Assembly: GCA_947565635.1 (NCBI GenBank)
Contig: CANOGU010000013.1
Coordinates: forward strand, 1 to 59,191
Origin: an uncultured Lactobacillus sp.
GTDB taxonomy: Bacteria > Bacillota > Bacilli > Lactobacillales > Lactobacillaceae
Reading direction: 5' to 3'
Length of the DNA: 59,191 bases
The notes under the pieces are model-generated. The model saw only the letters and a list, made by a program, of their open reading frames with translations, ran no database searches and was not told the DNA's origin. Of the stretch, positions 1 through 59,191 are shown in pieces (position 1 is the stretch's first letter; each line of letters starts with the position of its first letter). A program made the translations under genes and the position numbers.

Positions 1-47
1 ATGAAATCTTTGAAAGAGAATTAGATCTAATCTATCAAGCAGCTTAA
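1..47 (+). CDS. 3' end of a gene that begins before the window
   Basis: Only the last 14 codons (from base 3) and a TAA stop at 45-47 are inside the window. They read as a charged helix ending in LIYQAA. A strong terminator follows about 50 bases later, which supports this being a real gene end on the plus strand. The family cannot be named from so little sequence. Confidence 0.5.
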   Translation, partial: EIFERELDLIYQAA

Positions 48-98
48 CTAAAAGTGTTCAATTTATTATTGCAATTTGCGAAAAAATAATTTATACAA

Positions 99-145
99 AA
101 TAACCCCAAATTCGAAAAAAGAATTTGAGGTTATTTCATTTTTTG
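99..145 (+). terminator. Rho-independent terminator of the preceding plus-strand gene
   Basis: The arms AATAACCCCAAATTC and GAATTTGAGGTTATT (one mismatch) enclose a 7-base A-rich loop and are followed by a T-rich stretch. Confidence 0.8.
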
Positions 146-492
146 ATTTTCTCTAAAAATCCATACTCACTGAATTAAATACTCTTAAATGATACGGAAG
201 ACGGCTTTACAGCTGCATCATCAAGAATAAACATGCTTAAAGCGTATGAACTCTATGGAAAATTAGTTTATATATCTATTTTATTATAAGTAAATAGATC
301 TCTGAGATTAAATATGTAAGCAACAAATGATAATATCTTTTGCTACTTTTACCCTATTTATCATATAGGGATTTTAAGAGTCAGGTATTTTCAAAAAATA
401 GTAACTATGGTTAAAATTATAAAAAATTCATCACCTCCTTACTTTAGACGATATCAAATATTTTTCTTGTTCTAATTTCTTATCAATCAATT
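146..492. other. Intergenic stretch with decayed coding sequence and an orphan Shine-Dalgarno
   Basis: No intact gene is visible. An open stretch on the plus strand at about 198-288 reads as plausible peptide but has no start. On the minus strand the perfect Shine-Dalgarno AAGGAGGTGA (431-440) has no start codon at a usable distance; the only ATG overlaps it and opens a four-codon frame. A small hairpin with CCCTAT/ATAGGG arms lies near 351-369. This looks like an old gene junction that has decayed. Confidence 0.4.
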
Positions 493-2157
493 TTATGCTA
501 GTAAGGCTACAACTAAAGGAGCCATAACTGTCAAGAAAATATTTCCTAAGGCATAAGTTGGTGTATAACTTAATGCAAAAACAGTAGAGTCAGTTTCTGC
601 ATTTACAGCATTCAAAGCCGCAGTAATAGTTCCTGAGCCACAAAGTGACCCAATATTATCAACAATGTCCATCTTTAAAAAGAATTTACTAATAAGTAAA
701 GTAAAGAAGTGAGGCAAAATTGATACAAATACCCCAATTACAAATACTAACCAACCCATTTCCTTTAAAGCAGTAACAAATCCGCTACCAGCTTCAAGAC
801 CTACAACACCAATAAATAGGTTCAAGCCTAAACTCTTTAATAACCAGGCTGTTGAAGGCGGGATAACTCCTGTATTTGGATGTCTTTCTTGGAGCCAACC
901 AAAATATAGACCAGCAAATAAGGCACCTCCGCCTCCACCAAGAGTCAAAGGAATTTTATGAATTGTAATAACAATGGCACCTAATAAGATACCTAAGAAA
1001 ATACCAATTGACATAAAGCTTACATCAGTCTTAGTTCCAGCGGCTTTAACATATCCAATAAGTTTAATATTGTTTTTAAGATAATTTGCTGGACCAACAA
1101 GTGTTACGTGGTCACCTGTAGTTAACTTGGTATAATCCTCTATATTTTTACCATCATGTTGTGCACTATCAATTAAAACACCATTAGCTAGGAATTTTTC
1201 TAAAGTATTATATGAATATTCTTTAGTTAGTAGTACAGTGGCTTTCTTTAATTGAATAGGATAATTATTTACATCAATTTCTTTAAGTGCAGTGTGAGAG
1301 TTACTAAATGAAGCAAAACTCTTTATATTACCAACAACAATTATTACATCAGTTGGCTTTAAAATGGTTTTAGAGCTAGTTAAAGGTTGCTTATTTCTAT
1401 AAATCTCTTCAATAACTAGACCATCATTGGCCTGATCAAAAGCTTGAACACTTTTTCCAACTAACTCAGAATCTTTTGTAATTTCAAACGCTCTGATTCG
1501 AATATTAGAAGAAAGCTTAACACCTTGTGTTTGCGACTTAATATGGTTCGTCTCAATATATTTCTTAGTAGCTTCTTTCAAGTTAACGTGAAGAATTGCA
1601 GGAGCAATATTCTTTAAAAAGATCAAAACTCCAACAGTACCAAACACATAGGTCAACGCATACGCAATTGCAACTTGAGACATAGCTGCTTGTTTAGCCG
1701 CAGAAGATATATGTAAGGCTTCAATTGCAGAATTAGCTGTTCCAATACATGCTGATTGAGTTAAAGCGCCGGCAATAATACCACCCGCTTCACCAAATTT
1801 AACATGAAATACTTTAAAGAAACCAAAAGCGACTCCAAAAGCAATTACTGAAAAGATAACGCTTTGGATAATAAACTTAATACCTTTTTTCTTAAAGCTA
1901 TTAATAAATACTGGTCCGACTTCATATCCAATCGTAAAGATAAAGAGATCAAAGAATAAGTTTTTAACAACTGGAGCAATTTGAAACTTGCCCATTTGGC
2001 CAATAACTAAGCCTACCAACAAAACTCCGACAGTAGCACCAAGTTTAAAGCTCTTAATATGAAACCTACCAAGTAGATAACCTAGTCCTAAGGTAAGAAA
2101 GATAGCTACTGATGGATTTGTTAATACAAATTTACATATTGAATGCCACACATTCAT
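493..2157 (-). CDS. aspT: Aspartate:alanine antiporter, AspT family
   Basis: This 554-residue membrane protein has the AspT/YidE-YbjL layout: an N-terminal block of hydrophobic segments, a central hydrophilic region resembling TrkA-C domains (about residues 205-370), then a second membrane block. Glycine-rich duplicated motifs (GTANSA near 140 and GSGTITAALN near 510) occur at equivalent places in the two halves. It starts 19 bases after the aspD stop, the arrangement known from the aspD-aspT operon of Tetragenococcus. The expected role is electrogenic exchange of aspartate in for alanine out, generating proton motive force with cytoplasmic decarboxylation. The family also contains uncharacterised transporters, so the assignment relies partly on the neighbour. 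Confidence 0.85.
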   Translation of the reverse strand: MNVWHSICKFVLTNPSVAIFLTLGLGYLLGRFHIKSFKLGATVGVLLVGLVIGQMGKFQIAPVVKNLFFDLFIFTIGYEVGPVFINSFKKKGIKFIIQSVIFSVIAFGVAFGFFKVFHVKFGEAGGIIAGALTQSACIGTANSAIEALHISSAAKQAAMSQVAIAYALTYVFGTVGVLIFLKNIAPAILHVNLKEATKKYIETNHIKSQTQGVKLSSNIRIRAFEITKDSELVGKSVQAFDQANDGLVIEEIYRNKQPLTSSKTILKPTDVIIVVGNIKSFASFSNSHTALKEIDVNNYPIQLKKATVLLTKEYSYNTLEKFLANGVLIDSAQHDGKNIEDYTKLTTGDHVTLVGPANYLKNNIKLIGYVKAAGTKTDVSFMSIGIFLGILLGAIVITIHKIPLTLGGGGGALFAGLYFGWLQERHPNTGVIPPSTAWLLKSLGLNLFIGVVGLEAGSGFVTALKEMGWLVFVIGVFVSILPHFFTLLISKFFLKMDIVDNIGSLCGSGTITAALNAVNAETDSTVFALSYTPTYALGNIFLTVMAPLVVALLA

Positions 2158-2176
2158 TTTTTCTCATCTACCTCTT

Positions 2177-3793
2177 TTACTTCTTACTGTTTTTATCTTC
2201 AAATTCTTTGTAGTAATCTTTCAACACATCTAATACTTGTTTACCAATTACTGCGTAGTCATTAGTTGGCAAGTTGGCTTGAGATACTCTTAACTCACCT
2301 GGTTTTGCTCCAAAACCAACACCATCAACTAAGACAACACCGTTCTTTTCAGCTAATCTCAATAGGAAGTCAACTTGTTGGAAATCATCAGCTAAGTAAT
2401 CTCTAAATTCTTTTCCATAAGTCTTTTCAGCTAATCTATATACGTCAATTAATGAATAATAGTGAGTATTAGTATCCGTGTTATCTTCTGGAGCACCCAT
2501 AGCTTTATGCAAATCTTGGTATCTTTTATCAACTAATTTTCTAGCAATTTCAATATATGGATCACTAGTTCCACCATTTGTAGTCGTTAACATATGTCTT
2601 AAGGAGAATAGGCTTTCCATAATTTGTTGTGGAGTTGACAACCCAGCTGTGTGATATAAACCGATTGATCTACTATCAGCTACTAAACGGTCAATGAATT
2701 TCATCTTCGCAGGATCTAAGACATTGCTGCCATAACGTTTATTTAATTCAGCTTTATCTGCAGCATCTAACTTAGAAATATTATGATCAAAGACGTTTTC
2801 ATCGTTTAAGCCAATAACTCCTAGTCTCCAACCTGTACAACCATATAATTTCGAATATGAGTAAACTAACATGGTATTGTATGGAACAACACTGTAAATA
2901 CTCTTAAAGTGAGGAACAAAAGCACCATATACTTCATCACTAATAATCATTAGATCTGGATTCTTAGTAGTAGCTTGTTTAATCGCAGTTAAAGCAGTTT
3001 CATCAAATTCTTTTGAAGTAGGATTGGTTGGATTAACGACAATGAATGCTTTTACTGATGGATCTGCTAATTTTTCAATTTCTTTTGGATTAATTTCCCA
3101 GTTGTTCTTTTCATATGAATGCAAGTCTACTTCGACTAAGTCATAATCATTCAATTCAGGGATTCTCAAATATGGAGTAAAAATTGGAGTATTAATAGCA
3201 ATTTTATCTCCTTTATTCAACAAATGATTTTCTGATAAAGAATGAAATGCATAAACAATTGCTGCAGTGGCACCCTCAGTTGGAAATAGTTGCGTTTCAT
3301 TCTCCAAATCTACGCCTTCATATGATAGACCTTGAAGATAATGATTAATTATCACTTGCGTATTCTTCAAACATCTGTCAGGAACTGGATAATCATTTCC
3401 AATTACTCCGTTTACCCATTCAGCTACAACATCGTCACGATCTAGCTTCAAAGTATCGTGACAATAATTTACGGCATCAACTAGGAATTGATCTTCTTCA
3501 TTTTTATCTGGATCTAAAAATGCAAATAATCTTTCCCTAATTCCTTCTGTTGGCATATAACCAGCCATTATGCCATTATCAATGGTTTGCTTTGAATCAT
3601 ATACACCAAATTGTACTAATCGTGCAAATGCCAAACGAGAAATAGTTTGTATCCAATTTGGATTTCCTCGACCAGCATTTAAGAAAATATTACTTTGCTC
3701 ATTTTTTTGAGCTAAAGCAAGCATTTTTCTGCTTATTTCAAAAGCTCCTAGCTTCTCCAACTCTTTCTCATCTTGATTACTAAAGTTATTCAT
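2177..3793 (-). CDS. aspD: Aspartate 4-decarboxylase (bifunctional aspartate aminotransferase type)
   Basis: A 538-residue PLP enzyme of the fold-type I AspD family, which converts L-aspartate to L-alanine and CO2. The N-terminal NAGRGNPNW motif is typical of AspD. The PLP lysine sits in SYSKLYGCTGWRLG, preceded by the ISDEVYGAF aspartate-tyrosine motif and the VVNPTNPTS loop. The start at 3793 is chosen because AAGGAGAG lies just upstream; an in-frame extension to 3898 reads through the presumed promoter and is not credible as protein. It is the first gene of an operon with aspT. The reaction consumes a cytoplasmic proton, so the pair probably serves acid tolerance and energy conservation. 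Confidence 0.92.
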   Translation of the reverse strand: MNNFSNQDEKELEKLGAFEISRKMLALAQKNEQSNIFLNAGRGNPNWIQTISRLAFARLVQFGVYDSKQTIDNGIMAGYMPTEGIRERLFAFLDPDKNEEDQFLVDAVNYCHDTLKLDRDDVVAEWVNGVIGNDYPVPDRCLKNTQVIINHYLQGLSYEGVDLENETQLFPTEGATAAIVYAFHSLSENHLLNKGDKIAINTPIFTPYLRIPELNDYDLVEVDLHSYEKNNWEINPKEIEKLADPSVKAFIVVNPTNPTSKEFDETALTAIKQATTKNPDLMIISDEVYGAFVPHFKSIYSVVPYNTMLVYSYSKLYGCTGWRLGVIGLNDENVFDHNISKLDAADKAELNKRYGSNVLDPAKMKFIDRLVADSRSIGLYHTAGLSTPQQIMESLFSLRHMLTTTNGGTSDPYIEIARKLVDKRYQDLHKAMGAPEDNTDTNTHYYSLIDVYRLAEKTYGKEFRDYLADDFQQVDFLLRLAEKNGVVLVDGVGFGAKPGELRVSQANLPTNDYAVIGKQVLDVLKDYYKEFEDKNSKK

Positions 3794-3854
3794 AATTCTC
3801 TCCTTTTCAAAAACAATAAGGGCTAATAAATAACACCCTTCAACTTTCGCCTTT

Positions 3855-3881
3855 AGTATAATAAAAAAAAAAAAAATGCAA
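3855..3881 (-). promoter_or_regulatory. Candidate aspD promoter with poly-T spacer
   Basis: On the minus strand a -35-like TTGCAT (3881-3876) and a -10 TATACT (3860-3855) are separated by 15 bases that are almost all T: a run of 14 T at 3876-3863. The same architecture precedes the tyrosine-decarboxylase-like gene near 6006-6033. Confidence 0.6.
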
Positions 3882-3900
3882 TATATTAGGCTTAGCATCT

Positions 3901-3946
3901 AAAAAAAGCCTATCTAAGCATATTTGTATATAAATGCTAGATAGAC
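3901..3946 (-). terminator. Hairpin followed by T-run upstream of aspD
   Basis: GCCTATCTAAGCAT (3908-3921) and ATGCTAGATAGAC (3934-3946) form a hairpin with one bulge. On the minus strand it is followed by seven T residues. No minus-strand gene lies upstream for it to terminate, so it may insulate aspD from antisense read-through or be a regulatory dyad in the divergent promoter region. Confidence 0.5.
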
Positions 3947-4103
3947 TAAAAAAAGAAAAAATATAATTGCAAAAACCTAATGATATTTGATAACTATACT
4001 ATAGGTACTAAAAATTTGTTTTTTTGGGTTACTACTGTTATGTTGGACGTGAGAGTAAATATGTAATTAGTACAAGTGAACAGTTTAAAAGGTGGTAAGT
4101 ACT

Positions 4104-5483
4104 ATGGTTAAAAAAACTGTTCCTAAAAAGCTAACCTTTATCTCTATCTACTTTTTAGGAATTAATGGAATTATAGGTTCTGGAGCATTTTTGCTTCCGC
4201 AATCAATTTATAAAGATATGAACTTGCTTAGTGTAGTTGTTATGTTGTCTGCAGCCATAACAGTTGGTCTAATTGCTTTATGTTATGCAGATTTAGCAAG
4301 TCGATTTACAGGTTCCGGAGCTGCATGGCTCTACTCTTACAATGCATTTGGTAGATTTGCTGGATATGAATTAGGTGTATTTACTTGGTTTTTAGGTTGT
4401 TGTACCTATGCAGCCGAAGTAGTAGCATTTCTAACAACACTCAAAAGTTTTATTCCAGCATTTAATCAAACTTCAATTTATTTTGCAGTTGGAATAGGAC
4501 TGATTATATTATTTTCAATAATTAATTTCTTTGGTCGTTCTTTGGTTAAAGTGATCGACAATACTTCCTCAATTGCTAAATTATCAACGATTATTCTTTT
4601 TATCATTGTTGGCGTATTCTTTATGCATATTGCTAACTTCCATCCAGTAATGCCAGCAGCTGCCGCAAAAGGTGTTGGTCCTTTCTTCCATCATTTTGGT
4701 GCAGCCTTTAGTGTTGTCTTCTATTTATTTAGTGGCTTCTCATTTATTCCAATTGCTGCCTCACAGATGAAGAATCCGGCAAGAAATATTCCACGCGCTC
4801 TTATTGCAGTAATGATCAGTGTAACGATTTTATATACTTTAATGCTATTAATCGCAATTGGTATTTTGGGACATAAAATGTCTTGGTATACTATCCCAAT
4901 TGCTAATGCTTTTAAGTCAGCCGTAGGCGAATGGGGCTATATTGTAGTTATTATTGGTGTCTTATTAAGTATCTTTGGAGTGGCATTTACGTGTTCTTTC
5001 AATACTCCTGCTTTAATTGCTTCTCTATCTCTTGAGCATCATTTATTACCTAATTGGGTAGGAAAGAAAAATAAGTTTGATGCTCCATGGGTAGGTATAA
5101 TTTTAACGGCTGCAGTAACACTTCTTTTAATCACTCAATCATACTTATTCTTAGTAGGTTGTATAGTATTGGCATCGTTTGTTCAATACGTACCATCAAT
5201 CTTCGCAGTTATTAAATTTAAACACACTGGTCAATATCCAAATCATGGCTTCAAGCTTCCTGGTGGCGACATTATCCCCGTATTAGCATTATTGGTAGCT
5301 TGCTATTTAGTATTTAACTTTACTTGGGAAACTATTTTGCTTTCTATTGTTGTTGCTGCAGTAACCGCCATTCTTTACTTCTTCATAGGTAAGAAGAGAT
5401 TAGATAAAATGGGTGGTATTCCAACAGCTATTCGAGAACTTAAAAATCATCCCGAACTCATGAAAAATAAAAATAATAAATAA
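4104..5483 (+). CDS. APC-family amino acid permease
   Basis: A polytopic membrane protein of 459 residues with about 12 hydrophobic segments. The first helix carries the APC substrate-binding motif in GINGIIGSGAFLLP, and a second conserved region follows at SGFSFIPIAASQMKNPARNIPRA. ATG 4104 is preferred over the upstream GTG at 4092 because AAAGGTGG (4088-4095) is correctly spaced for it. The gene stands alone, divergent from aspD and followed by a terminator. Its place between two decarboxylase modules hints at amino-acid exchange, but the substrate cannot be assigned from sequence. Confidence 0.85.
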   Translation: MVKKTVPKKLTFISIYFLGINGIIGSGAFLLPQSIYKDMNLLSVVVMLSAAITVGLIALCYADLASRFTGSGAAWLYSYNAFGRFAGYELGVFTWFLGCCTYAAEVVAFLTTLKSFIPAFNQTSIYFAVGIGLIILFSIINFFGRSLVKVIDNTSSIAKLSTIILFIIVGVFFMHIANFHPVMPAAAAKGVGPFFHHFGAAFSVVFYLFSGFSFIPIAASQMKNPARNIPRALIAVMISVTILYTLMLLIAIGILGHKMSWYTIPIANAFKSAVGEWGYIVVIIGVLLSIFGVAFTCSFNTPALIASLSLEHHLLPNWVGKKNKFDAPWVGIILTAAVTLLLITQSYLFLVGCIVLASFVQYVPSIFAVIKFKHTGQYPNHGFKLPGGDIIPVLALLVACYLVFNFTWETILLSIVVAAVTAILYFFIGKKRLDKMGGIPTAIRELKNHPELMKNKNNK

Positions 5484-5516
5484 TACAATTTAAAATTATA
5501 GATATTACTCTAAATG

Positions 5517-5567
5517 AAATAGTGTACTACGTATCTGACAAAGATAGTTGGTACACTATTTTTTTGA
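5517..5567 (+). terminator. Terminator of the APC permease gene
   Basis: ATAGTGTAC and GTACACTAT arms close a 23-base loop region and are followed by a run of T. Confidence 0.8.
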
Positions 5568-5645
5568 TCGTATAGTATTGCACATAAGTTTATAAAAAGC
5601 CTCTCGAAAAATTCAGAACTTAAAAAATCCTACTAAATTTTGCTC

Positions 5646-5790
5646 TTAATAAATTATCTGTTCCGTGTCAAATTGGCCGTTGAAATCTATAAAATAAGCT
5701 AATTCACCAATCTGTTTATGCAGGTTGGTTTTTCTTTGCTTTCGTTTCATAATTTTATAAGCAATTGTGTGCTTTGGATCTACTTTCTTC
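5646..5790 (-). pseudogene. Unidentified gene fragment
   Basis: An open minus-strand stretch of about 48 codons lies between an upstream in-frame TAG and a TAA at 5648-5646. It reads as a lysine-rich segment followed by QIGELAYFIDFNGQFDTEQ. There is no start codon with a ribosome binding site, and the surrounding 5568-6000 region is otherwise AT-rich non-coding DNA. It looks like the tail of a lost gene; I do not recognise the family. Confidence 0.35.
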
Positions 5791-6005
5791 TAAATTGTTT
5801 TTTCGATTCTTTTTTGTAGAAAAATTTATTTCAGTTACGTTTACTCGATAAAACTAAAGTAAATTTTCATTATTAAATAATCTTATTTTATAAAATATAA
5901 CAGCAATATTTTTATTTACCATATGTTCTTATTTAAAAACACTATTTTTGAATGTTATTTAAACCTTGTCATATCAAGCTTTTGTATCCGCTTAAGTCGT
6001 TATAC

Positions 6006-6033
6006 TTGTTTTTTTTTTTTTTTTTATTATGCT
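6006..6033 (+). promoter_or_regulatory. Candidate promoter with 17-T spacer before the decarboxylase gene
   Basis: TTGTTT (6006-6011) and TATGCT (6028-6033) are separated by 16 bases consisting mostly of a 17-T homopolymer (6009-6025). The motif ATTATRCTAAA following the T tract is shared with the aspD promoter. Confidence 0.55.
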
Positions 6034-6100
6034 AAAAGGTGTCAGGTTAATACAGCGTTATTTAATAAACGCCACTTATTTTAAAAGGAGGATTATTAAA

Positions 6101-7939
6101 ATGAGTGAAGATATAAATTATAAATCACTATTCATTGGGGACAAATCAGAAAATGGGTCTACCTATCTTGACGAATTGACTAGATTGGTACAAAACCACT
6201 TAGGATGGAGAAAGAATTATATTCCTTCTGATATTCCTGCCATTACTGATAATGACGAAACAAAGAAAGAATATCAAGATTCATTGCGTCGCCAACATGA
6301 AGTATTGACTGAATTAGACCAAAGATTACGTCCAGGCACTATCCCATGGATGTCAGCTGGTCGTTATTGGGGACAAATGAACTCAGATACTTTAATGCCA
6401 TCAATGTTAGCTTATTGCTACGCCATGCTATGGAATAGTAACAACGTTGCTTTGGAATCTTCAATGGCAACCTCAAAGATGGAAGCAGAAGTTGGTGAAG
6501 ACTTCGCTAAGCTTTTTGATTATAAGCATGGCTGGGGTCACATTACTCATGATGGTTCAATGGCTAACCTTGAAGGTTTATGGTACGCTCGTCAATTTAA
6601 ATCTATGCCTTTAGCTTTCAAAGAAGTTGTTCCCGATAAAGTAAAGGGTAAGAGCGAATGGGAATTGCTCAACATGTCAGTTGAAGACGTTTTGAAGATC
6701 CTTGCTACCCTTACACCTGAACAAATTGATGAAGTTAAAGCCCACTCTTCACGTAGTGGTAAAAACATTCAAAAATTAGGTAAGTTCATTGTTCCTTACA
6801 CTAAGCACTATTCTTGGTTGAAGGCCTTAGATATTTCTGGAGTTGGCTTGGATCAAATGATTCAAATTCCTGTAAAGAGCGACTTCAGAATGGATATTGA
6901 CAAGTTAGAAAGCACTATTAAGGATCTTGCTGCAAAGAAGATTCCAATCTTAGGCGTTGTAGCTGTTGTCGGTACTACTGAAGAAGGACAAGTTGATGAA
7001 GTAGATCGTATCGTTAAGTTCCGTAAAGAAATGGAAAAACAAGGCGTTTACTTCTATCTTCACGTTGATGCTGCTTACGGTGGTTATGGTCGTGCATTAT
7101 TCAAGGATGAAAATGGAAACTTTGTAGAATACGATCAATTAGCTGATCTCTTAAAGAAACACCATGTATTCAATTACCCAGTTAGAATTTCTGAACATGT
7201 TTACCGTGGTTTTAAGGCTATTGAAGAGGCTGAATCAGTAACAGTTGATCCACACAAGATGGGGTATGTTCCATATTCAGCAGGTGGTATCGCCATTAAG
7301 TATCAAGCTATGCGTAACGTTATTTCTTACTTTGCTCCATATGTATTTGAAAAGAAGACAGCTTCTGCACCTGACATGTTAGGTTCATACATTATCGGTG
7401 GATCGAAAGCTGGTGCTACTGCAGCTGCCGTTTGGGCTGCACATCGTACTCTTCCATTGAATGTAACAGGATATGGACGTTTAGTTGGATCATCTATTGA
7501 AGCTGCTCAAAGATTCAGAAACTTCTTAAAGAAATTGAAGTTTAATGTAAAAGGCAAAGAAGTTGATGTTTATCCACTAGATAACCCTGACTTTAACATG
7601 GTTGATTGGGTATTAAAGATTAATGGTGAAACTAGTCTAGAAAAGACAAACGAATTAAACGAAAAAATGTTTGACTTCTCATCAATGTACGATAGTCACG
7701 TTTACTCAAATAGATTCCTTACCTCCCACACTATCTTTAGAAAAGATACATATGGCGATTCACCAGTTCCATTTATCGAAAAGATGGGCTTTACCAAAGA
7801 TGAATGGAACAAAGTTGGTTCTGTAACCTTGTTACGTGCCGCTATTATGACTCCTTATCTAAATGACAATAAGCTATTTGACTTCTATTCAAAGGGAATA
7901 GCTAAATCTATGGAGAAGAAATTAAACGAAATTCTTTAA
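6101..7939 (+). CDS. tdc: Tyrosine decarboxylase-like PLP enzyme
   Basis: A 612-residue group II PLP decarboxylase that closely follows the enterococcal/Lactobacillus brevis TyrDC pattern, about 620 residues long. Landmarks are the N-terminal LFIGDKSENG, the SAGRYWGQMNS block, HVDAAYGGYG carrying the PLP aspartate, and DPHKMGY with the Schiff-base lysine at about residue 386. The start at 6101 follows AAAAGGAGG; an in-frame upstream extension lacks a ribosome binding site. The expected reaction is L-tyrosine to tyramine plus CO2, possibly also phenylalanine or L-DOPA. The APC antiporter gene starts 19 bases downstream, forming a standard decarboxylase-antiporter operon. Substrate specificity is inferred by family and not proven. 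Confidence 0.88.
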   Translation: MSEDINYKSLFIGDKSENGSTYLDELTRLVQNHLGWRKNYIPSDIPAITDNDETKKEYQDSLRRQHEVLTELDQRLRPGTIPWMSAGRYWGQMNSDTLMPSMLAYCYAMLWNSNNVALESSMATSKMEAEVGEDFAKLFDYKHGWGHITHDGSMANLEGLWYARQFKSMPLAFKEVVPDKVKGKSEWELLNMSVEDVLKILATLTPEQIDEVKAHSSRSGKNIQKLGKFIVPYTKHYSWLKALDISGVGLDQMIQIPVKSDFRMDIDKLESTIKDLAAKKIPILGVVAVVGTTEEGQVDEVDRIVKFRKEMEKQGVYFYLHVDAAYGGYGRALFKDENGNFVEYDQLADLLKKHHVFNYPVRISEHVYRGFKAIEEAESVTVDPHKMGYVPYSAGGIAIKYQAMRNVISYFAPYVFEKKTASAPDMLGSYIIGGSKAGATAAAVWAAHRTLPLNVTGYGRLVGSSIEAAQRFRNFLKKLKFNVKGKEVDVYPLDNPDFNMVDWVLKINGETSLEKTNELNEKMFDFSSMYDSHVYSNRFLTSHTIFRKDTYGDSPVPFIEKMGFTKDEWNKVGSVTLLRAAIMTPYLNDNKLFDFYSKGIAKSMEKKLNEIL

Positions 7940-7958
7940 TCTAAAGGAAGTATAGGTT

Positions 7959-9386
7959 ATGAAAACTCAAACTTCAAAAGTAGGTCTAGGGACCTTCATT
8001 GGGATGACGGTGGCATTAGCCGCAAGTATCCGTAATATTCCTGATGTTGCCGGTAGTGGCTGGACAATGTTCTTCTACATGGGAGTAGCTACATTTCTAT
8101 TCGCTTTACCTATTTGTTTAATATCCGGTGAATTTGGTAGTACTTTCCCTGAAAAAGGTGGTCCTGAGCTTTGGGTTAATAATTCATTAGGTCCAAGCTT
8201 CGGATTTGCAACCTCTTGGCTTCTTTGGGTACAAATGTTCCCTGGAATGGTTATGGTTGCTTCCGCACTACCTCCATTATTAGCAACGGCTATTAATCAA
8301 GATAAACTAGGCACTAATAACATATTTACTCTTATCGTTATTTTAGTAGTGTATTGGATTATTACATTTTTGAATATGAAATTCGACATGGCTAAGATTA
8401 CTGGACAAATCGGTGCTTGGCTAGGAATCTATATTCCATTAGCTGTAATGACTATTCTTGGTATTTGCGCTGTAATCAAAAATGGCATTCAACCAGCTTC
8501 TATTTTAGGACATTTTAATGCCTCTAAATTAATTCCTGATCCAACTGATATGAAATCACTTCAATTCTTCTCCCCTATAATCTTTATTTTTACGGGAATT
8601 GAAATGTCTTCAGTCTACATTACTAGAATTAAAAAAGTATCTTACTACCCAATTGGTGTTTTGGTAACTTTAGTATTCATGTTCTTATTAAATACCGTAA
8701 ATGGATTTCTAGAAAGTGCGGTAGTTCCATCTTCACAAATTGACTTAAACAATATCGTTCAACCAGTTATTGTTTTTGATAAAGTTTTAGGGTTACCATC
8801 TTGGATTGCCAATATTTTTAGCATTCTAGTCTTTATTGGAGTCAGCGTCCAATTGTCTGCATGGGCATCCGGACCCGGAAAAACTATTATTTCAAGTGCA
8901 CAAAAGGGTTTATACCCTCCAAAATTCAAATTCTGGAAGACAGACAAATTTGGTGATTCCCACACAGTTTTACTTACTCAAGCTACGATTATTTCCCTCT
9001 TTGCTTTAGTATATCTATTAATTCCTGGTATCAACGCTGCCTTTCTAGAATTAGTAAATGCTACGACAGTTCTATACTGTGTAGTATATGTATTTATGGC
9101 AATTGGATTTATTAAGTTAAGATTGCAAAAGCCTGACTTAAAGCGTCCATTTAAAGTCGGAAATACATTTGTTGCATGGATTGTTTCTATTGTATTGATT
9201 GCCACAATTATCATTGCTTTAATTGCTACTTTCGCAGTTGGTACTTTAACCAACTTCATTATTGTAGCAATTATCAGTATTGTCTTAACACTTTTACCAT
9301 TCTGGTTCGTTAAGATTAGAAAGGATTCATGGACAAGTGAAGTTAAAGATTTAATGGCTAAAGAAAATAGCGCTTCTAAGCACTAA
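7959..9386 (+). CDS. tyrP: Tyrosine/tyramine-type APC antiporter
   Basis: A 475-residue, about 12-helix transporter of the glutamate:GABA-antiporter branch of the APC superfamily, the branch that contains TyrP. The first helix region holds GTFIGMTVALAASIRNIPDVAGSG, broken here as GTFIGMTVAL then IRNIPDVAGSG. AAAGGAAG precedes the ATG. It is co-transcribed with the decarboxylase gene and followed by a terminator. The likely role is import of the amino acid in exchange for the decarboxylated amine, giving net charge movement and so proton motive force. Confidence 0.82.
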   Translation: MKTQTSKVGLGTFIGMTVALAASIRNIPDVAGSGWTMFFYMGVATFLFALPICLISGEFGSTFPEKGGPELWVNNSLGPSFGFATSWLLWVQMFPGMVMVASALPPLLATAINQDKLGTNNIFTLIVILVVYWIITFLNMKFDMAKITGQIGAWLGIYIPLAVMTILGICAVIKNGIQPASILGHFNASKLIPDPTDMKSLQFFSPIIFIFTGIEMSSVYITRIKKVSYYPIGVLVTLVFMFLLNTVNGFLESAVVPSSQIDLNNIVQPVIVFDKVLGLPSWIANIFSILVFIGVSVQLSAWASGPGKTIISSAQKGLYPPKFKFWKTDKFGDSHTVLLTQATIISLFALVYLLIPGINAAFLELVNATTVLYCVVYVFMAIGFIKLRLQKPDLKRPFKVGNTFVAWIVSIVLIATIIIALIATFAVGTLTNFIIVAIISIVLTLLPFWFVKIRKDSWTSEVKDLMAKENSASKH

Positions 9387-9440
9387 TATTAGTTTTATAC
9401 TTTAATAAAAATACTACTTACTCATATAAATAGTTAATTA

Positions 9441-9509
9441 AAAACATACTTTGATATCAAAATACTATCATTAAGTTAAGACATTATTTTGAATTGAAGT
9501 ATGTTTTTT
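9441..9509 (+). terminator. Terminator of the decarboxylase-antiporter operon
   Basis: AAAACATACTT and AAGTATGTTTTTT arms enclose a region with its own small palindromes and end in a T-run. Confidence 0.7.
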
Positions 9510-9928
9510 CGTATCAATTTGATGCTTACAAAATCTATTACTTGTTATTTTTCATCTTTTATTTAATTTTATAACACCGCTTCTATATTAATATATGATG
9601 TAATACGGTGATGTTTTCTTATAATTGCATGTATATATAATTATAGCTACTTATTTAAATAACACTATAAGTCTTTTCATTTGCTTTTTTTATTTCTAAC
9701 TTCTAACCTAAGAGACGAATAGATAATTATTATTTTAACTTGCAAGTCGTTATATAAATATCTATTTGTTTTATTAACTTTCTATTTTGATGAAAACTCA
9801 TGTGAACTAATATCTTTTGTTAACTCTGTTTTTTCATTAATAACAGATGTTGCTGATGAAAGAGATTCACAAGCCTACCATCTTTTTAGTTAGTTTCTTT
9901 TGCCTTTTTAGAAGGAGTGGGTATTTTC
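9510..9928 (+). other. Long AT-rich leader/intergenic region before the permease-peptidase cluster
   Basis: No gene is visible on either strand. Short imperfect inverted repeats occur, for example ACACCG with CGGTGA near 9572-9612 and AACTCTGTT with AACAGATGTT near 9822-9850. The length and dyads suggest a regulated promoter region for the gene starting at 9929, but no clean -35/-10 pair stood out. Confidence 0.35.
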
Positions 9929-11578
9929 ATGGAAGACAATAAAACTCAACAGAAAAAGACCTATATATCTGTCCTTGCCCTAACAATGATGAATGTTTCC
10001 ATAGTTGCCGGAATCGCAAACGATGTTCAGCAATCATTCTATGGACTTGCATCAGTAACGTACTTCGCAATCGGAGCTATTTGTTTCTTCATCCCAACTG
10101 CTTTAGTTGCGGCTGAACTAGCTTCTGGTTGGAGTAACCGCGGAGGAATTTTCCGCTGGGTTGGTGAAGGTTTAGGTAAAGGCTGGGGACTAACCTGTTT
10201 ACTTATCCTGTGGTTCCAATTAATTTTGAACTTTGGGATGGGGATGCCAAGCTTTACAGCAACCATCATGTTTTATACACCAAACTATGATGCGGCTGTA
10301 AAATTCGCTCAAGCACCACAACACGAATTGCTGATCATGACAGGTTGGGTCATTTTCTATTGGATCCTTACTTATTTAGCTACTAAAGGTGTTAAGGCCT
10401 TTTCTAACATCGCTAAATACGGTGTTATTATCGGAAGTCTTATTCCTTTAGCCGTTATGATTATTTTAGCTATTGTTTGGGTAGCTCAGGGGCATCAACC
10501 TGTTATTCCAATGACACCGAAGGGATTAATTCCTAAGTGGAATGGAATGAGTACATTAGCATTAGCTGCCGGAGTATTCTTCTCATACACCGGTATTGAC
10601 ACTAACGCCGCTCACATTAAGCAATTGAAGCATCCTGAAAAAGATTTCACTAAAGCAATGTTTATCTCAATTATTCTTGCTTTCTTAATCTTTGTTGTTG
10701 GTACTGTAATCATTGCAATGATTATTCCTGAAAAACAAATTAATGTTTTATACACTCTCTACTCTGTATTCAGGGTTTTAGGATCAACAATTGGTATGCC
10801 TTGGTTGTACATGGTTCTTGTTTGGGCCTTACTATTCAATACTATTGCGATGGTTGTAACTAATATGGCAGGTCCTTCATTTATGTTAGGCCAAGTTGGA
10901 GGAAGTGGATTTTTACCACACTGGTTCCAACAAAACAATAAACATAACATGCCTGCACATTTAATGTATACGCAAATCGCTGGAATGACGATTGTTGCCT
11001 ATCTAGTTAAATTAATTCCAAATGTTGAAGGATTTGTTATTCTAGTTACTCAAACAATCACTGTTCTGTACATGTTTTATTACATTTTAATGTTTACAGC
11101 TTTCTTGCGTTTACGTTATGACCAACCTAACCGTCCTCGTTCATTTAAAGTTCCCGGTGGTAGTTTTGGTGCTTGGCTTGTCGCAGGAGTAGGTATAATT
11201 TCATCCGTTTTCGGGATTGTTCTTGCTATCTATCCTCCAGCACAAGTTAAATCAGAAGTTGGTTCATCAACAGTTTATATTTCTGTTATTTTAGCTTTAG
11301 TTGCTGTCGTTTTAATTGTTTGTTTTGTCTTATATCAACTTTCTAAGAAACACCCAGAGTGGGTAAATCCGAACAATAAATTTGCTCCGTTTACTTGGGA
11401 AATTGAAGGACTTAAGAAACCTGGAAAGGCTTTATCAAACGTTCCAACAACTGTTATGTCTAAAGATCAAAATCCAATGGGTATGCCAATTAAGCGCCCA
11501 TATAAGCCAAATGAACAAGTTTCTGATGACGTTGTTAAAGCAGATGAAAACAATGAGATTTCAACTGATAAAAGTTAA
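9929..11578 (+). CDS. GadC-like APC permease with extended C-terminal tail (unit 1)
   Basis: A 549-residue transporter of the glutamate:GABA-antiporter group with about 12 membrane segments, followed by a hydrophilic cytosolic tail of about 75 residues (from KKHPEW to the end). The tail recalls the C-plug of Escherichia coli GadC, which closes the channel at neutral pH. ATG 9929 is chosen because GAAGGAG (9911-9916) is correctly spaced. The paralogue at 14471 is highly similar, and 109 bases of the tail-coding region are identical between them. No glutamate decarboxylase is nearby; the next genes are peptidases, so the substrate is more likely a peptide, an amino-acid conjugate or their products. 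Confidence 0.85.
   Translation: MEDNKTQQKKTYISVLALTMMNVSIVAGIANDVQQSFYGLASVTYFAIGAICFFIPTALVAAELASGWSNRGGIFRWVGEGLGKGWGLTCLLILWFQLILNFGMGMPSFTATIMFYTPNYDAAVKFAQAPQHELLIMTGWVIFYWILTYLATKGVKAFSNIAKYGVIIGSLIPLAVMIILAIVWVAQGHQPVIPMTPKGLIPKWNGMSTLALAAGVFFSYTGIDTNAAHIKQLKHPEKDFTKAMFISIILAFLIFVVGTVIIAMIIPEKQINVLYTLYSVFRVLGSTIGMPWLYMVLVWALLFNTIAMVVTNMAGPSFMLGQVGGSGFLPHWFQQNNKHNMPAHLMYTQIAGMTIVAYLVKLIPNVEGFVILVTQTITVLYMFYYILMFTAFLRLRYDQPNRPRSFKVPGGSFGAWLVAGVGIISSVFGIVLAIYPPAQVKSEVGSSTVYISVILALVAVVLIVCFVLYQLSKKHPEWVNPNNKFAPFTWEIEGLKKPGKALSNVPTTVMSKDQNPMGMPIKRPYKPNEQVSDDVVKADENNEISTDKS
11390..11498 (+). repeat. 109-bp identical tract in permease tail (copy 1)
   Basis: Identical base for base to 15947-16055, whereas the flanking parts of the two permease genes differ at many positions. 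It codes for the tail from FTWEIEGLKK through GMPIKR. Confidence 0.9.
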
Positions 11579-11611
11579 ATAAATTATCGATTTAAAGAAA
11601 AGAGATTAATT

Positions 11612-12937
11612 ATGGTACAAATTGATAATGAAGATTTAAAACAAGTTAGATCAGAATTTTTAGATACACCAAAGTATCGTAATACACAAAATGCCGTAAT
11701 GAAAAACGGTATTAAGAAATCAATCACAAATCAAAGTGTAGTTAATAGTGCACCATTTGTATTTTCAATTGATGTTGATTCAAATCATGTTCTAAATCAA
11801 AAACAATCCGGTCGTTGCTGGGATTTCTCTGGTTTAAACTTTATTCGCTATCACATTGAAAAAGATCATCATATAAAAAATATGGACTTATCAGGAAGCT
11901 ATGTTTACTTCTATGATAAGTTAGAAAAAGCTAATTATTTCTACCAAAACATTATTAACACAGCTGATCGTCCATTATCAGACCGTCTAGTTAACTGGTT
12001 ACTTACTACTCCTCAACAAGATGGTGGTGACTGGCAACTATTAGTAGACTTAATTGAAAAATACGGTATTGTTCCAATGGAAGCCTACCCAGAAACTGCT
12101 GCTAGTGCTAACTCACAAGAATTAAACCGTATGTTTAACAGAAAGTTACAAAAAGACGCTATGAAGTTACGTGATTTAGCTAATAGCGACGCATCTGATG
12201 AAAAGATGAAGAGTGTTCTTCACCACTTAAATGCAGAAAACTACCGTGTATTAGCTATTTCATTAGGTACTCCTCCAGACAAATTCACCTACGAATATCG
12301 TGATGAAAACAATGAATATCATACTACTGGTCAAGTTACACCAATAGAATTCTTCAAGAAGTTTGTTAACATCAACTTTGATGATTATGTTGAACTAATG
12401 AACTTACCAGGTGAAAATTATCCATATAATACTCCATTTGGCGTTGAAATCTCTGGCAATATGGTTGGTGGTCAACCAAGTCGTTACTTCAACGTTTCAA
12501 TGAAAGATATGGAAAAGACTGCTCTTGAACAATTAAAGGATGACGAACCTGTATGGTTTGGTTGTGACGTCCTACAAGAATGGGCTCCAGATGCTGGTTT
12601 ACTTGATGTTAATGTTTACGACTGGGATCGTTCATTTGGTATTAAGTTAGGTACTGATAAGACTAAGAGATTTGAATATCGTGAAAGTTTGCCAACTCAT
12701 GCAATGCTTATTTCTGGTGTTGACATGCGTGATGACAAGCCAATAAGATGGAAGATTCAAAACTCTTGGGGCACTAAGCCAGGTCACAAAGGTTACTTTA
12801 TTATGGGCAACGATTGGATGGAACAATATACCTACGAAACTGTTGTCAACAAGAAGTACTTAACTGATGAACAACTTGCTGCATATGAAAAAGAACCTGT
12901 AATGCTTCCATACTGGAACGCAATGAACCCAATTTAA
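11612..12937 (+). CDS. C1-family cysteine peptidase, PepC/bleomycin hydrolase type (unit 1)
   Basis: A 441-residue cytosolic peptidase of the PepC/PepE/PepG family. The catalytic Cys69 lies in QSGRCWDF, the histidine in PTHAML and the asparagine in QNSWG, so the triad is complete. The residue after GRCW is Asp, whereas the downstream paralogue has Met there, as is usual. In this family the C-terminus reaches into the active-site cleft; here it ends YWNAMNPI. There is no signal peptide. The gene begins 33 bases after the permease gene and probably shares its transcript. An aminopeptidase or specialised peptidase role in processing imported substrate is inferred. Confidence 0.88.
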   Translation: MVQIDNEDLKQVRSEFLDTPKYRNTQNAVMKNGIKKSITNQSVVNSAPFVFSIDVDSNHVLNQKQSGRCWDFSGLNFIRYHIEKDHHIKNMDLSGSYVYFYDKLEKANYFYQNIINTADRPLSDRLVNWLLTTPQQDGGDWQLLVDLIEKYGIVPMEAYPETAASANSQELNRMFNRKLQKDAMKLRDLANSDASDEKMKSVLHHLNAENYRVLAISLGTPPDKFTYEYRDENNEYHTTGQVTPIEFFKKFVNINFDDYVELMNLPGENYPYNTPFGVEISGNMVGGQPSRYFNVSMKDMEKTALEQLKDDEPVWFGCDVLQEWAPDAGLLDVNVYDWDRSFGIKLGTDKTKRFEYRESLPTHAMLISGVDMRDDKPIRWKIQNSWGTKPGHKGYFIMGNDWMEQYTYETVVNKKYLTDEQLAAYEKEPVMLPYWNAMNPI

Positions 12938-12977
12938 AGAATACTATTTCTTTAGTCTTTAGAAAGGACGATTATAT

Positions 12978-14402
12978 ATGGCATGTACCACTGTTATAGT
13001 TGGTAAAAAAGCCAATATTGCCGGTTCTACGATCATTGCTCGTAATTGCGATGCCGAGGTTTGTAATGTACCAGTAAAGTTTGTAGTTGTTCCTGCCAAA
13101 TCAGAAAAACAAACTTTCCATTCATATGTTACAGGCTTAGATATTCCTCTCCCTGAAAATGCACTTCGCTATCAAATGGCACCTTTTGTTGATTACAAAA
13201 TTCATGGTCAATTTGGTGAGTGTGGCATTAATAGTGAAAATGTAGCCATGAGTTCAACAGAAAGCCTATATGGTAATCCACAAGTTTTAGGATTAGACCC
13301 ACTTGTAAGTAATGGAATTGGTGAAGATGCGCTTTTAAGTATTGTATTACCTTTCATTCATTCTGCGCGGGACGGTGTCCAATATCTTGGTAAACTAATT
13401 GAAAAATATGGTTCACACGAAGGAAATGGAATTGCCTTTAGTGACAAAGATGAAGTTTGGTACATGGAAATTCCAACCGGTCACTATTGGGTTGCTGAAA
13501 AACTTGATGATGACAAAGCGGCTGTAATTGCTAATCAAGTTTCACTTCAAGATATTGACTTTGATGATAGTAGTCGTTTTATGTGGGCTCCTGGCATTAG
13601 AGAGTTCGTAGACAGTAATAACCTTAACCCTGATCCTAATGAATTTAATTTTCGCCATATTTTTGGTACGTCTAATGCACGTGATCGTTGCTACAACACT
13701 CCACGCGTTTGGTTTGGTCAACGCTACTTGGGTCATATTGCTTTCTCACCTACTAGCAACAATTTAGACTTTAGTTTTAAACCAGATCGTAAATTAAAGC
13801 GTGAAGATGTCGGCTATGTTCTTAGTTCTCATTACAATGAAACTATTTATGATCCTCTAGCAGATGACACGCCAAAAGATGACAGAACTAAATTCCGTCC
13901 AATTTCTATGGCAAGATGTGCAGAATCGCATATTCTAGAAATTCGAAATAAAGTACCAGCTGGAATTGCTGGAATTGCTTGGTTTAATTTTGCTCCAACG
14001 GCCTTTAATCCATATGTGCCATTTTATGCTAATGCAAATGGTACGGCTCCTCAGTACGAGAATACAACTGATGCATATAGTCCTGAAGAAGCTTATTGGT
14101 TATCAAGGACTGTAGCTGCTTTAATTCAACCAAGCTATAATGAAATGAAATCTCTATTAAGTGGCTTAGATGGTTTCTTGCCTACTGCTGATCAACTTAC
14201 TCATCATTTAGTCCATGTAACTGATGAGAAAGCTGAAAAGTTAAGTGGACAAAAGCTAACTCAATATCTAACTAAGGCTAATGCAGCTAATGCACAAAAG
14301 GTTCTTGACCTTACACATAAAACTGTAGGAGATTTAGTGAAACGTGAATTAACTTTATCTCGTTTAAGTTTTTCAATTAATACTGATCGTTTACAAAATT
14401 AA
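12978..14402 (+). CDS. pepD: C69-family dipeptidase (PepD type)
   Basis: A 474-residue N-terminal-nucleophile hydrolase of peptidase family C69. The nucleophile is probably Cys3 in MACTTVIVGKKA, so the propeptide would be only two residues. The next conserved block, STIIARNCD, matches lactobacillar PepD. AGAAAGGAC precedes the ATG. The protein is expected to be cytosolic and to cleave dipeptides. It is the third gene of unit 1 and is followed by a strong terminator, which separates the unit from the second permease. Confidence 0.87.
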   Translation: MACTTVIVGKKANIAGSTIIARNCDAEVCNVPVKFVVVPAKSEKQTFHSYVTGLDIPLPENALRYQMAPFVDYKIHGQFGECGINSENVAMSSTESLYGNPQVLGLDPLVSNGIGEDALLSIVLPFIHSARDGVQYLGKLIEKYGSHEGNGIAFSDKDEVWYMEIPTGHYWVAEKLDDDKAAVIANQVSLQDIDFDDSSRFMWAPGIREFVDSNNLNPDPNEFNFRHIFGTSNARDRCYNTPRVWFGQRYLGHIAFSPTSNNLDFSFKPDRKLKREDVGYVLSSHYNETIYDPLADDTPKDDRTKFRPISMARCAESHILEIRNKVPAGIAGIAWFNFAPTAFNPYVPFYANANGTAPQYENTTDAYSPEEAYWLSRTVAALIQPSYNEMKSLLSGLDGFLPTADQLTHHLVHVTDEKAEKLSGQKLTQYLTKANAANAQKVLDLTHKTVGDLVKRELTLSRLSFSINTDRLQN

Positions 14403-14409
14403 TTTAATA

Positions 14410-14440
14410 AAAGCTAGGTGACTCTCACCTAGCTTTTTCT
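14410..14440 (+). terminator. Terminator closing unit 1
   Basis: AAGCTAGGTGA and TCACCTAGCTT form a perfect stem followed by T residues. Confidence 0.85.
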
Positions 14441-14470
14441 TTAACGTATGTTATTTAGGAGATGTTAACA

Positions 14471-16135
14471 ATGATGGAAGATGCAAAGGAAAAGGATAAA
14501 AAGTCTGTCAAACAGATTTATATTTCCATCCTTGCTCTCACCCTAATGAACGTTACCATTATTGCCGGTATTGGTAATGACGTTCAGCAAGCCTTCTATG
14601 GTTTAGCTTCCGTTACCTATTTCGCTATTGGTGCTATTTGTTTCTTCATTCCTACAGCTTTAGTAGCTGCCGAACTAGCATCTGGCTGGAGTAATCGTGG
14701 TGGTATCTTTCGATGGGTTGGTGAAGGTTTAGGCAAAGGCTGGGCACTAACCTGTTTATTAATTCTATGGTTCCAAACAATGATTAACTTTGGGATGGGG
14801 ATGCCTAGTTATGCTGCAACAATTATGTTCTATACACCAATGTATAATAAAGCGGTTCAATTCGCTCAACACCCACAACATGAAGTATTAATCATGACTG
14901 GATTCATTATTTTATATTGGGTACTAACTTTTGTTGCCACTAAGGGAGTTAAAGCATTCAGTAGTGTTGCTAAATATGGTGTTTTAATTGGTACCTTTAT
15001 TCCCTTAGCTTTAATGGTTATTTTAACCATTGTTTGGTTGTGTCAAGGACACGCTCCTGCCATTCCAATGACACCAAAAGGATTAATTCCTAAGTGGAAT
15101 GGAATGAGCACTTTAGCCTTAGCAGCCGGAGTATTCTTCTCATACACCGGTATTGATATGAATGCCGCTCACATCAAACAATTAAAACATCCTGAAAAGG
15201 ATTTCACAACGGCAATGTTCTTCTCTATTATCTTAGTATTCTTAATCTTCGTTGTTGGTACTGTAATCATTGCAATGGTTGTTCCAGAAAAGCAGATTAA
15301 TGTTATTTATACTTTGAACACAGTATTCAGAACACTTGGTGCCACAATTGGAATCCCATGGTTATATATGGTTCTTGTGTGGGCTGGATTATGTAATGTT
15401 TTAGCCAGTGTTATTACTAACATGGCTGGTCCCTCATTTATGCTAGGACAAGCTGGTGGTTCTGGATTTTTGCCAAAGTGGTTCCAGGAGAAGAACAAAC
15501 ATCAAATGCCTGCTCATCTAATGTACACTCAAATTGCAGGGATGACGATAATTGCCTACTTGGTTAAATTACTTCCAAATGTTGAAGGTTTCGTCATTAT
15601 GTTAACTCAGACCATCACAGTTCTTTACATGTTCTACTACATCTTAATGTTCATCACATTTTTAAGATTAAGATACGATCAACCTAACCGTCCTCGCCCA
15701 TTTAAAGTTCCAGGTGGCAAAGTTGGGGCATGGATTGTTGCTGGTCTTGGTTTAATCTCTAGTGTATTCGGTATTGTATTAGCCATCTATCCACCAGCAC
15801 AAGTTAAAGCCGAAGTTGGCTCCCCTGTTACTTATGTTGTAACTATTTGTATTTTGGTAGCACTTATTTTAGCTATTTGCTTTATTATGTATCAACTATC
15901 AAAGAAGCACCCCGAATGGGTTGATCCACACAACAAATTTGCTCCATTTACTTGGGAAATTGAAGGACTTAAGAAACCTGGAAAGGCTTTATCAAACGTT
16001 CCAACAACTGTTATGTCTAAAGATCAAAATCCAATGGGTATGCCAATTAAGCGCCACTATGGTCCAGACGAGCAAGCTGCAGCTAAATTAGTCAAAGAAG
16101 CTAATGAGAATAAACTTACCCCTACTGACAATTAA
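14471..16135 (+). CDS. GadC-like APC permease with extended C-terminal tail (unit 2)
   Basis: A 554-residue paralogue of the permease at 9929 with the same topology and tail. The first half is very similar in protein sequence (for example FYGLASVTYFAIGAICFF occurs in both), but the DNA has diverged except in the 109-bp tail tract. The start at 14471 is preferred because AGGAG at 14457-14461 is nine bases away; an ATG at 14462 abuts the ribosome binding site. It heads unit 2, followed by a second C1 peptidase and a C45-type hydrolase. The two permeases probably handle related but distinct substrates. Confidence 0.85.
   Translation: MMEDAKEKDKKSVKQIYISILALTLMNVTIIAGIGNDVQQAFYGLASVTYFAIGAICFFIPTALVAAELASGWSNRGGIFRWVGEGLGKGWALTCLLILWFQTMINFGMGMPSYAATIMFYTPMYNKAVQFAQHPQHEVLIMTGFIILYWVLTFVATKGVKAFSSVAKYGVLIGTFIPLALMVILTIVWLCQGHAPAIPMTPKGLIPKWNGMSTLALAAGVFFSYTGIDMNAAHIKQLKHPEKDFTTAMFFSIILVFLIFVVGTVIIAMVVPEKQINVIYTLNTVFRTLGATIGIPWLYMVLVWAGLCNVLASVITNMAGPSFMLGQAGGSGFLPKWFQEKNKHQMPAHLMYTQIAGMTIIAYLVKLLPNVEGFVIMLTQTITVLYMFYYILMFITFLRLRYDQPNRPRPFKVPGGKVGAWIVAGLGLISSVFGIVLAIYPPAQVKAEVGSPVTYVVTICILVALILAICFIMYQLSKKHPEWVDPHNKFAPFTWEIEGLKKPGKALSNVPTTVMSKDQNPMGMPIKRHYGPDEQAAAKLVKEANENKLTPTDN
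15947..16055 (+). repeat. 109-bp identical tract in permease tail (copy 2)
   Basis: Second copy of the tract at 11390-11498, with no base difference over 109 positions. The boundaries are sharp on both sides. Confidence 0.9.
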
Positions 16136-16160
16136 TTTTTATTAGAAAAGAGATAATATT

Positions 16161-17489
16161 ATGTCAGAAATTAATCCTACTGATTTAAAAACTATTAGAT
16201 CAGATTTTCTTGATAATCAAAGATACCGTGTTACTCAAAATGCAGTTATGAAAAATGGTATTAAAAATTCCATTACTAATCAACGTGCTATTGATAATAG
16301 CAGTTTTGCATTCTCAGTTGATGTTGACTCTAACAAAGTAATGAATCAAAAGCATTCCGGCCGTTGCTGGATGTTTAGTGGTTTAAACTTTGTTCGTTTC
16401 TTAATTGAAAAGCACCATAATTTAAAAGATATGGAGCTCTCTCCTGATTATCTATTCTTCTATGATAAGTTAGAACGTGGTAATTACTTCTATAACAACA
16501 TTGTAAAAACTGCTACTAAACCTCTTTCTGATCGTGAAGTCATGTTTTTACTTGCTACGCCACAAGAAGATGGTGGTGATTGGAATTTCTTAATTAATTT
16601 AATTGAAAAATATGGACTTGTTCCTAATGACTTAATGCCTGAAACCACACCAGCCTGGAATACAACTGAGCTTAATCAGATGTACAACAGAAAACTGGAT
16701 AAAGATGCAATGAAGTTGCGCGACCTTGTTAACAATGAAGCTTCCGACACTAAAATTAAAAGCGTAATCCGTCAAATGAATCAAGAAAACTATCGGATCT
16801 TAAGCATTTGTTTTGGTACTCCTCCAGAGCACTTCACTTATGAATATCGTGATAAAAATAATAACTACCACACAACTGGTAGAATTACACCACTTGAATT
16901 TTATAAGAAGTTTTCTGATATTAACTTAAATGATTACATTGAACTTATGAATTTACCTGGTGGTGGCTACAAGTTTAATCAAACTTATACAATTGACCTA
17001 TGTAATAACGTTATTGGCGGAAAAGATAGTCATTACTTAAATGTTCCAATGCATGATATGAGACGGATGACTATTAATCAACTAAAAGATGGCGATCCAG
17101 TTTGGTTTGCCTGCGATGTTTTACAAGAATGGAATAACCCAGCTGGTTTACTTTCACTAGGTGTTTATGACTGGAAACGTTCATTTGGAATTACTTTAGG
17201 TAAAGATAAAGCCAATAGAGTTCAATATCGTGAAAGCATGCCAACTCATGCAATGCTAATTTGTGGGGTTGATTTACAAGACGATGAGCCAACTAAGTGG
17301 AAAGTTCAAAACTCATGGGGCAATAAACCAGGACACAAGGGATACTTCATTATGGATAATCCTTGGATGGACCAATACACTTATAATACTGTAGTAAATA
17401 AGAAGTATTTATCAGTTACGGAATTAAAGTCCTATCAAGAAACTACCCCTATTACTCTTCCTTATTGGACAGCCATGTTATCTGATTAG
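16161..17489 (+). CDS. C1-family cysteine peptidase, PepC/bleomycin hydrolase type (unit 2)
   Basis: A 442-residue paralogue of the peptidase at 11612, colinear along its whole length. The triad is intact: Cys in HSGRCWMF, His in PTHAML and Asn in QNSWG. It ends in YWTAMLSD, so the cleft-facing C-terminal arm differs from unit 1, which in this family affects amino- versus endopeptidase behaviour. It starts 25 bases after the permease stop and precedes the C45-type gene by 31 bases, so the three genes probably form one operon. Confidence 0.88.
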   Translation: MSEINPTDLKTIRSDFLDNQRYRVTQNAVMKNGIKNSITNQRAIDNSSFAFSVDVDSNKVMNQKHSGRCWMFSGLNFVRFLIEKHHNLKDMELSPDYLFFYDKLERGNYFYNNIVKTATKPLSDREVMFLLATPQEDGGDWNFLINLIEKYGLVPNDLMPETTPAWNTTELNQMYNRKLDKDAMKLRDLVNNEASDTKIKSVIRQMNQENYRILSICFGTPPEHFTYEYRDKNNNYHTTGRITPLEFYKKFSDINLNDYIELMNLPGGGYKFNQTYTIDLCNNVIGGKDSHYLNVPMHDMRRMTINQLKDGDPVWFACDVLQEWNNPAGLLSLGVYDWKRSFGITLGKDKANRVQYRESMPTHAMLICGVDLQDDEPTKWKVQNSWGNKPGHKGYFIMDNPWMDQYTYNTVVNKKYLSVTELKSYQETTPITLPYWTAMLSD

Positions 17490-17520
17490 TTTCTAATTAA
17501 TTAAAATGAAGGTGAATGCT

Positions 17521-18876
17521 ATGGTATTAACAGATGCGCAAAACAAAATCGTTGCAAAAGCTACTAAAAAAGATGTTAATGGTTGGCATTATTTAACAGT
17601 TCAAGGTGACCCTTATGAAATTGGTTTTCAACATGGATACCTTCTAACTGATGAATTTAGAGATGCAATTCGGGTTTATACACATATGACTCTTGAATTA
17701 TATGGAATGGATTATTCCTTCTTTGTAGAACAAGCTGTCAAAATGCATAAAGATAAAATTCCTGAAGAATATTTAGAAGAAATGCAAGGAATGGCGGATG
17801 GCTTCACTGCCAATGGCTTTGAAACCAGTGTTGATGACATTATTGGCTGGAATGATTGGATGGAACTAACAGGCTATTGGTGGCCGCAAGTTGCAGCTAA
17901 CTATTCCAATAATCCACCACAAGGTCCACGTGGTTCTCACTGCTCTGGATTCGTTGCAACAGGATCAGCTACTAAAGATGGTAAACCAGTAATTGCTCAT
18001 GAAAGTTTTGATGATTTCTGGAGCGGTCAGTACTTTAACATCTGTGAAGAGATTCATCCAACTAATGGCCATGCATTTAAGATGCAAACTGTTCCAGGCT
18101 ATCTTGATTCAATGACCGACTTCTATGTAACAGATGCTGGCCTTGGAATTACCGAAACCACTATTGCTGGATTCGTTGGTTACGACGTAAATGGAATTCC
18201 AGAATTTATTAGAGCTCGTAAAGCTACTCAATATGCGAATAATATCGATCAATGGGTAAAATTAGTCAATGAAGGCAATAATGGCGGTTACGCAAATATT
18301 TGGCTTCTTTGCAATATCAATACTGGTGAGATCGCTCGTTATGAACAAGGTTTAAAGCATCAGGAATTACTCGAATCAACTGACGGTTTCTATTATGGCT
18401 GTAATGCTTGTCACAACCCACGTATTCGTAACCTTGAGTGTGTTGACAATGGCTATAACGACACTCGCCAACAAACTGGTGCTCGTAGAGCACGCTTTGA
18501 AGAATTATTACCTGAAGTATCTGGTACGATTGATGATGGAGTTGCCAAGAAGATCTTAGCGGACAAGTACGATCCATACTTAGGATATCAATGTGCTTCT
18601 TCACGTAATATTTGTGCTCATTATGACGTTGACCCACAATACTATGCTGACGATCCACATGGCGTCTGGAATGTACCTTTCTTCCCAGGTGGTTCATGTG
18701 ATGGTAAATGTGCAGATGCTACTGATATTCAAAACCTGAATATGTGGGGTATCTTCGGCCGAGCTGATGGTGAACCATTTGATGCAAAAGACTTTATGAA
18801 GCAACATCCTGAATGGAATTGGCAAAAAGGTTATCTCTATGATAGACCAAGTCAGCCATGGACACTATTTGACTAG
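17521..18876 (+). CDS. C45-family autoproteolytic acyltransferase/amidohydrolase
   Basis: A 451-residue protein with the C45 (isopenicillin-N acyltransferase, carcinine hydrolase) signature. A proregion of about 140 residues ends at GSH/CSGF, so Cys141 would become the N-terminal nucleophile after self-cleavage. It is followed by TKDGKPVIAHESFDDF, the usual continuation in this family. Phospholipase-B-like proteins share the fold. The start at 17521 follows AAGGTG; ATG 17506 overlaps that site. It is the last gene of unit 2 and takes the place that the C69 dipeptidase holds in unit 1. Hydrolysis of an N-acyl or isopeptide-like amide bond is inferred; the substrate is unknown. No signal peptide is seen. 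Confidence 0.78.
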   Translation: MVLTDAQNKIVAKATKKDVNGWHYLTVQGDPYEIGFQHGYLLTDEFRDAIRVYTHMTLELYGMDYSFFVEQAVKMHKDKIPEEYLEEMQGMADGFTANGFETSVDDIIGWNDWMELTGYWWPQVAANYSNNPPQGPRGSHCSGFVATGSATKDGKPVIAHESFDDFWSGQYFNICEEIHPTNGHAFKMQTVPGYLDSMTDFYVTDAGLGITETTIAGFVGYDVNGIPEFIRARKATQYANNIDQWVKLVNEGNNGGYANIWLLCNINTGEIARYEQGLKHQELLESTDGFYYGCNACHNPRIRNLECVDNGYNDTRQQTGARRARFEELLPEVSGTIDDGVAKKILADKYDPYLGYQCASSRNICAHYDVDPQYYADDPHGVWNVPFFPGGSCDGKCADATDIQNLNMWGIFGRADGEPFDAKDFMKQHPEWNWQKGYLYDRPSQPWTLFD

Positions 18877-18926
18877 ATAAGTTCAACTAACTTAATCAAA
18901 AATAAAATTATAAAAACTACTCATAG

Positions 18927-18960
18927 AAATAGGGTTAAGCATCATGCTTAACCCTATTTT
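18927..18960. terminator. Bidirectional terminator between unit 2 and the PAP2 gene
   Basis: A 16-bp perfect stem (AAATAGGGTTAAGCAT and its complement) with a single-base centre lies between two convergent genes, with T-runs on both strands. Confidence 0.85.
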
Positions 18961-18965
18961 GTTAT

Positions 18966-19586
18966 TTATCTGTCCACTATTTGTTTAAGTTTTTCAAAAA
19001 CAAATTGCATTACACCAACCCAAGTTAAGGCAATAGCAACGGAGCCACAAACATCTGATGGGTAGTGAGCATAGACGTATACTCTAGAAATCATTACAAT
19101 GACTAACCAAACAATCAACAGAAAATCAATCCAAAAACGTTTAGTTCTATCTTTCAAAACTACTGGCAAAAGTACCATAATGATCCAAATAACAATCATT
19201 CCCATACCTAAGGTATGACCACTAGGAAAACTAAATCCATCATCAACTGCTAAGTGTTGTACGGGACGAGCTCTTTGAATCAAATGCTTAATTACCCAAC
19301 CAACTGCATCCCCTGTAATCATTGTTAAAACTAAGTTAGTCGCAAGAGGACGTTGTTTTCTAAACCATAAGATTACTGCAATTAATACCATCCAGATCAA
19401 GTCAACCTTGGTATCTGCTAAAAATGTAATCTTTAGCATCAATCCCTTTAAATTAGGAACAATGTGAACTAATCCTTCAAAGAAATTATCAAAGGCATTA
19501 ATCCAACCTAAGTGTAAAATAATCGAAATGGCGAGAATCAAACTAATGGGTAAGCCCCAATATATCGCTTTTGAATATCTTTTCAT
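18966..19586 (-). CDS. PAP2-family membrane phosphatase
   Basis: A 207-residue, six-helix membrane protein with the three PAP2 motifs: KHLIQRARP, FPSGHT and SRVYVYAHYPSDV, giving the catalytic histidines and arginine. Enzymes of this type remove phosphate from phosphatidic acid, phosphatidylglycerophosphate or undecaprenyl pyrophosphate at the membrane. ATG 19586 follows CAGGAG with good spacing and is preferred over an upstream TTG. A second PAP2 protein is encoded at 57086. Confidence 0.87.
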   Translation of the reverse strand: MKRYSKAIYWGLPISLILAISIILHLGWINAFDNFFEGLVHIVPNLKGLMLKITFLADTKVDLIWMVLIAVILWFRKQRPLATNLVLTMITGDAVGWVIKHLIQRARPVQHLAVDDGFSFPSGHTLGMGMIVIWIIMVLLPVVLKDRTKRFWIDFLLIVWLVIVMISRVYVYAHYPSDVCGSVAIALTWVGVMQFVFEKLKQIVDR

Positions 19587-19645
19587 TTTTACTCCTGTTT
19601 TCAATAATGTTTTTTCTTATTTTACCACTATGAGCTTAAAAATCA

Positions 19646-19774
19646 TTGGTCATAGTTGAAAATCATCATAAATTAATTAAAGAAAAACAGCTAGTGAGTA
19701 CCAGGCACTAACTCCAATCATCGTCACTTAAGACGACTGTTGAGTTTAGCTAATCCTTGTGATTAGCTTTTTTT
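19646..19774 (+). ncRNA. Candidate orphan structured small RNA
   Basis: A possible promoter (TTGGTC 19646-19651, 17 bases, TAAATT 19669-19674) leads into about 95 bases that fold into three consecutive hairpins. These are TAGTG/CACTA (19692-19710), AACTC...TCGTC with GACGA...GAGTT (19710-19746), and AGCTAATC/GATTAGCT (19748-19768) followed by seven T, a clear intrinsic terminator. No plus-strand gene follows, so it is neither a leader of an adjacent gene nor the terminator of one. It may be a small RNA, or the remains of a riboswitch whose gene was lost. I do not recognise an Rfam family. Confidence 0.5.
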
Positions 19775-19784
19775 ATTATTGCTA

Positions 19785-19834
19785 TTAAAAAAGTAGGATA
19801 TTCACTAACTATCTAGTAAATATCCTACTTTTTC
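19785..19834. terminator. Terminator of the dha operon
   Basis: AAAAAAGTAGGATATT and AAATATCCTACTTTTT arms lie just beyond the dhaM remnant. On the minus strand the stem is followed by a T-run; it is symmetric enough to work both ways. Confidence 0.8.
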
Positions 19835-19846
19835 TTTATCGTTAAT

Positions 19847-19996
19847 TTAATCTTTAATAGTCAATGGTTTGAGTTGTGCTTCAATCTCGTCTAAACCAAC
19901 CCCAGCTTGAATTAAAGACGCGGCTGTATATGCTCCTTCAATTAAAGCTGTGTCATATACTGGAACATGAGAAACTATCGTAATACCTAGACTCAT
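19847..19996 (-). pseudogene. dhaM: Internally deleted DhaM (PTS-type phosphoryl donor of dihydroxyacetone kinase)
   Basis: A 49-codon frame begins MSLGITIVSHVP, the start of DhaM including its phospho-accepting histidine. It continues directly into YDTALIEGAYTAASLIQ and a following helix, which match the C-terminal end of DhaM. About 70 central residues of a normal protein of about 120 residues are absent, yet the frame is kept. The ATG overlaps the dhaL stop (ATGA), as in an intact operon. The EIIA-mannose-like core is gone, so phosphoryl transfer to DhaL is presumably lost or supplied from elsewhere. The product may still be translated. Confidence 0.75.
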
Positions 19997-20577
19997 AGTA
20001 AACCCTCCGTTTCAAGCAGAGCTTCAAATAAATATCCACTTGATTCAGAACCTGGATCAACATGCCCTTTTGAACGTTCGCCTAAATAACTTGCACGTCC
20101 CTTTTTGGCTACCATATCCTTGGTTGATTCAACGGCCCTTTCAATCTTATCTTTGGATAAAGTGCCGGCTTTTACTTCTGGTACCAATTCACTCCAAACA
20201 TCGACCATCGTTTTATCTCCTGGCTTTGCACCGCCACGCTTTTGAATTCCAGCTAAAGCAGCTTTAAGAAGCTCTCCTAGATCATCTGTTGAGCTACTCT
20301 TTTTAGCCATTTCTAGAAAAGCCGTCCCATATAACGGACCAGAGGCTCCGCCGACGGTTGAAATTAAAGCCATCGCAATATTTTTGAAACCAGCTTGTAA
20401 ATCGACAGGCTTTGTAGTTAATTTTTCTCTAACAGCCTTCATTCCCCGGCTCATATTAAATCCGTGATCTCCATCACCAATTGGTGTATCCAAATCACTT
20501 AAATATTGTTTATTTACCTCAATCTTATCAGCAAAATTATTCATCCAACTTGTTAACGTATCAACTGTTAATGTCAT
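19993..20577 (-). CDS. dhaL: Dihydroxyacetone kinase ADP-binding subunit DhaL
   Basis: A 194-residue all-helical subunit with the nucleotide and magnesium site motifs TPIGDGDHG, VGGASGPLYG and GAKPGDKTM, plus the C-terminal DPGSESS. In PTS-dependent Dha kinases DhaL carries tightly bound ADP, which DhaM rephosphorylates, and passes the phosphate to dihydroxyacetone on DhaK. It lies 12 bases after dhaK and overlaps the dhaM remnant by four bases. Confidence 0.92.
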   Translation of the reverse strand: MTLTVDTLTSWMNNFADKIEVNKQYLSDLDTPIGDGDHGFNMSRGMKAVREKLTTKPVDLQAGFKNIAMALISTVGGASGPLYGTAFLEMAKKSSSTDDLGELLKAALAGIQKRGGAKPGDKTMVDVWSELVPEVKAGTLSKDKIERAVESTKDMVAKKGRASYLGERSKGHVDPGSESSGYLFEALLETEGLL

Positions 20578-20589
20578 TTTTATTCCTTT

Positions 20590-21585
20590 CTACCAAGCAA
20601 TAGTCTTAACTGGGAAGTTTAAGTAATCAAGCCACTTATCATCTTTAATCTCAAACAAAGTTAAAGAAATACCAGCCATATCAAGTGAAGTCATATAGTT
20701 TCCAACTTTCATAAAACTTGGCTTGATCTTAAATTCATCTAACTTATTTAAAACATCATTAGCAAAAATATATTGCTCCATCAAAGGAGTAGCACCCATC
20801 CCATTAACTAAGCAAGCATACTTTTTACTGCCCTCAAGATGCATTTCATCGTTTAATTTACCAACAAGTTCTTCAACTAATTCCTTTGAAGGCTTAATCT
20901 TCTCACGGCGGTATCCTGGTTCACTGTGAATACCCACTCCATATTCGATTTCATCTTCCTTTAAAACAAATCCAGGCTTACCAACTTCCGGATTAGTAGC
21001 TGCAGAAAGTGCTACAGCAATTGTCTTAATATTTGGCAAAACTTTTTTAGCTAATTCTTCAATTTTATCTAAACTAGCACCTTGTTGGGCTGCTGCACCT
21101 AGAATCTTATGCATAAAAAGAGTTCCCGCAACTCCGCGACGTCCCTGAGTGTATAAACTATTTTCAACTGCAATATCATCATCAACTACAATTGATCTAA
21201 CAGGAATATCATCCATATCGGCTAAATCCTTAGCCATATCAAAATTCATGATGTCACCAGAGTAATTTTTTACCACCATGAAGACACCTTGACCTTGATT
21301 AGCAGCCTTAATTGCTGCATAAATTTGATCAGGTGTTGGTGAAGTAAAGACTTGACCACAGATAGCAGCACTTAGCATCCCTTCACCTACGTATCCAGCA
21401 TGTGTTGGTTCATGACCTGAACCGCCGCCACTGATAATACCAACTTTTCCTTTCATTGATTCTTTATCAGACCGAACAACAGCTTCAGTATCTGGAATTT
21501 TTTCAATAAATTGAGGATATGAACGAGTCATTCCGGAAACCATTTCTGCAACAACATTGTGTGGATCATTAATAATCTTCTTCAT
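20590..21585 (-). CDS. dhaK: Dihydroxyacetone kinase substrate-binding subunit DhaK
   Basis: A 331-residue protein that binds dihydroxyacetone as a hemiaminal on a histidine, here probably in VGIHSEPGY. The GGGSGHEPTHAGYVG block and HKILGAAAQQGASL are typical of DhaK. ATG 21585 follows AAAGAGAT; upstream in-frame codons overlap the putative cre site and are not credible as protein. It is the first gene of dhaK-dhaL-dhaM', linked to glycerol use together with the facilitator encoded at 36881. The operon is probably under catabolite control. Confidence 0.92.
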   Translation of the reverse strand: MKKIINDPHNVVAEMVSGMTRSYPQFIEKIPDTEAVVRSDKESMKGKVGIISGGGSGHEPTHAGYVGEGMLSAAICGQVFTSPTPDQIYAAIKAANQGQGVFMVVKNYSGDIMNFDMAKDLADMDDIPVRSIVVDDDIAVENSLYTQGRRGVAGTLFMHKILGAAAQQGASLDKIEELAKKVLPNIKTIAVALSAATNPEVGKPGFVLKEDEIEYGVGIHSEPGYRREKIKPSKELVEELVGKLNDEMHLEGSKKYACLVNGMGATPLMEQYIFANDVLNKLDEFKIKPSFMKVGNYMTSLDMAGISLTLFEIKDDKWLDYLNFPVKTIAW

Positions 21586-21606
21586 TGTTTTTATCTCTTT
21601 TCTTTT

Positions 21607-21620
21607 TGAAACCACTTTCA
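21607..21620. promoter_or_regulatory. Candidate CcpA site (cre) of the dha operon
   Basis: TGAAACCACTTTCA matches the cre consensus TGWNANCGNTNWCA on the minus strand with one mismatch. It lies just downstream of a TATAAT (minus strand, 21633-21628), where binding would block transcription of dhaK. Confidence 0.5.
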
Positions 21621-21735
21621 CAATATTATTATAACGTAATAGTGCTGATAAGTTTAATTTATTATTTTGAAAGAAAAAGCAAAACTATTTTTCATAGATC
21701 TGCTAAAATTACTATTTAAATTAATTCATATATTG

Positions 21736-21787
21736 AAAAAAGCTAAGCACCCACTATAAAAAATAGTGAAAATACTTAGCTTTTTTA
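21736..21787. terminator. Terminator downstream of glutaminase
   Basis: GCTAAG and CTTAGC arms with an inner CACTAT/ATAGTG stem, and T-runs on both strands. Confidence 0.75.
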
Positions 21788-21801
21788 TACAAAATTTTTA
21801 C

Positions 21802-22722
21802 CTAATCAAATATATCTAATTCTAATCCATCAACAATATCTCTTAACAAGTCTAAGCCCGCGATACTGTTACCATCTTTATCTAAGGCTGGACTAAAGAT
21901 CCCAATTCCATATTTATGAGGTGCAGCTGACATCAGACCACCACCAACACCACTTTTTGTTGGCACACCAATTAGTCGTGAATACGTTCCTGATTGATTA
22001 TATAGGCCAGTCGTCATCATCAATGACTTGATACAACGAGCTTCTTCATCAGAAATAATACGTTTGTTATCCCATGGTTTTACACCACCATTAGCTAAAA
22101 CAGCACCTAAATTTGCTAAAGAACGCGCAGTAACCATCATTGAACATTGCTTAAAGTAAGTATCAAGACTAGTTACTACATCCCCGAGCATCATGTTTTT
22201 AGATTCCATATAATATGCTAAAGACCGATCTAGATTACCCGTTCTTCTTTCAGAATGATAAATTATTTGATCTAAATAAAGATCTGGGTCATTACAAATA
22301 TCACGAGCAAAATCTAAGATTTCTTCAAATGCATCGTCACCCGTCTTACTTACTACCATCGAAGTTGTAGCAATTGCTCCAGCGTTAATAAAAGGATTCA
22401 ACGGATACTTAGCTCTTTCAATTTCCATATTTAGAATTGAATTGAAGGCAAAGCCTGTTTGACGGGATCCTACATGTTTAAATACTTCTTGTATGCCCAT
22501 CTTTTTAATAGCAAGCATTAAGGTAATTACCTTAGAAATACTTTCAATTGCAAAACGTACTTCACTTTGGCCAGCTTCACCTACTTCACCATCTTCTAAA
22601 TCATATAAAGCAACTCCGAGCTGCTTAGGATTAACTTCAGCTAAAGCCGGAATATAGCTAGCAACTTTTCCTTCTTTTTCTTTAGGTAAATTTTTCTTAA
22701 CTAATTTTTCTAATTGAATCAT
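21802..22722 (-). CDS. glsA: Glutaminase
   Basis: A 306-residue serine-dependent glutaminase with a beta-lactamase-like fold that hydrolyses L-glutamine to glutamate and ammonia. Ser61-x-x-Lys64 lies in ESISKVITLML, and NPFINAGAI and KSGVGGGL are further family motifs. The start at 22722 follows AGAGAT; an upstream TTG or ATG would add residues without family similarity. Ammonia release counters acid stress in some lactobacilli, which fits the decarboxylase systems at the left of the window. The gene is transcribed alone. Confidence 0.93.
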   Translation of the reverse strand: MIQLEKLVKKNLPKEKEGKVASYIPALAEVNPKQLGVALYDLEDGEVGEAGQSEVRFAIESISKVITLMLAIKKMGIQEVFKHVGSRQTGFAFNSILNMEIERAKYPLNPFINAGAIATTSMVVSKTGDDAFEEILDFARDICNDPDLYLDQIIYHSERRTGNLDRSLAYYMESKNMMLGDVVTSLDTYFKQCSMMVTARSLANLGAVLANGGVKPWDNKRIISDEEARCIKSLMMTTGLYNQSGTYSRLIGVPTKSGVGGGLMSAAPHKYGIGIFSPALDKDGNSIAGLDLLRDIVDGLELDIFD

Positions 22723-22815
22723 AGCTATCTCTTTTCTATGAAAATACACTCTCACTTTAAGCATAGTCGATTCAATTGATTAGGTGAAATATTTAAGATT
22801 ATAAAAAATATTATC

Positions 22816-23385
22816 TTAAAATAAATCTAAATCAATTAAGTGATACTCCTTCAATACCAAGCCTTTAAATTCAGCTTTTATAACAAATGGCATTAATGGC
22901 TGAATTTTTACAAATTTTTCATAAGTAAAACTAGAATCATAATAATTGATTATTGTTCCTATAGCTGTTCCATGACTCCCCACTATAATAGTCTTATTCA
23001 AGTTTTTCTCTAGGATATTTTCCAAAGCTTTAATATTTCGCTCTTGAACTTCCTTAAGAGATTCTCCATTGGTAAGCTGATATTCAAAATTTTCCCATTG
23101 TTTTTTACAGTAGTCATTAAAATTTGTAATCCATTCATTACCAATTTTACGCTCACGTAAATTTTCATCTATAAGACATGAAATCCGCTTATCTTTCACA
23201 ATTGGATCAATGGTCTCAATTGCTCTCTTAAAAGGACTAGAATATGCTACATCAATTTTCTTTTGCTTAAAATATAAAACTAGCTTTTTTCTATCTTCTA
23301 ATCCTTTTACACTTAGTGGACGCACGGCATCATTATGAATATCTATATTCGGTTGAGCATGTCTTACAAAGTATACAATCGTCAT
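22816..23385 (-). CDS. Histidine phosphatase (phosphoglycerate mutase) family protein
   Basis: A 189-residue protein with the N-terminal RHA catalytic motif in VYFVRHAQPN and the second catalytic histidine in VGSHGTAIG. The insert between them is short, as in small broad-specificity phosphatases (CobC/GpmB-like). Its start overlaps the stop of the AAA+ ATPase gene by four bases, indicating translational coupling. The substrate is unknown; the coupling suggests a joint role with the ATPase. Confidence 0.85.
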   Translation of the reverse strand: MTIVYFVRHAQPNIDIHNDAVRPLSVKGLEDRKKLVLYFKQKKIDVAYSSPFKRAIETIDPIVKDKRISCLIDENLRERKIGNEWITNFNDYCKKQWENFEYQLTNGESLKEVQERNIKALENILEKNLNKTIIVGSHGTAIGTIINYYDSSFTYEKFVKIQPLMPFVIKAEFKGLVLKEYHLIDLDLF

Positions 23386-24482
23386 TTGAATTTATCCCCC
23401 AAATATTGTTCCCAATATCCCCAATAATAAGCTGAATCGGGATCTTCAGTTTGTTTCAAATACTCATCAAAATATGGAAGCGTATATTGTACTAGTCCAT
23501 ATCCGGCTGGGATTATCAATTTACGCTCAATAGCTCTTCTTCGATATTGTGCCACAAAAACTTTATCTTTTTCTAAAATCTTTACTGCATCTTGAAGTCG
23601 TCTATTTCCCATAACCGCCAGCAAATACTTGCGATCCCATTCAGATAGATCAATAAAAATCTTTTGATATGCATTGTCAAATAGTTGCAACTGAAATGGA
23701 ATTGAAACTTTATCAAGATCTGCACTTTCGGGGATTTTTCCGTTTAGTTGATCAAACAATAAAAATCCCAATAATTGAAAGGCAAATGCATAACCACCTG
23801 TCATTTTCGCCATACGACTTGCTACACTCAAAGAGCAATTAAACACAGAACTATATGCCGCAATTATATCTGCATTTTTTAACGGTAATGTGTGAATTTT
23901 TTCTGATCTAAGCAAAAATGTCAATTTATTCTGAGTTTGAATATCTAAAATCAAATCTGGAAGTCCAGTCATTAAAACGAAGATCGGTAAATTATCTCCC
24001 TTTAATTCATTGAAGACTTGTGCAAATTCTCTTACCGCTTCGGTATTAGTAATTTCATCAATTGTAACAACCACGTATTTATTTTGTCTTTTTACTTTTT
24101 TTAGTATTTTTTCTAAAACAATATCATATTCTGTTTCAGAACTGTTCAAATCGATATTAATTTCTTTTACAGTAATTGAATTAACATTATTTAAAGCTTT
24201 TTGAAAAGAAGATTCAGTCTTGATAGCTAACTTTTTTGTTAAACTTGCGACTAGGTTATCTTTATTAATAAGATTAATCCGATAACAATTATCATCTTGA
24301 TCCAATTTTTGAGCCACTGCGTTTAAAAAGACAGTCTTTCCTGAACCTCTAACGCCAGTAATAAAAAATGAACGGGCAAAATCACTAGTTTTAATTTTAG
24401 AAATTAAATCATTAATTCTAGTATCTGTATCAAGAAATATTTTAGGGACATCACCAAATGTCAGATTAAAAGGATTATTCAT
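23382..24482 (-). CDS. AAA+ ATPase with C-terminal winged-helix-like region
   Basis: A 366-residue P-loop protein of the archaeal-ATPase/Orc1-like AAA+ type. Walker A GVRGSGKT is at residues 43-50, Walker B is in VVVTIDEIT, and a sensor-like LMTGLPD follows. The C-terminal third (from DLSEWDRKYLLAVMG) looks like a winged helix. ATG 24482 follows AAAGGAGAC. Two 10-bp repeats precede the gene, and a truncated paralogue with the same upstream repeats lies at 28222-28434. The function is unknown: related proteins occur beside mobile or defence genes as well as alone. The coupled phosphatase gene is its only operon partner. Confidence 0.75.
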   Translation of the reverse strand: MNNPFNLTFGDVPKIFLDTDTRINDLISKIKTSDFARSFFITGVRGSGKTVFLNAVAQKLDQDDNCYRINLINKDNLVASLTKKLAIKTESSFQKALNNVNSITVKEINIDLNSSETEYDIVLEKILKKVKRQNKYVVVTIDEITNTEAVREFAQVFNELKGDNLPIFVLMTGLPDLILDIQTQNKLTFLLRSEKIHTLPLKNADIIAAYSSVFNCSLSVASRMAKMTGGYAFAFQLLGFLLFDQLNGKIPESADLDKVSIPFQLQLFDNAYQKIFIDLSEWDRKYLLAVMGNRRLQDAVKILEKDKVFVAQYRRRAIERKLIIPAGYGLVQYTLPYFDEYLKQTEDPDSAYYWGYWEQYLGDKFK

Positions 24483-24500
24483 CTTAATGTCTCCTTTCAT

Positions 24501-24520
24501 TTTTAAACTCTTTTAAACTT
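24501..24520 (-). repeat. Two 10-bp direct repeats upstream of the AAA+ ATPase gene
   Basis: TTTTAAACTC and TTTTAAACTT lie back to back (on the minus strand AGTTTAAAAG, AGTTTAAAAA). The same motif, with TATA for TTTA, is repeated before the truncated paralogue. Confidence 0.6.
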
Positions 24521-24527
24521 TTCCATC

Positions 24528-24566
24528 AAAAAAGCTAAGTACTTTCATTCAGTACTTAGCTTTTTA
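24528..24566. terminator. Terminator between ATPase operon and lacG remnant
   Basis: AAGCTAAGTACT and AGTACTTAGCTT arms; on the minus strand it ends the lacG remnant, with a T-run. Confidence 0.8.
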
Positions 24567-24581
24567 CAAATGATTATTTTC

Positions 24582-25040
24582 TTAATCAATAGGAGAGATT
24601 TCTCGGATTTCAGCTAATTTCTTATACCAATATACGCTCTTCTTTGCGTAACACTTCTGCGTCTTAAAGTCGACATAGAATAGACCATAACACTTTGAAT
24701 AACCATTCGTCCAAGAGAACATGTCTTGACGTGACCAGACAAAGTAACCATTTACTGGAATACCAGCTTCAATTGCCTTAGCAACTTCTTCCGTATGTTG
24801 TCTTAGATAATCAATTCTTGGAGTATCATCAATTATCTTATCTTCACTTTCAAACTTATCCTTATAACCCATGACATTTTCAGTAATATAGATCGAATGA
24901 ACTAATGGATAATCATCATAGACACGCTTTAATTGGTCGTACATCCCTTGTGGATAAATAATCCAGTCCCAATCAGTTGCAGGCAAATCCTTAGGATGAA
25001 TCTCTTCACCAACATCCTTCATACCGTTGACGTCCGTACC
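24582..25040 (-). pseudogene. lacG: C-terminal remnant of 6-phospho-beta-galactosidase (GH1)
   Basis: The open frame codes for the last third of a GH1 enzyme of about 470 residues. It contains HPKDLPATDWDWIIYP, the nucleophile glutamate in YITENVMGYKD and the NGYFVWSRQDMFSWTNGY tail, a pattern closest to LacG. Upstream the frame stops at a TAA (25043-25041) and the acid/base half is missing. The uracil-permease promoter lies immediately beyond. There is no ribosome binding site, so it is presumably not expressed. Confidence 0.85.
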
Positions 25041-25066
25041 TTAGTTAGAACAATCAAATTTTACGC

Positions 25067-25095
25067 TTGACTTTTTTCCTATAACTTAGTTAAAT
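25067..25095 (+). promoter_or_regulatory. Promoter of the uracil permease gene
   Basis: TTGACT, a 17-base spacer and TTAAAT lie upstream of the PyrR leader. Confidence 0.65.
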
Positions 25096-25114
25096 AAAAA
25101 GAAACAAATGTGAT

Positions 25115-25231
25115 GACCTTTAATATAGTCCCGTGAGGCTATCAAGGAAATCTGCGCGTAAACTATTTTTTATAGTTTTAAACAGAAACGACTATCTTAG
25201 AGGCAATTCTTCAGATAGTCGTTTTTTCTTT
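25115..25231 (+). promoter_or_regulatory. PyrR-binding attenuator of the uracil permease gene
   Basis: AGTCCCGTGAGGCT at 25127-25140 fits the PyrR anti-antiterminator motif ARUCCNGNGAGGYU and sits in a TATAGTC/GGCTATC hairpin. Downstream, AACGACTATCT (25187-25197) and AGATAGTCGTT (25213-25222) form an intrinsic terminator with a T-run. UMP-bound PyrR would hold the binding loop and favour termination, so uracil uptake falls when pyrimidines are plentiful. Confidence 0.88.
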
Positions 25232-25265
25232 AGGTCATCCAATCGTCATTTTCAAGGAGGAAAAA

Positions 25266-26597
25266 ATGAAAAAAATGCCTAAAGACACATTCCATAATGA
25301 TGATGCGATCTTAGACGTTTACGAAAAGCCAGAACTTGGACATGGAATTTTGTTATCCATGCAACACTTGTTTGCCATGTTTGGCTCAACTGTTCTTGTT
25401 CCAATTTTGGTCGGTATCAACCCAAGTATTGCACTTCTTTCATCTGGTATCGGTACTTTAGTTCATATGGTGCTAACGCACTTTAAGATTCCGGCATACT
25501 TAGGCTCTAGTTTTGCCTTTGTTGCTACTATGCAGGCCTTAATGAGACAAGATGGGTATCCTGCAATTGCTCAAGGTGCAATTGCGGCTGGGTTAGTATA
25601 TGTTATTGTTGCCTTAGTTATTGCAAAGATTGGATCTGATTGGGTAAACAAAGTCTTACCACCAATTGTTGTGGGACCAATCATTATCGTAATTGGACTA
25701 TCTCTTGCAACTACTGCTGCCAACGATGCCATGATGAAGGGTACGAAGTACAACTTAACTTACTTCGGTGTTGCCATCTTTACCTTAGTCATGACCTTAA
25801 TTTTCCAAATGTGCTTCAAAGGTTTTACTAGTTTGGTTTCAATTATGCTTGGAATCGTTTGTGGTTACGCCCTATCTTGTGTTCTAGGAATAGTTGATTT
25901 TTCAGGAGTAGTAAAAGCTGCTTGGTTCTCAATGCCCGCTTTAGATGTGCCTGGAATTAGCTACCACTTCAAATGGTATCCAGCAGCTATCTTAACAATG
26001 GCTCCAATTGCCTTTGTTACAATGACTGAACATATGGGACATATTATGGTTCTTAACTCCCTAACTAAGAGAAACTTCTTTAAGAATCCAGGTTTACACC
26101 GTACTATGATGGGTGACGGTCTTTCAACAATTATTGCCGGTTTTATCGGTGGTCCTCCGACTACTTCTTACGGTGAAAATATCGGTGTTTTAGCTATGAC
26201 CAAAGTTCATTCAGTTTGGGTATTAGCAGGAGCTGCAGTATTTGCAATTGTCTTTAGTTTTGTTGGTAAAGTTGCTACAGTCATCGAATCAATTCCAATG
26301 CCAGTTATCGGCGGTATTTCATTCTTACTGTTTGGAACGATTGCATCTAATGGTCTAAAGATTTTAGTTGATGATAAAATCGACTTTGGCGAAAAACGTA
26401 ATATGTTAATCGCTTCTGTTATCTTAGTTATTGGTATCGGTGGAGCTTACTTACAACTTGGTAGTTTCCAATTAACTTCAGTTGCCTTATGTACAATCTT
26501 TGGTATGTTAATGAACTGGATTTTACCTAAGAAAGCAGCTAGTGAAAAGGCGCTAGAAGCTGAAAAGAAAGAAAAAGAACAAAAATACTTTAATTAG
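25266..26597 (+). CDS. pyrP: Uracil permease (NCS2 family)
   Basis: A 443-residue membrane transporter with about 14 segments of the UraA/PyrP type. Family features include QHLFAMFGSTVLVPILVG near the N-terminus, VTMTEHMGH with the substrate-binding glutamate, and GGPPTTSYGENIG with the second binding-site region. AAGGAGG precedes the ATG. The PyrR leader upstream and a terminator directly after the gene show that it is a single-gene unit for proton-coupled uracil uptake. Confidence 0.94.
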   Translation: MKKMPKDTFHNDDAILDVYEKPELGHGILLSMQHLFAMFGSTVLVPILVGINPSIALLSSGIGTLVHMVLTHFKIPAYLGSSFAFVATMQALMRQDGYPAIAQGAIAAGLVYVIVALVIAKIGSDWVNKVLPPIVVGPIIIVIGLSLATTAANDAMMKGTKYNLTYFGVAIFTLVMTLIFQMCFKGFTSLVSIMLGIVCGYALSCVLGIVDFSGVVKAAWFSMPALDVPGISYHFKWYPAAILTMAPIAFVTMTEHMGHIMVLNSLTKRNFFKNPGLHRTMMGDGLSTIIAGFIGGPPTTSYGENIGVLAMTKVHSVWVLAGAAVFAIVFSFVGKVATVIESIPMPVIGGISFLLFGTIASNGLKILVDDKIDFGEKRNMLIASVILVIGIGGAYLQLGSFQLTSVALCTIFGMLMNWILPKKAASEKALEAEKKEKEQKYFN

Positions 26598-26614
26598 TTG
26601 AATATATGAAAAGA

Positions 26615-26649
26615 GCTAGAATCCGTGTAATGTGGATTCTAGCCTTTTT
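26615..26649 (+). terminator. Terminator of the uracil permease gene
   Basis: GCTAGAATCC and GGATTCTAGC stem followed by T residues. Confidence 0.85.
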
Positions 26650-27301
26650 AGTAGTCCATTTCTTGTTCAAATCTATATTGCTGCAATACGTATTCCTTAA
26701 AAAATAGCAAAGTAAATGCAACATATCGTCAACCTGAATATCTTCTTGAAAATGCTCATTAATATATTTAATTATTTCATCCCCTAGTGGAAGATTAGGA
26801 CTTTTAATAACTGACTCTTTTTTATTAAAATTCTGATCAAGTAAAACTCAAATGACTTAAAATCATAAATCTTCGAGCATCAGTTAATTGTTTATGGCAT
26901 AATTTACCGAGTTCAATATCTTCTTTTTCTAACTTTTTATAAGCGGTTTTATTCTCATTGCTATTTTTTCCTAACAGATCAAGGTTCCAGTTAATACTTG
27001 TAGAATATTGACTTAATAAAAAATTATCATCAATAATCAAACCTTCATATTCCCAATTTTCTTCTTTACCAGATGAACTATGAATCTTTCTTCGATTAAC
27101 AAGCCAAATATCACCACTATTAAAGTGATAAGTTTTACCTTCAAGTGCAAAACACAGATCCTTTCCCTTAATTAAATAATTAAGTTCAATTCCTTGATGC
27201 CAATGCTCTGACTGAATTGCCTGATCGCTGTGGTAAAAATAAAAAGGCAATCTTTGATTATTTTGAACTTCTTCATGTTCAACTATTGTAACCTCTTTCA
27301 A
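26650..27301 (-). pseudogene. Frameshifted AraC-type regulator
   Basis: The first 154 codons (27301 to 26837, TTG start) encode a cupin-like sensing domain with HWHQGIELNYLIKG and FNSGDIWLVNRRKIHS. The frame then breaks after SHLSFT. The continuation in another frame (near 26830-26680) reads DQNFNKKES, then IIKYINEHFQEDIQVDDM, the beginning of an AraC helix-turn-helix domain, and decays before the second helix-turn-helix. DNA binding is therefore lost. It is divergent from the HAD phosphatase gene, which it may once have controlled. Confidence 0.8.
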
Positions 27302-27389
27302 GAAAATTACTTCTTAATTACGAAAATGATACTTTTTTTCTATTTATAAATGGTATCTTAATAATGTAAAAATATGAGGAGGATTTAAA

Positions 27390-28178
27390 ATGATTAAATT
27401 AATCGCCGTAGATATGGACGGTACTTTCTTAAGAGATGATAAAACTTACGATAGAGAAAAGTTTGCTCGAATTTATCAAGAATTAGAAAAGAAAGATATT
27501 AAATTCACTATTGCTAGTGGTAATCAATACTATCAAATTACTACTTTCTTTAAAGATTTTCCTAATGTAATCTATGTTGCAGAAAATGGCGCTTTAGTTA
27601 GAAATAAAGGAAAAATTTTAGCACTTCATGCTTTCTCAAACGATACAGTTAAACAGATCGAAGATTTTTTATTAAAACAACCTGAATTACAATTTTTAAT
27701 CTCAGGTGCAAAAAGTGCTTACTTTCCGATTCAATTTACAGATGATTATTACGAAATTTCTACTAAATACTACTATCGTTTAAAGAAAATACATAACCTT
27801 AATGAGGTTGATGATAAAGTACTCAAATTTTCAATTTCCTGTCCGGACAAAAAAACAAATTATTATGTAGACTTCTTAAAAAAGAACCTCGGCCGCTATT
27901 GTAATGTAACAAGTAGTGGTCATGGCGAAATTGACTTGATTTTACCAGAGATCCATAAGGCTCATGGTTTAGCTGAATTAGGCCAAGTTTTAGGAATTTC
28001 TCTTTCTGATATGACTGCTTTTGGTGATGGTGGAAATGACTTAGAAATGATCAAAGAAGTTGGAGATGGCGTAGCGATGTCAAATGCGGATCCAGCAGTT
28101 TTAAAAGTTGCAGATCATACAACTACTTCCAATAATGAACAAGGTGTTCTTACTTACATTGAAAATAATATTCTCTAA
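27390..28178 (+). CDS. Cof-type HAD hydrolase (sugar-phosphatase-like)
   Basis: A 262-residue HAD-superfamily phosphatase of the Cof/IIB cap subtype. Motif I is DMDGTFL (nucleophile and acid aspartates), motif II lies in TIASGNQYY, and motif IV is GDGGNDLEM. AGGAGG precedes the ATG. Such enzymes dephosphorylate sugar phosphates or cofactors in the cytoplasm; the substrate cannot be set from sequence. It is a single gene next to a broken AraC regulator. Confidence 0.87.
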   Translation: MIKLIAVDMDGTFLRDDKTYDREKFARIYQELEKKDIKFTIASGNQYYQITTFFKDFPNVIYVAENGALVRNKGKILALHAFSNDTVKQIEDFLLKQPELQFLISGAKSAYFPIQFTDDYYEISTKYYYRLKKIHNLNEVDDKVLKFSISCPDKKTNYYVDFLKKNLGRYCNVTSSGHGEIDLILPEIHKAHGLAELGQVLGISLSDMTAFGDGGNDLEMIKEVGDGVAMSNADPAVLKVADHTTTSNNEQGVLTYIENNIL

Positions 28179-28182
28179 TAAC

Positions 28183-28211
28183 AAAAAGCTTGAAGCAATC
28201 CCCATGCTTCA
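28183..28211 (-). terminator. Terminator of the truncated ATPase gene
   Basis: On the minus strand, GAAGC ATGGGGATT GCTTC is followed by AAGCTTTTT. It has no T-run on the plus strand. Confidence 0.6.
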
Positions 28212-28221
28212 AAATGTCAAT

Positions 28222-28434
28222 CTAATTGATCACAACCCAGTTATCTTTTTTAGACATCTGATTGCTAATATCACTTAAAAAAGTAGTTTTACCTGATCCA
28301 CGTAAACTATAAACAAAAGTAGTTTGATATGGACTTACAGGTTCCTCAAGGTCCTTGATTACGGTATTTAGCTGTTTCGATCTATCTAAAAATATTTTAG
28401 GAACATCACCAAATGTTGGATTAAATGGATTCAT
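28222..28434 (-). pseudogene. Truncated AAA+ ATPase paralogue
   Basis: The 70-codon frame begins MNPFNPTFGDVPKIFLD, almost identical to the ATPase at 23382-24482. It reaches a Walker A motif SLRGSGKTTFL and stops 20 residues later. Walker B, sensor and winged-helix parts are missing, and no remains of them are visible downstream. Five phased AT-rich repeats precede it. It is either a dead remnant or a short P-loop peptide that could interfere with the full-length protein. Confidence 0.75.
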
Positions 28435-28462
28435 TATTTTTCCCCATTTATTACTATAAACT

Positions 28463-28524
28463 GTTTTATAATGTTTTATACTAATATTCCATTTTTATAC
28501 TGCTTTATACTCTTTTATACTTTT
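28463..28524 (-). repeat. Five helically phased TTTATA repeats upstream of the truncated ATPase
   Basis: TTTATA copies begin at 28465, 28475, 28494, 28504 and 28514, with spacing of 10, 19, 10 and 10 bases. The minus-strand consensus is AGTATAAA(A/G)(N). The intact paralogue has two copies of the same element with TTTAAA. Confidence 0.7.
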
Positions 28525-28528
28525 CTAT

Positions 28529-28562
28529 AAAAAAGCAGCCACTCAATAATTGAGTGACTGCA
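28529..28562 (-). terminator. Terminator of the GNAT gene
   Basis: GCAGTCACTCAAT/ATTGAGTGGCTGC stem followed by TTTTTT on the minus strand. Confidence 0.8.
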
Positions 28563-28566
28563 AATA

Positions 28567-29100
28567 TTATTTTTCAATTCTAAATCGATAAAAACCTAAA
28601 CTCATTTGCTTCAATGTCTTAGCAAAATCTTTTTTATCAAAGTGATTTTGATCAACTAAGGCTTCAAATTCACCATCCGCGTCAACCAACATCTGGTGCG
28701 TTCTACGCCAACCATTCTTCTGGTAAAAACGCAAACGACTAACACGTTGATGATAATTCTCTGCATCAGGATCAAGCGGTTCAATATCTAATACAATTTG
28801 CTGCTCTGGATATTTTTCTTCAAGCATATGTAAAATTTTGCTTCCATATCCATTGCCACGCAATTCTGGTTCAACAGCTAAGTACGCCAAATAAACAGTA
28901 TTGTCACTAATATAGTAACAAACCATCCCGCAAAATACTTCTCCATCATAAACGGCATTAAGTTGGAGTTTCTTTCGCAAGCTCATTAATACCATTGAGA
29001 TCCATGAGAATCTTTCCCATTCTGGAAAAGCACTATAATATAAATCTTTAACTTTATGATAATTCTTAGAGCCCCATCGGGCGGCTTGTTCGTCTAAAAT
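28567..29100 (-). CDS. GNAT acetyltransferase with apparently lost or non-standard start codon
   Basis: The conserved core contains VYLAYLAVEPELRGNGYG, the acetyl-CoA-binding motif A, and LRFYQKNGWRR, motif B. The first in-frame ATG (28995) would give 142 residues and leave out an upstream stretch that reads as good GNAT sequence (YSAFPEWERFSW). The frame stays open to 29100, where ATT follows AGAAGGA at a suitable distance; starting there gives 177 residues, the usual family size. Either ATT serves as a weak start or an ancestral ATG was mutated and only a shorter protein is made. The acyl acceptor is unknown. Confidence 0.65.
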   Translation of the reverse strand: MLDEQAARWGSKNYHKVKDLYYSAFPEWERFSWISMVLMSLRKKLQLNAVYDGEVFCGMVCYYISDNTVYLAYLAVEPELRGNGYGSKILHMLEEKYPEQQIVLDIEPLDPDAENYHQRVSRLRFYQKNGWRRTHQMLVDADGEFEALVDQNHFDKKDFAKTLKQMSLGFYRFRIEK

Positions 29101-29186
29101 AAGAATCCTTCTCTTTTCTATTAATATAATTTACTTCTCTAATTAAAAAATACTTTTCTTTAAAAATCAAATTTCTAATGCTATAC

Positions 29187-29221
29187 AAAATAGGGACAAG
29201 CTTGTCTGCTCGCCCCTATTG
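29187..29221 (-). terminator. Terminator of the holin-like gene
   Basis: AATAGGG...GCTTGTCCCTATT pairing with TTTTG following on the minus strand. Confidence 0.65.
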
Positions 29222-29223
29222 CT

Positions 29224-29550
29224 CTAACTATTAATCTGTTTAAATCGTAAGTCAGTTACTATCTTTTCAATACCAGCAATGATATTTTTTACATCATTTT
29301 CAGAAACTACGAATCCTTTTTTCTCTAAGCTGGTCACAACTGCTCTTACTACATTATTTAACTTTTTCTCATTTGAGATAAGTTCTTTATCATAAAAATA
29401 TACATAATCAATCATTAGCTGTCTAGCAAGTTGGATAAAATATATTTGTTGTGTTTCCTTAAAATGAACATACCCTAATACAGTCACACTAATAATACTA
29501 ATAATCCATAAAGCCAGCTCTACTAATTCTATATAGTCCTTTGTACTCAA
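29224..29550 (-). CDS. Holin-like protein (phage LL-H holin type)
   Basis: A 108-residue protein with one N-terminal membrane segment (about residues 9-28), a polar middle region and a C-terminal helix ending in IIAGIEKIVTDLRF. The plan resembles the LLH holin family of lactobacillus phages. TTG is the start, supported by GAGGAGAGGA directly upstream. No other phage genes are adjacent except the wall-lytic remnant at 30232-30420, so it may be a leftover of a lysis cassette. Assignment is by overall layout and is tentative. Confidence 0.5.
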   Translation of the reverse strand: MSTKDYIELVELALWIISIISVTVLGYVHFKETQQIYFIQLARQLMIDYVYFYDKELISNEKKLNNVVRAVVTSLEKKGFVVSENDVKNIIAGIEKIVTDLRFKQINS

Positions 29551-29643
29551 TCCTCTCCTCTTTTCTTTAAACTAATTAATTTTGACATTCAACTTTTCAT
29601 CTTTTAAAATCGTAACATCTATAACTTTCGAAAGGTGTTTTTC

Positions 29644-30222
29644 ATGAATTCACAAGATAACCCTATTTTTGTTTCCAATTTAACTAAATGGGATGTATTT
29701 AAGGCAACATGGCTAGTGTTTTTTCTAAATTTAATCTATGTACCCCAAAAGTCTCGCTTTACACGTTTTTTTATACATATAATTTATTTCTTAGCAACTA
29801 TATTTTTTATATTATCTTTAAATAATGCTAATTTTTTGTCTAAAATAATTTGTTTATTAGGAATATTTTCTCCGTTAATCATAACAATCTATGCTGCATT
29901 TTTTTGGGCCCAACAATACCCAACTCCAACATTAATTTCTCTATTTTCTTTATCAAATTCAGATATTTCTATTCTGAAAAATAAATATAATATCTCATCA
30001 AAAAATATTAATTCTGCTGGAATCTTAGACTTAGATACTGCCATATTTATTAATACAAAAAAGATGTATATTATTAGTTCGTTTAAAGATTCTAATTTAA
30101 ATAATCATCATCAGAAGGTAATTATAAAAATAATTTCAAAATCTCAAAATAATACAGTACTCAAAAAAACTAAATTATTTTTAACAATAAAAAATAGATG
30201 TAAATACTATTTTAGATTTTAA
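29644..30222 (+). CDS. Small membrane protein of unknown function
   Basis: A 192-residue protein with two or three hydrophobic segments (roughly residues 15-35, 42-60 and 67-88) and a basic, asparagine-rich C-terminal half. GAAAGGTG precedes the ATG at 29644, which is preferred over a GTG at 29635. It is divergent from the holin-like gene. The coding region is AT-richer than its neighbours, which hints at acquired DNA. I recognise no family. Confidence 0.6.
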   Translation: MNSQDNPIFVSNLTKWDVFKATWLVFFLNLIYVPQKSRFTRFFIHIIYFLATIFFILSLNNANFLSKIICLLGIFSPLIITIYAAFFWAQQYPTPTLISLFSLSNSDISILKNKYNISSKNINSAGILDLDTAIFINTKKMYIISSFKDSNLNNHHQKVIIKIISKSQNNTVLKKTKLFLTIKNRCKYYFRF

Positions 30223-30231
30223 TAGTGTAAT

Positions 30232-30420
30232 TTAAATAGCAGCAATTGTACCGGGACTATAATTACCGTTAGCACCAGCGATTCCAATAGATTTCTGTAG
30301 TGCAAAAATTAAAGCTGTATTTGTTGCTCGCTGGTAAATTCCGTCACAAGGTAAAATCCCTAATTCATCGCTATATTTACCATTTAAATATCTCTGCATT
30401 GAACGTACACCGCTTTTACC
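30232..30420 (-). pseudogene. C-terminal remnant of a DUF1906-type (glycoside-hydrolase-like) wall protein
   Basis: The open stretch reads GVRSMQRYLNGKYSD, then LPCDGIYQRATNTALIFALQ, and ends shortly after GANGNYSPGT. This matches the peptidoglycan-binding linker of secreted proteins with Rv2525c-like/DUF1906 domains. An in-frame TAA lies immediately upstream and no catalytic domain remains. Confidence 0.6.
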
Positions 30421-30441
30421 TTAAACAAAAGCGCTCATATC

Positions 30442-30482
30442 AAAAAAGCTTTACTCATCATCAAAACGAGTAAAGCTTTTTA
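30442..30482. terminator. Terminator of the oleate hydratase gene
   Basis: AAAAAAGCTTTACTC and GAGTAAAGCTTTTT arms, effective on the minus strand. Confidence 0.85.
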
Positions 30483-30503
30483 ACTATTTAAATTTTCAAC
30501 TTA

Positions 30504-32276
30504 CTAAATTAACTTATATTTCTTAAGCAACTCTTCTACGTACGTTCCTTTAACTTTCTTCAAGCCTTCCTTAACTATCAGTTTTTCAGGTAAAGGCAAA
30601 TCAAGCTCAGTTAACTTCTTTCTGTCATTTAAGTAGTACATTGCATTCATTAACATTCTTACATCAAAGGCAGATGCAAATACTTCAGGAACACCGCGAT
30701 CTACATTAAGCAAAGTGTAGACAGCTTCCATAGCTGTACGTACGGAATATTCAGTAGTAAAGACAGTATCTCTTTCAGTTTCAGCAAAATTACCAATAAA
30801 GGCCAAGTTCTTAGACTTGTCTGGTACTACTTTTGGACGATCGCCCAATGCACGTGGCATAAAGTAAGAAGTAATATATGGCATATGGTTTGGAATTGTA
30901 GTAGCATCAATTGCCATCTTCTTAATTTCAGATTCAGGAACTCCCATGTGATAAAGCCATTCTTCACAAAGTTCAATACCATCACACTCCGGCATTGTCT
31001 TTTTAACATAGTTACCCTTAGTGTTTGAGTATAACCCATACAGCCAAACGATTAATTCATTTGGCTTTTGCTTATGGAATTGTGGCTGACGACTAATTGA
31101 ATAACCAAGTAACCAATTAGAATCTTTAATTGTGGTTGGTCCACTAGTTACAATTGAACCAGAATGTGGATCCTTCTTATTAACCTTTTCAATATAAGGC
31201 ACAATATCATCATTAGTGAAAGTAACTGTAGCAGAAATCACCCAGTTAGCAGCTGGTATGTTCTCGCAGAATTTTTCTGGATGACCGAAGTCCTCATCTT
31301 GAGCTGCTAAATTCTTCCACAATTGCCAACTTGGTCCAAGTTCATGTTTTTGTTCAGCTGGGTGTGTATTGTCTCCATATGTTGTACTTTCGGTAATTGA
31401 ACCATTGGTTACGAAGACTAAGTCATTAGGAGTTAACTTAATAACTTTTTGCTCACCTTTTTCAGTCATCTTAATTTCAGTGGCAACTTTTTCATCTTCA
31501 GTACGGTTAACGATAATATTATTTACAATTGTGTCGTAGTGGAACTTTACCCCATGCTTCTTTAAGTAACTAATTAAAGGCATGATTAAATCTTCATATT
31601 GATTGTACTTAGTAAAGCGAAGTGAAGACAGATTCTTCAAAGTTGCTACATGCTGTACAAACCGCATTAAGTAACGACGCATTTCCATTGCACTTGCCCA
31701 AGGCATAAATGCAAACATTGTTTGCCAATATAACCAGAAGTTTGACTTAAAGAATTCATCATCAAAAACTTCATTAATTTTCTTATCTTGTAAGTCCTTT
31801 TCTGGTGTCATTACTAAATTCAAGATTTCTTTAACAGCCTTGGGTGAAAGAAGTAAATCACCATCTGTTGGGAGTTCTTGACCACGGTTTTCAATGACAC
31901 GGGTCTTAGAGTAACATGGGTCTTTTCTGTTTTCACGATAGAATTCATCTAAAACACTCTGATCAGGATAATCTAGTGATGGAATTGATCTAAATAAATC
32001 CCATAAGGTTTCAAAGTGTGGTTCCATTTCACGTCCGCCACGCATTACATATGCTTGATCAGCTACATTGTAAATAGCATCCATGCTTCCACCAGGGAGA
32101 GCTAATTCTTCAAGAACGTGAATCTTGTCACCCTTCATATGGCCATCACGAATTAAGAAAACAGCTGCAGCTAAAGCAGCTAATCCTGATCCAACAATAT
32201 AAGCTGATTTATTATCTACATCTTTTGGCTTTTCTGCATTTATAAAAGCTTCATAATTTCCATTGCTATAATGCAT
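30504..32276 (-). CDS. ohyA: Oleate hydratase (myosin-cross-reactive antigen family)
   Basis: A 590-residue FAD enzyme that adds water to the 9-cis double bond of oleic or linoleic acid, giving 10-hydroxy fatty acids. The dinucleotide-binding motif [14 protein letters not shown] lies near residues 28-41, and the catalytic glutamate is probably Glu83 in [15 protein letters not shown] 32276 is used; an upstream TTG adds six unsupported residues. Hydration detoxifies host or dietary unsaturated fatty acids. A TetR-type gene is divergent from it with dyads between, so induction by fatty acids is likely. Confidence 0.93.
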
Positions 32277-32299
32277 AAGACACACTTCTTTCAATAATC

Positions 32300-32356
32300 G
32301 TTACACTTGTAACTATTTACACTTTATATCATAATGACAGTGCTTACATTTGTCAA
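32300..32356. promoter_or_regulatory. Candidate TetR operators between ohyA and its regulator
   Basis: GTTACACTTGTAAC at 32300-32313 is a near-perfect palindrome. A related half-site pair, CTTACATTTGTCAA, lies at about 32343-32356. Both sit in the divergent promoter region. Confidence 0.6.
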
Positions 32357-32385
32357 ACATAGTTTTTTAGAGAAGATGAATAATT

Positions 32386-32904
32386 ATGAATAAAAAAAGT
32401 CTTAAAACACAACACCAAATCGAAAATGCGTTATTTTCATTATTAAAAAAGTATTCCTATAATTCTCTCAGTGTTTCTCAAATAACTAAACATGCCGGGG
32501 TTTCTAGGATGGCTTTCTACCGTAATTATGAACAAAAAGATCAAATTTTAATTACTTTTTTACGTGATCAATATCAAAAATTCATTGATGATTTATCAGA
32601 CCACAAACTTACCGACTTCAAGGATCAACTAGCTGTCTACTTTAATTTTTTTAAAGATCATCCCGAGCTAATGAAATTATTTCTTAATGCCGGCTTAGAA
32701 GGAGAATTACTTAACCAGCAAACTAAATTTTTAAAAGAGCTAATTAATTATTCTCACCCTAATTTAAAACTTCCGTCCTATGCGATTAGCTACCAATCAG
32801 GTGGCATTTACATGCTCTTAATCTGGTGGGTTGGTCATAATTATCAAAAGCCGGTTAGTGAACTCTTATCATATATTGAGAATCATATTGTCATTAATAG
32901 CTAA
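32386..32904 (+). CDS. TetR-family regulator
   Basis: A 172-residue regulator with an N-terminal helix-turn-helix, seen in YNSLSVSQITKHAGVSRMAFYRNYEQKDQIL at about residues 25-55 (quoted in parts: SVSQITKHAGVSRM and AFYRNYEQKDQ). The C-terminal domain is a small all-helical ligand domain. It is divergent from ohyA with palindromes between, so it most likely represses ohyA and itself, with a fatty acid as probable effector. Confidence 0.85.
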   Translation: MNKKSLKTQHQIENALFSLLKKYSYNSLSVSQITKHAGVSRMAFYRNYEQKDQILITFLRDQYQKFIDDLSDHKLTDFKDQLAVYFNFFKDHPELMKLFLNAGLEGELLNQQTKFLKELINYSHPNLKLPSYAISYQSGGIYMLLIWWVGHNYQKPVSELLSYIENHIVINS

Positions 32905-33015
32905 ATCTTCTCCTACCATTATCTAGCAATAATTTCTAAGCATAATATTTTCTTCTTCTCAATTTTACTTTCTATAATATAGTTGAAAGTTTAATTTTTT
33001 AGAAAGGAAATTAAA

Positions 33016-33579
33016 ATGAAAAAATATATTGCTAAAATTGGACCACTTAATGCCGAAAAAATAGCTTGCTCTCCTCACGGAACCGCTACTTTTACTGAAG
33101 ATGAGGAACAAGATACGTTACATATTATGATTGAAATGTTCGACACTCCAGCAAACATCGAACACTGGCAACACTTCCATGGTTTCCCTGATGGTAAAGA
33201 TGCTCATGTAGCAACAATGGACAATGACTTAAATGGAGATGGATTTATTGATTTACCAGAAACTGAGCCAGTGTCAGGCACAACAATGGTTCCTTTCAAT
33301 AAAAATCCCGAAAAAATTAATATTCCTACTGATTCCTATCCCCATGCTGATGAATCTGGTCACTATCTATACGAAGCTGATGTTCCTTTAAATGAATTAA
33401 AGAAGCATTTTAAAGAAATCTTTAACACAACTGATCTAGCTTTAGATAAGCGCGTAGTTTATATTCACGGTGTGCCCGAGAGCCTATCGCTTCCCAACAC
33501 TGTCCAAGGCAGCGTAGCAAACTATGGTCCACACGTTACTCTTCCAATTGCAGTTGGAAAAATAGAAAAAGTAAATTAA
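33016..33579 (+). CDS. Conserved protein with EF-hand-like calcium loop and histidine cluster
   Basis: A 187-residue protein without signal peptide or membrane segment. Residues 50-60 read HWQHFHGFPDG, a histidine cluster followed by glycine, as in CHRD or Cu/Zn-SOD-like beta-sandwich proteins. Residues 71-82, DLNGDGFIDLPE, fit a canonical 12-residue EF-hand loop with Asp, Asn, Asp and a final Glu as ligands. AGAAAGGA precedes the ATG, and TATAAT at 32973-32978 gives a promoter. Metal binding is inferred; the function is unknown. The gene is transcribed alone and ends at a bidirectional terminator. Confidence 0.75.
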   Translation: MKKYIAKIGPLNAEKIACSPHGTATFTEDEEQDTLHIMIEMFDTPANIEHWQHFHGFPDGKDAHVATMDNDLNGDGFIDLPETEPVSGTTMVPFNKNPEKINIPTDSYPHADESGHYLYEADVPLNELKKHFKEIFNTTDLALDKRVVYIHGVPESLSLPNTVQGSVANYGPHVTLPIAVGKIEKVN

Positions 33580-33591
33580 TTAATAATACAG

Positions 33592-33642
33592 AAAAAGCTG
33601 ATAGACAATCCCAACTTCAGGACTCGTCTATCAGCTCTTTTC
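33592..33642. terminator. Bidirectional terminator between convergent genes
   Basis: GCTGATAGAC and GTCTATCAGC arms with T-runs on both strands. Confidence 0.85.
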
Positions 33643-35094
33643 TTATTTAGTATTTTTATTAAAAATAAAATTCAATCCAATTGCAATTACGAGTAATCCA
33701 GTTGAACACCACATAATTTCTTGAAGGCCTAAATGAAAAATGTTTCTCATCGTTGGCAACAAATTTTGCGGTAAGTTCTTAGCCGAATTAGCATCACTCA
33801 ATTTATTAAGCATGTTCATCGTTATACCTGAATTTTCAATTACACCTTTAGCTAGTTGCATATTCATAATTACACCATAAACAGCTGCCATCACAGTTTG
33901 AGCTAAAATCCTAATTAAATAAGAAAGCGATGTTGCTGGCGCCATATTTTTTTCACTAGCATCAACTTGGACTTTTATTTGAAGTAAGACAAAAATAAAA
34001 CCAACACCAAATCCTGAAAACATTCCAAGAATTGAAAGCCACCAAATATTGGCATTTTGCGGAGCCAGTGCCAAGCCAAGAGATGAAATCAAAATACAAA
34101 TTAATCCCATTGAGAGCAGAGTTCGGTTATTAAAGCGAGCTTTTAATGGATTAACTACTAAAGTGCCTACAACATCCACCAAAGAATTAGGAATTAAGGT
34201 CATTCCTCCAATTAGAGCAGTTGTCCCCAGCAAACCTTGTGCCCACATTGGTAAATATGTATTGATTGCTAAAAATGCACCCCAACTAAAAATGAAAAGC
34301 AAAAAATCACCAACTAAAGCCCGATTTTTAAACATGCTAATTGGGACTACAGGATTTGGATGTCCCTCTTCATGCACAAAGAATAAGATTAATAATAATA
34401 AACCTGCAACAATTAAACTTGTAACAATCCAAATTTTAGTTAAACCTAGCAATTGAATTCCCAATAAAAGTGATGTTAGCCCCGCAATGATTAAACATGA
34501 ACCAAGCACATCAAACTTCGGTGTTTCTTTAATCTCTCCTTCACGGTAATAGATTAGTGATAATAAGATCGCTAATAAACCGATTGGAATATTAATATAA
34601 AAGACCCAGTGCCAGGAAAGAGAATCTACTAAATAGCCACCTACTAATGGTCCTACGATCGCCGCTACGCTAAAAGCAGCACCTAAATATCCTAGAATCT
34701 TAGTTCTTGTCCTAATATTGTCAAAAATAAAGCCAGCCATAATATAAGGCAGCGATCCCATACCTCCAGCACCGATTCCCATTAAAGCACGTGCCAAAAG
34801 AAAGAAATACATATTGTCAGCCAAGCCTTGAAAAAGAGAGCCTAAAACAAAAAAGAGTAACGACAATTCAAAGGTGGCTTTATTGCCAATTTTTTCGCCG
34901 ACTTTGGTCCAAATTGGTGTTGAAACGGACATGCCCAGAAGCATAATTGCAATAATCCACCCCATAAATTGAATTCCATGTAAATCCGCAATAATGGCGG
35001 GAATTGCAGTATTAATAATTGTACTATCTAATCCTGCCATTACATTAGCCAAAACCATGGCAAATGTCACCATCGTTACCTGCTTTTTTGTCAT
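33643..35094 (-). CDS. MFS drug exporter, DHA2/EmrB type (copy A)
   Basis: A 483-residue, 14-helix proton-coupled exporter. The first helix and loop, ANVMAGLDSTIINTAIPAI, and motif A-like PIWTKVGEKIGNKATFE are typical of EmrB/LmrB proteins, and motif C appears as GYLGAAFSVAAIVGPLVGG. The start at 35094 follows AGTAGGTG. Copy B lies directly upstream on the same strand with about 60-65% similar protein, indicating tandem duplication. A terminator-like hairpin lies between copy B and the start of A. The substrate is unknown. Confidence 0.87.
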   Translation of the reverse strand: MTKKQVTMVTFAMVLANVMAGLDSTIINTAIPAIIADLHGIQFMGWIIAIMLLGMSVSTPIWTKVGEKIGNKATFELSLLFFVLGSLFQGLADNMYFFLLARALMGIGAGGMGSLPYIMAGFIFDNIRTRTKILGYLGAAFSVAAIVGPLVGGYLVDSLSWHWVFYINIPIGLLAILLSLIYYREGEIKETPKFDVLGSCLIIAGLTSLLLGIQLLGLTKIWIVTSLIVAGLLLLILFFVHEEGHPNPVVPISMFKNRALVGDFLLFIFSWGAFLAINTYLPMWAQGLLGTTALIGGMTLIPNSLVDVVGTLVVNPLKARFNNRTLLSMGLICILISSLGLALAPQNANIWWLSILGMFSGFGVGFIFVLLQIKVQVDASEKNMAPATSLSYLIRILAQTVMAAVYGVIMNMQLAKGVIENSGITMNMLNKLSDANSAKNLPQNLLPTMRNIFHLGLQEIMWCSTGLLVIAIGLNFIFNKNTK

Positions 35095-35116
35095 ATGTAC
35101 ACCTACTTTTCTATAA

Positions 35117-35153
35117 AATAAAAAGCCCCAATTACTTCGCAATAATCAAGGCT
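35117..35153 (-). terminator. Hairpin with T-run in the leader of MFS copy A
   Basis: On the minus strand AGCCTTGATTA and TAATTGGGGCT form an 11-bp stem (with G-U pairs) followed by TTTTATTTT, 23 bases before the start codon of copy A. It may end the upstream gene's transcript or act as an attenuator. Confidence 0.6.
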
Positions 35154-35199
35154 AATAATCTATCTAAAATATACTTGCTTCAACTCTCAAACACAAGCT

Positions 35200-36678
35200 T
35201 TATTTTGATGATCTATTAAGTTTTTTATTTGGCTGCCTAAAATTGAAATAAAAATTGAAGACAGTAGCAATTATCAACAAAATAAATGAGACTGCCATAA
35301 TTTCATGAATACCACTATGAAAAATTCGGCGCATTTCTGGCAAAAGATATTGTGGCAATAATTTAGCAGATTTTGCATCACTTAATTCATTCATCATCTT
35401 CATCGTGATATTACTATGCGAATTGATTCCGCTAGCTAAAGCTAAGTTCATAATCACACCATATACAGCTGCCATCACAGTTTGGGCTAAGATTCTGATC
35501 AAATAAGAAGTTGAAGTAGCAGTCGCCATGTCCTTCATCCCAGCATCAATTTGAACTTTTACTTGGAGTCCCACAAAGATAAAACCAACTCCAATTCCAG
35601 AAAAAGCACCCACTACAATTAACATCCACAAAGATGTTTGGTTATTTGCTAGAAATAACCCACCGGAAGAGATCATCATGGTTACAATTCCAATCATTAC
35701 TAGCGTAAATGTTCTAATTTTCTCTTGAATTGTGGCAACTGTCTGAGAAGCAATAATTTCAACAATTGAGTTAGGAATCAAAGTCATCCCACCCATTAAT
35801 GCTGACATTCCCAAAAGCGCCTGTGCCCACATTGGTAAATAGGTGTTTACAGCAATAAAGGCTCCCCAAGTAGTTGCAAATAAAATAAAATCTCCATTTA
35901 AATCATGATTTCTAAAAATAGAGAGAGGAATAATTGGATTTTCTGTCTTTGCTTCGTGAAAAAAGAAAAAAATTAATAAGACAATACTTAATAAAATCAA
36001 ACCTACAACAATCCAAGTTGCAGTAAGACCTAAGAGTTGAATTCCCATTAAAAACATAATCAGTCCAGTAACCAATAAAAATGCTCCTCCCAAGTCAAAA
36101 ACTGGAGCAGATTTTGGTGTTACGGGTTTATAGTAGATCAATGAAATTAGTAAAGCTATTAAGCCAATTGGAATATTAATATAAAAGACCCAGTGCCATG
36201 ATAAAGTATCAATTAGCCAGCCTCCTACTAAGGGACCTAAAATTGCAGCTCCATTGAAACTAGCAGTTAAATACCCCAAAATTTGAGTTCTTTTCTTGAT
36301 ATTTGGAAAAACATAACCCGCAATAATATAAGGCAGTGATCCCATACCACCGCCTCCAATTCCCATGATCATTCTTGCTACTAAGAAAAAGTAGATACTT
36401 GGGGCAATTCCTTCTAAAGTTGAGCCCAGAACAAATAATCCTAAGGCAATTTCAAAAGCTAGTTTATTAGTAATTTTTTCACCAATTTTTGTCCAAATAG
36501 GTATTGAAACAGACATTCCTAAGAGATAGATTGCAACAATCCATCCCATAAATTGGATTCCATGTAGCGCTGAAACAATTGCCGGAATTGCAGTATTAGT
36601 AATTGTTCCATCTAATCCAGCCATCACATTCCCTAGCATCAGCGCTATTGTTACCATAGTAATCTGTTTTTTATTCAT
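35200..36678 (-). CDS. MFS drug exporter, DHA2/EmrB type (copy B)
   Basis: A 492-residue paralogue of copy A with 14 predicted helices. The motifs are GNVMAGLDGTITNTAIPAI, PIWTKIGEKITNKLAFE and the DTLSWHWVFYINIPIG antiporter region, shared with copy A as DSLSWHWVFYINIPIG. GAGGGAAG precedes the ATG. A terminator-like hairpin lies in its short leader, where no upstream gene exists, suggesting attenuation. The probable role is efflux of toxic compounds. Confidence 0.87.
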   Translation of the reverse strand: MNKKQITMVTIALMLGNVMAGLDGTITNTAIPAIVSALHGIQFMGWIVAIYLLGMSVSIPIWTKIGEKITNKLAFEIALGLFVLGSTLEGIAPSIYFFLVARMIMGIGGGGMGSLPYIIAGYVFPNIKKRTQILGYLTASFNGAAILGPLVGGWLIDTLSWHWVFYINIPIGLIALLISLIYYKPVTPKSAPVFDLGGAFLLVTGLIMFLMGIQLLGLTATWIVVGLILLSIVLLIFFFFHEAKTENPIIPLSIFRNHDLNGDFILFATTWGAFIAVNTYLPMWAQALLGMSALMGGMTLIPNSIVEIIASQTVATIQEKIRTFTLVMIGIVTMMISSGGLFLANNQTSLWMLIVVGAFSGIGVGFIFVGLQVKVQIDAGMKDMATATSTSYLIRILAQTVMAAVYGVIMNLALASGINSHSNITMKMMNELSDAKSAKLLPQYLLPEMRRIFHSGIHEIMAVSFILLIIATVFNFYFNFRQPNKKLNRSSK

Positions 36679-36776
36679 TCAAGCACTTCCCTCAATAACA
36701 AAAAGAGCTCTTATTACATTAAGTAACTAGAGCTTGGACATTTATCTTTATATTATGCAAACTTTTTGCTTAAAAT
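36678..36776 (-). promoter_or_regulatory. Leader of MFS copy B with attenuator-like hairpin and tiny leader peptide
   Basis: A promoter-like TTGCAA, 18 bases, CATAAT on the minus strand leads into a short leader. It holds ATGTCCAAGCTCTAG (Met-Ser-Lys-Leu-stop), whose end overlaps the first arm of the hairpin AGCTCTAGTTAC/GTAATAAGAGCT (36734-36706), followed by CTTTTTG. Ribosome position on the mini-ORF could decide whether the terminator forms. Confidence 0.5.
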
Positions 36777-36880
36777 TGCAAGAATCTTAAAAAAATAGCT
36801 ATGATTTTTTTACAAACTTAGGTATAATCAATAGCTGTGTTTACTTTTCACTTATTTTTCAAGAGAGGAAAAAGTATCTT

Positions 36881-37636
36881 ATGGAACATAGTTGGATGCT
36901 TAAGTATTTTGCCGAGTTTTTCGGTACTTTGATTTTAGTATTATTTGGTAATGGTTCAGTTGCAAATTCTTTCTTAAAAGGTACAACTGGTAATGCTCCT
37001 GATGGCAAAGCTAACGGTGGTTGGATCTTGGTTGCCTTCAGTTTTGGCTTTGGTGTAATGCTTCCTGCCATGCTATTTGGTTCAATTTCAGGTAACCATA
37101 TTAACCCAGCAGTTACAATTGCCCAAGCAGCTGCTGGTAACTTTCCGTGGTCACAAGTTGCTCCCTACATTGCTTGCCAATTACTAGGAGCAATTTGCGG
37201 TCAACTTCTTGTTTTAGGAGTATATTGGCCACACTTCAAAGAATCTACCAATCCTGATATCATATTTTCTTGTTTTGCTACTAGCGACTGTACTAATAGT
37301 AAGTGGAACGGTTTTATTTCCGAAGTTGTTGGTACTGCGGTTTTAATGTTTGTTGCAATTGGTCTTTACAAGGGGATGTTCTTCAAACAAGCTGTTGATA
37401 TTGCTAATATCGGTGTAGGATTCTTAATCACTGCATTAGTTATGGCCCTTGGTGGTCCAACTGGTCCAGCTCTTAACCCAGCACGTGATTTTGGTCCAAG
37501 ACTTGTTTACTCATTATTGCCTATCCCTAATAAAAAGGGTGGCGCACACTGGAGTTATGGCTGGATTCCTGTCGTTGCTCCTACCCTAGGTGCAATTATT
37601 GGAATTTTCCTTTACAAGATTCCTTTTGGACTTTAA
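36881..37636 (+). CDS. glpF: Glycerol facilitator (aquaglyceroporin)
   Basis: A 251-residue major intrinsic protein with six membrane helices and the two NPA half-helix motifs, in HINPAVTIAQ and ALNPARDFGPR. The Asp after NPAR is typical of the glycerol-conducting branch. AGAGAGGA precedes the ATG and TATAAT lies at 36823-36828. It passes glycerol, dihydroxyacetone or other small neutral solutes and could supply the dihydroxyacetone kinase encoded at 20-21.6 kb. It is a single gene between its own promoter and terminator. Confidence 0.93.
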   Translation: MEHSWMLKYFAEFFGTLILVLFGNGSVANSFLKGTTGNAPDGKANGGWILVAFSFGFGVMLPAMLFGSISGNHINPAVTIAQAAAGNFPWSQVAPYIACQLLGAICGQLLVLGVYWPHFKESTNPDIIFSCFATSDCTNSKWNGFISEVVGTAVLMFVAIGLYKGMFFKQAVDIANIGVGFLITALVMALGGPTGPALNPARDFGPRLVYSLLPIPNKKGGAHWSYGWIPVVAPTLGAIIGIFLYKIPFGL

Positions 37637-37647
37637 TTAAGTATGTA

Positions 37648-37678
37648 AAAAAGCAGATCATTTTGATCTGCTTTTTTA
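37648..37678 (+). terminator. Terminator of glpF
   Basis: AAGCAGATCA and TGATCTGCTT stem followed by T residues. Confidence 0.88.
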
Positions 37679-38249
37679 ATGCTCAAAAACTGTATTAGCA
37701 CGTCTATTAAATGCATAAATAGAACTTAAAGAAATAATTATTACTATACCAAAAATCAACAAAATCGCTCCCTACGAAGAAGCTAATGTGCCCCAAACTA
37801 AAACGTATTTTTTACTTTCAAAGATTTTAGTAAATAAATTAAGTAGTAGGACTCTACATAAAAATTCTTCTCCAATCCTGCTGCTAAGGCAACAAAAATT
37901 GCGGTCCACATCATTTCTGGTATTGAATTAAAAACATCAATCCAGTTCTTTACGCTACCTATTAAAAGATAAAGGACAACTAACATAATCAAAAAAATAA
38001 TTGTTAAAATCTTTGCTTTGCCCTCTTTAGGTAACCTGATAAACACTTTATCTGTTTTATAAAATTTACTTGTTACTAAGGCTAGTAAACAAACAATTCC
38101 TAGATATAAGGCTTGACTCCACAGCTGTGGATATTTCTCCTCAAAATGTCCTGCTAGTGAGTAAATCACTAAATAAATTAATGAAAAAATTGCCATTTAT
38201 TTAATGAGGCATTTGTTTCATTAATTGCTAAATAATTATTCTTTTTCAT
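37676..38249 (-). pseudogene. Broken CPBP-family intramembrane protease
   Basis: The frame starts at ATG 38249 (MKKNNYLAINETN), shifts near 38190, continues as MAIFSLIYLVIYS, shifts again near 37800 and meets a TAG at about 37765 before a final hydrophobic segment and RRANTVFEH. Hydrophobic segments and the position of GLEKNFYVESYYLIYLL fit a CPBP/Abi protease, but the EExxxR motif is destroyed. Confidence 0.7.
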
Positions 38250-38274
38250 TATTTTCTATCCCTTAACTTTTAAC

Positions 38275-39211
38275 TTACATCCCTATCAATGTGGCTAAAT
38301 AAATTACTAATGGAATAGTAATAATTGCCACCAAAGTTGATAAACACATTAATTTAGTTGGGAACTTTACATCAAAATTACTAAGTAAGCTAAAGGGAAC
38401 TACAATTCCGGCTACTGGACAAGCTGCCATAATTAGAGTAGTCATTTTGGCAATTACTGGTAATGGCAAAACGCATAAGATCCCTAAAATAACTATTGAG
38501 AAAAATAAGTTTCTAATAAAAACCCCGCTCCAGGCTAACTTATCATGACAATCCTCTTTTAAATTAATTGCACCAAGATTTGTATCAATTACAATCATAC
38601 TTAAAGGGGTATTCAAATTAGCAATATAAGTCATCGGATCAGAAATTACATCAGATAATTTAAACTGTGTTATGAACAAAACCATCCCAATGACTGCCGC
38701 AATAATATTAGGATTATCACGGCTTGCTGAAAAATTTCTCTAAATGACTTTTTCTTTTGTGTGAACATCCTAATTCCATGCGTCCACATGAAAATGTTAT
38801 AAACAATCAAATAAAGAGCTGCAAAAAAGACTCCTTAGTTCCTAAAATCGCTTGTACTAATGGCACTCCCATAAACCCAGCATTAGTAGAGGTACCGGCA
38901 TATTGCAAAACTGTTCTTTTCTGGTGATTCTTGACCCACTTCTCATTAAAAATTGTCCTACTAATAATAATTTTAAAGACAAATAAACCAGCTACAAGTG
39001 AAAATACTAAACCAAATTGTAATAGTCGTATTTTTGAAAATGACTGTCGAAAAGAATTGACAATTAAACAGAGTGATATCACATATAACAGAATCTTGGT
39101 TAAATCTTTAACAGTTTGCCCATGCAAAAACTTAACTTGATAACATACTCAACCAATAATCATCAAAATGAACATAATTACTACTTGTTTTGTCGGCAGT
39201 ATCAAAGCCAT
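38275..39211 (-). pseudogene. Broken AEC-family (auxin efflux/malate permease-like) transporter
   Basis: The start at 39211 overlaps the tag stop by one base and follows GGAGG. An in-frame TGA occurs after MIIG, then the frame reads to about 38810 with the AEC motif YAGTSTNAGFMGVPLVQA. After a decayed segment of about 120 bases it resumes with ANLNTPLSMIVI, the second AEC hallmark, and a C-terminal membrane block. A tag-AEC operon existed before decay. Confidence 0.78.
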
Positions 39212-39777
39212 TACCTTCCTCCATCTTTAAAACTGCAACTATCTATATGATCATTAATTAATCCCACTGCCTGTAAAAACGAATATATCGTTACTGGTCC
39301 AACAAACTTAAATCCTAATTTTTTCATTTTCCTTGAAACTTGCTTAGATAGTTCATCCGAAGCTGGAACATCTTCAACTTTTTGAGGATGGTTAATTATT
39401 GGTTCAGGAATAAATTTAATTAAAAATTGTTCCAAAGTTTGTCCTTCTTTTTCCATTTTTAACAAAACTTTTGCGTTATTAATTGCTGCATTAATTTTCA
39501 AACGATTGCGAACAATTCCTTTATTTTGCATTAATTTTTTAAAATCTTGTTCATTAAATTTAGCCACTTTATGATAATCAAAATTTGCAAAAGCAGCTCG
39601 AAAATTTTCTCTTTTATTTAAAATAGTCTCCCATGATAAACCAGATTGAAAACTTTCTAAAACTAGCATTTCATATAAGTCATTCGAATTTAAATTAAGT
39701 TTTCCCCATTCTTTATCATGGTAATATTGATATACAAGATTTTTACTATTTCCCCAACTGCATCGCTTTACTTTCAC
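39211..39777 (-). CDS. tag: DNA-3-methyladenine glycosylase I
   Basis: A 188-residue base-excision enzyme of the TagI family. The zinc ligands are visible: Cys6 in KRCSWG, His20 in YYHDKEWG, and His and Cys in NDHIDSCS at the C-terminus. ESFQSGLSWETIL and FKFVGPVTIYSFLQAVG are family motifs. GTG 39777 with GGGGTGAT upstream fits the family N-terminus better than an upstream ATG at 39813, which would overlap the helveticin gene. It removes 3-methyladenine from alkylated DNA. Confidence 0.88.
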   Translation of the reverse strand: MKVKRCSWGNSKNLVYQYYHDKEWGKLNLNSNDLYEMLVLESFQSGLSWETILNKRENFRAAFANFDYHKVAKFNEQDFKKLMQNKGIVRNRLKINAAINNAKVLLKMEKEGQTLEQFLIKFIPEPIINHPQKVEDVPASDELSKQVSRKMKKLGFKFVGPVTIYSFLQAVGLINDHIDSCSFKDGGR

Positions 39778-39799
39778 TTTTATCACCCCATTTTTTATA

Positions 39800-40795
39800 T
39801 TAAAATTTTTCAACTTGATATATTCTATTCATCAAAGTCGTTAAGTCGCTATTACGCTGATGATAGGCAACAGTTAAATAAAAGCAGTCACTAGTTACTT
39901 GAATGCCCTCAAATTCAGTACAAAAATCTAAAGCATCAAGTTTTAAACTATTGTCTAAGTTAACTACAGACCACTTATCTGCGTTAGATATTCCCCAGGG
40001 AATTTTGACTATTTCACGTGGTTTTCCTTGCTTAGGAAATCCTAAAAAAGTCGTATGCGGACTAGGTTGACTTGAAATATAAATATCCTTGTTATCATCT
40101 ATCGCATAACCCTGAATAGACAGAATCTTTTGATCATTAAAATGTGGAACGTTAAAAGCACCTAGACAGGTTAACTCTTGAATATTAACATCTTCAGAGG
40201 TTTCTTCTGCAGCATCTAGCTTCTCATTCACTTCATTAAGATTATAAATGGCGAAGTGTCCCATATGACTATTATCTATACTAGCAATCAAAAAATACTG
40301 ACCATTGGGCGATACAGCAGCTTCAACTCTAACTAAATCTTTTCCAGGATAAGCCACACTTCCATCACCATAACCTGAACCTGCACGATTAAGATACGAC
40401 AAACGCGGTAAATCGGTATTATTAGTAAATGTTTGCGTCTGATATCCAGAAACTGCTACTCGAGCAATTTGCGTGGTCCAATAAGTATTTCCATGCCTTT
40501 TAGGTTTAGTACCAACAAACCACTTATTGTCTTCTCCACTTTGTACCCAAGTCTGAGTATGTCCGCCAGCAGTTCCAGCTGAATTTGGCCCTTTCAAGAA
40601 TAAAATTGGATGATTTTCATCAAAGGTCACAGTTCCACTATCATTTGGAGTTTGATAAACAATAACATCGCTCTGTTTATGAAGTAGTTGCAAAGCAAAA
40701 ACATTGCTCCCGACGAGCGCTGATGCTTGAACAACAACATGATGTATATTTTCTAATTTATTTACTAAACGTATTTGAGTTTCTTTACCAATCAT
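39800..40795 (-). CDS. Helveticin-J-family class III bacteriocin (bacteriolysin)
   Basis: A 331-residue protein with the helveticin J pattern along its length: TAGGHTQTW, KWFVGTKP, LPRLSYLNRAGSG, VEAAVSPNGQYFLIAS, SIQGYAID, YISSQPSP and LTVAYHQRNSDLTTLMNRIYQ. Helveticin J has 333 residues, which supports ATG 40795 (GAAAGGAT upstream); in-frame ATG 40822 is the alternative. No signal peptide and no dedicated export or immunity gene is seen. It may act on walls of related bacteria after non-classical release, or have been kept for another purpose. Confidence 0.88.
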   Translation of the reverse strand: MIGKETQIRLVNKLENIHHVVVQASALVGSNVFALQLLHKQSDVIVYQTPNDSGTVTFDENHPILFLKGPNSAGTAGGHTQTWVQSGEDNKWFVGTKPKRHGNTYWTTQIARVAVSGYQTQTFTNNTDLPRLSYLNRAGSGYGDGSVAYPGKDLVRVEAAVSPNGQYFLIASIDNSHMGHFAIYNLNEVNEKLDAAEETSEDVNIQELTCLGAFNVPHFNDQKILSIQGYAIDDNKDIYISSQPSPHTTFLGFPKQGKPREIVKIPWGISNADKWSVVNLDNSLKLDALDFCTEFEGIQVTSDCFYLTVAYHQRNSDLTTLMNRIYQVEKF

Positions 40796-40922
40796 AACTG
40801 GACAAATCCTTTCTTTATTCATCCTGCCCTCAAATTTATTATGAGCGATTTGAATCAAGACAACAAATAAAGTAAACTGCTTCATAAATCTTATTTATAC
40901 GCAAATTACAATAATAAATTGA

Positions 40923-41569
40923 ACACTTTTAGCTAAGCTACTTGGCACGATTCTAATTTTTAAACTTTTTTCCGAAGAAGGAGCTTTTGGTATTCATAAA
41001 CGTGCCATTACTTGGTCATCGTCTATTATTTGGTATGGCATCATTCCAATCTTAGCTGGTCTAATCTTTGTTTATTTTTTCTTATATTTAGAAAAAGTAT
41101 TTACCAAGCTGGAATCTTGGAAATTATCACCAATTTTTAAAGCTATTCTATGGGAATTAATCCTTAAGAGCTTAACTTTAATTACTGACCATGCGCTATT
41201 TTCTGGAGAATTTCATATCGTGCCATTTTCTAAGACTGCACTTTCATATTCTTCATTATTTTTACTTGTAATAGCGTTAGTCAAGACTCTTTCTACTATT
41301 AGGCTGGCGAGGAGGTAAGATTTTTCCTGCTATCTTTGCCAGTGTGGCTATTGGAACAGCAATCGCACAATGTATTCCTATTCAACCAGTAATTACGGTT
41401 TTTCTAACCATTGTCGCAAGTATAACAATAATTCTAAAAAACATTTCTTACAGTAATTTTATTAATTTTTTTATTACCAATTTATTTAGCTCCATTAATT
41501 TTTATTACAACATATCTAGTAATGCTACTACATAAGTTTATTTTTAGAAAAGTTAAGCTTAGTTTTTAA
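40923..41569 (+). pseudogene. Broken ClC-type chloride channel
   Basis: The fragment lacks the N-terminal half. It opens near 40923, contains EEGAFGIHKRAITWSSIIWYG-like sequence (read as EEGAFGIHKRA and ITWSSIIWYG), shifts frame near 41305 into LGWRGGKIFPAIFASVAIG, the conserved ClC GGxFxP-type motif, and shifts again near 41440 to a C-terminal membrane block ending KVKLSF. At least two frameshifts and the missing start mean that it is dead. Confidence 0.75.
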
Positions 41570-41616
41570 TTCAATGTTAAAATTAAAATAATTTATCACG
41601 AAAAGAGGATCAAATT

Positions 41617-42075
41617 ATGTCAGCATCAACAGAAAGCAATTACCAATTATTAGTGAAACAAGCTGAAGCTCTAGTAAATGGAGAAAGTGATTGGATTGCA
41701 AATGCAGCAAATATTTCTGCGTTATTGTTTAATGCGCTTAATGATGTTAACTTCGCAGGAGTTTATCGCTATGAAAATAACGAACTAATTCTTGGACCAT
41801 TTCAAGGAAAACCAGCCTGCGTACATATTGCTATTGGTAAGGGAGTCTGCGGAACAGCTGCAAAAGAAAAGCAAACTCAAATTGTAAAAAATGTACACGA
41901 GTTTGCAGGTCATATTGCTTGTGATAGCGATTCAAATTCCGAAATTGTCGTTCCCATTTTCAATAGAAATGGTGCTCTATGGGGCGTATTCGACTTTGAT
42001 TCGACCAAAGTTGCTAATTTTAATGAATTAGATCAAAAATATTTAGAAGAAATCTCTAATATTTTTAAATTTTAA
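41617..42075 (+). CDS. msrC: Free methionine-(R)-sulfoxide reductase (GAF domain)
   Basis: A 152-residue GAF-fold enzyme of the fRMsr/YebR type that reduces free methionine-R-sulfoxide. The three conserved cysteines are present: Cys68 in GKPACVHI, Cys78 in GKGVCGTAA and Cys102 in GHIACDSDSNSEIVVP. AAAGAGGA precedes the ATG. It is a cytoplasmic antioxidant enzyme, transcribed as a single gene. Confidence 0.92.
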   Translation: MSASTESNYQLLVKQAEALVNGESDWIANAANISALLFNALNDVNFAGVYRYENNELILGPFQGKPACVHIAIGKGVCGTAAKEKQTQIVKNVHEFAGHIACDSDSNSEIVVPIFNRNGALWGVFDFDSTKVANFNELDQKYLEEISNIFKF

Positions 42076-42094
42076 TAGTAAACTTCTCAACACT

Positions 42095-42122
42095 AAAAAA
42101 GGCCCCTCACGGAGCCTTTTTC
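42095..42122 (+). terminator. Terminator after the fRMsr gene
   Basis: AAAAAAGGCCCC and GGAGCCTTTTT stem; it works for both convergent genes. Confidence 0.8.
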
Positions 42123-42128
42123 TATGTA

Positions 42129-42761
42129 TTAAATTTCTTTTAAAGCATCAGCAATTGGTGTCTTACCGCTACTCATTGGAATAACCTTACCAATTGTATT
42201 TGGATATTTCAAAATTTCAGCTAATGTTTTGGCAACATCAGGAATTGGATTTGAATCAGCTGCTTCAACATTAAGCTGAATTTTACCTGTTCCAGCTTCT
42301 TCAGTAAGCCTGCCTGCTTGCAAAATGGTATATTCTAAGTTCGTAGAATCCATCAAATAAGTATCTGCAAAGAACTTAGCTGCTAAATAATCTTCTAAGC
42401 TCGGAATTTTTTTCCAAGAATTAATATCTAAACTAAGCATTGAACTGAGCATAATATAACGCTTAATGCCTACCTTTTCAGCAGCCATCATTGTTTTAAT
42501 CGCTCCCATTGCATCCGTCTGAATTAAATCCTTACCTCTTGAACCGGCAGTGAAGTAAATTGTATCAAAACCTTTTACCTGCTTAGCAATATTATCAACA
42601 TCTGCATGTAAATCTAGCTTGTCGGCTGTAACGCCTTCCAATTTAATAATATTTTCTGGATGACGAGCAGCAGCAGTCACAGTATTACCATCTGCTACTA
42701 AATCTTTAATTAAATCTGTAGCCACTCTTCCTGAGCCACCAAAAATAAAAATCTTAGCCAT
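42129..42761 (-). CDS. NAD(P)-binding NmrA-like/atypical SDR protein
   Basis: A 210-residue Rossmann protein with the N-terminal motif FIFGGSGRVATDL and AARHP after the second strand, which suggests NADP preference. MLSSMLSL replaces the catalytic serine region of classical SDRs, and the YxxxK appears only loosely as DYLAAK. Such proteins are redox sensors or reductases of unknown substrate. The gene has its own start with AGGAGG and is transcribed towards the fRMsr terminator. Confidence 0.82.
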   Translation of the reverse strand: MAKIFIFGGSGRVATDLIKDLVADGNTVTAAARHPENIIKLEGVTADKLDLHADVDNIAKQVKGFDTIYFTAGSRGKDLIQTDAMGAIKTMMAAEKVGIKRYIMLSSMLSLDINSWKKIPSLEDYLAAKFFADTYLMDSTNLEYTILQAGRLTEEAGTGKIQLNVEAADSNPIPDVAKTLAEILKYPNTIGKVIPMSSGKTPIADALKEI

Positions 42762-42834
42762 AATTTTTCCTCCTAGAAAAACTTACAGCTTTATTTTAGC
42801 TTACTTTTTATTAGTAGTCCAAAATTTGCACTTT

Positions 42835-43503
42835 TTACTTAGTAATGAAATTAAGTAATTTAAACATTACCTCTTGATTTTCTTCTGGTACTCTATGAGC
42901 AATAATTTCTTCGCCAGTTTGATGCAAATCATTATTTTTTAGTGGATAATCAACGTCATTGATTGCAATTTCTCTTACGTTATCTTCTTCTGGTTCAAAA
43001 TGAAATTGTAAGCCAATTACGTTATCACCAAGCAAAAAGCCTTGATTCTCTACTAAATCGCTTGAAAACAATAATTTAGCACCTTCTGGAATTTCAAACA
43101 TTTGCTCATGCCAGTGAAGAGCCGTTAATTTTTCAGGTAAATCTGGGATAGTTGAGTCTTTTAAGTAAACTGGCGCCCAGCCTACTTCTTTATGAGGAGC
43201 ATCTAAAATTTTAGCGCCTATAGTTTTAGCAATTTGTTGTCCGCCGAAACACGCACCAAGCATTGGTTTATGAGCATCAAGCATTGCTTTAATTAATTGT
43301 CTTTCTTGTTTAATCCAAGCTAAATCATCATTTGGACTCATCGGTCCGCCAAGAATTATTAATAAATCCGTTTCTTTAACAGTCGGTAATTTGCCAAATG
43401 TTTCAGGATGATAAACATAGAATTCATGGTGATGTTGATCGGCCCAAGTCTTAATTGAACCTGGTCCTTCATTTGGAGTATGCTGCAAAACATTTACACG
43501 CAT
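42835..43503 (-). CDS. Class I glutamine amidotransferase-like protein
   Basis: A 222-residue stand-alone GATase1 domain. The nucleophile is Cys85 in MLGACFGGQ, and the His-Glu pair lies in LQFHFEPEED. Its similarity is to GMP-synthase-like amidotransferases that act on free substrates (for example gamma-glutamyl hydrolases). It lies 22 bases after hpt and probably shares its transcript, suggesting a link to purine or glutamine metabolism, but this is only context. Confidence 0.82.
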   Translation of the reverse strand: MRVNVLQHTPNEGPGSIKTWADQHHHEFYVYHPETFGKLPTVKETDLLIILGGPMSPNDDLAWIKQERQLIKAMLDAHKPMLGACFGGQQIAKTIGAKILDAPHKEVGWAPVYLKDSTIPDLPEKLTALHWHEQMFEIPEGAKLLFSSDLVENQGFLLGDNVIGLQFHFEPEEDNVREIAINDVDYPLKNNDLHQTGEEIIAHRVPEENQEVMFKLLNFITK

Positions 43504-43525
43504 AATTTATAATTTATCTCACTTT

Positions 43526-44062
43526 CTAATTTGCATAAACCTCATGCTTTAAAATTCCCACATAAGGCAAGTTTCTGTACAAGCCATTATAATCTAGCCC
43601 GTACCCAACCAAAAAACCATCTGGAGCCTTAAAACCGTAATAATCAGCATGAAAATCTACTACTCGTGTGTTTGGCTTATCAAGCATTGCAACAACTTCA
43701 ACACTCTTAGCTCCACGATCTTTCATTACTTCACTGAGTGCTTGTAATGTACGCCCAGTGTCAATAATATCTTCCATAAAAATTACTGGACGACCCTTCA
43801 CATCTGACTTAATATCTTGCGTAATCTTTACTTTTCCAGTTGATTGGCTTCCTACATAGCTAGATGCCTTAATAGGATCAATGATCAACTTAAAATCTAA
43901 TCTCTTAATCATATCGCTAGCAAAAATCATAGCACCATTTAAGACTGGAATAATAATTGGCTCTTCATTTCTATACTTCACATTTAAGTCAGCAGCCATT
44001 TCATCCATACGACCATCTAAGTCGCTTTGACTATACAATATACGTTCGATATCGTTATTCAT
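43526..44062 (-). CDS. hpt: Hypoxanthine phosphoribosyltransferase
   Basis: A 178-residue PRTase. The PRPP-binding loop is VIFMEDIIDTGRTL, preceded by the flexible-loop region SSYVGSQSTGKVKI and followed by VVDFHADYYGF with purine-stacking aromatic residues. It salvages hypoxanthine and guanine to IMP and GMP. ATG 44062 follows AGAGGAAT; upstream in-frame codons are not conserved. This is a second-locus type: many lactobacilli also carry hpt beside tilS and ftsH. Confidence 0.92.
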   Translation of the reverse strand: MNNDIERILYSQSDLDGRMDEMAADLNVKYRNEEPIIIPVLNGAMIFASDMIKRLDFKLIIDPIKASSYVGSQSTGKVKITQDIKSDVKGRPVIFMEDIIDTGRTLQALSEVMKDRGAKSVEVVAMLDKPNTRVVDFHADYYGFKAPDGFLVGYGLDYNGLYRNLPYVGILKHEVYAN

Positions 44063-44302
44063 TCTGTAATTCCTCTTCATTAAAATCGTCAATGATGAAA
44101 TTTTAACACAAATAAAGATTCTTTTTTAGTCTTTTTAAGTTATTTATTAATTATCTTTGTTAAGATGTATAAAATTGTTCGTATTTTTTTAAAACGGTAA
44201 AATTATTTATATTTTTTAGATTTTCTCTTAAAATTAAGTCACAGAAAATTCATAAATTCACTCTAATATTAATACCAATCAATTAAAGAAAGGAATGGTT
44301 TA

Positions 44303-44410
44303 ATGATATTATTACTTATTTTAGGAGCTAGCACGATTGCAGTACTTGCTGCAAATGCTGCTATTATAAATAAACCAGTTCCAGTTCCTGTAAAGGCTCG
44401 TCGGAAATAA
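44303..44410 (+). CDS. 35-residue membrane peptide
   Basis: ATG 44303 follows AAAGAAAGGA at a good distance. The product has one hydrophobic helix (residues 2-21), then INKPVPVPV and a basic end KARRK. The layout suits a small inner-membrane protein with its tail in the cytoplasm. It is flanked by about 240 bases of AT-rich non-coding sequence upstream and an IS remnant downstream. Expression is plausible; function is unknown. Confidence 0.5.
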   Translation: MILLLILGASTIAVLAANAAIINKPVPVPVKARRK

Positions 44411-44479
44411 ATCGATATTTTTATTCTTCATTTTCTTCTATTTTTAGTATTGAACAAAAATCTCGTTGCTACTTAGAAC

Positions 44480-44625
44480 TGATATAGTCCTACTTTAGTA
44501 GACAGTACAAATATATAAAGTTGTACTATCTATGAAAGTAGGACTTTTTTGTATGTCCAGAAAAAGTAAATTTAGTTATGAAATCAAACTTAAAGCAGTT
44601 AAACAATATTTAAATGGTGAAGCAT
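44480..44625 (+). mobile_element. 5' stub of an IS3-family insertion sequence
   Basis: The stub starts with an end-like palindromic region: AGTCCTACTTT (44486-44496) pairs with AAAGTAGGACT (44535-44545), and AGTACAA pairs with TTGTACT inside. A T-run follows. ATG 44553 opens 24 codons of the OrfA helix-turn-helix start, MSRKSKFSYEIKLKAV then KQYLNGEA, and hits TGA where foreign sequence begins. The rest of the element is missing, so a deletion removed it together with the end of the neighbouring gene. Confidence 0.75.
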
Positions 44626-44830
44626 GATGCGCATCAAGTGATTTTTGATCTTTCCAGCTATCAATCAAAAGAATTGTTTCAGGATCATTTATAGGAATGA
44701 AATAATCATATTTTTCATTTCCTGGTTCTTGTCTAATCCGATCTGCTACACCGCTTTTTTCCATTTCTTCAGCAAATTTACGTGCACTACCATTTTTTCC
44801 AGTGTAATAAAGATTAACTGTTAAAGACAT
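44626..44830 (-). pseudogene. 3'-truncated antibiotic-biosynthesis-monooxygenase-type protein
   Basis: The start at 44830 and about 68 codons are intact and read as a small dimeric alpha/beta-barrel protein (MSLTVNLYYTGKNG, LLIDSWKDQKSLDAHHAS). The frame then runs into the IS3 stub and continues for 16 foreign codons to 44576. The final strand and helix of this family are lost. Confidence 0.7.
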
Positions 44831-44856
44831 AATTAAAACGCTCTCTTTTATAAATA

Positions 44857-45293
44857 CTAGTTTCTTTTCATTACTAAAATTGGATAAGCTTTTCCTTGAT
44901 CATCAAATTCTGATCTTTCTACTGCTTTAAAACCCATATGTTCATAAAATCCACGTGCTTTTGGATTCTGTTCATTAACGGCAAGTTCGTTAACATCAAT
45001 TCCATAAGCGATCAATTCTTTACAAATTCCTATTCCACGCTGTCTATCATCAACAAATAACATTTCTAGCTTTTGATCATTAACTCCCATAAAAGAAACG
45101 GGTACTTTTTTATCATCGTAAACTACTAGCAGATGGATTTACCCCGTTTAATGCTTGGGGAACATATTCTTTTATATCATTACTCTCTTCGTCTGATAAA
45201 AAATGATGCGTCGCACGCACACTATTTTCCCAGACATTTAAAAGCCTTCCTTCTGTTACCTTATCTAAATTTTTAACTTCTACTATTATTCAT
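44857..45293 (-). pseudogene. Frameshifted GNAT acetyltransferase
   Basis: The N-terminal part (IVEVKNLDKVTEGR, then WENSVRATHHFLSDEE) lies in one frame. The C-terminal part (VYDDKKVPVSFMGV, RQRGIGICKELIAYG, ARGFYEHMGFKAVERSE) lies in another, with the shift near 45128. A further slip separates ATG 45293 from the N-terminal frame. The conserved acetyl-CoA motif survives but the gene is interrupted. Confidence 0.75.
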
Positions 45294-45295
45294 TA

Positions 45296-45616
45296 CTATC
45301 CTCTTTTATTAATAATTTTTTCAAACTCTTTACTAAAAGACGATTTCTGGATATCTTTACTAATAAAGTAAACAATTGCTTGATCATCAAAAATTGAAAA
45401 AGCAATTCGAGCAGAACCAAGAGTACTAAGATTTAAGCGAAATTCATAAATTTTTTGTCCATTAATTCTTTTTCTACTAGCTAGTTTAACCTTGCTCATC
45501 CCTGTTGCTATTTCCTTAATAATAGCTTTCTCAATTAGCTCTTTTATTAGGGGGACGTGCTTATTATATTTCTTAAAGAAGCCCTTACATCCACGTTCAT
45601 CAAATCTTATTTGCAT
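45296..45616 (-). CDS. RelE/HigB-like toxin-type protein without visible antitoxin
   Basis: A 106-residue basic protein. The central IYEFRLNLSTLGSARIAFSIF and IVYFISKDIQKSS (shown in parts; strands three to five) fit the RelE/ParE-like fold of type II toxins. Neither neighbour looks like an antitoxin: fba with its terminator lies on one side and a broken GNAT gene on the other. No strong ribosome binding site precedes ATG 45616, so the start is uncertain. It may be a solitary or inactive toxin relative. Confidence 0.5.
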   Translation of the reverse strand: MQIRFDERGCKGFFKKYNKHVPLIKELIEKAIIKEIATGMSKVKLASRKRINGQKIYEFRLNLSTLGSARIAFSIFDDQAIVYFISKDIQKSSFSKEFEKIINKRG

Positions 45617-45635
45617 TTTATTTATCCAGATTAAC

Positions 45636-45666
45636 AAAAAAGACCTCAGTTTCCTGAGGCCTTTTT
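45636..45666 (-). terminator. Terminator of fba
   Basis: GCCTCAG and CTGAGGT arms with a GAAA-type loop and a long T-run on the minus strand. Confidence 0.9.
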
Positions 45667-45682
45667 CTAATAGACTTATTGA

Positions 45683-46600
45683 TTATTCTTCGTTTAATGA
45701 AGCTTCATCAAATTGAACTGATGATTCCTTTGAGTCGATTGGTGCAGTACCCATCCATGAAATCATTTCCTTCATAGAATCAGTAATTGCGTCAGTACCA
45801 GCTCTCAAAAGCTTACGTGGGTCGTAACCCTTGTTGCCCTTGTCTAAGTCCATCTTGTCTTCGATGTACTTACGAGTTGCAGCTTGGAATGCTAATTGGA
45901 ATTCAGTGTTGATGTTAATCTTAGCAATACCTAATTGAATTGCCTTTTCGATTTGGTCTTGAGGAATTCCTGAACCACCGTGAAGAACAAGTGGTTCGTT
46001 TGGAACTGCTTCTGCAATTTCCTTCAAACGATCGAAGTTTAAGCCAGTCCAACCTTCTGGGTAAACACCGTGGATGTTACCAATACCACAAGCAAGCTTG
46101 TCAACACCAGCAGCAACGAAAGTCTTAGCGTCTTCAACTGATGCTAATTCACCACCATCGGCACCTTGGTTTTCACCAATCTTACCGATTTCAGCTTCAA
46201 CAGAGATACCTCTTTCGTGAGCTAACTTAACGATTTCCTTAGTCTTTGCTAAGTTTTCGTCAGTTGGTAAGTTGTGACCATCAAACATAACTGATGAGTA
46301 ACCAAGTGCAATACATTCCTTAGCTGATTCAAAGTCACCGTGGTCCAAGTTCAAAATAACTGGAACATCGATATCCATGTTGTTCATTTCGTTAAGAACT
46401 AAGTCCTTAACAGTCTTGTAACCACCCATGTACTTAGCAGCACCAGTAGAAACTTGAATCAATAAAGGAGTTCTAGTTTCCTTAGCACCTCTTAAAAGTG
46501 CGCGAGTCCATTCAAGGTTGTTAGTGTTGTATGCACCTACAGCGTAGTGGTTTTCACGAGCAGCTTTGAAAATGTCATTACCATTTACTAAATAAGCCAT
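45683..46600 (-). CDS. fba: Class II fructose-bisphosphate aldolase
   Basis: A 305-residue zinc aldolase that cleaves fructose 1,6-bisphosphate in glycolysis. The zinc and substrate motifs are NLDHGD (zinc His and catalytic Asp), GGSGIP with its preceding His, and the ININTEFQ phosphate-binding region. TAGGAGG precedes the ATG. The codon choice is strongly biased to a few preferred codons, as expected for a very highly expressed gene. It is a single-gene unit with a strong terminator. Confidence 0.95.
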   Translation of the reverse strand: MAYLVNGNDIFKAARENHYAVGAYNTNNLEWTRALLRGAKETRTPLLIQVSTGAAKYMGGYKTVKDLVLNEMNNMDIDVPVILNLDHGDFESAKECIALGYSSVMFDGHNLPTDENLAKTKEIVKLAHERGISVEAEIGKIGENQGADGGELASVEDAKTFVAAGVDKLACGIGNIHGVYPEGWTGLNFDRLKEIAEAVPNEPLVLHGGSGIPQDQIEKAIQLGIAKININTEFQLAFQAATRKYIEDKMDLDKGNKGYDPRKLLRAGTDAITDSMKEMISWMGTAPIDSKESSVQFDEASLNEE

Positions 46601-46710
46601 TAAAAAAATACCTCCTAAATTTTTAACACATCACTAGTTTAACCCATTAGTGCAAAAATTAACATACTTTAGCTTAAAAAAATTCGTGAATATTTTTATT
46701 TCAAAAAATA

Positions 46711-48387
46711 CTACATTTCTTTAGGAGCATTTACACCTAAAAGTCTCAATGCTTCAGTTAAAACAATTGAAGTTGCTCGAACTAGTGCAAGACGAGCATT
46801 TAATTGATCATCTTCGTCCAAAATTCTAACATTTGCATAATACTTATTAAATTTCTTACTTAAATCCAAGGCATATTTTGCAATAATCGATGGTTCAAAT
46901 TTTTCTGAGGCTTTTTCTACAATAGCAGGGAAATCAGCTAATGCTTTTGCAACTGCAAAGGACCAATCATCATTTAAGCTTAAATTATCCATTGAGATTT
47001 TTTTATTAGCCTTACGTAAAATACTTTGAGCTCTAGCATTAGTGTATTGAACGTATGGACCAGTATCTCCTTCAAAACGAACAACTTCTTCTAAGTCAAA
47101 ATCAAAGTTATCCATTCGATCATTCTTTAAGTCATGGAATACAACGGCGCCCACACCAACATCATGAGCAACTTGTTCCTTATTAGATAAGTTTGGATTC
47201 TTTTCTTCAATTTGCTGTTCTGCTAAAGAAACTGCATCCTTTAAGACTTGATCTAAGAAAACAACGTTTCCTTTTCTAGTAGATAGTTTCTTTCCGCCTT
47301 GAGTAATCAAACCAAATGGAATGTGGTGAATATTATCTGACCAATCATAACCCATCTTCTTCAAAACTTGTTTTAATTGCTTAAAGTGACCAGTTTGTTC
47401 ACCACCGGCAACATAAAGGGACATTACAAAGTCATATTCCTTTTTACGGTATAGAGCTGCAGCTAAGTCACGGGTCATGTACAAACTAGAGCCATCTGAT
47501 TTCAAAATTAAGGCTGGATTTTCATCTTCACCCAAGTTAACTACTTGAGCTCCTCGTGATTCTTCGAGTAAGCCTTTTTCCTTTAATTCGTCAACTACTG
47601 GTTGCATCTTATCGTTGAAGAATGCTTCACCGTTATATGAATCAAAAGTCACACCTAATTCTTTATAAATTCGGTTAAATTCTTGAAGAGAAACTTCACG
47701 GAACCATTTCCATAATTTAATTTCTTCTTCGTCCCCATTTTCAAGTTTCTTAAAGGCAGCACGTCCTTCATCTTCTAATTTAGGATCTTTTTCTGCTTCT
47801 TCATGGAATTTAACATAGTAATGGAAAAGATTGTTGATTGGGTCCTTCTTAACGTCTTCTTCATTTCCCCATAACCGATAAGCAGTAATTAACTTACCAA
47901 ATTGGGTACCATAATCTCCAAGATAATTAATTTTAATTGGAGTATATCCTACTTTTTCTAAAGTTTTAGCAATTGAATTGCCAATTACAGTAGAACGCAA
48001 GTGTCCCATAGACATTGGCTTCGCAATATTAGGGGAAGACATATCGATTGGAACATTACCTTCACCTAATTTTTGATCACCAAAATGATCTTTTTCAGTT
48101 AAAACGTCATTTAAAGTCGCATTAACAAGTTTTGCATGATCAATCGCAAAATTCACGTATGGGCCAACCGCCTGAATACTTGTGAAATTATCATCACTAA
48201 TCTTCTCAGCAATATCCTTAGCAATTAAAGCAGGATTTTTATGTTCAATTTTTGCCAAAGCAAATGCTGGAAAAGCATAGTCACCCATTTTAGCATTCTT
48301 TGGTCTTTCAATTAACATAGAAATTTTTTCTTTAGGTAAATCTACCTGTTCACTAACTAAATCAACGACTTTTTGTTTAAAATCCAC
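46711..48387 (-). CDS. argS: Arginyl-tRNA synthetase
   Basis: A 558-residue class I synthetase. The HIGH-like motif is GHLRS in SMGHLRSTVIG, preceded by SSPNIAKPM. The KMSKS position reads LSTRKGN, as is normal for many bacterial ArgRS proteins. The C-terminal helical anticodon-binding domain ends with LRLLGVNAPKEM. Expression is controlled by a T-box leader directly upstream. Confidence 0.95.
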   Translation of the reverse strand: MDFKQKVVDLVSEQVDLPKEKISMLIERPKNAKMGDYAFPAFALAKIEHKNPALIAKDIAEKISDDNFTSIQAVGPYVNFAIDHAKLVNATLNDVLTEKDHFGDQKLGEGNVPIDMSSPNIAKPMSMGHLRSTVIGNSIAKTLEKVGYTPIKINYLGDYGTQFGKLITAYRLWGNEEDVKKDPINNLFHYYVKFHEEAEKDPKLEDEGRAAFKKLENGDEEEIKLWKWFREVSLQEFNRIYKELGVTFDSYNGEAFFNDKMQPVVDELKEKGLLEESRGAQVVNLGEDENPALILKSDGSSLYMTRDLAAALYRKKEYDFVMSLYVAGGEQTGHFKQLKQVLKKMGYDWSDNIHHIPFGLITQGGKKLSTRKGNVVFLDQVLKDAVSLAEQQIEEKNPNLSNKEQVAHDVGVGAVVFHDLKNDRMDNFDFDLEEVVRFEGDTGPYVQYTNARAQSILRKANKKISMDNLSLNDDWSFAVAKALADFPAIVEKASEKFEPSIIAKYALDLSKKFNKYYANVRILDEDDQLNARLALVRATSIVLTEALRLLGVNAPKEM

Positions 48388-48399
48388 TTATAACACCTC

Positions 48400-48605
48400 T
48401 TGCATAAAAAAAGTCTCTTCCTAGTAAACTAGAAAGAGACGAGAAAGTTCCCGCGGTACCACTCTACTTGATACAAAGTATCCGCTTATTAATTGATTTT
48501 AAAGTTAAAGTTAAACACGCCTTCATATTGCCCCATTGTCTAACTTCCACCAAACATAGACTCGCTGAAAACATATGCAATACTACTACTTTTAACCTTT
48601 TGTCA
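48400..48605 (-). promoter_or_regulatory. T-box leader of argS
   Basis: On the minus strand the antiterminator T-box AGAGTGGTACCGCGG occurs at 48465-48451, followed by a terminator GTCTCTTTCTAGT/ACTAGGAAGAGAC with seven T (48440-48406). Stem I can be drawn with TATTGC/GCAATA above a specifier loop whose 5' strand is AGTAGTAG and 3' strand TGAAGGCGTG (48525-48516). Uncharged tRNA binding to loop and T-box would prevent termination. Confidence 0.88.
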
Positions 48606-48610
48606 TGAAG

Positions 48611-48640
48611 ATTATATCAGCAAACTTAGGGAAAGTGCAA
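48611..48640 (-). promoter_or_regulatory. Promoter of the argS T-box transcript
   Basis: TTGCAC (48640-48635), an 18-base spacer and a perfect TATAAT (48616-48611). Confidence 0.75.
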
Positions 48641-48666
48641 TATTAAATCGAATGCATAGTAAAATT

Positions 48667-49593
48667 TTAATTAAAACAATAACTTAATAACTTTTTGGTC
48701 TCCACAAACCGTTCATTATCATTTTTAGCACCTAAAATTACTGTAATTACTCTTTTTCCATTTTTATCTGCTGTACAAGTAAAACACGAACCAGCGCCAT
48801 CAGTAGTACCCGTCTTTAAACCATCCACAGGAAATGTCGAATCATAGTATGAGAGACCATTTAGCATTTTATTACTATTAATCATAAGTGTATTTTGAAA
48901 ATATGCTCTAGATAGTTTTGTAGTATTTAAAATTTCAGGATAATCAGTTATTAATTTTCTCGCTACAATTGCCATATCATTAGCACTCATTTTATTTTCA
49001 ACTGTTGTCGTCATCCCTAAAAAATTTTTTCTTTTCTCCGGTAAACCATCAACAGTTACGAATTTAGCATTATTGAGTTTCCATTTATAAGCTTGCTGGC
49101 GCATTTGATTTAGAAAATTTGTCTCGCTTCCACTAACTGCAATCGCGAGTAAACGAGCTGCATTATTTGCCGACTTTATTAAAGCCGCATCGTATAGTTC
49201 TCTGACGGTATATTTTTGTCCTAGCCTAAGTGGAACACTTGCGTAATCTGGATTTGAGCCCAAATCAACTATTTCTTGAGTCGGAGTAACCGTTGTGTCC
49301 CAAGATATCTTTTTCTCTTTAATTGCTTGGAGAGTTAAGTAAACGGTTAAAAGCTTGGTCATTGAGGCAATCGGCAAGCTTTGATTAGCATTTTTAGCGT
49401 AAATGGTTGATCCATCTTTTGCATTAATTGCTACGGTAGCTTTAACGTTTAAATCTACTTGGTCAGCATGATAATTAGCTGGCATTCTATTTGAGTTAAA
49501 ATTGTTTTTCCATACAAAAAAACAAATAGCTGCTATTACAAGGCTAATTAACCATAAATACTTTTTCCTAGATTTCTTCTTTGCATGTCTCAT
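48667..49593 (-). CDS. dacA: D-alanyl-D-alanine carboxypeptidase (penicillin-binding protein)
   Basis: A 308-residue serine peptidase of family S11. A basic N-terminus and one membrane segment (residues 11-28) form a signal or anchor. The catalytic motifs are Ser77-Met-Thr-Lys80 in IASMTKLLTVY, SANNAA (SxN) and KTGTTDGAGS (KTG). It trims the terminal D-Ala of peptidoglycan stem peptides at the cell surface. ATG 49593 is chosen; a TTG at 49620 is in frame but poorly supported. The protein is short for DacA, lacking the C-terminal beta domain and amphipathic anchor, so it is closer to DacF/VanY-like short forms. Confidence 0.88.
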   Translation of the reverse strand: MRHAKKKSRKKYLWLISLVIAAICFFVWKNNFNSNRMPANYHADQVDLNVKATVAINAKDGSTIYAKNANQSLPIASMTKLLTVYLTLQAIKEKKISWDTTVTPTQEIVDLGSNPDYASVPLRLGQKYTVRELYDAALIKSANNAARLLAIAVSGSETNFLNQMRQQAYKWKLNNAKFVTVDGLPEKRKNFLGMTTTVENKMSANDMAIVARKLITDYPEILNTTKLSRAYFQNTLMINSNKMLNGLSYYDSTFPVDGLKTGTTDGAGSCFTCTADKNGKRVITVILGAKNDNERFVETKKLLSYCFN

Positions 49594-49645
49594 TCGGTCA
49601 CCCAATTTCTCTTTATGCAATTTAACTTATTTCGTCATTACTTAA

Positions 49646-50491
49646 TTATTTCTCATATTGCTTCATTATCTCTGGAAGATGAGCCGATAATTGGGTTGGT
49701 CGAACAATATATTGCCTCTCTGCAATTTTATCAGCAGTTAAAGAATGAATCCCCACAGCAGCTGCCACTGTTTCTAAGTTAGGTATAAATTGACCACAAA
49801 ATCCACCAATAATTCCAGCTAATGTATCTCCCATACCACCAATAGCCATTCCTGGATTACCAAAAGGATTTAAATAAATATGCCCTGCTTGATCATAAAC
49901 TTTAGTGTGATTGGATTTCAAAACCAAAATCGCATTCTTATTTTTAACTAATTTATCTAAAGCTACTTGATTTAGTTCATCACTTTGATCAGAAATTTTT
50001 ATTCCACTTAATCGCTCCCATTCCATTTGATGAGGAGTAAAAATCAAAATTTTTGAATTTAATGGTAGTAAATCCGTTTGCTGACCAATTAAATCTAGTG
50101 CACTAGCATCTAAGATTAGTGTTTGCTTTAAGCTAATGTTATCTCTAACTAGCCTTAATATTTGCTCTGCTTTTTCATCTAATCCAAGACCCATTCCGCA
50201 AATTACTACATCAGAGCTTTTAATTAAATTTTTTAACTCTATGCTTTCATCCCAATTAAGAGCCATAATCTCTGGATCTCGAGTATGAAGAGCAGCAATA
50301 TTGACTTGGTCTGTAGCTACTGTCACTAAACCTGCACCACTGTTCAATGCACCTTCTGCTGCCATAATTAGTGCTCCACCATATTTTTTACTACCTCCAA
50401 TTAGGAGTAAACGACCATAATTTCCTTTATGTGTAGCACTTTTTCTTTTCTTTATTACTCGAGATATTAATTCTTGTGAAATAGATTCCAT
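49646..50491 (-). CDS. nnrD: ADP-dependent NAD(P)H-hydrate dehydratase
   Basis: A 281-residue ribokinase-fold enzyme that repairs hydrated NAD(P)H using ADP or ATP. The hallmark GNPGMAIGGMGDTLAG carries the catalytic aspartate, and the N-terminal GRLLLIGGSKKYGGA is typical. There is no epimerase domain, so it is the short form. ATG 50491 follows AGGAT; an upstream ATG at 50506 would overlap the terminator of the gene above. Confidence 0.92.
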   Translation of the reverse strand: MESISQELISRVIKKRKSATHKGNYGRLLLIGGSKKYGGALIMAAEGALNSGAGLVTVATDQVNIAALHTRDPEIMALNWDESIELKNLIKSSDVVICGMGLGLDEKAEQILRLVRDNISLKQTLILDASALDLIGQQTDLLPLNSKILIFTPHQMEWERLSGIKISDQSDELNQVALDKLVKNKNAILVLKSNHTKVYDQAGHIYLNPFGNPGMAIGGMGDTLAGIIGGFCGQFIPNLETVAAAVGIHSLTADKIAERQYIVRPTQLSAHLPEIMKQYEK

Positions 50492-50502
50492 ATTTATCCT
50501 AT

Positions 50503-50532
50503 CCAAAAAAGCTCATCTAATCGATGAGCTTT
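50503..50532 (-). terminator. Terminator of the 248-residue protein gene
   Basis: AAGCTCATCGATTAGATGAGCTT palindrome (quoted as AAGCTCATC/GATGAGCTT) with six T on the minus strand. Confidence 0.8.
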
Positions 50533-50535
50533 AAT

Positions 50536-51282
50536 TTAAATACTGTCATTATTTTCTTTTTTTGCAAGTTGTACTGCATATTTAGTTAATTTATCTGCAG
50601 CTACTTCACGTGCATCAGTTTGAACACTTAAAGCATAATGTTCTAAATTATCTCTAAGCTCTTGTGAAATTGAACTTTCGTACTTTCCTAATTCACTATC
50701 ACTAAATGGCTTAAGAAAATCAGTTATATTGTCAAACAAACGCTCCATTGCATAACGCAATTTTTTATCATCAACACGTTTACTTGATGCAATCTGCTTT
50801 TTAATTCTTTCAAGGCTATGAATAGTATGTGGTAATAAAATATATTCATCTTTTCGTCTTTGCCAAATGATTACGCCATTGGTTTCAATATCATTTAAAT
50901 TATTTTGTACTTCATCTAAATTACTATCTGGACCAAAAGAATAACTCAAAGAATTATCATCTAGGTAAGCTGCATAATTATCATGCCTATCGTCTGCATC
51001 CCCGTCGTAATTATCCAAAAAGTTACGAGCTGCATTAATATCATGTTGAATTTCTCTCTTTTGTGCTACGCTCAAGTATTCTGGATCATAATCTTGATAA
51101 AGATGAGTACCCTCTTCAAACTGAACTAATAATTGTTCATTCTGTGCATCCTTTAATATCTTGTCAATTTTTTTATAGGTATCAGTTCCTAAATAAAAAT
51201 CTTTCTCATCAATATCAAAATTGAAATCATTATAACAAGTATCACGGAATCCTAGTAAAGTCATATATGTATCTTTTTTCAA
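50536..51282 (-). CDS. Conserved protein of unknown function
   Basis: A 248-residue acidic, hydrophilic protein rich in Asp, Asn and Lys, without membrane segments or signal. It has an aspartate-rich middle (DNYDGDADDRHDNYAAYLDD) and helical flanks likely to form coiled-coil-like bundles. TTG is the start, placed after AGAGGTGG at seven bases; the first ATG is six codons further and less well spaced. It has its own terminator. I recognise no family. Confidence 0.65.
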   Translation of the reverse strand: MKKDTYMTLLGFRDTCYNDFNFDIDEKDFYLGTDTYKKIDKILKDAQNEQLLVQFEEGTHLYQDYDPEYLSVAQKREIQHDINAARNFLDNYDGDADDRHDNYAAYLDDNSLSYSFGPDSNLDEVQNNLNDIETNGVIIWQRRKDEYILLPHTIHSLERIKKQIASSKRVDDKKLRYAMERLFDNITDFLKPFSDSELGKYESSISQELRDNLEHYALSVQTDAREVAADKLTKYAVQLAKKENNDSI

Positions 51283-51369
51283 TTTTGTCCACCTCTTTCA
51301 ATCGTTATTTTACTCTTTTTCTAGATAAGCAGGTAGTTTTTAATTCAAGATAGACTTTTATAACTTAAC

Positions 51370-52506
51370 CTATTTATTGCGTTGTTCATCTAAAAAACTT
51401 TTAAAGTTTGCTAATTGATTTTTTCTTTGCTCACTAAAAGCTGTTGCTCCTGAATTCACATAAGCTTTAAAAAGTTTTCTTATTATTGGTTCCCAAACAT
51501 TCTTTTGAGTAGAACTATTTTTTATCAAACGAGTAGCTAATTTATATGTCATTTTAGGCGTTAACAGCTTCCTGAAATAAATTTGATTGGTGTCACTGAC
51601 TGTTAGATATAGCATTTCAATAAAATCTTTTCTTTCCGTATCGTTTGTATTTTTTAGCCATTCAGCAATTGCCTTCCATGAAACTTCGGATGTGCTATCT
51701 AATTGCTTTAAAACTACAAATTGATCATCGATAACGTGCCAAGTAAACATATCATGCTGAAGTAAACTATTTCCAGAAGCTGCCACAATAGTACAATAAT
51801 CTTTTTCTCCAATCAGATCATCTTGCAATATGCCAATCAATGAGCCTTGCGGAATATATTTATGAATTTTACCCTTTAATTTTAAGAATCTATCCTTTAA
51901 TCGTTCTTGATTATGAAAACCTGGTCCATCAAAGCAGTCGATTCTACCAATATGAGACAAGTCGGATTCTTTTAGGTTCAATGCAACGGCAAACGCTAAA
52001 TTTCCACCCTTTGAATGCCCACCAAGATAAAATTTTCCTGAAAACAAATTTTTGATTTTTCGATAATAAGAACGAGCAAAATAATGAGCTGGTACCCAAT
52101 CATTAAAAGACATATTAAAATTTTCTTTCCAACCGATGGTAGTAGCCGTTGTTCCCCGATATGCAATATAATATTGATTCTCTGCAATACAAAAGGTAAC
52201 CGCATTAAATTGCATTTGTGTTTTTGCATCTACTTTACTAACTACATTGCGCCAACATAGGTTTTTAAAGCGTGGATTTTCTAACATAATCTTGATCAGC
52301 TTTTCAGTATTCTTTCCACCGAGATTCCCTTGAGTTAAAGTCTTAATCTCGTTATCAGAAGCCAAACTTTGTAAACTATGATGCTGAGGAAGAGTATCAA
52401 AATTACAATATGCTAATTGAGAAAAAATCATACTATCTACTTCATTTAAGGGAAATTCATTAAAACTTCGCTTCTCTTTTGCAGCATATACAAGCATATT
52501 ATCCAA
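51370..52506 (-). CDS. Mbeg1-like (DUF2974) alpha/beta-hydrolase
   Basis: A 378-residue cytosolic protein of the DUF2974/Mbeg1-like family with a lipase-type core. The nucleophile elbow is LGGHSKGGNLA, the acid is probably in CFDGPGFHN, and the base is His in LQHDMFTWHV. YYIAYRGTTAT is the usual oxyanion-region motif (YRGT). The start is TTG 52506, five bases after AGGAAG; ATG 52497 is possible. The substrate is unknown; members are common in lactobacilli and streptococci. Confidence 0.8.
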   Translation of the reverse strand: MDNMLVYAAKEKRSFNEFPLNEVDSMIFSQLAYCNFDTLPQHHSLQSLASDNEIKTLTQGNLGGKNTEKLIKIMLENPRFKNLCWRNVVSKVDAKTQMQFNAVTFCIAENQYYIAYRGTTATTIGWKENFNMSFNDWVPAHYFARSYYRKIKNLFSGKFYLGGHSKGGNLAFAVALNLKESDLSHIGRIDCFDGPGFHNQERLKDRFLKLKGKIHKYIPQGSLIGILQDDLIGEKDYCTIVAASGNSLLQHDMFTWHVIDDQFVVLKQLDSTSEVSWKAIAEWLKNTNDTERKDFIEMLYLTVSDTNQIYFRKLLTPKMTYKLATRLIKNSSTQKNVWEPIIRKLFKAYVNSGATAFSEQRKNQLANFKSFLDEQRNK

Positions 52507-52562
52507 TTTTTCTTCCTCACTTTCTCGGAAATATTATATAATAGACTTCCTTGGCAGGGGCA

Positions 52563-52606
52563 AAAAAGGAAACTTAGGTAAGTATCTTACTCAAGTTTCC
52601 TTTTTC
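52563..52606. terminator. Terminator of the flippase gene
   Basis: AAAGGAAACTT and AAGTTTCCTTT arms with an inner GTAAG/CTTAC stem and T-runs on both strands. Confidence 0.85.
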
Positions 52607-52610
52607 TTTT

Positions 52611-54269
52611 TTAAACTTTAATATGTAATTTTTCTAAGACCCTATCAACTTTTGGTCCAATTATCTTTTGAGCTAAACCAAATTTCACTGTTAAAAAGGT
52701 ATAGAGTAAGCCGCCAATAACTACCGCAAGTGTAACAAGAACAAATGAGGTTGGCCTACGTTCAGGCGAAATAATTTTTCCACCGAAATTAACTACCCCG
52801 GTAACTATCACAAACATGGCCATTGAAAAGATTGCAATTCCAATAAATCGTCTCGATGTACGACTACTATTGTATTTGTATCTAACCTTTAGGTGTTTTA
52901 AAGAAAGCCAGATAGTAATAATTAATCCAACATTTGTAGCTAGAAGCGGTCCATATACTTTAAAGAATTCAATCATTGGAAGTTGGACAGCAAATTTAAT
53001 GATAATTCCTAAAACTAGGTATTTTATAGCTAGTCCGTTCTCTGATAGACCTTGTAAAATTGCCATCAAAACTGTAAATAGTCCTAAACTGATAGCAGTA
53101 AAAGAAGATAAATACAGGACATTTGAGCCTAGTTGATCATAACCATAAAAAATTGTATAAATTGGCGTTGCAATAGCAGCCATCCCCAATGAAGCTGGAA
53201 TCATAACAAATAAGAATAATTCCAAGGTGTTTTCAATTTGGTTAGAAATGCTGGCATAATCACGTCGTGCATGGGCACCTGATAAAAGCGGAATAGCAGT
53301 TACTGACATTGCAGTTGCTAAAGATACAATAATCATGATTAATTTATTTGCATTTAATCCAAATAAGGCATACCATGATTCAATTTGATCAGAACTAGCA
53401 TGAACAAACATAGCAATCATTGGATGGAAGGTATATTGGTCAATTAATTGAAACAAGGTGATTCCAGAATCAATGATGATAAATGGAATAGATTGATTAA
53501 TAATTTCCCAGAAAATTCCTGCAGTAGAAATTTTAATTACGTGGTTTGATTGCTCCATTAATGCGTTCAGTTCATTTCGCCTACGATATAAAAACCATAC
53601 TAAAAGCAAAATTCCAAACACCGCACCAATAGCTGCAGCTAAATTTGATTGAACAACCGCATGAACATAGGATCCGTGTTGAACTTGCATAATAATATAA
53701 GCTGTCAATAGCATCCATATCACTCGGGCCAATTGTTCAATAAATTGAGACATAGCTGGAGGCATCATATCTGCATAACCTTGGAAATACCCACGCATGA
53801 TACTCAAAATTGGAATAATTAAAACTGCATAAGAAAGACTTCTCATCACGGCAACTTGACGCGGATCACTTTTAGCCCCATGCAAAAGGGCACCAATGAT
53901 ATCATCAGTAGCTAAAATTGGAGCACCAAAGTACATAATTGCTGCACAAATCACACCAAACATGGCCATCAAAATTAAGCCGCGTCTAAACAGTTTTCGC
54001 CCAATATCATATTCATTTAAAGCATTATATTTTGCTACCTGCTTGGCAACCGCTCCGGGAATACCTGCGGTAGAAATAATAATAAATAAACTATAAATGT
54101 TATAGCTTTTCGCTGTTAAAGCATTGGCAATATTTCCATGACTTCCCATCCAGGCATACCATGGAATAATATACAATGCTCCTAAAATTCGTGACACAAT
54201 AGAGCCAAAAGTCATCCATGCGGAGCCTTTGACCATTGTCTCTTTAGTATTTTTAGTATTGTTTTCCAT
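52611..54269 (-). CDS. MurJ/SpoVB-type lipid flippase (MOP superfamily)
   Basis: A 552-residue membrane protein with about 14 helices. The N-terminal MVKGSAWMTFGSIVSRILGALYIIPW is quoted here as KGSAWMTFGSIVSRILGA; it and the AGIPGAVAKQVAKYN motif are typical of the polysaccharide-biosynthesis/SpoVB/MurJ (YtgP) branch. These proteins move lipid-linked cell-wall or polysaccharide precursors across the membrane. In lactobacilli this protein next to leuS is the usual YtgP-type MurJ candidate. Substrate by inference only. Confidence 0.82.
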   Translation of the reverse strand: MENNTKNTKETMVKGSAWMTFGSIVSRILGALYIIPWYAWMGSHGNIANALTAKSYNIYSLFIIISTAGIPGAVAKQVAKYNALNEYDIGRKLFRRGLILMAMFGVICAAIMYFGAPILATDDIIGALLHGAKSDPRQVAVMRSLSYAVLIIPILSIMRGYFQGYADMMPPAMSQFIEQLARVIWMLLTAYIIMQVQHGSYVHAVVQSNLAAAIGAVFGILLLVWFLYRRRNELNALMEQSNHVIKISTAGIFWEIINQSIPFIIIDSGITLFQLIDQYTFHPMIAMFVHASSDQIESWYALFGLNANKLIMIIVSLATAMSVTAIPLLSGAHARRDYASISNQIENTLELFLFVMIPASLGMAAIATPIYTIFYGYDQLGSNVLYLSSFTAISLGLFTVLMAILQGLSENGLAIKYLVLGIIIKFAVQLPMIEFFKVYGPLLATNVGLIITIWLSLKHLKVRYKYNSSRTSRRFIGIAIFSMAMFVIVTGVVNFGGKIISPERRPTSFVLVTLAVVIGGLLYTFLTVKFGLAQKIIGPKVDRVLEKLHIKV

Positions 54270-54370
54270 AAAGATAAATTTTCCCTATATCCAGTTAAGC
54301 GTCTGAATTATATATTACTCATTAATGTAAATTGTATTTACAAATATTAATTATTTAGGAAAAACTTAAA

Positions 54371-56785
54371 TTACTTAGCAACAATATTAACAATTTTGTT
54401 TGGAATAACGATGACTTTCTTGACATCTTTTCCTTCTAAGAATTTTTGAACATGATCAAGAGCAAGAGCTTCTTTTTCTAAGGTATCTTTATCACTATCC
54501 TTAGCAGCCTTAAATTTGCCGCGAAGCTTACCATTAACTTGAACCATAATTTCAACTGTTGATTCAACTAATTTGGCATAATCATATTCTGGCCATTTCG
54601 CATATGCAATAGATTCATCATGACCAAATACTGACCAAATTTCTTCCATCATGTGAGGTGCAACAGGAGCAAGAAGTTGTACAAATCCTTCTGCATATTC
54701 ACGTGGAATAGTCTTAGCTTTTTGAGCTGCATTCATAAAGACCATCATTTGACTGATTGCAGTATTAAAGTGTAAAGCTTCAAAGTCTTCTGTAACCTTT
54801 TTGACAGTCTCGGCATATACCTTATCAAGTTCACCATCATTTTCGTCAACAATCTTTTCTTGTGGAATTGCCTTTAAATCAAGATCATTAACAAATAGAC
54901 GCCATACACGATCTAAGAACTTCTTAGTAGATGCTGGACCGTTGTCATCCCAATCAATTGACGCATCTAATGGTCCCATGAACATTTCATACATTCTAAG
55001 TGAATCTGCACCATATTCATCGATTACTTCATCAGGGTTAACAACATTTCCTTTAGACTTAGACATCTTTTCATGATTCTTTAAAATCAAGCCTTGGTTG
55101 TATAATTTTTGGAATGGCTCCTTAGTTGGGACAACGCCTAGATCATAAAGAACCTTGTGCCAAAATCTTGCATAAAGAAGGTGACGAACAGCGTGTTCTG
55201 CTCCACCAATATAAAGATCAACTGGAAGCCACTTCTTAAGTAAATCATAATCAGCTAATTCTTTATCATTATGCGGATCAACATAACGTAAGTAGTACCA
55301 GCTTGAACCAGCCCAGTTAGGCATAGTATTGGTTTCACGCTTACCTTTTCTACCGTTCTTATCAACAATATTTACCCAATCAGTCAGATTAGCTAATGGA
55401 CTTTCCGGGGTACCAGATGGCTTAATGTCAGTTGCATGAGGCAAGCGAAGTGGTAATTCATCTTCAGGTACTAATGAAGTAGTACCATCTTCCCAGTGAA
55501 TAACTGGAATTGGCTCACCCCAGTAGCGTTGACGACTAAAGTCCCAGTCACGAAGTTTATAGTTAACTTTCTTTTCACCGACATTGTGATCTTCAAGCCA
55601 TTCGATCATTCTCTTCTTAGCTTCTTCATTGTTTAAGCCATCTAAGAATTCAGAATTGATGTGTTTACCATCTCCACCAAAGGCTTCTTTTTCTAAATTT
55701 CCACCTTCAATAACTCGATTGATTGGCAAACCAAATTTAGTTGCAAAAGCATAATCCCGATCATCATGTGCTGGTACAGCCATCACTGCACCAGTTCCGT
55801 AACTAGCTAAAACATAATCAGAAATCCAAATTGGTACTTCCTTACCATTTACTGGGTTAATTGCATAGGCACCAGTAAATACACCAGTTTTATCTTTGTT
55901 AAGATCGGTTCTTTCAAGATCTGACTTTGATTCAATCTTTTTAATATAAGCATCAACTGCTTCTTTTTGTTCAGGAGTTGTAATTTCTTGAACTAATTTA
56001 CTTTCTGGGGCAAGAACTGTATAACTTACTCCAAATAGGGTATCTGGTCGCGTGGTAAAGACATCGAAAGTCTTATCGCTATCTTTAACTTTAAACGTAA
56101 CTTGTGCACCTTCTGAGCGCCCAATCCAGTTACGTTGCATCTCCTTAACTGGTTCTGGCCAATCTAAATCGTCCAAATCTTCAAGCAAACGATCTGCATA
56201 AGCAGTCATTTTAAGCATCCATTGACGCATATTACGACGATAAACTGGGTAACCACCACGTTCAGTTTTACCATCAACTATTTCTTCATTAGCAACCACA
56301 GTACCCAAATCTGGTGACCAGTTAACAGGGACTTCCGCTTCATAAGCTAAGCCCTTCTTATACATCTGTTCAAAAACCCACTGAGTCCATTTATAATAAT
56401 TTGGATCTGACGTTGTAACTTCACGATCCCAATCATATGAAAAGCCTAACTTATTAAGTTGTTTTTTGAAGTTAGCAATATTTTCCTTAGTAACTTTTTC
56501 TGGATCTTCACCAGTCTTCAAAGCATATTGTTCAGTTGGCAAACCAAAAGCATCCCAGCCCATTGGATGAAGTACATTATATCCTTGAGCCCGCTTCATT
56601 CTAGACATAATATCGGTTGCAGTATAACCTTCTGGATGACCTACGTGTAATCCTTTACCAGATGGGAATGGAAACATATCTAGAGCATAATAATTTTTCT
56701 TTTTAGGATCATTTCCTGTTTTAAAAGTATCATGCTCTGCCCAGTATTTTTGCCATTTTTTCTCTACAGTCTTGTGATTATACAA
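54371..56785 (-). CDS. leuS: Leucyl-tRNA synthetase
   Basis: An 804-residue class I synthetase. The HIGH motif appears as HVGHPEG in [14 protein letters not shown] and KMSKS as [10 protein letters not shown]. The CP1 editing domain contains [10 protein letters not shown] and the AVPAHDDRD aspartate motif. It is regulated by a T-box leader with a leucine (CUU) specifier. The start at 56785 is supported by AAGGAGAG just upstream. Confidence 0.96.
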
Positions 56786-56804
56786 TTAAATCTCTCCTTA
56801 AAAC

Positions 56805-56996
56805 TAAAAAACGTCCTATGATCATAAAATCATAGGACGAAGTTCATTTCGCGTTACCACCTAAGTTCCACACATATTGTGCGACACTCGTGCCCCTTAA
56901 CGCGGAAAGCAAACGATAGACTTTACCTATAAGGGCAAGTTCACAAGACAATTGTTAAGCTTTGCACCAACCAGCTCATCTCTAATAACAACCATA
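56805..56996 (-). promoter_or_regulatory. T-box leader of leuS, leucine specifier CUU
   Basis: On the minus strand the AG-bulge and apical part of stem I occur as AGAGATGAGCTGGTTGGTG (56983-56965). The specifier loop TGAACTTG (56943-56936) holds CTT directly after GAA, with CAAG/CTTG above and GGG/CCC below. The T-box AGGTGGTAACGCG is at 56862-56850, and the terminator CGTCCTATGAT/ATCATAGGACG with a T-run is at 56839-56805. The specifier matches leucine. Confidence 0.9.
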
Positions 56997-57038
56997 ACTT
57001 GCTACTACTCCCTAGTCTTTATTTTTTTATGGATAATG

Positions 57039-57046
57039 ATTATAAT
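57039..57046. promoter_or_regulatory. Palindromic -10 shared by divergent leuS and PAP2 transcripts
   Basis: ATTATAAT reads the same on both strands, providing TATAAT in each direction, about 40 bases from each presumed RNA start. No strong -35 was identified for either, so this is tentative. Confidence 0.35.
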
Positions 57047-57085
57047 TTACCACATCTACTAGAAATTACAAGAGGAGAAATATTT

Positions 57086-57739
57086 TTGAAAAAGAAACAT
57101 AATAATTTAACCATCCATGATACCCTAATTCCGGGATTTATTTTTTTAATTCTCTATGTAATCTGGGCACTTTTAGTTATTAATCAAACTTCATTTATTC
57201 ATTCTTTTGATAAAACTATTATTGATCTAGTTTCTAATAACAATGCAACTAATATAGCAATTGCAACTAAGTTAACAGTAATTGGCAATACTAGTACCTT
57301 AACAGTAGCAACAATAGTATTATTCATCGGATTATTATTCGCTAAAAAGTTTGCTTATGCTTTTTTTACGGCGGGATTAATGATTTGTGCTAATGGATAT
57401 AACTGGATTACTAAGCATGCAGTTGAACGACATCGACCTTTGGTCCATCACTTAGTTTATGCCGATGGCTATAGTTTCCCATCAGGACACTCTGTAGGAA
57501 GCGCCACATTCTTCGGCATTCTAATTGTGCTAACTATTTTATTAGTTAAAAGTAAGTTTTGGCAAACTATATTAATTATTATTTGGGCTCTCTTCCCGCT
57601 TTTTATTGGGTACACTAGAATTTTCTGTCACGTTCATTACCCTTCTGATGTTGTTGGCGGGTGGCTAGAAGGAACGACTTTTGTTTTACTGGGTTTTTCA
57701 GTTTTATACCATCTATACTTAAACAAAAAATATGAATAA
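57086..57739 (+). CDS. PAP2-family membrane phosphatase (second copy)
   Basis: A 217-residue six-helix protein with the PAP2 motifs KHAVERHRP, FPSGHSVGSA and TRIFCHVHYPSDVVGG. TTG 57086 is chosen because AGAGGAG (57071-57077) is eight bases upstream; ATG codons further up lack a ribosome binding site and would put polar residues before a basic lead-in. The distant paralogue at 18966 differs in length and sequence, so the two probably act on different lipid phosphates, such as undecaprenyl pyrophosphate and phosphatidylglycerophosphate. Confidence 0.86.
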   Translation: MKKKHNNLTIHDTLIPGFIFLILYVIWALLVINQTSFIHSFDKTIIDLVSNNNATNIAIATKLTVIGNTSTLTVATIVLFIGLLFAKKFAYAFFTAGLMICANGYNWITKHAVERHRPLVHHLVYADGYSFPSGHSVGSATFFGILIVLTILLVKSKFWQTILIIIWALFPLFIGYTRIFCHVHYPSDVVGGWLEGTTFVLLGFSVLYHLYLNKKYE

Positions 57740-57779
57740 AAAAGCTAACTGAGATCAAAATTCTCAGTTAGCTTTTTTC
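57739..57779. terminator. Terminator after the second PAP2 gene
   Basis: AAAAAAGCTAACTGAGA and TCTCAGTTAGCTTTTTT arms, overlapping the stop codon's last base. Confidence 0.85.
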
Positions 57780-57784
57780 GTATG

Positions 57785-57942
57785 CAATTTTTTTCTGTTT
57801 GTATAGTTGATTAAGTAATAAAGATAGAATGATGACGATTAAAGAGACAACATACACTGACTCTTAAGCAAAATACCCAAAAAGAAGTATAAATTGGTAC
57901 TAAAATTAAAGCTAAGTCTGCGGCTACTAAAATGAGTAACAT
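57785..57942 (-). pseudogene. Remnant of a hydrophobic protein downstream of metK
   Basis: From ATG 57942 the frame reads LLILVAADLALILVPIYTSF, then shifts near 57860 into a second hydrophobic stretch VVSLIVIILSLLLNQLYKQKK. It looks like the last two helices of a transporter (MFS-like) placed after metK, with the rest deleted. There is no ribosome binding site. Confidence 0.4.
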
Positions 57943-57956
57943 ATTTAGTATTACTT

Positions 57957-59165
57957 TTATTTTACATATTCACTCACATAGTTTTTTAGCGCTTCTACCT
58001 TATCTGTATGTTCCCAAGGTAAATCAATATCAGTTCTTCCAAAATGGCCATAAGCAGCCGTTTGACGATAAATAGGACGTCTTAAGTTCAACATTTCGAT
58101 AATACCTGCTGGTCTTAGATCAAAAACATTTCGAACTGCTTCAACTAATAAATCTTCACTTACCTTACTTGTTCCATGAGTATCAACCATAATTGAAACT
58201 GGGTGAGCTACTCCAATCGCGTAAGCTAATTGAATTTCACATTGATAAGCTAAATCTGCAGCAACAATATTTTTGGCTACATATCTAGCAGCATAACTAG
58301 CACTCCGGTCAACTTTAGTTAAATCCTTCCCAGAGAAAGCACCACCACCATGACGAGCATATCCACCATAAGTATCAACAATAATTTTACGACCAGTTAA
58401 ACCTGAATCTCCTTTAGGCCCACCGATAACAAAACGACCTGAAGGATTGATCAAAAACTTAGTACTCTCATCAAGATATTGAGATGGAATAACTTTTTTA
58501 ATAACCATATCAATCATGGCCTCACGAATTTCATCATTAGTTACTGTTGCATCAGTTTGAGTAGAAATGACAACTGTATCAACACGTTTTGGCCTATTTT
58601 CCTCATCGTATTCAACAGTCACTTGTGCTTTTGCATCTGGTCTTAACCAATCAAGACGTCCTTCTTTACGAAGACTAGCCACGCGACGCATTAAAGAGTG
58701 CGCTAAAGAAATAGGTAGTGGCATTAGTTCGGGAGTTTCTTTAATGGCAAACCCAAACATTAGACCTTGATCTCCAGCTCCAATTTTATCTAAATCATCT
58801 TTATCTTCATGATTTTCACGTGTTTCAAGCGATTCATTAACACCACCGGCTATATCACTTGATTGTTCATCAATATCAACTAAAATAGCACAGTTATTTC
58901 CATCAAAACCAAGTTCTGGACGATTATAACCAATCTCTAAAATGGTTTTTCTAACTACTGATTGAATATCAACGTAAGCAGACGTTGATATTTCTCCAAC
59001 TACTAAAACAAGACCAGTAGTAACAGTAGTTTCGCAGGCTACTCGTCCATTAGGATCCCTGGCCAAAATTGCATCTAAAATCGCATCAGAGATTTGATCA
59101 GCAACTTTATCTGGATGTCCTTCTGAAACTGATTCTGAAGTAAATAAACGTTTTTCTTTTTTCAT
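57957..59165 (-). CDS. metK: S-adenosylmethionine synthase
   Basis: A 402-residue enzyme that makes S-adenosylmethionine from methionine and ATP. The motifs are [21 protein letters not shown] (partly quoted: [11 protein letters not shown]) with the ATP-site histidine, [12 protein letters not shown] and [16 protein letters not shown] with the phosphate-binding P-loop. ATG 59165 follows GGGGGA; an ATG four codons upstream lacks a ribosome binding site. The window ends 26 bases beyond that point, so its leader is not visible. Confidence 0.95.
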
Positions 59166-59191
59166 AGAGTCCCCCATCTTTCGGTTACAAG

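Follow-up and report, generated by a model that had tools for sequence, protein, structure and literature searches.

The pairing of an APC-family antiporter with a C1B cysteine peptidase and an Ntn hydrolase (C69 or C45) is a recurring gene module, present here as two tandem units in the window, i.e. the whole stretch of 59,191 nucleotides that was analyzed, and found again in bacteria of two phyla. The parts, their kept catalytic residues, the antiporter tail, the two-phylum linkage, and the variation of the third enzyme are all established, as far as sequences can establish them. As for function, we tentatively favor, at somewhat less than an even chance, a transport-coupled hydrolysis module with antiport; export of peptide-derived free amino acids is nearly as likely.

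Two Tandem Three-Gene Units

The initial annotation had proposed two adjacent three-gene units in tandem, and all six ORFs are indeed present, intact, on the + strand, and matched by the families claimed. Unit 1 extends over 9929-14402 and unit 2 over 14471-18876, in the following context:

493-2157, - strand: context, aspartate-alanine antiporter (TIGR03802 652.4, cut-off 546.95)
2177-3898, - strand: context, aspartate 4-decarboxylase (TIGR03801 566.2, cut-off 435.1)
6029..7939, + strand: context, tyrosine decarboxylase (TIGR03811 920.1 bits, cut-off 905.3)
7959..9386, + strand: context, TyrP-like antiporter (NF040513 527.3 bits, below the cut-off of 630)
9929..11578, + strand: unit 1 antiporter, a GadC-related APC permease with a conserved C-terminal tail (TIGR03813 399.7 bits, cut-off 650)
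11375..11521, + strand: conserved 49-residue tail of the unit 1 permease (E 9.5e-28)
11612..12937, + strand: unit 1 C1B cysteine peptidase, PepC/bleomycin-hydrolase family (Cys-His-Asn kept; C-terminus LPYWNAMNPI)
12978..14402, + strand: unit 1 C69 dipeptidase, PepD family, Cys at residue 3 (NF033678 568.8 bits, cut-off 250; 5iau, E 4.3e-107)
14409..14437, + strand: terminator-like hairpin between the units (-17.8 kcal/mol, z -6.43)
14471..16135, + strand: unit 2 antiporter, 80% identical to the unit 1 antiporter
15932..16075, + strand: conserved tail of the unit 2 permease (E 5.7e-26)
16161..17489, + strand: unit 2 C1B cysteine peptidase (4k7c, E 3.9e-122; Cys69, His363, and Asn384 invariant, 23 aligned)
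17506..18876, + strand: unit 2 C45 Ntn amidohydrolase/acyltransferase (predicted nucleophile Cys146)
18926..18960, no strand assigned: terminator-like hairpin after unit 2 (-21.2 kcal/mol, z -7.08)
21802..22764, - strand: context, glutaminase A (TIGR03814 378.9 bits, cut-off 255.4)

Two decarboxylase-antiporter pairs thus lie upstream of the units; neither these nor the nearby glutaminase figure in the initial annotation. The permease ORFs open further 5' (GTG 9917 in unit 1, 14462 in unit 2), and Shine-Dalgarno-like stretches, read by eye, favor ATG 9929 in unit 1, the start already given in the initial annotation, and ATG 14471 or 14474 in unit 2. Between the units, the C1B peptidases are 63% identical, and DNA repeats run in register, 4549-4557 bases apart. 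The swap of the third gene is borne out as well, C69 in unit 1 and C45 in unit 2 each passing their curated models while having no meaningful sequence similarity to each other. Because a strong terminator-like hairpin (14409-14437) separates the units, they may not form one simple operon; this hairpin was seen by reading and folding the sequence and is absent from the list of the hairpin scan. The only Rfam matches above threshold in the window are a T-box (56830-57028) and a PyrR element (25113-25227); the units have only two sub-threshold ones, and the idea that a T-box or riboswitch would point to the amino acid was dropped.

A GadC-Related Permease with a Conserved Tail

Both permeases match AA_permease_2 in profile searches and have the APC amino-acid transporter fold, matching GadC. 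The label "GadC-like" therefore stands for kinship and fold, yet the cut-off of every GadC model is missed: units 1 and 2 score 399.7 and 409.3 bits against the best NCBIfam match, a glutamine/GABA antiporter model (TIGR03813, cut-off 650), 330.6 and 332.1 against NF053662 (cut-off 640), and 201.8 and 195.1 against TIGR00910 (cut-off 673.5). A plasmid search with the permease at E 1e-60 returned 16 records, 31-37% identical and mostly annotated as GadC.

The C-terminal tail of the unit permeases (..TWEIEGLKKPGK..SNVPT....QNPMGMPIK) is strongly conserved across phyla, and lies outside the alignment with PDB GadC, which covers residues 28-480 only. By analogy, it may gate the permease, as the GadC tail does, or dock the hydrolases. 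The structure model places most of the tail at pLDDT under 50-60, a confidence too low for a plug or docking claim, which was dropped. Its QNPMG motif is similar to WDPMG in the C-terminal arm of canonical C1B proteins, an arm missing from the unit peptidases; hence the idea that the tail docks into the peptidase and forms a transport metabolon; we regard this as quite improbable.

The Hydrolases

The unit C1B proteins score 537 and 522 bits against Peptidase_C1_2 (cut-off 22), and Cys69, His363, and Asn384, which we take to be the C1B catalytic triad, are invariant in 23/23 aligned sequences. None of these 23 carries the C-terminal arm ending in ...WDPMGALA; in the genome under study, the canonical C1B copy (L012) has the GALA end, and three other copies (L013-L015) are without it. 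The C-terminal arm of PepC confers aminopeptidase activity. The description "PepC-type" accordingly holds at the family level (C1B) but not at the C-terminus, and both unit proteins, being without the GALA end, may be exo- or endopeptidases.

The C69 protein scores 453 bits against Peptidase_C69 and has the near-N-terminal Cys3. The C45 protein scores 180 bits against NF040521 (cut-off 85), and its predicted nucleophile is invariant in 19/19 aligned sequences. Like C45 acyltransferases and their relatives (isopenicillin N acyltransferase, PLBD proteins, acid ceramidase, NAAA), it combines an Ntn fold with an internal Cys behind a long pro-region; unlike them, it belongs to a distinct clade whose genes are, at most loci, accompanied by those for a transporter and a C1B peptidase. 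It gives a weak PLBD1 sequence match (E 3.1e-6), and the clade is ~44% identical to Mycetohabitans relatives, beside whose gene no permease of the tail-bearing kind is annotated. The Mycetohabitans gene lies near oxoprolinase and glutathione S-transferase genes. A reading of the C45 pocket was dropped, the model being modest, with a pLDDT of 63 and values under 50 for most of residues 363-456.

Linkage across Two Phyla

Scattering of the three families in relatives would have spoken against a unit, but the linkage is kept: at the loci examined, a C1B gene lies within 6 kb of 62/77 tail-bearing permease genes, and C1B, C69, or C45 near 64/77, in a tally that includes near-identical strains and two contig-edge fragments and that falls to 59/74 and 61/74 without three coriobacterial loci (L088, L093, L095) entered via C45 only. 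The tally kept only permeases with the tail pattern P[MV]G.P[IVM], so that about a dozen were omitted: L072, L193, and L194, with no hydrolase near, which count against the module reading, and the L071 and L195 fragments together with second copies in L179, L180, L189-L192 and L196, L202, most of which have C1B nearby. By chance, with 6 C1B genes in the 1.64-Mb genome under study, C1B would be expected within 6 kb of a random gene in ~5% of cases. The linkage spans four groups, Lactobacillus, another family of its order, Bifidobacteriaceae, and Coriobacteriia. Among Lactobacillus genomes with the permease, 14/16 have the permease-C1B pair (in G257, one of the 14, in broken frames), and 5/27 counted tail-permease genes have no hydrolase near, which speaks against the module reading. 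One of the five (L064) is at a contig end, and another is the third tail-permease copy in the genome under study, which adjoins SecY/SecA-type genes.

Gene order and third enzyme vary. Lactobacillus has PERM-PepC-C45, Bifidobacterium and part of Coriobacteriia mostly have C45-PepC-PERM, and PERM-APC-S10-C45-PepC occurs in four coriobacterial loci, which add a partial serine-carboxypeptidase match and a further amino-acid permease; the third enzyme is C69, C45, or a C69 pair. The tail is present in 12/12 genomes picked for having C45 (12/27 loci). C45 lies away from the permease in L. hominis (L078) and ~7 kb from it in L077, and in both it adjoins a POT oligopeptide:H+ symporter (PTR2 in both; in L078, TIGR00924 391 bits, cut-off 130). 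PNPase, GlmM, CdaA, YbbR, and deformylase genes beside some loci were dropped as partners, being housekeeping genes. Because the same pairing recurs in distantly related bacteria, we consider the module probably real and a shared way of using peptide-like compounds, perhaps as an acid defense, many of its carriers being gut dwellers.

A Separate History of C45

In "quick" trees with SH-aLRT support only (42 C45, 60 C1B, and 74/82 permease rows), C45 has a history different from that of the permease and C1B. These trees exclude near-duplicate or poorly framed loci (L054, L055, L071, L074, L075, L080, L082, L083, L089, L092, L094, L098), as well as ORFs that were short or weak. In the C45 tree, Lactobacillus groups with Bifidobacterium (support 100), a grouping rejected for C1B (p 0.006) and the permease (p 0.014), with the proviso that AU p-values presume groups named beforehand and that this group came from the C45 tree itself. 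For C45, a topology with Bifidobacterium and Coriobacteriia together, apart from Lactobacillus, was not rejected (p 0.148), nor was monophyly of Bifidobacterium (p 0.144). Mean identities between Lactobacillus and Bifidobacterium, versus Bifidobacterium and Coriobacteriia, are 78.7% versus 62.8 for C45, 45.1 versus 53.7 for C1B, and 59.9 versus 57.1 for the permease. Most simply, C45 would have moved between phyla and joined an already present permease-peptidase pair, in a direction, Bifidobacterium to Lactobacillus, that is likely rather than proven because the outgroup branch is long.

Comparison with Known Systems

The initial annotation knew of no described system with this layout. Indeed, none of the titles and abstracts that full-text searches listed describes it (short listings, with subscription papers mostly outside), but antiport driven by a hydrolase has a precedent in glutaminase-GadC (AR2_Q; E. 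coli YbaS, L. reuteri, Brucella), where, according to the part of the source available, an amide is cleaved inside the cell and the product exits via GadC (PMC6250119). The units share this pairing of antiporter and hydrolase but differ in their hydrolases (C1B, C69, C45) and in permeases that fall below the GadC cut-offs and whose tail is unaligned to PDB GadC. They likewise resemble decarboxylase-antiporter pairs (AspD-AspT, TDC-TyrP, GadB-GadC) in setting enzyme and antiporter side by side, with hydrolysis instead of decarboxylation and no decarboxylase.

The peptidase families are those of the proteolytic system of lactic acid bacteria (PepC and PepE/PepG, C1B; PepD, C69). The available part of PMC2827410 lists in L. 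johnsonii two PepC homologs (GI 42518638 and 42518641) and an orphan PepD (GI 42518640), treated as peptidases, the PepD being of unclear origin and function; the word "permease" is absent from its text. Judging by GI order, these genes look like the unit tandem. In Bifidobacterium animalis, a "peptidase C45" is acid-induced and, overexpressed alone, is not among the four cases raising acid survival, in the part of PMC12731931 available; its locus-tag rank suggests that this gene, BAA6_RS02185, is the C45 of L184. The parts available of PMC9004370, PMC7916312, and PMC5826259 hold nothing on the units: the first reports homologs of B. dentium GadB/GadC only in B. adolescentis, B. angulatum, and B. 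dentium, and the second, on the L. taiwanensis genome, does not mention dipeptidase, tyrosine decarboxylase, or peptidase.

Possible Functions of the Module

In the reading that leads, the GadC-type antiporter would take up an external compound that contains an amide or peptide bond, presumably an N-acyl conjugate, an amino-acid amide, or a short peptide, and release in return an amino-acid-like product formed in the cell. C1B and the exchangeable Ntn hydrolase, both assumed cytosolic, would cleave the imported compound, C69 serving for dipeptides and C45 for acyl-amino or aminoacyl amides, and the permease might pass the compound to them directly. The AspD-AspT, TDC-TyrP, and glutaminase neighbors, together with the one B. 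animalis report of acid induction, hint that the system may help cells survive acid or build up proton-motive force. Plain peptide-bond hydrolysis consumes no net proton, so an acid-resistance gain would need a charge difference in the exchange.

A serious contender, to which we give better than a one-in-three chance, is that peptides enter via other transporters (POT, Opp) and that the antiporter only exports surplus free amino acids or trades them for wanted ones, the linkage then joining a peptidase set to an amino-acid outlet rather than a substrate to its product. APC antiporters of established substrate transport free amino acids, and the permease has the fold of amino-acid transporters. 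The C45 genes adjoining POT symporters in L078 and L077 suggest that peptides may arrive by another route, and the serine-carboxypeptidase match and extra permease of the four coriobacterial clusters point the same way, as does the action of the C1B and C69 families on peptides (PMC2827410, in the part available). Conversely, no POT transporter was found among the scanned Bifidobacterium and coriobacterial neighbors, a minority of all neighbors. Moreover, C45 is not, to our knowledge, a general peptidase family.

That the permease is a glutamine/glutamate-type antiporter serving the nearby glutaminase, in the manner of glutaminase-GadC acid resistance, the peptidases merely feeding it glutamine or glutamate, is unlikely. 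Its top NCBIfam match would agree with this, and glutaminase A also adjoins the C69 unit in L060 and L069; however, the permease scores about 400 against a cut-off of 650, the window's glutaminase lies on the other strand about 3 kb off, beyond PAP2 and dhaLK, and BLAST labeled no glutaminase-like ORF in the Bifidobacterium and coriobacterial unit flanks. We deem it very improbable that C45 is a forward acyltransferase making N-acyl amino compounds for export by the permease, given that its partner families C1B and C69 are hydrolases, that hydrolysis better fits C69 and C45 holding the same place, and that the neighbors scanned include no CoA-dependent partner. A chance neighborhood of ordinary genes is conceivable, Lactobacillus being rich in C1B, C69, and APC families (the genome under study has six C1B matches), but it can hardly account for a linkage found again, in altered gene order, in four groups from two phyla, with C45 tied to different permease-C1B pairs on either side of the phylum divide.

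The apparent passage of C45 between phyla, and the different permease-peptidase pairs to which it is linked, suggest a shared metabolite used by several lineages. A wider reading, taken as one joint claim, would be that a tail-marked antiporter lineage of gut bacteria takes up peptide-like or acylated amino compounds and releases what their cleavage yields, that C69 and C45 are interchangeable, that C45 passed between Lactobacillus and Actinomycetota, and that the system yields nitrogen and proton-motive force under acid; all of this together we hold to be possible but doubtful, at about one chance in three. If transport-coupled hydrolysis were the function, amide and peptide hydrolysis by cysteine and Ntn hydrolases would join the short list of enzyme-antiporter pairs that both feed and protect gut bacteria, and orphan PepC, PepD, and C45 genes of Lactobacillus johnsonii, L. 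taiwanensis, several bifidobacteria, and Coriobacteriia would gain a function.

Two Adjacent Units with a Swapped Third Enzyme

The window carries two head-to-tail three-gene units, and the pairs on their 5' side are listed with them:

493-9386: AspT-AspD and TDC/TyrP-like pairs, upstream of the units
9929-14402: unit 1, permease, C1B cysteine peptidase (PepC-like), C69 dipeptidase
14471-18876: unit 2, permease, C1B peptidase, C45 hydrolase

The initial annotation had described tandem units in which only the third enzyme was exchanged, and this is borne out: the permeases of the two units are 80% identical and their C1B proteins 63%, when comparison of the C69 and C45 proteins revealed no meaningful similarity. 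A strong terminator-like hairpin lies between the units and another after unit 2. The window comes from a Lactobacillus close to L. taiwanensis DSM 21401; the C45 proteins of the two are, after rounding, 100% identical.

On the 5' side, an aspartate-alanine antiporter is paired with aspartate 4-decarboxylase and a TyrP-like antiporter with tyrosine decarboxylase, and an amino-acid permease is also present; on the 3' side are PAP2 and dhaLK genes, then glutaminase A beyond. The neighborhood of the units is therefore rich in pairings of an enzyme with an antiporter. The upstream pairs are partly kept in some relatives (TDC-TyrP in L055 and L057, AspT-AspD in L058). A third permease copy of the same genome, 73% identical, is solitary and away from the units (L009, G000:C3:125383-126996), flanked on one side by a large MBG/Muc_B2-repeat protein (2.6 kaa, LPQTG motif) and on the other by SecY- and SecA-domain genes, in what is probably an accessory secretion locus. 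Elsewhere, the window holds a T-box 5' of leucyl-tRNA synthetase (56830-57028), a PyrR element 5' of a uracil/xanthine-type permease (25113-25227), and a family 1 glycosidase remnant (24582-25022) retaining only profile positions 323-450.

A Rare Permease Tail Linked to Peptidase Genes

The alignment of unit permeases revealed a C-terminal stretch, FAPFTWEIEGLKKPGK..SNVPT....QNPMGMPIK, common to Lactobacillus through Coriobacteriia, which family membership would place on the cytosolic side. A search with a 49-residue consensus of this tail matched 20 of 189 genomes of Bifidobacteriaceae, 17/296 of Coriobacteriia, 3/296 of the Actinomycetota phylum sample, 5/398 of the same class (three of the same genus and two of f2, another family of the order, at a guess Enterococcus-like), and 1/299 of the same phylum, namely the window genome itself; the tail is therefore rare and patchy. 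Permeases of Bifidobacterium, and most of those from Coriobacteriia, run to about 640-860 residues and bear a further low-complexity extension. Seven small genomes (0.8-1.4 Mb) from the Bifidobacteriaceae search have two to five tail matches each, some in tandem, and the C45 label is absent from these small-genome loci (L187-L195, L197-L199, L179, L180, and L202; genomes G626-G635).

Among the loci compared, a C1B gene lies within 6 kb of 62 of 77 tail-permease genes, and C1B, C69, or C45 near 64 (59/74 and 61/74 when three coriobacterial loci recruited via C45 only are omitted), in a tally that takes in near-identical strains and two contig-edge fragments and omits about a dozen permeases whose tail fails the pattern, some favoring the linkage and three opposing it. 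By group, any of the three is near in 22/27 cases in Lactobacillus, 21/27 in Bifidobacteriaceae, 19/21 in Coriobacteriia, and 2/2 in f2, and C1B alone in 22/27, 20/27, 18/21, and 2/2, respectively. The arrangement varies: in L189-L192 (Bifidobacteriaceae), C1B is 3.8 kb from the permease with one gene between, which is pnp in L189, L190, and L192; the two f2 loci read C69-C69-TyrP-like-PepC-permease; and four coriobacterial clusters (L163, L164, L172, and L173) add an extra APC permease and a protein of 500 aa that partly matches serine carboxypeptidase (S10), in the order permease-APC-S10-C45-PepC or, for L172 and L164, with these genes likewise present and APC and S10 again lying between permease and C45.

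Within the genus, the permease is present in 16 of 75 genomes (E at most 1e-150), and 14 of these 16 have the permease-C1B pair, one in broken frames; the two others are G368, whose permease is at a contig end, and G399, which has no such pair. Scattering of the families in relatives, which the initial annotation had named as refuting its reading, is not what most of the loci compared show. Lactobacillus variants comprise the tandem of both units, permease-PepC-C69 alone (L060, L062, L066, and L069), and permease-PepC-C45 alone (L065 and L067). The permease and peptidase of L065 and L067 are of unit-1 type, as would fit loss of the middle of a tandem. In L. johnsonii ATCC 33200 (L071/L098), the permease, C1B, and C45 frames are broken at the corresponding place.

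Mechanism

Altogether, the initial observation of these units is upheld on firmer ground than sequence alone could give, and the mechanism attached to it, hydrolysis-coupled antiport, is plausible, short of proof. A permease carrying the hydrolases' own substrate and one merely exporting amino acids freed from peptides are close rivals. As a precedent, glutaminase-GadC is described as a tested hydrolase-antiporter acid-resistance system, L. reuteri included (PMC6250119). In Bifidobacterium animalis A6, a "peptidase C45," which we infer to be the C45 of locus L184, is reported to rise over two-fold after both 30 and 150 min of pH 2.5, but its overexpression alone is not among the four cases reported to raise survival (PMC12731931). 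Other studies report a Glu:GABA antiporter, which could not be linked to the unit genes, in the L. johnsonii exoproteome under 0.3% bile (PMC7931105), and list PepC and PepD genes of L. johnsonii as orphans, with GI numbers that fit the tandem (PMC2827410).

Distribution and Probable Separate Transfer of C45

Of 397 genomes sampled from the family, eight encode C45, and these eight are all among the 25 that belong to the same genus. A scan of named genomes yielded 27 C45 loci: 6 in Lactobacillus, 11 in Bifidobacterium (nine named species), 9 coriobacterial, and 1 fragment. This fragment, on a Companilactobacillus MAG contig (L100), is an ORF fusing the start of a C1B gene to part of a C45 gene and looks like a deletion scar. 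The order C45, PepC, permease holds in 16 of the 20 actinobacterial loci (Bifidobacterium 10/11, coriobacterial 6/9, with a C45-PepC gap of about 1.8-1.9 kb in three of those six); L086 and L097 have C45-permease without PepC, and contig ends interrupt L090 and L091. A C45 44% identical is also found on a Mycetohabitans plasmid (L101), near 5-oxoprolinase and glutathione S-transferase genes.

C45 appears to differ in history from the permease and C1B. Mean identity between Lactobacillus and Bifidobacterium versus between Bifidobacterium and Coriobacteriia is 78.7 versus 62.8% for C45, 45.1 versus 53.7% for C1B, and 59.9 versus 57.1% for the permease. In quick trees with SH-aLRT support, Lactobacillus and Bifidobacterium group together for C45 (100), when Bifidobacterium-type sequences group with those of Coriobacteriia for C1B (99) and the permease (95); AU tests on these quick trees reject the former group, itself suggested by the C45 tree, for C1B (p 0.006) and the permease (p 0.014). 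Most simply, C45 would have crossed between two phyla apart from its partners and become linked to a permease-C1B pair on both sides. We take this apparent separate transfer and linkage as the strongest sign that C45, C1B, and the permease may share a function.
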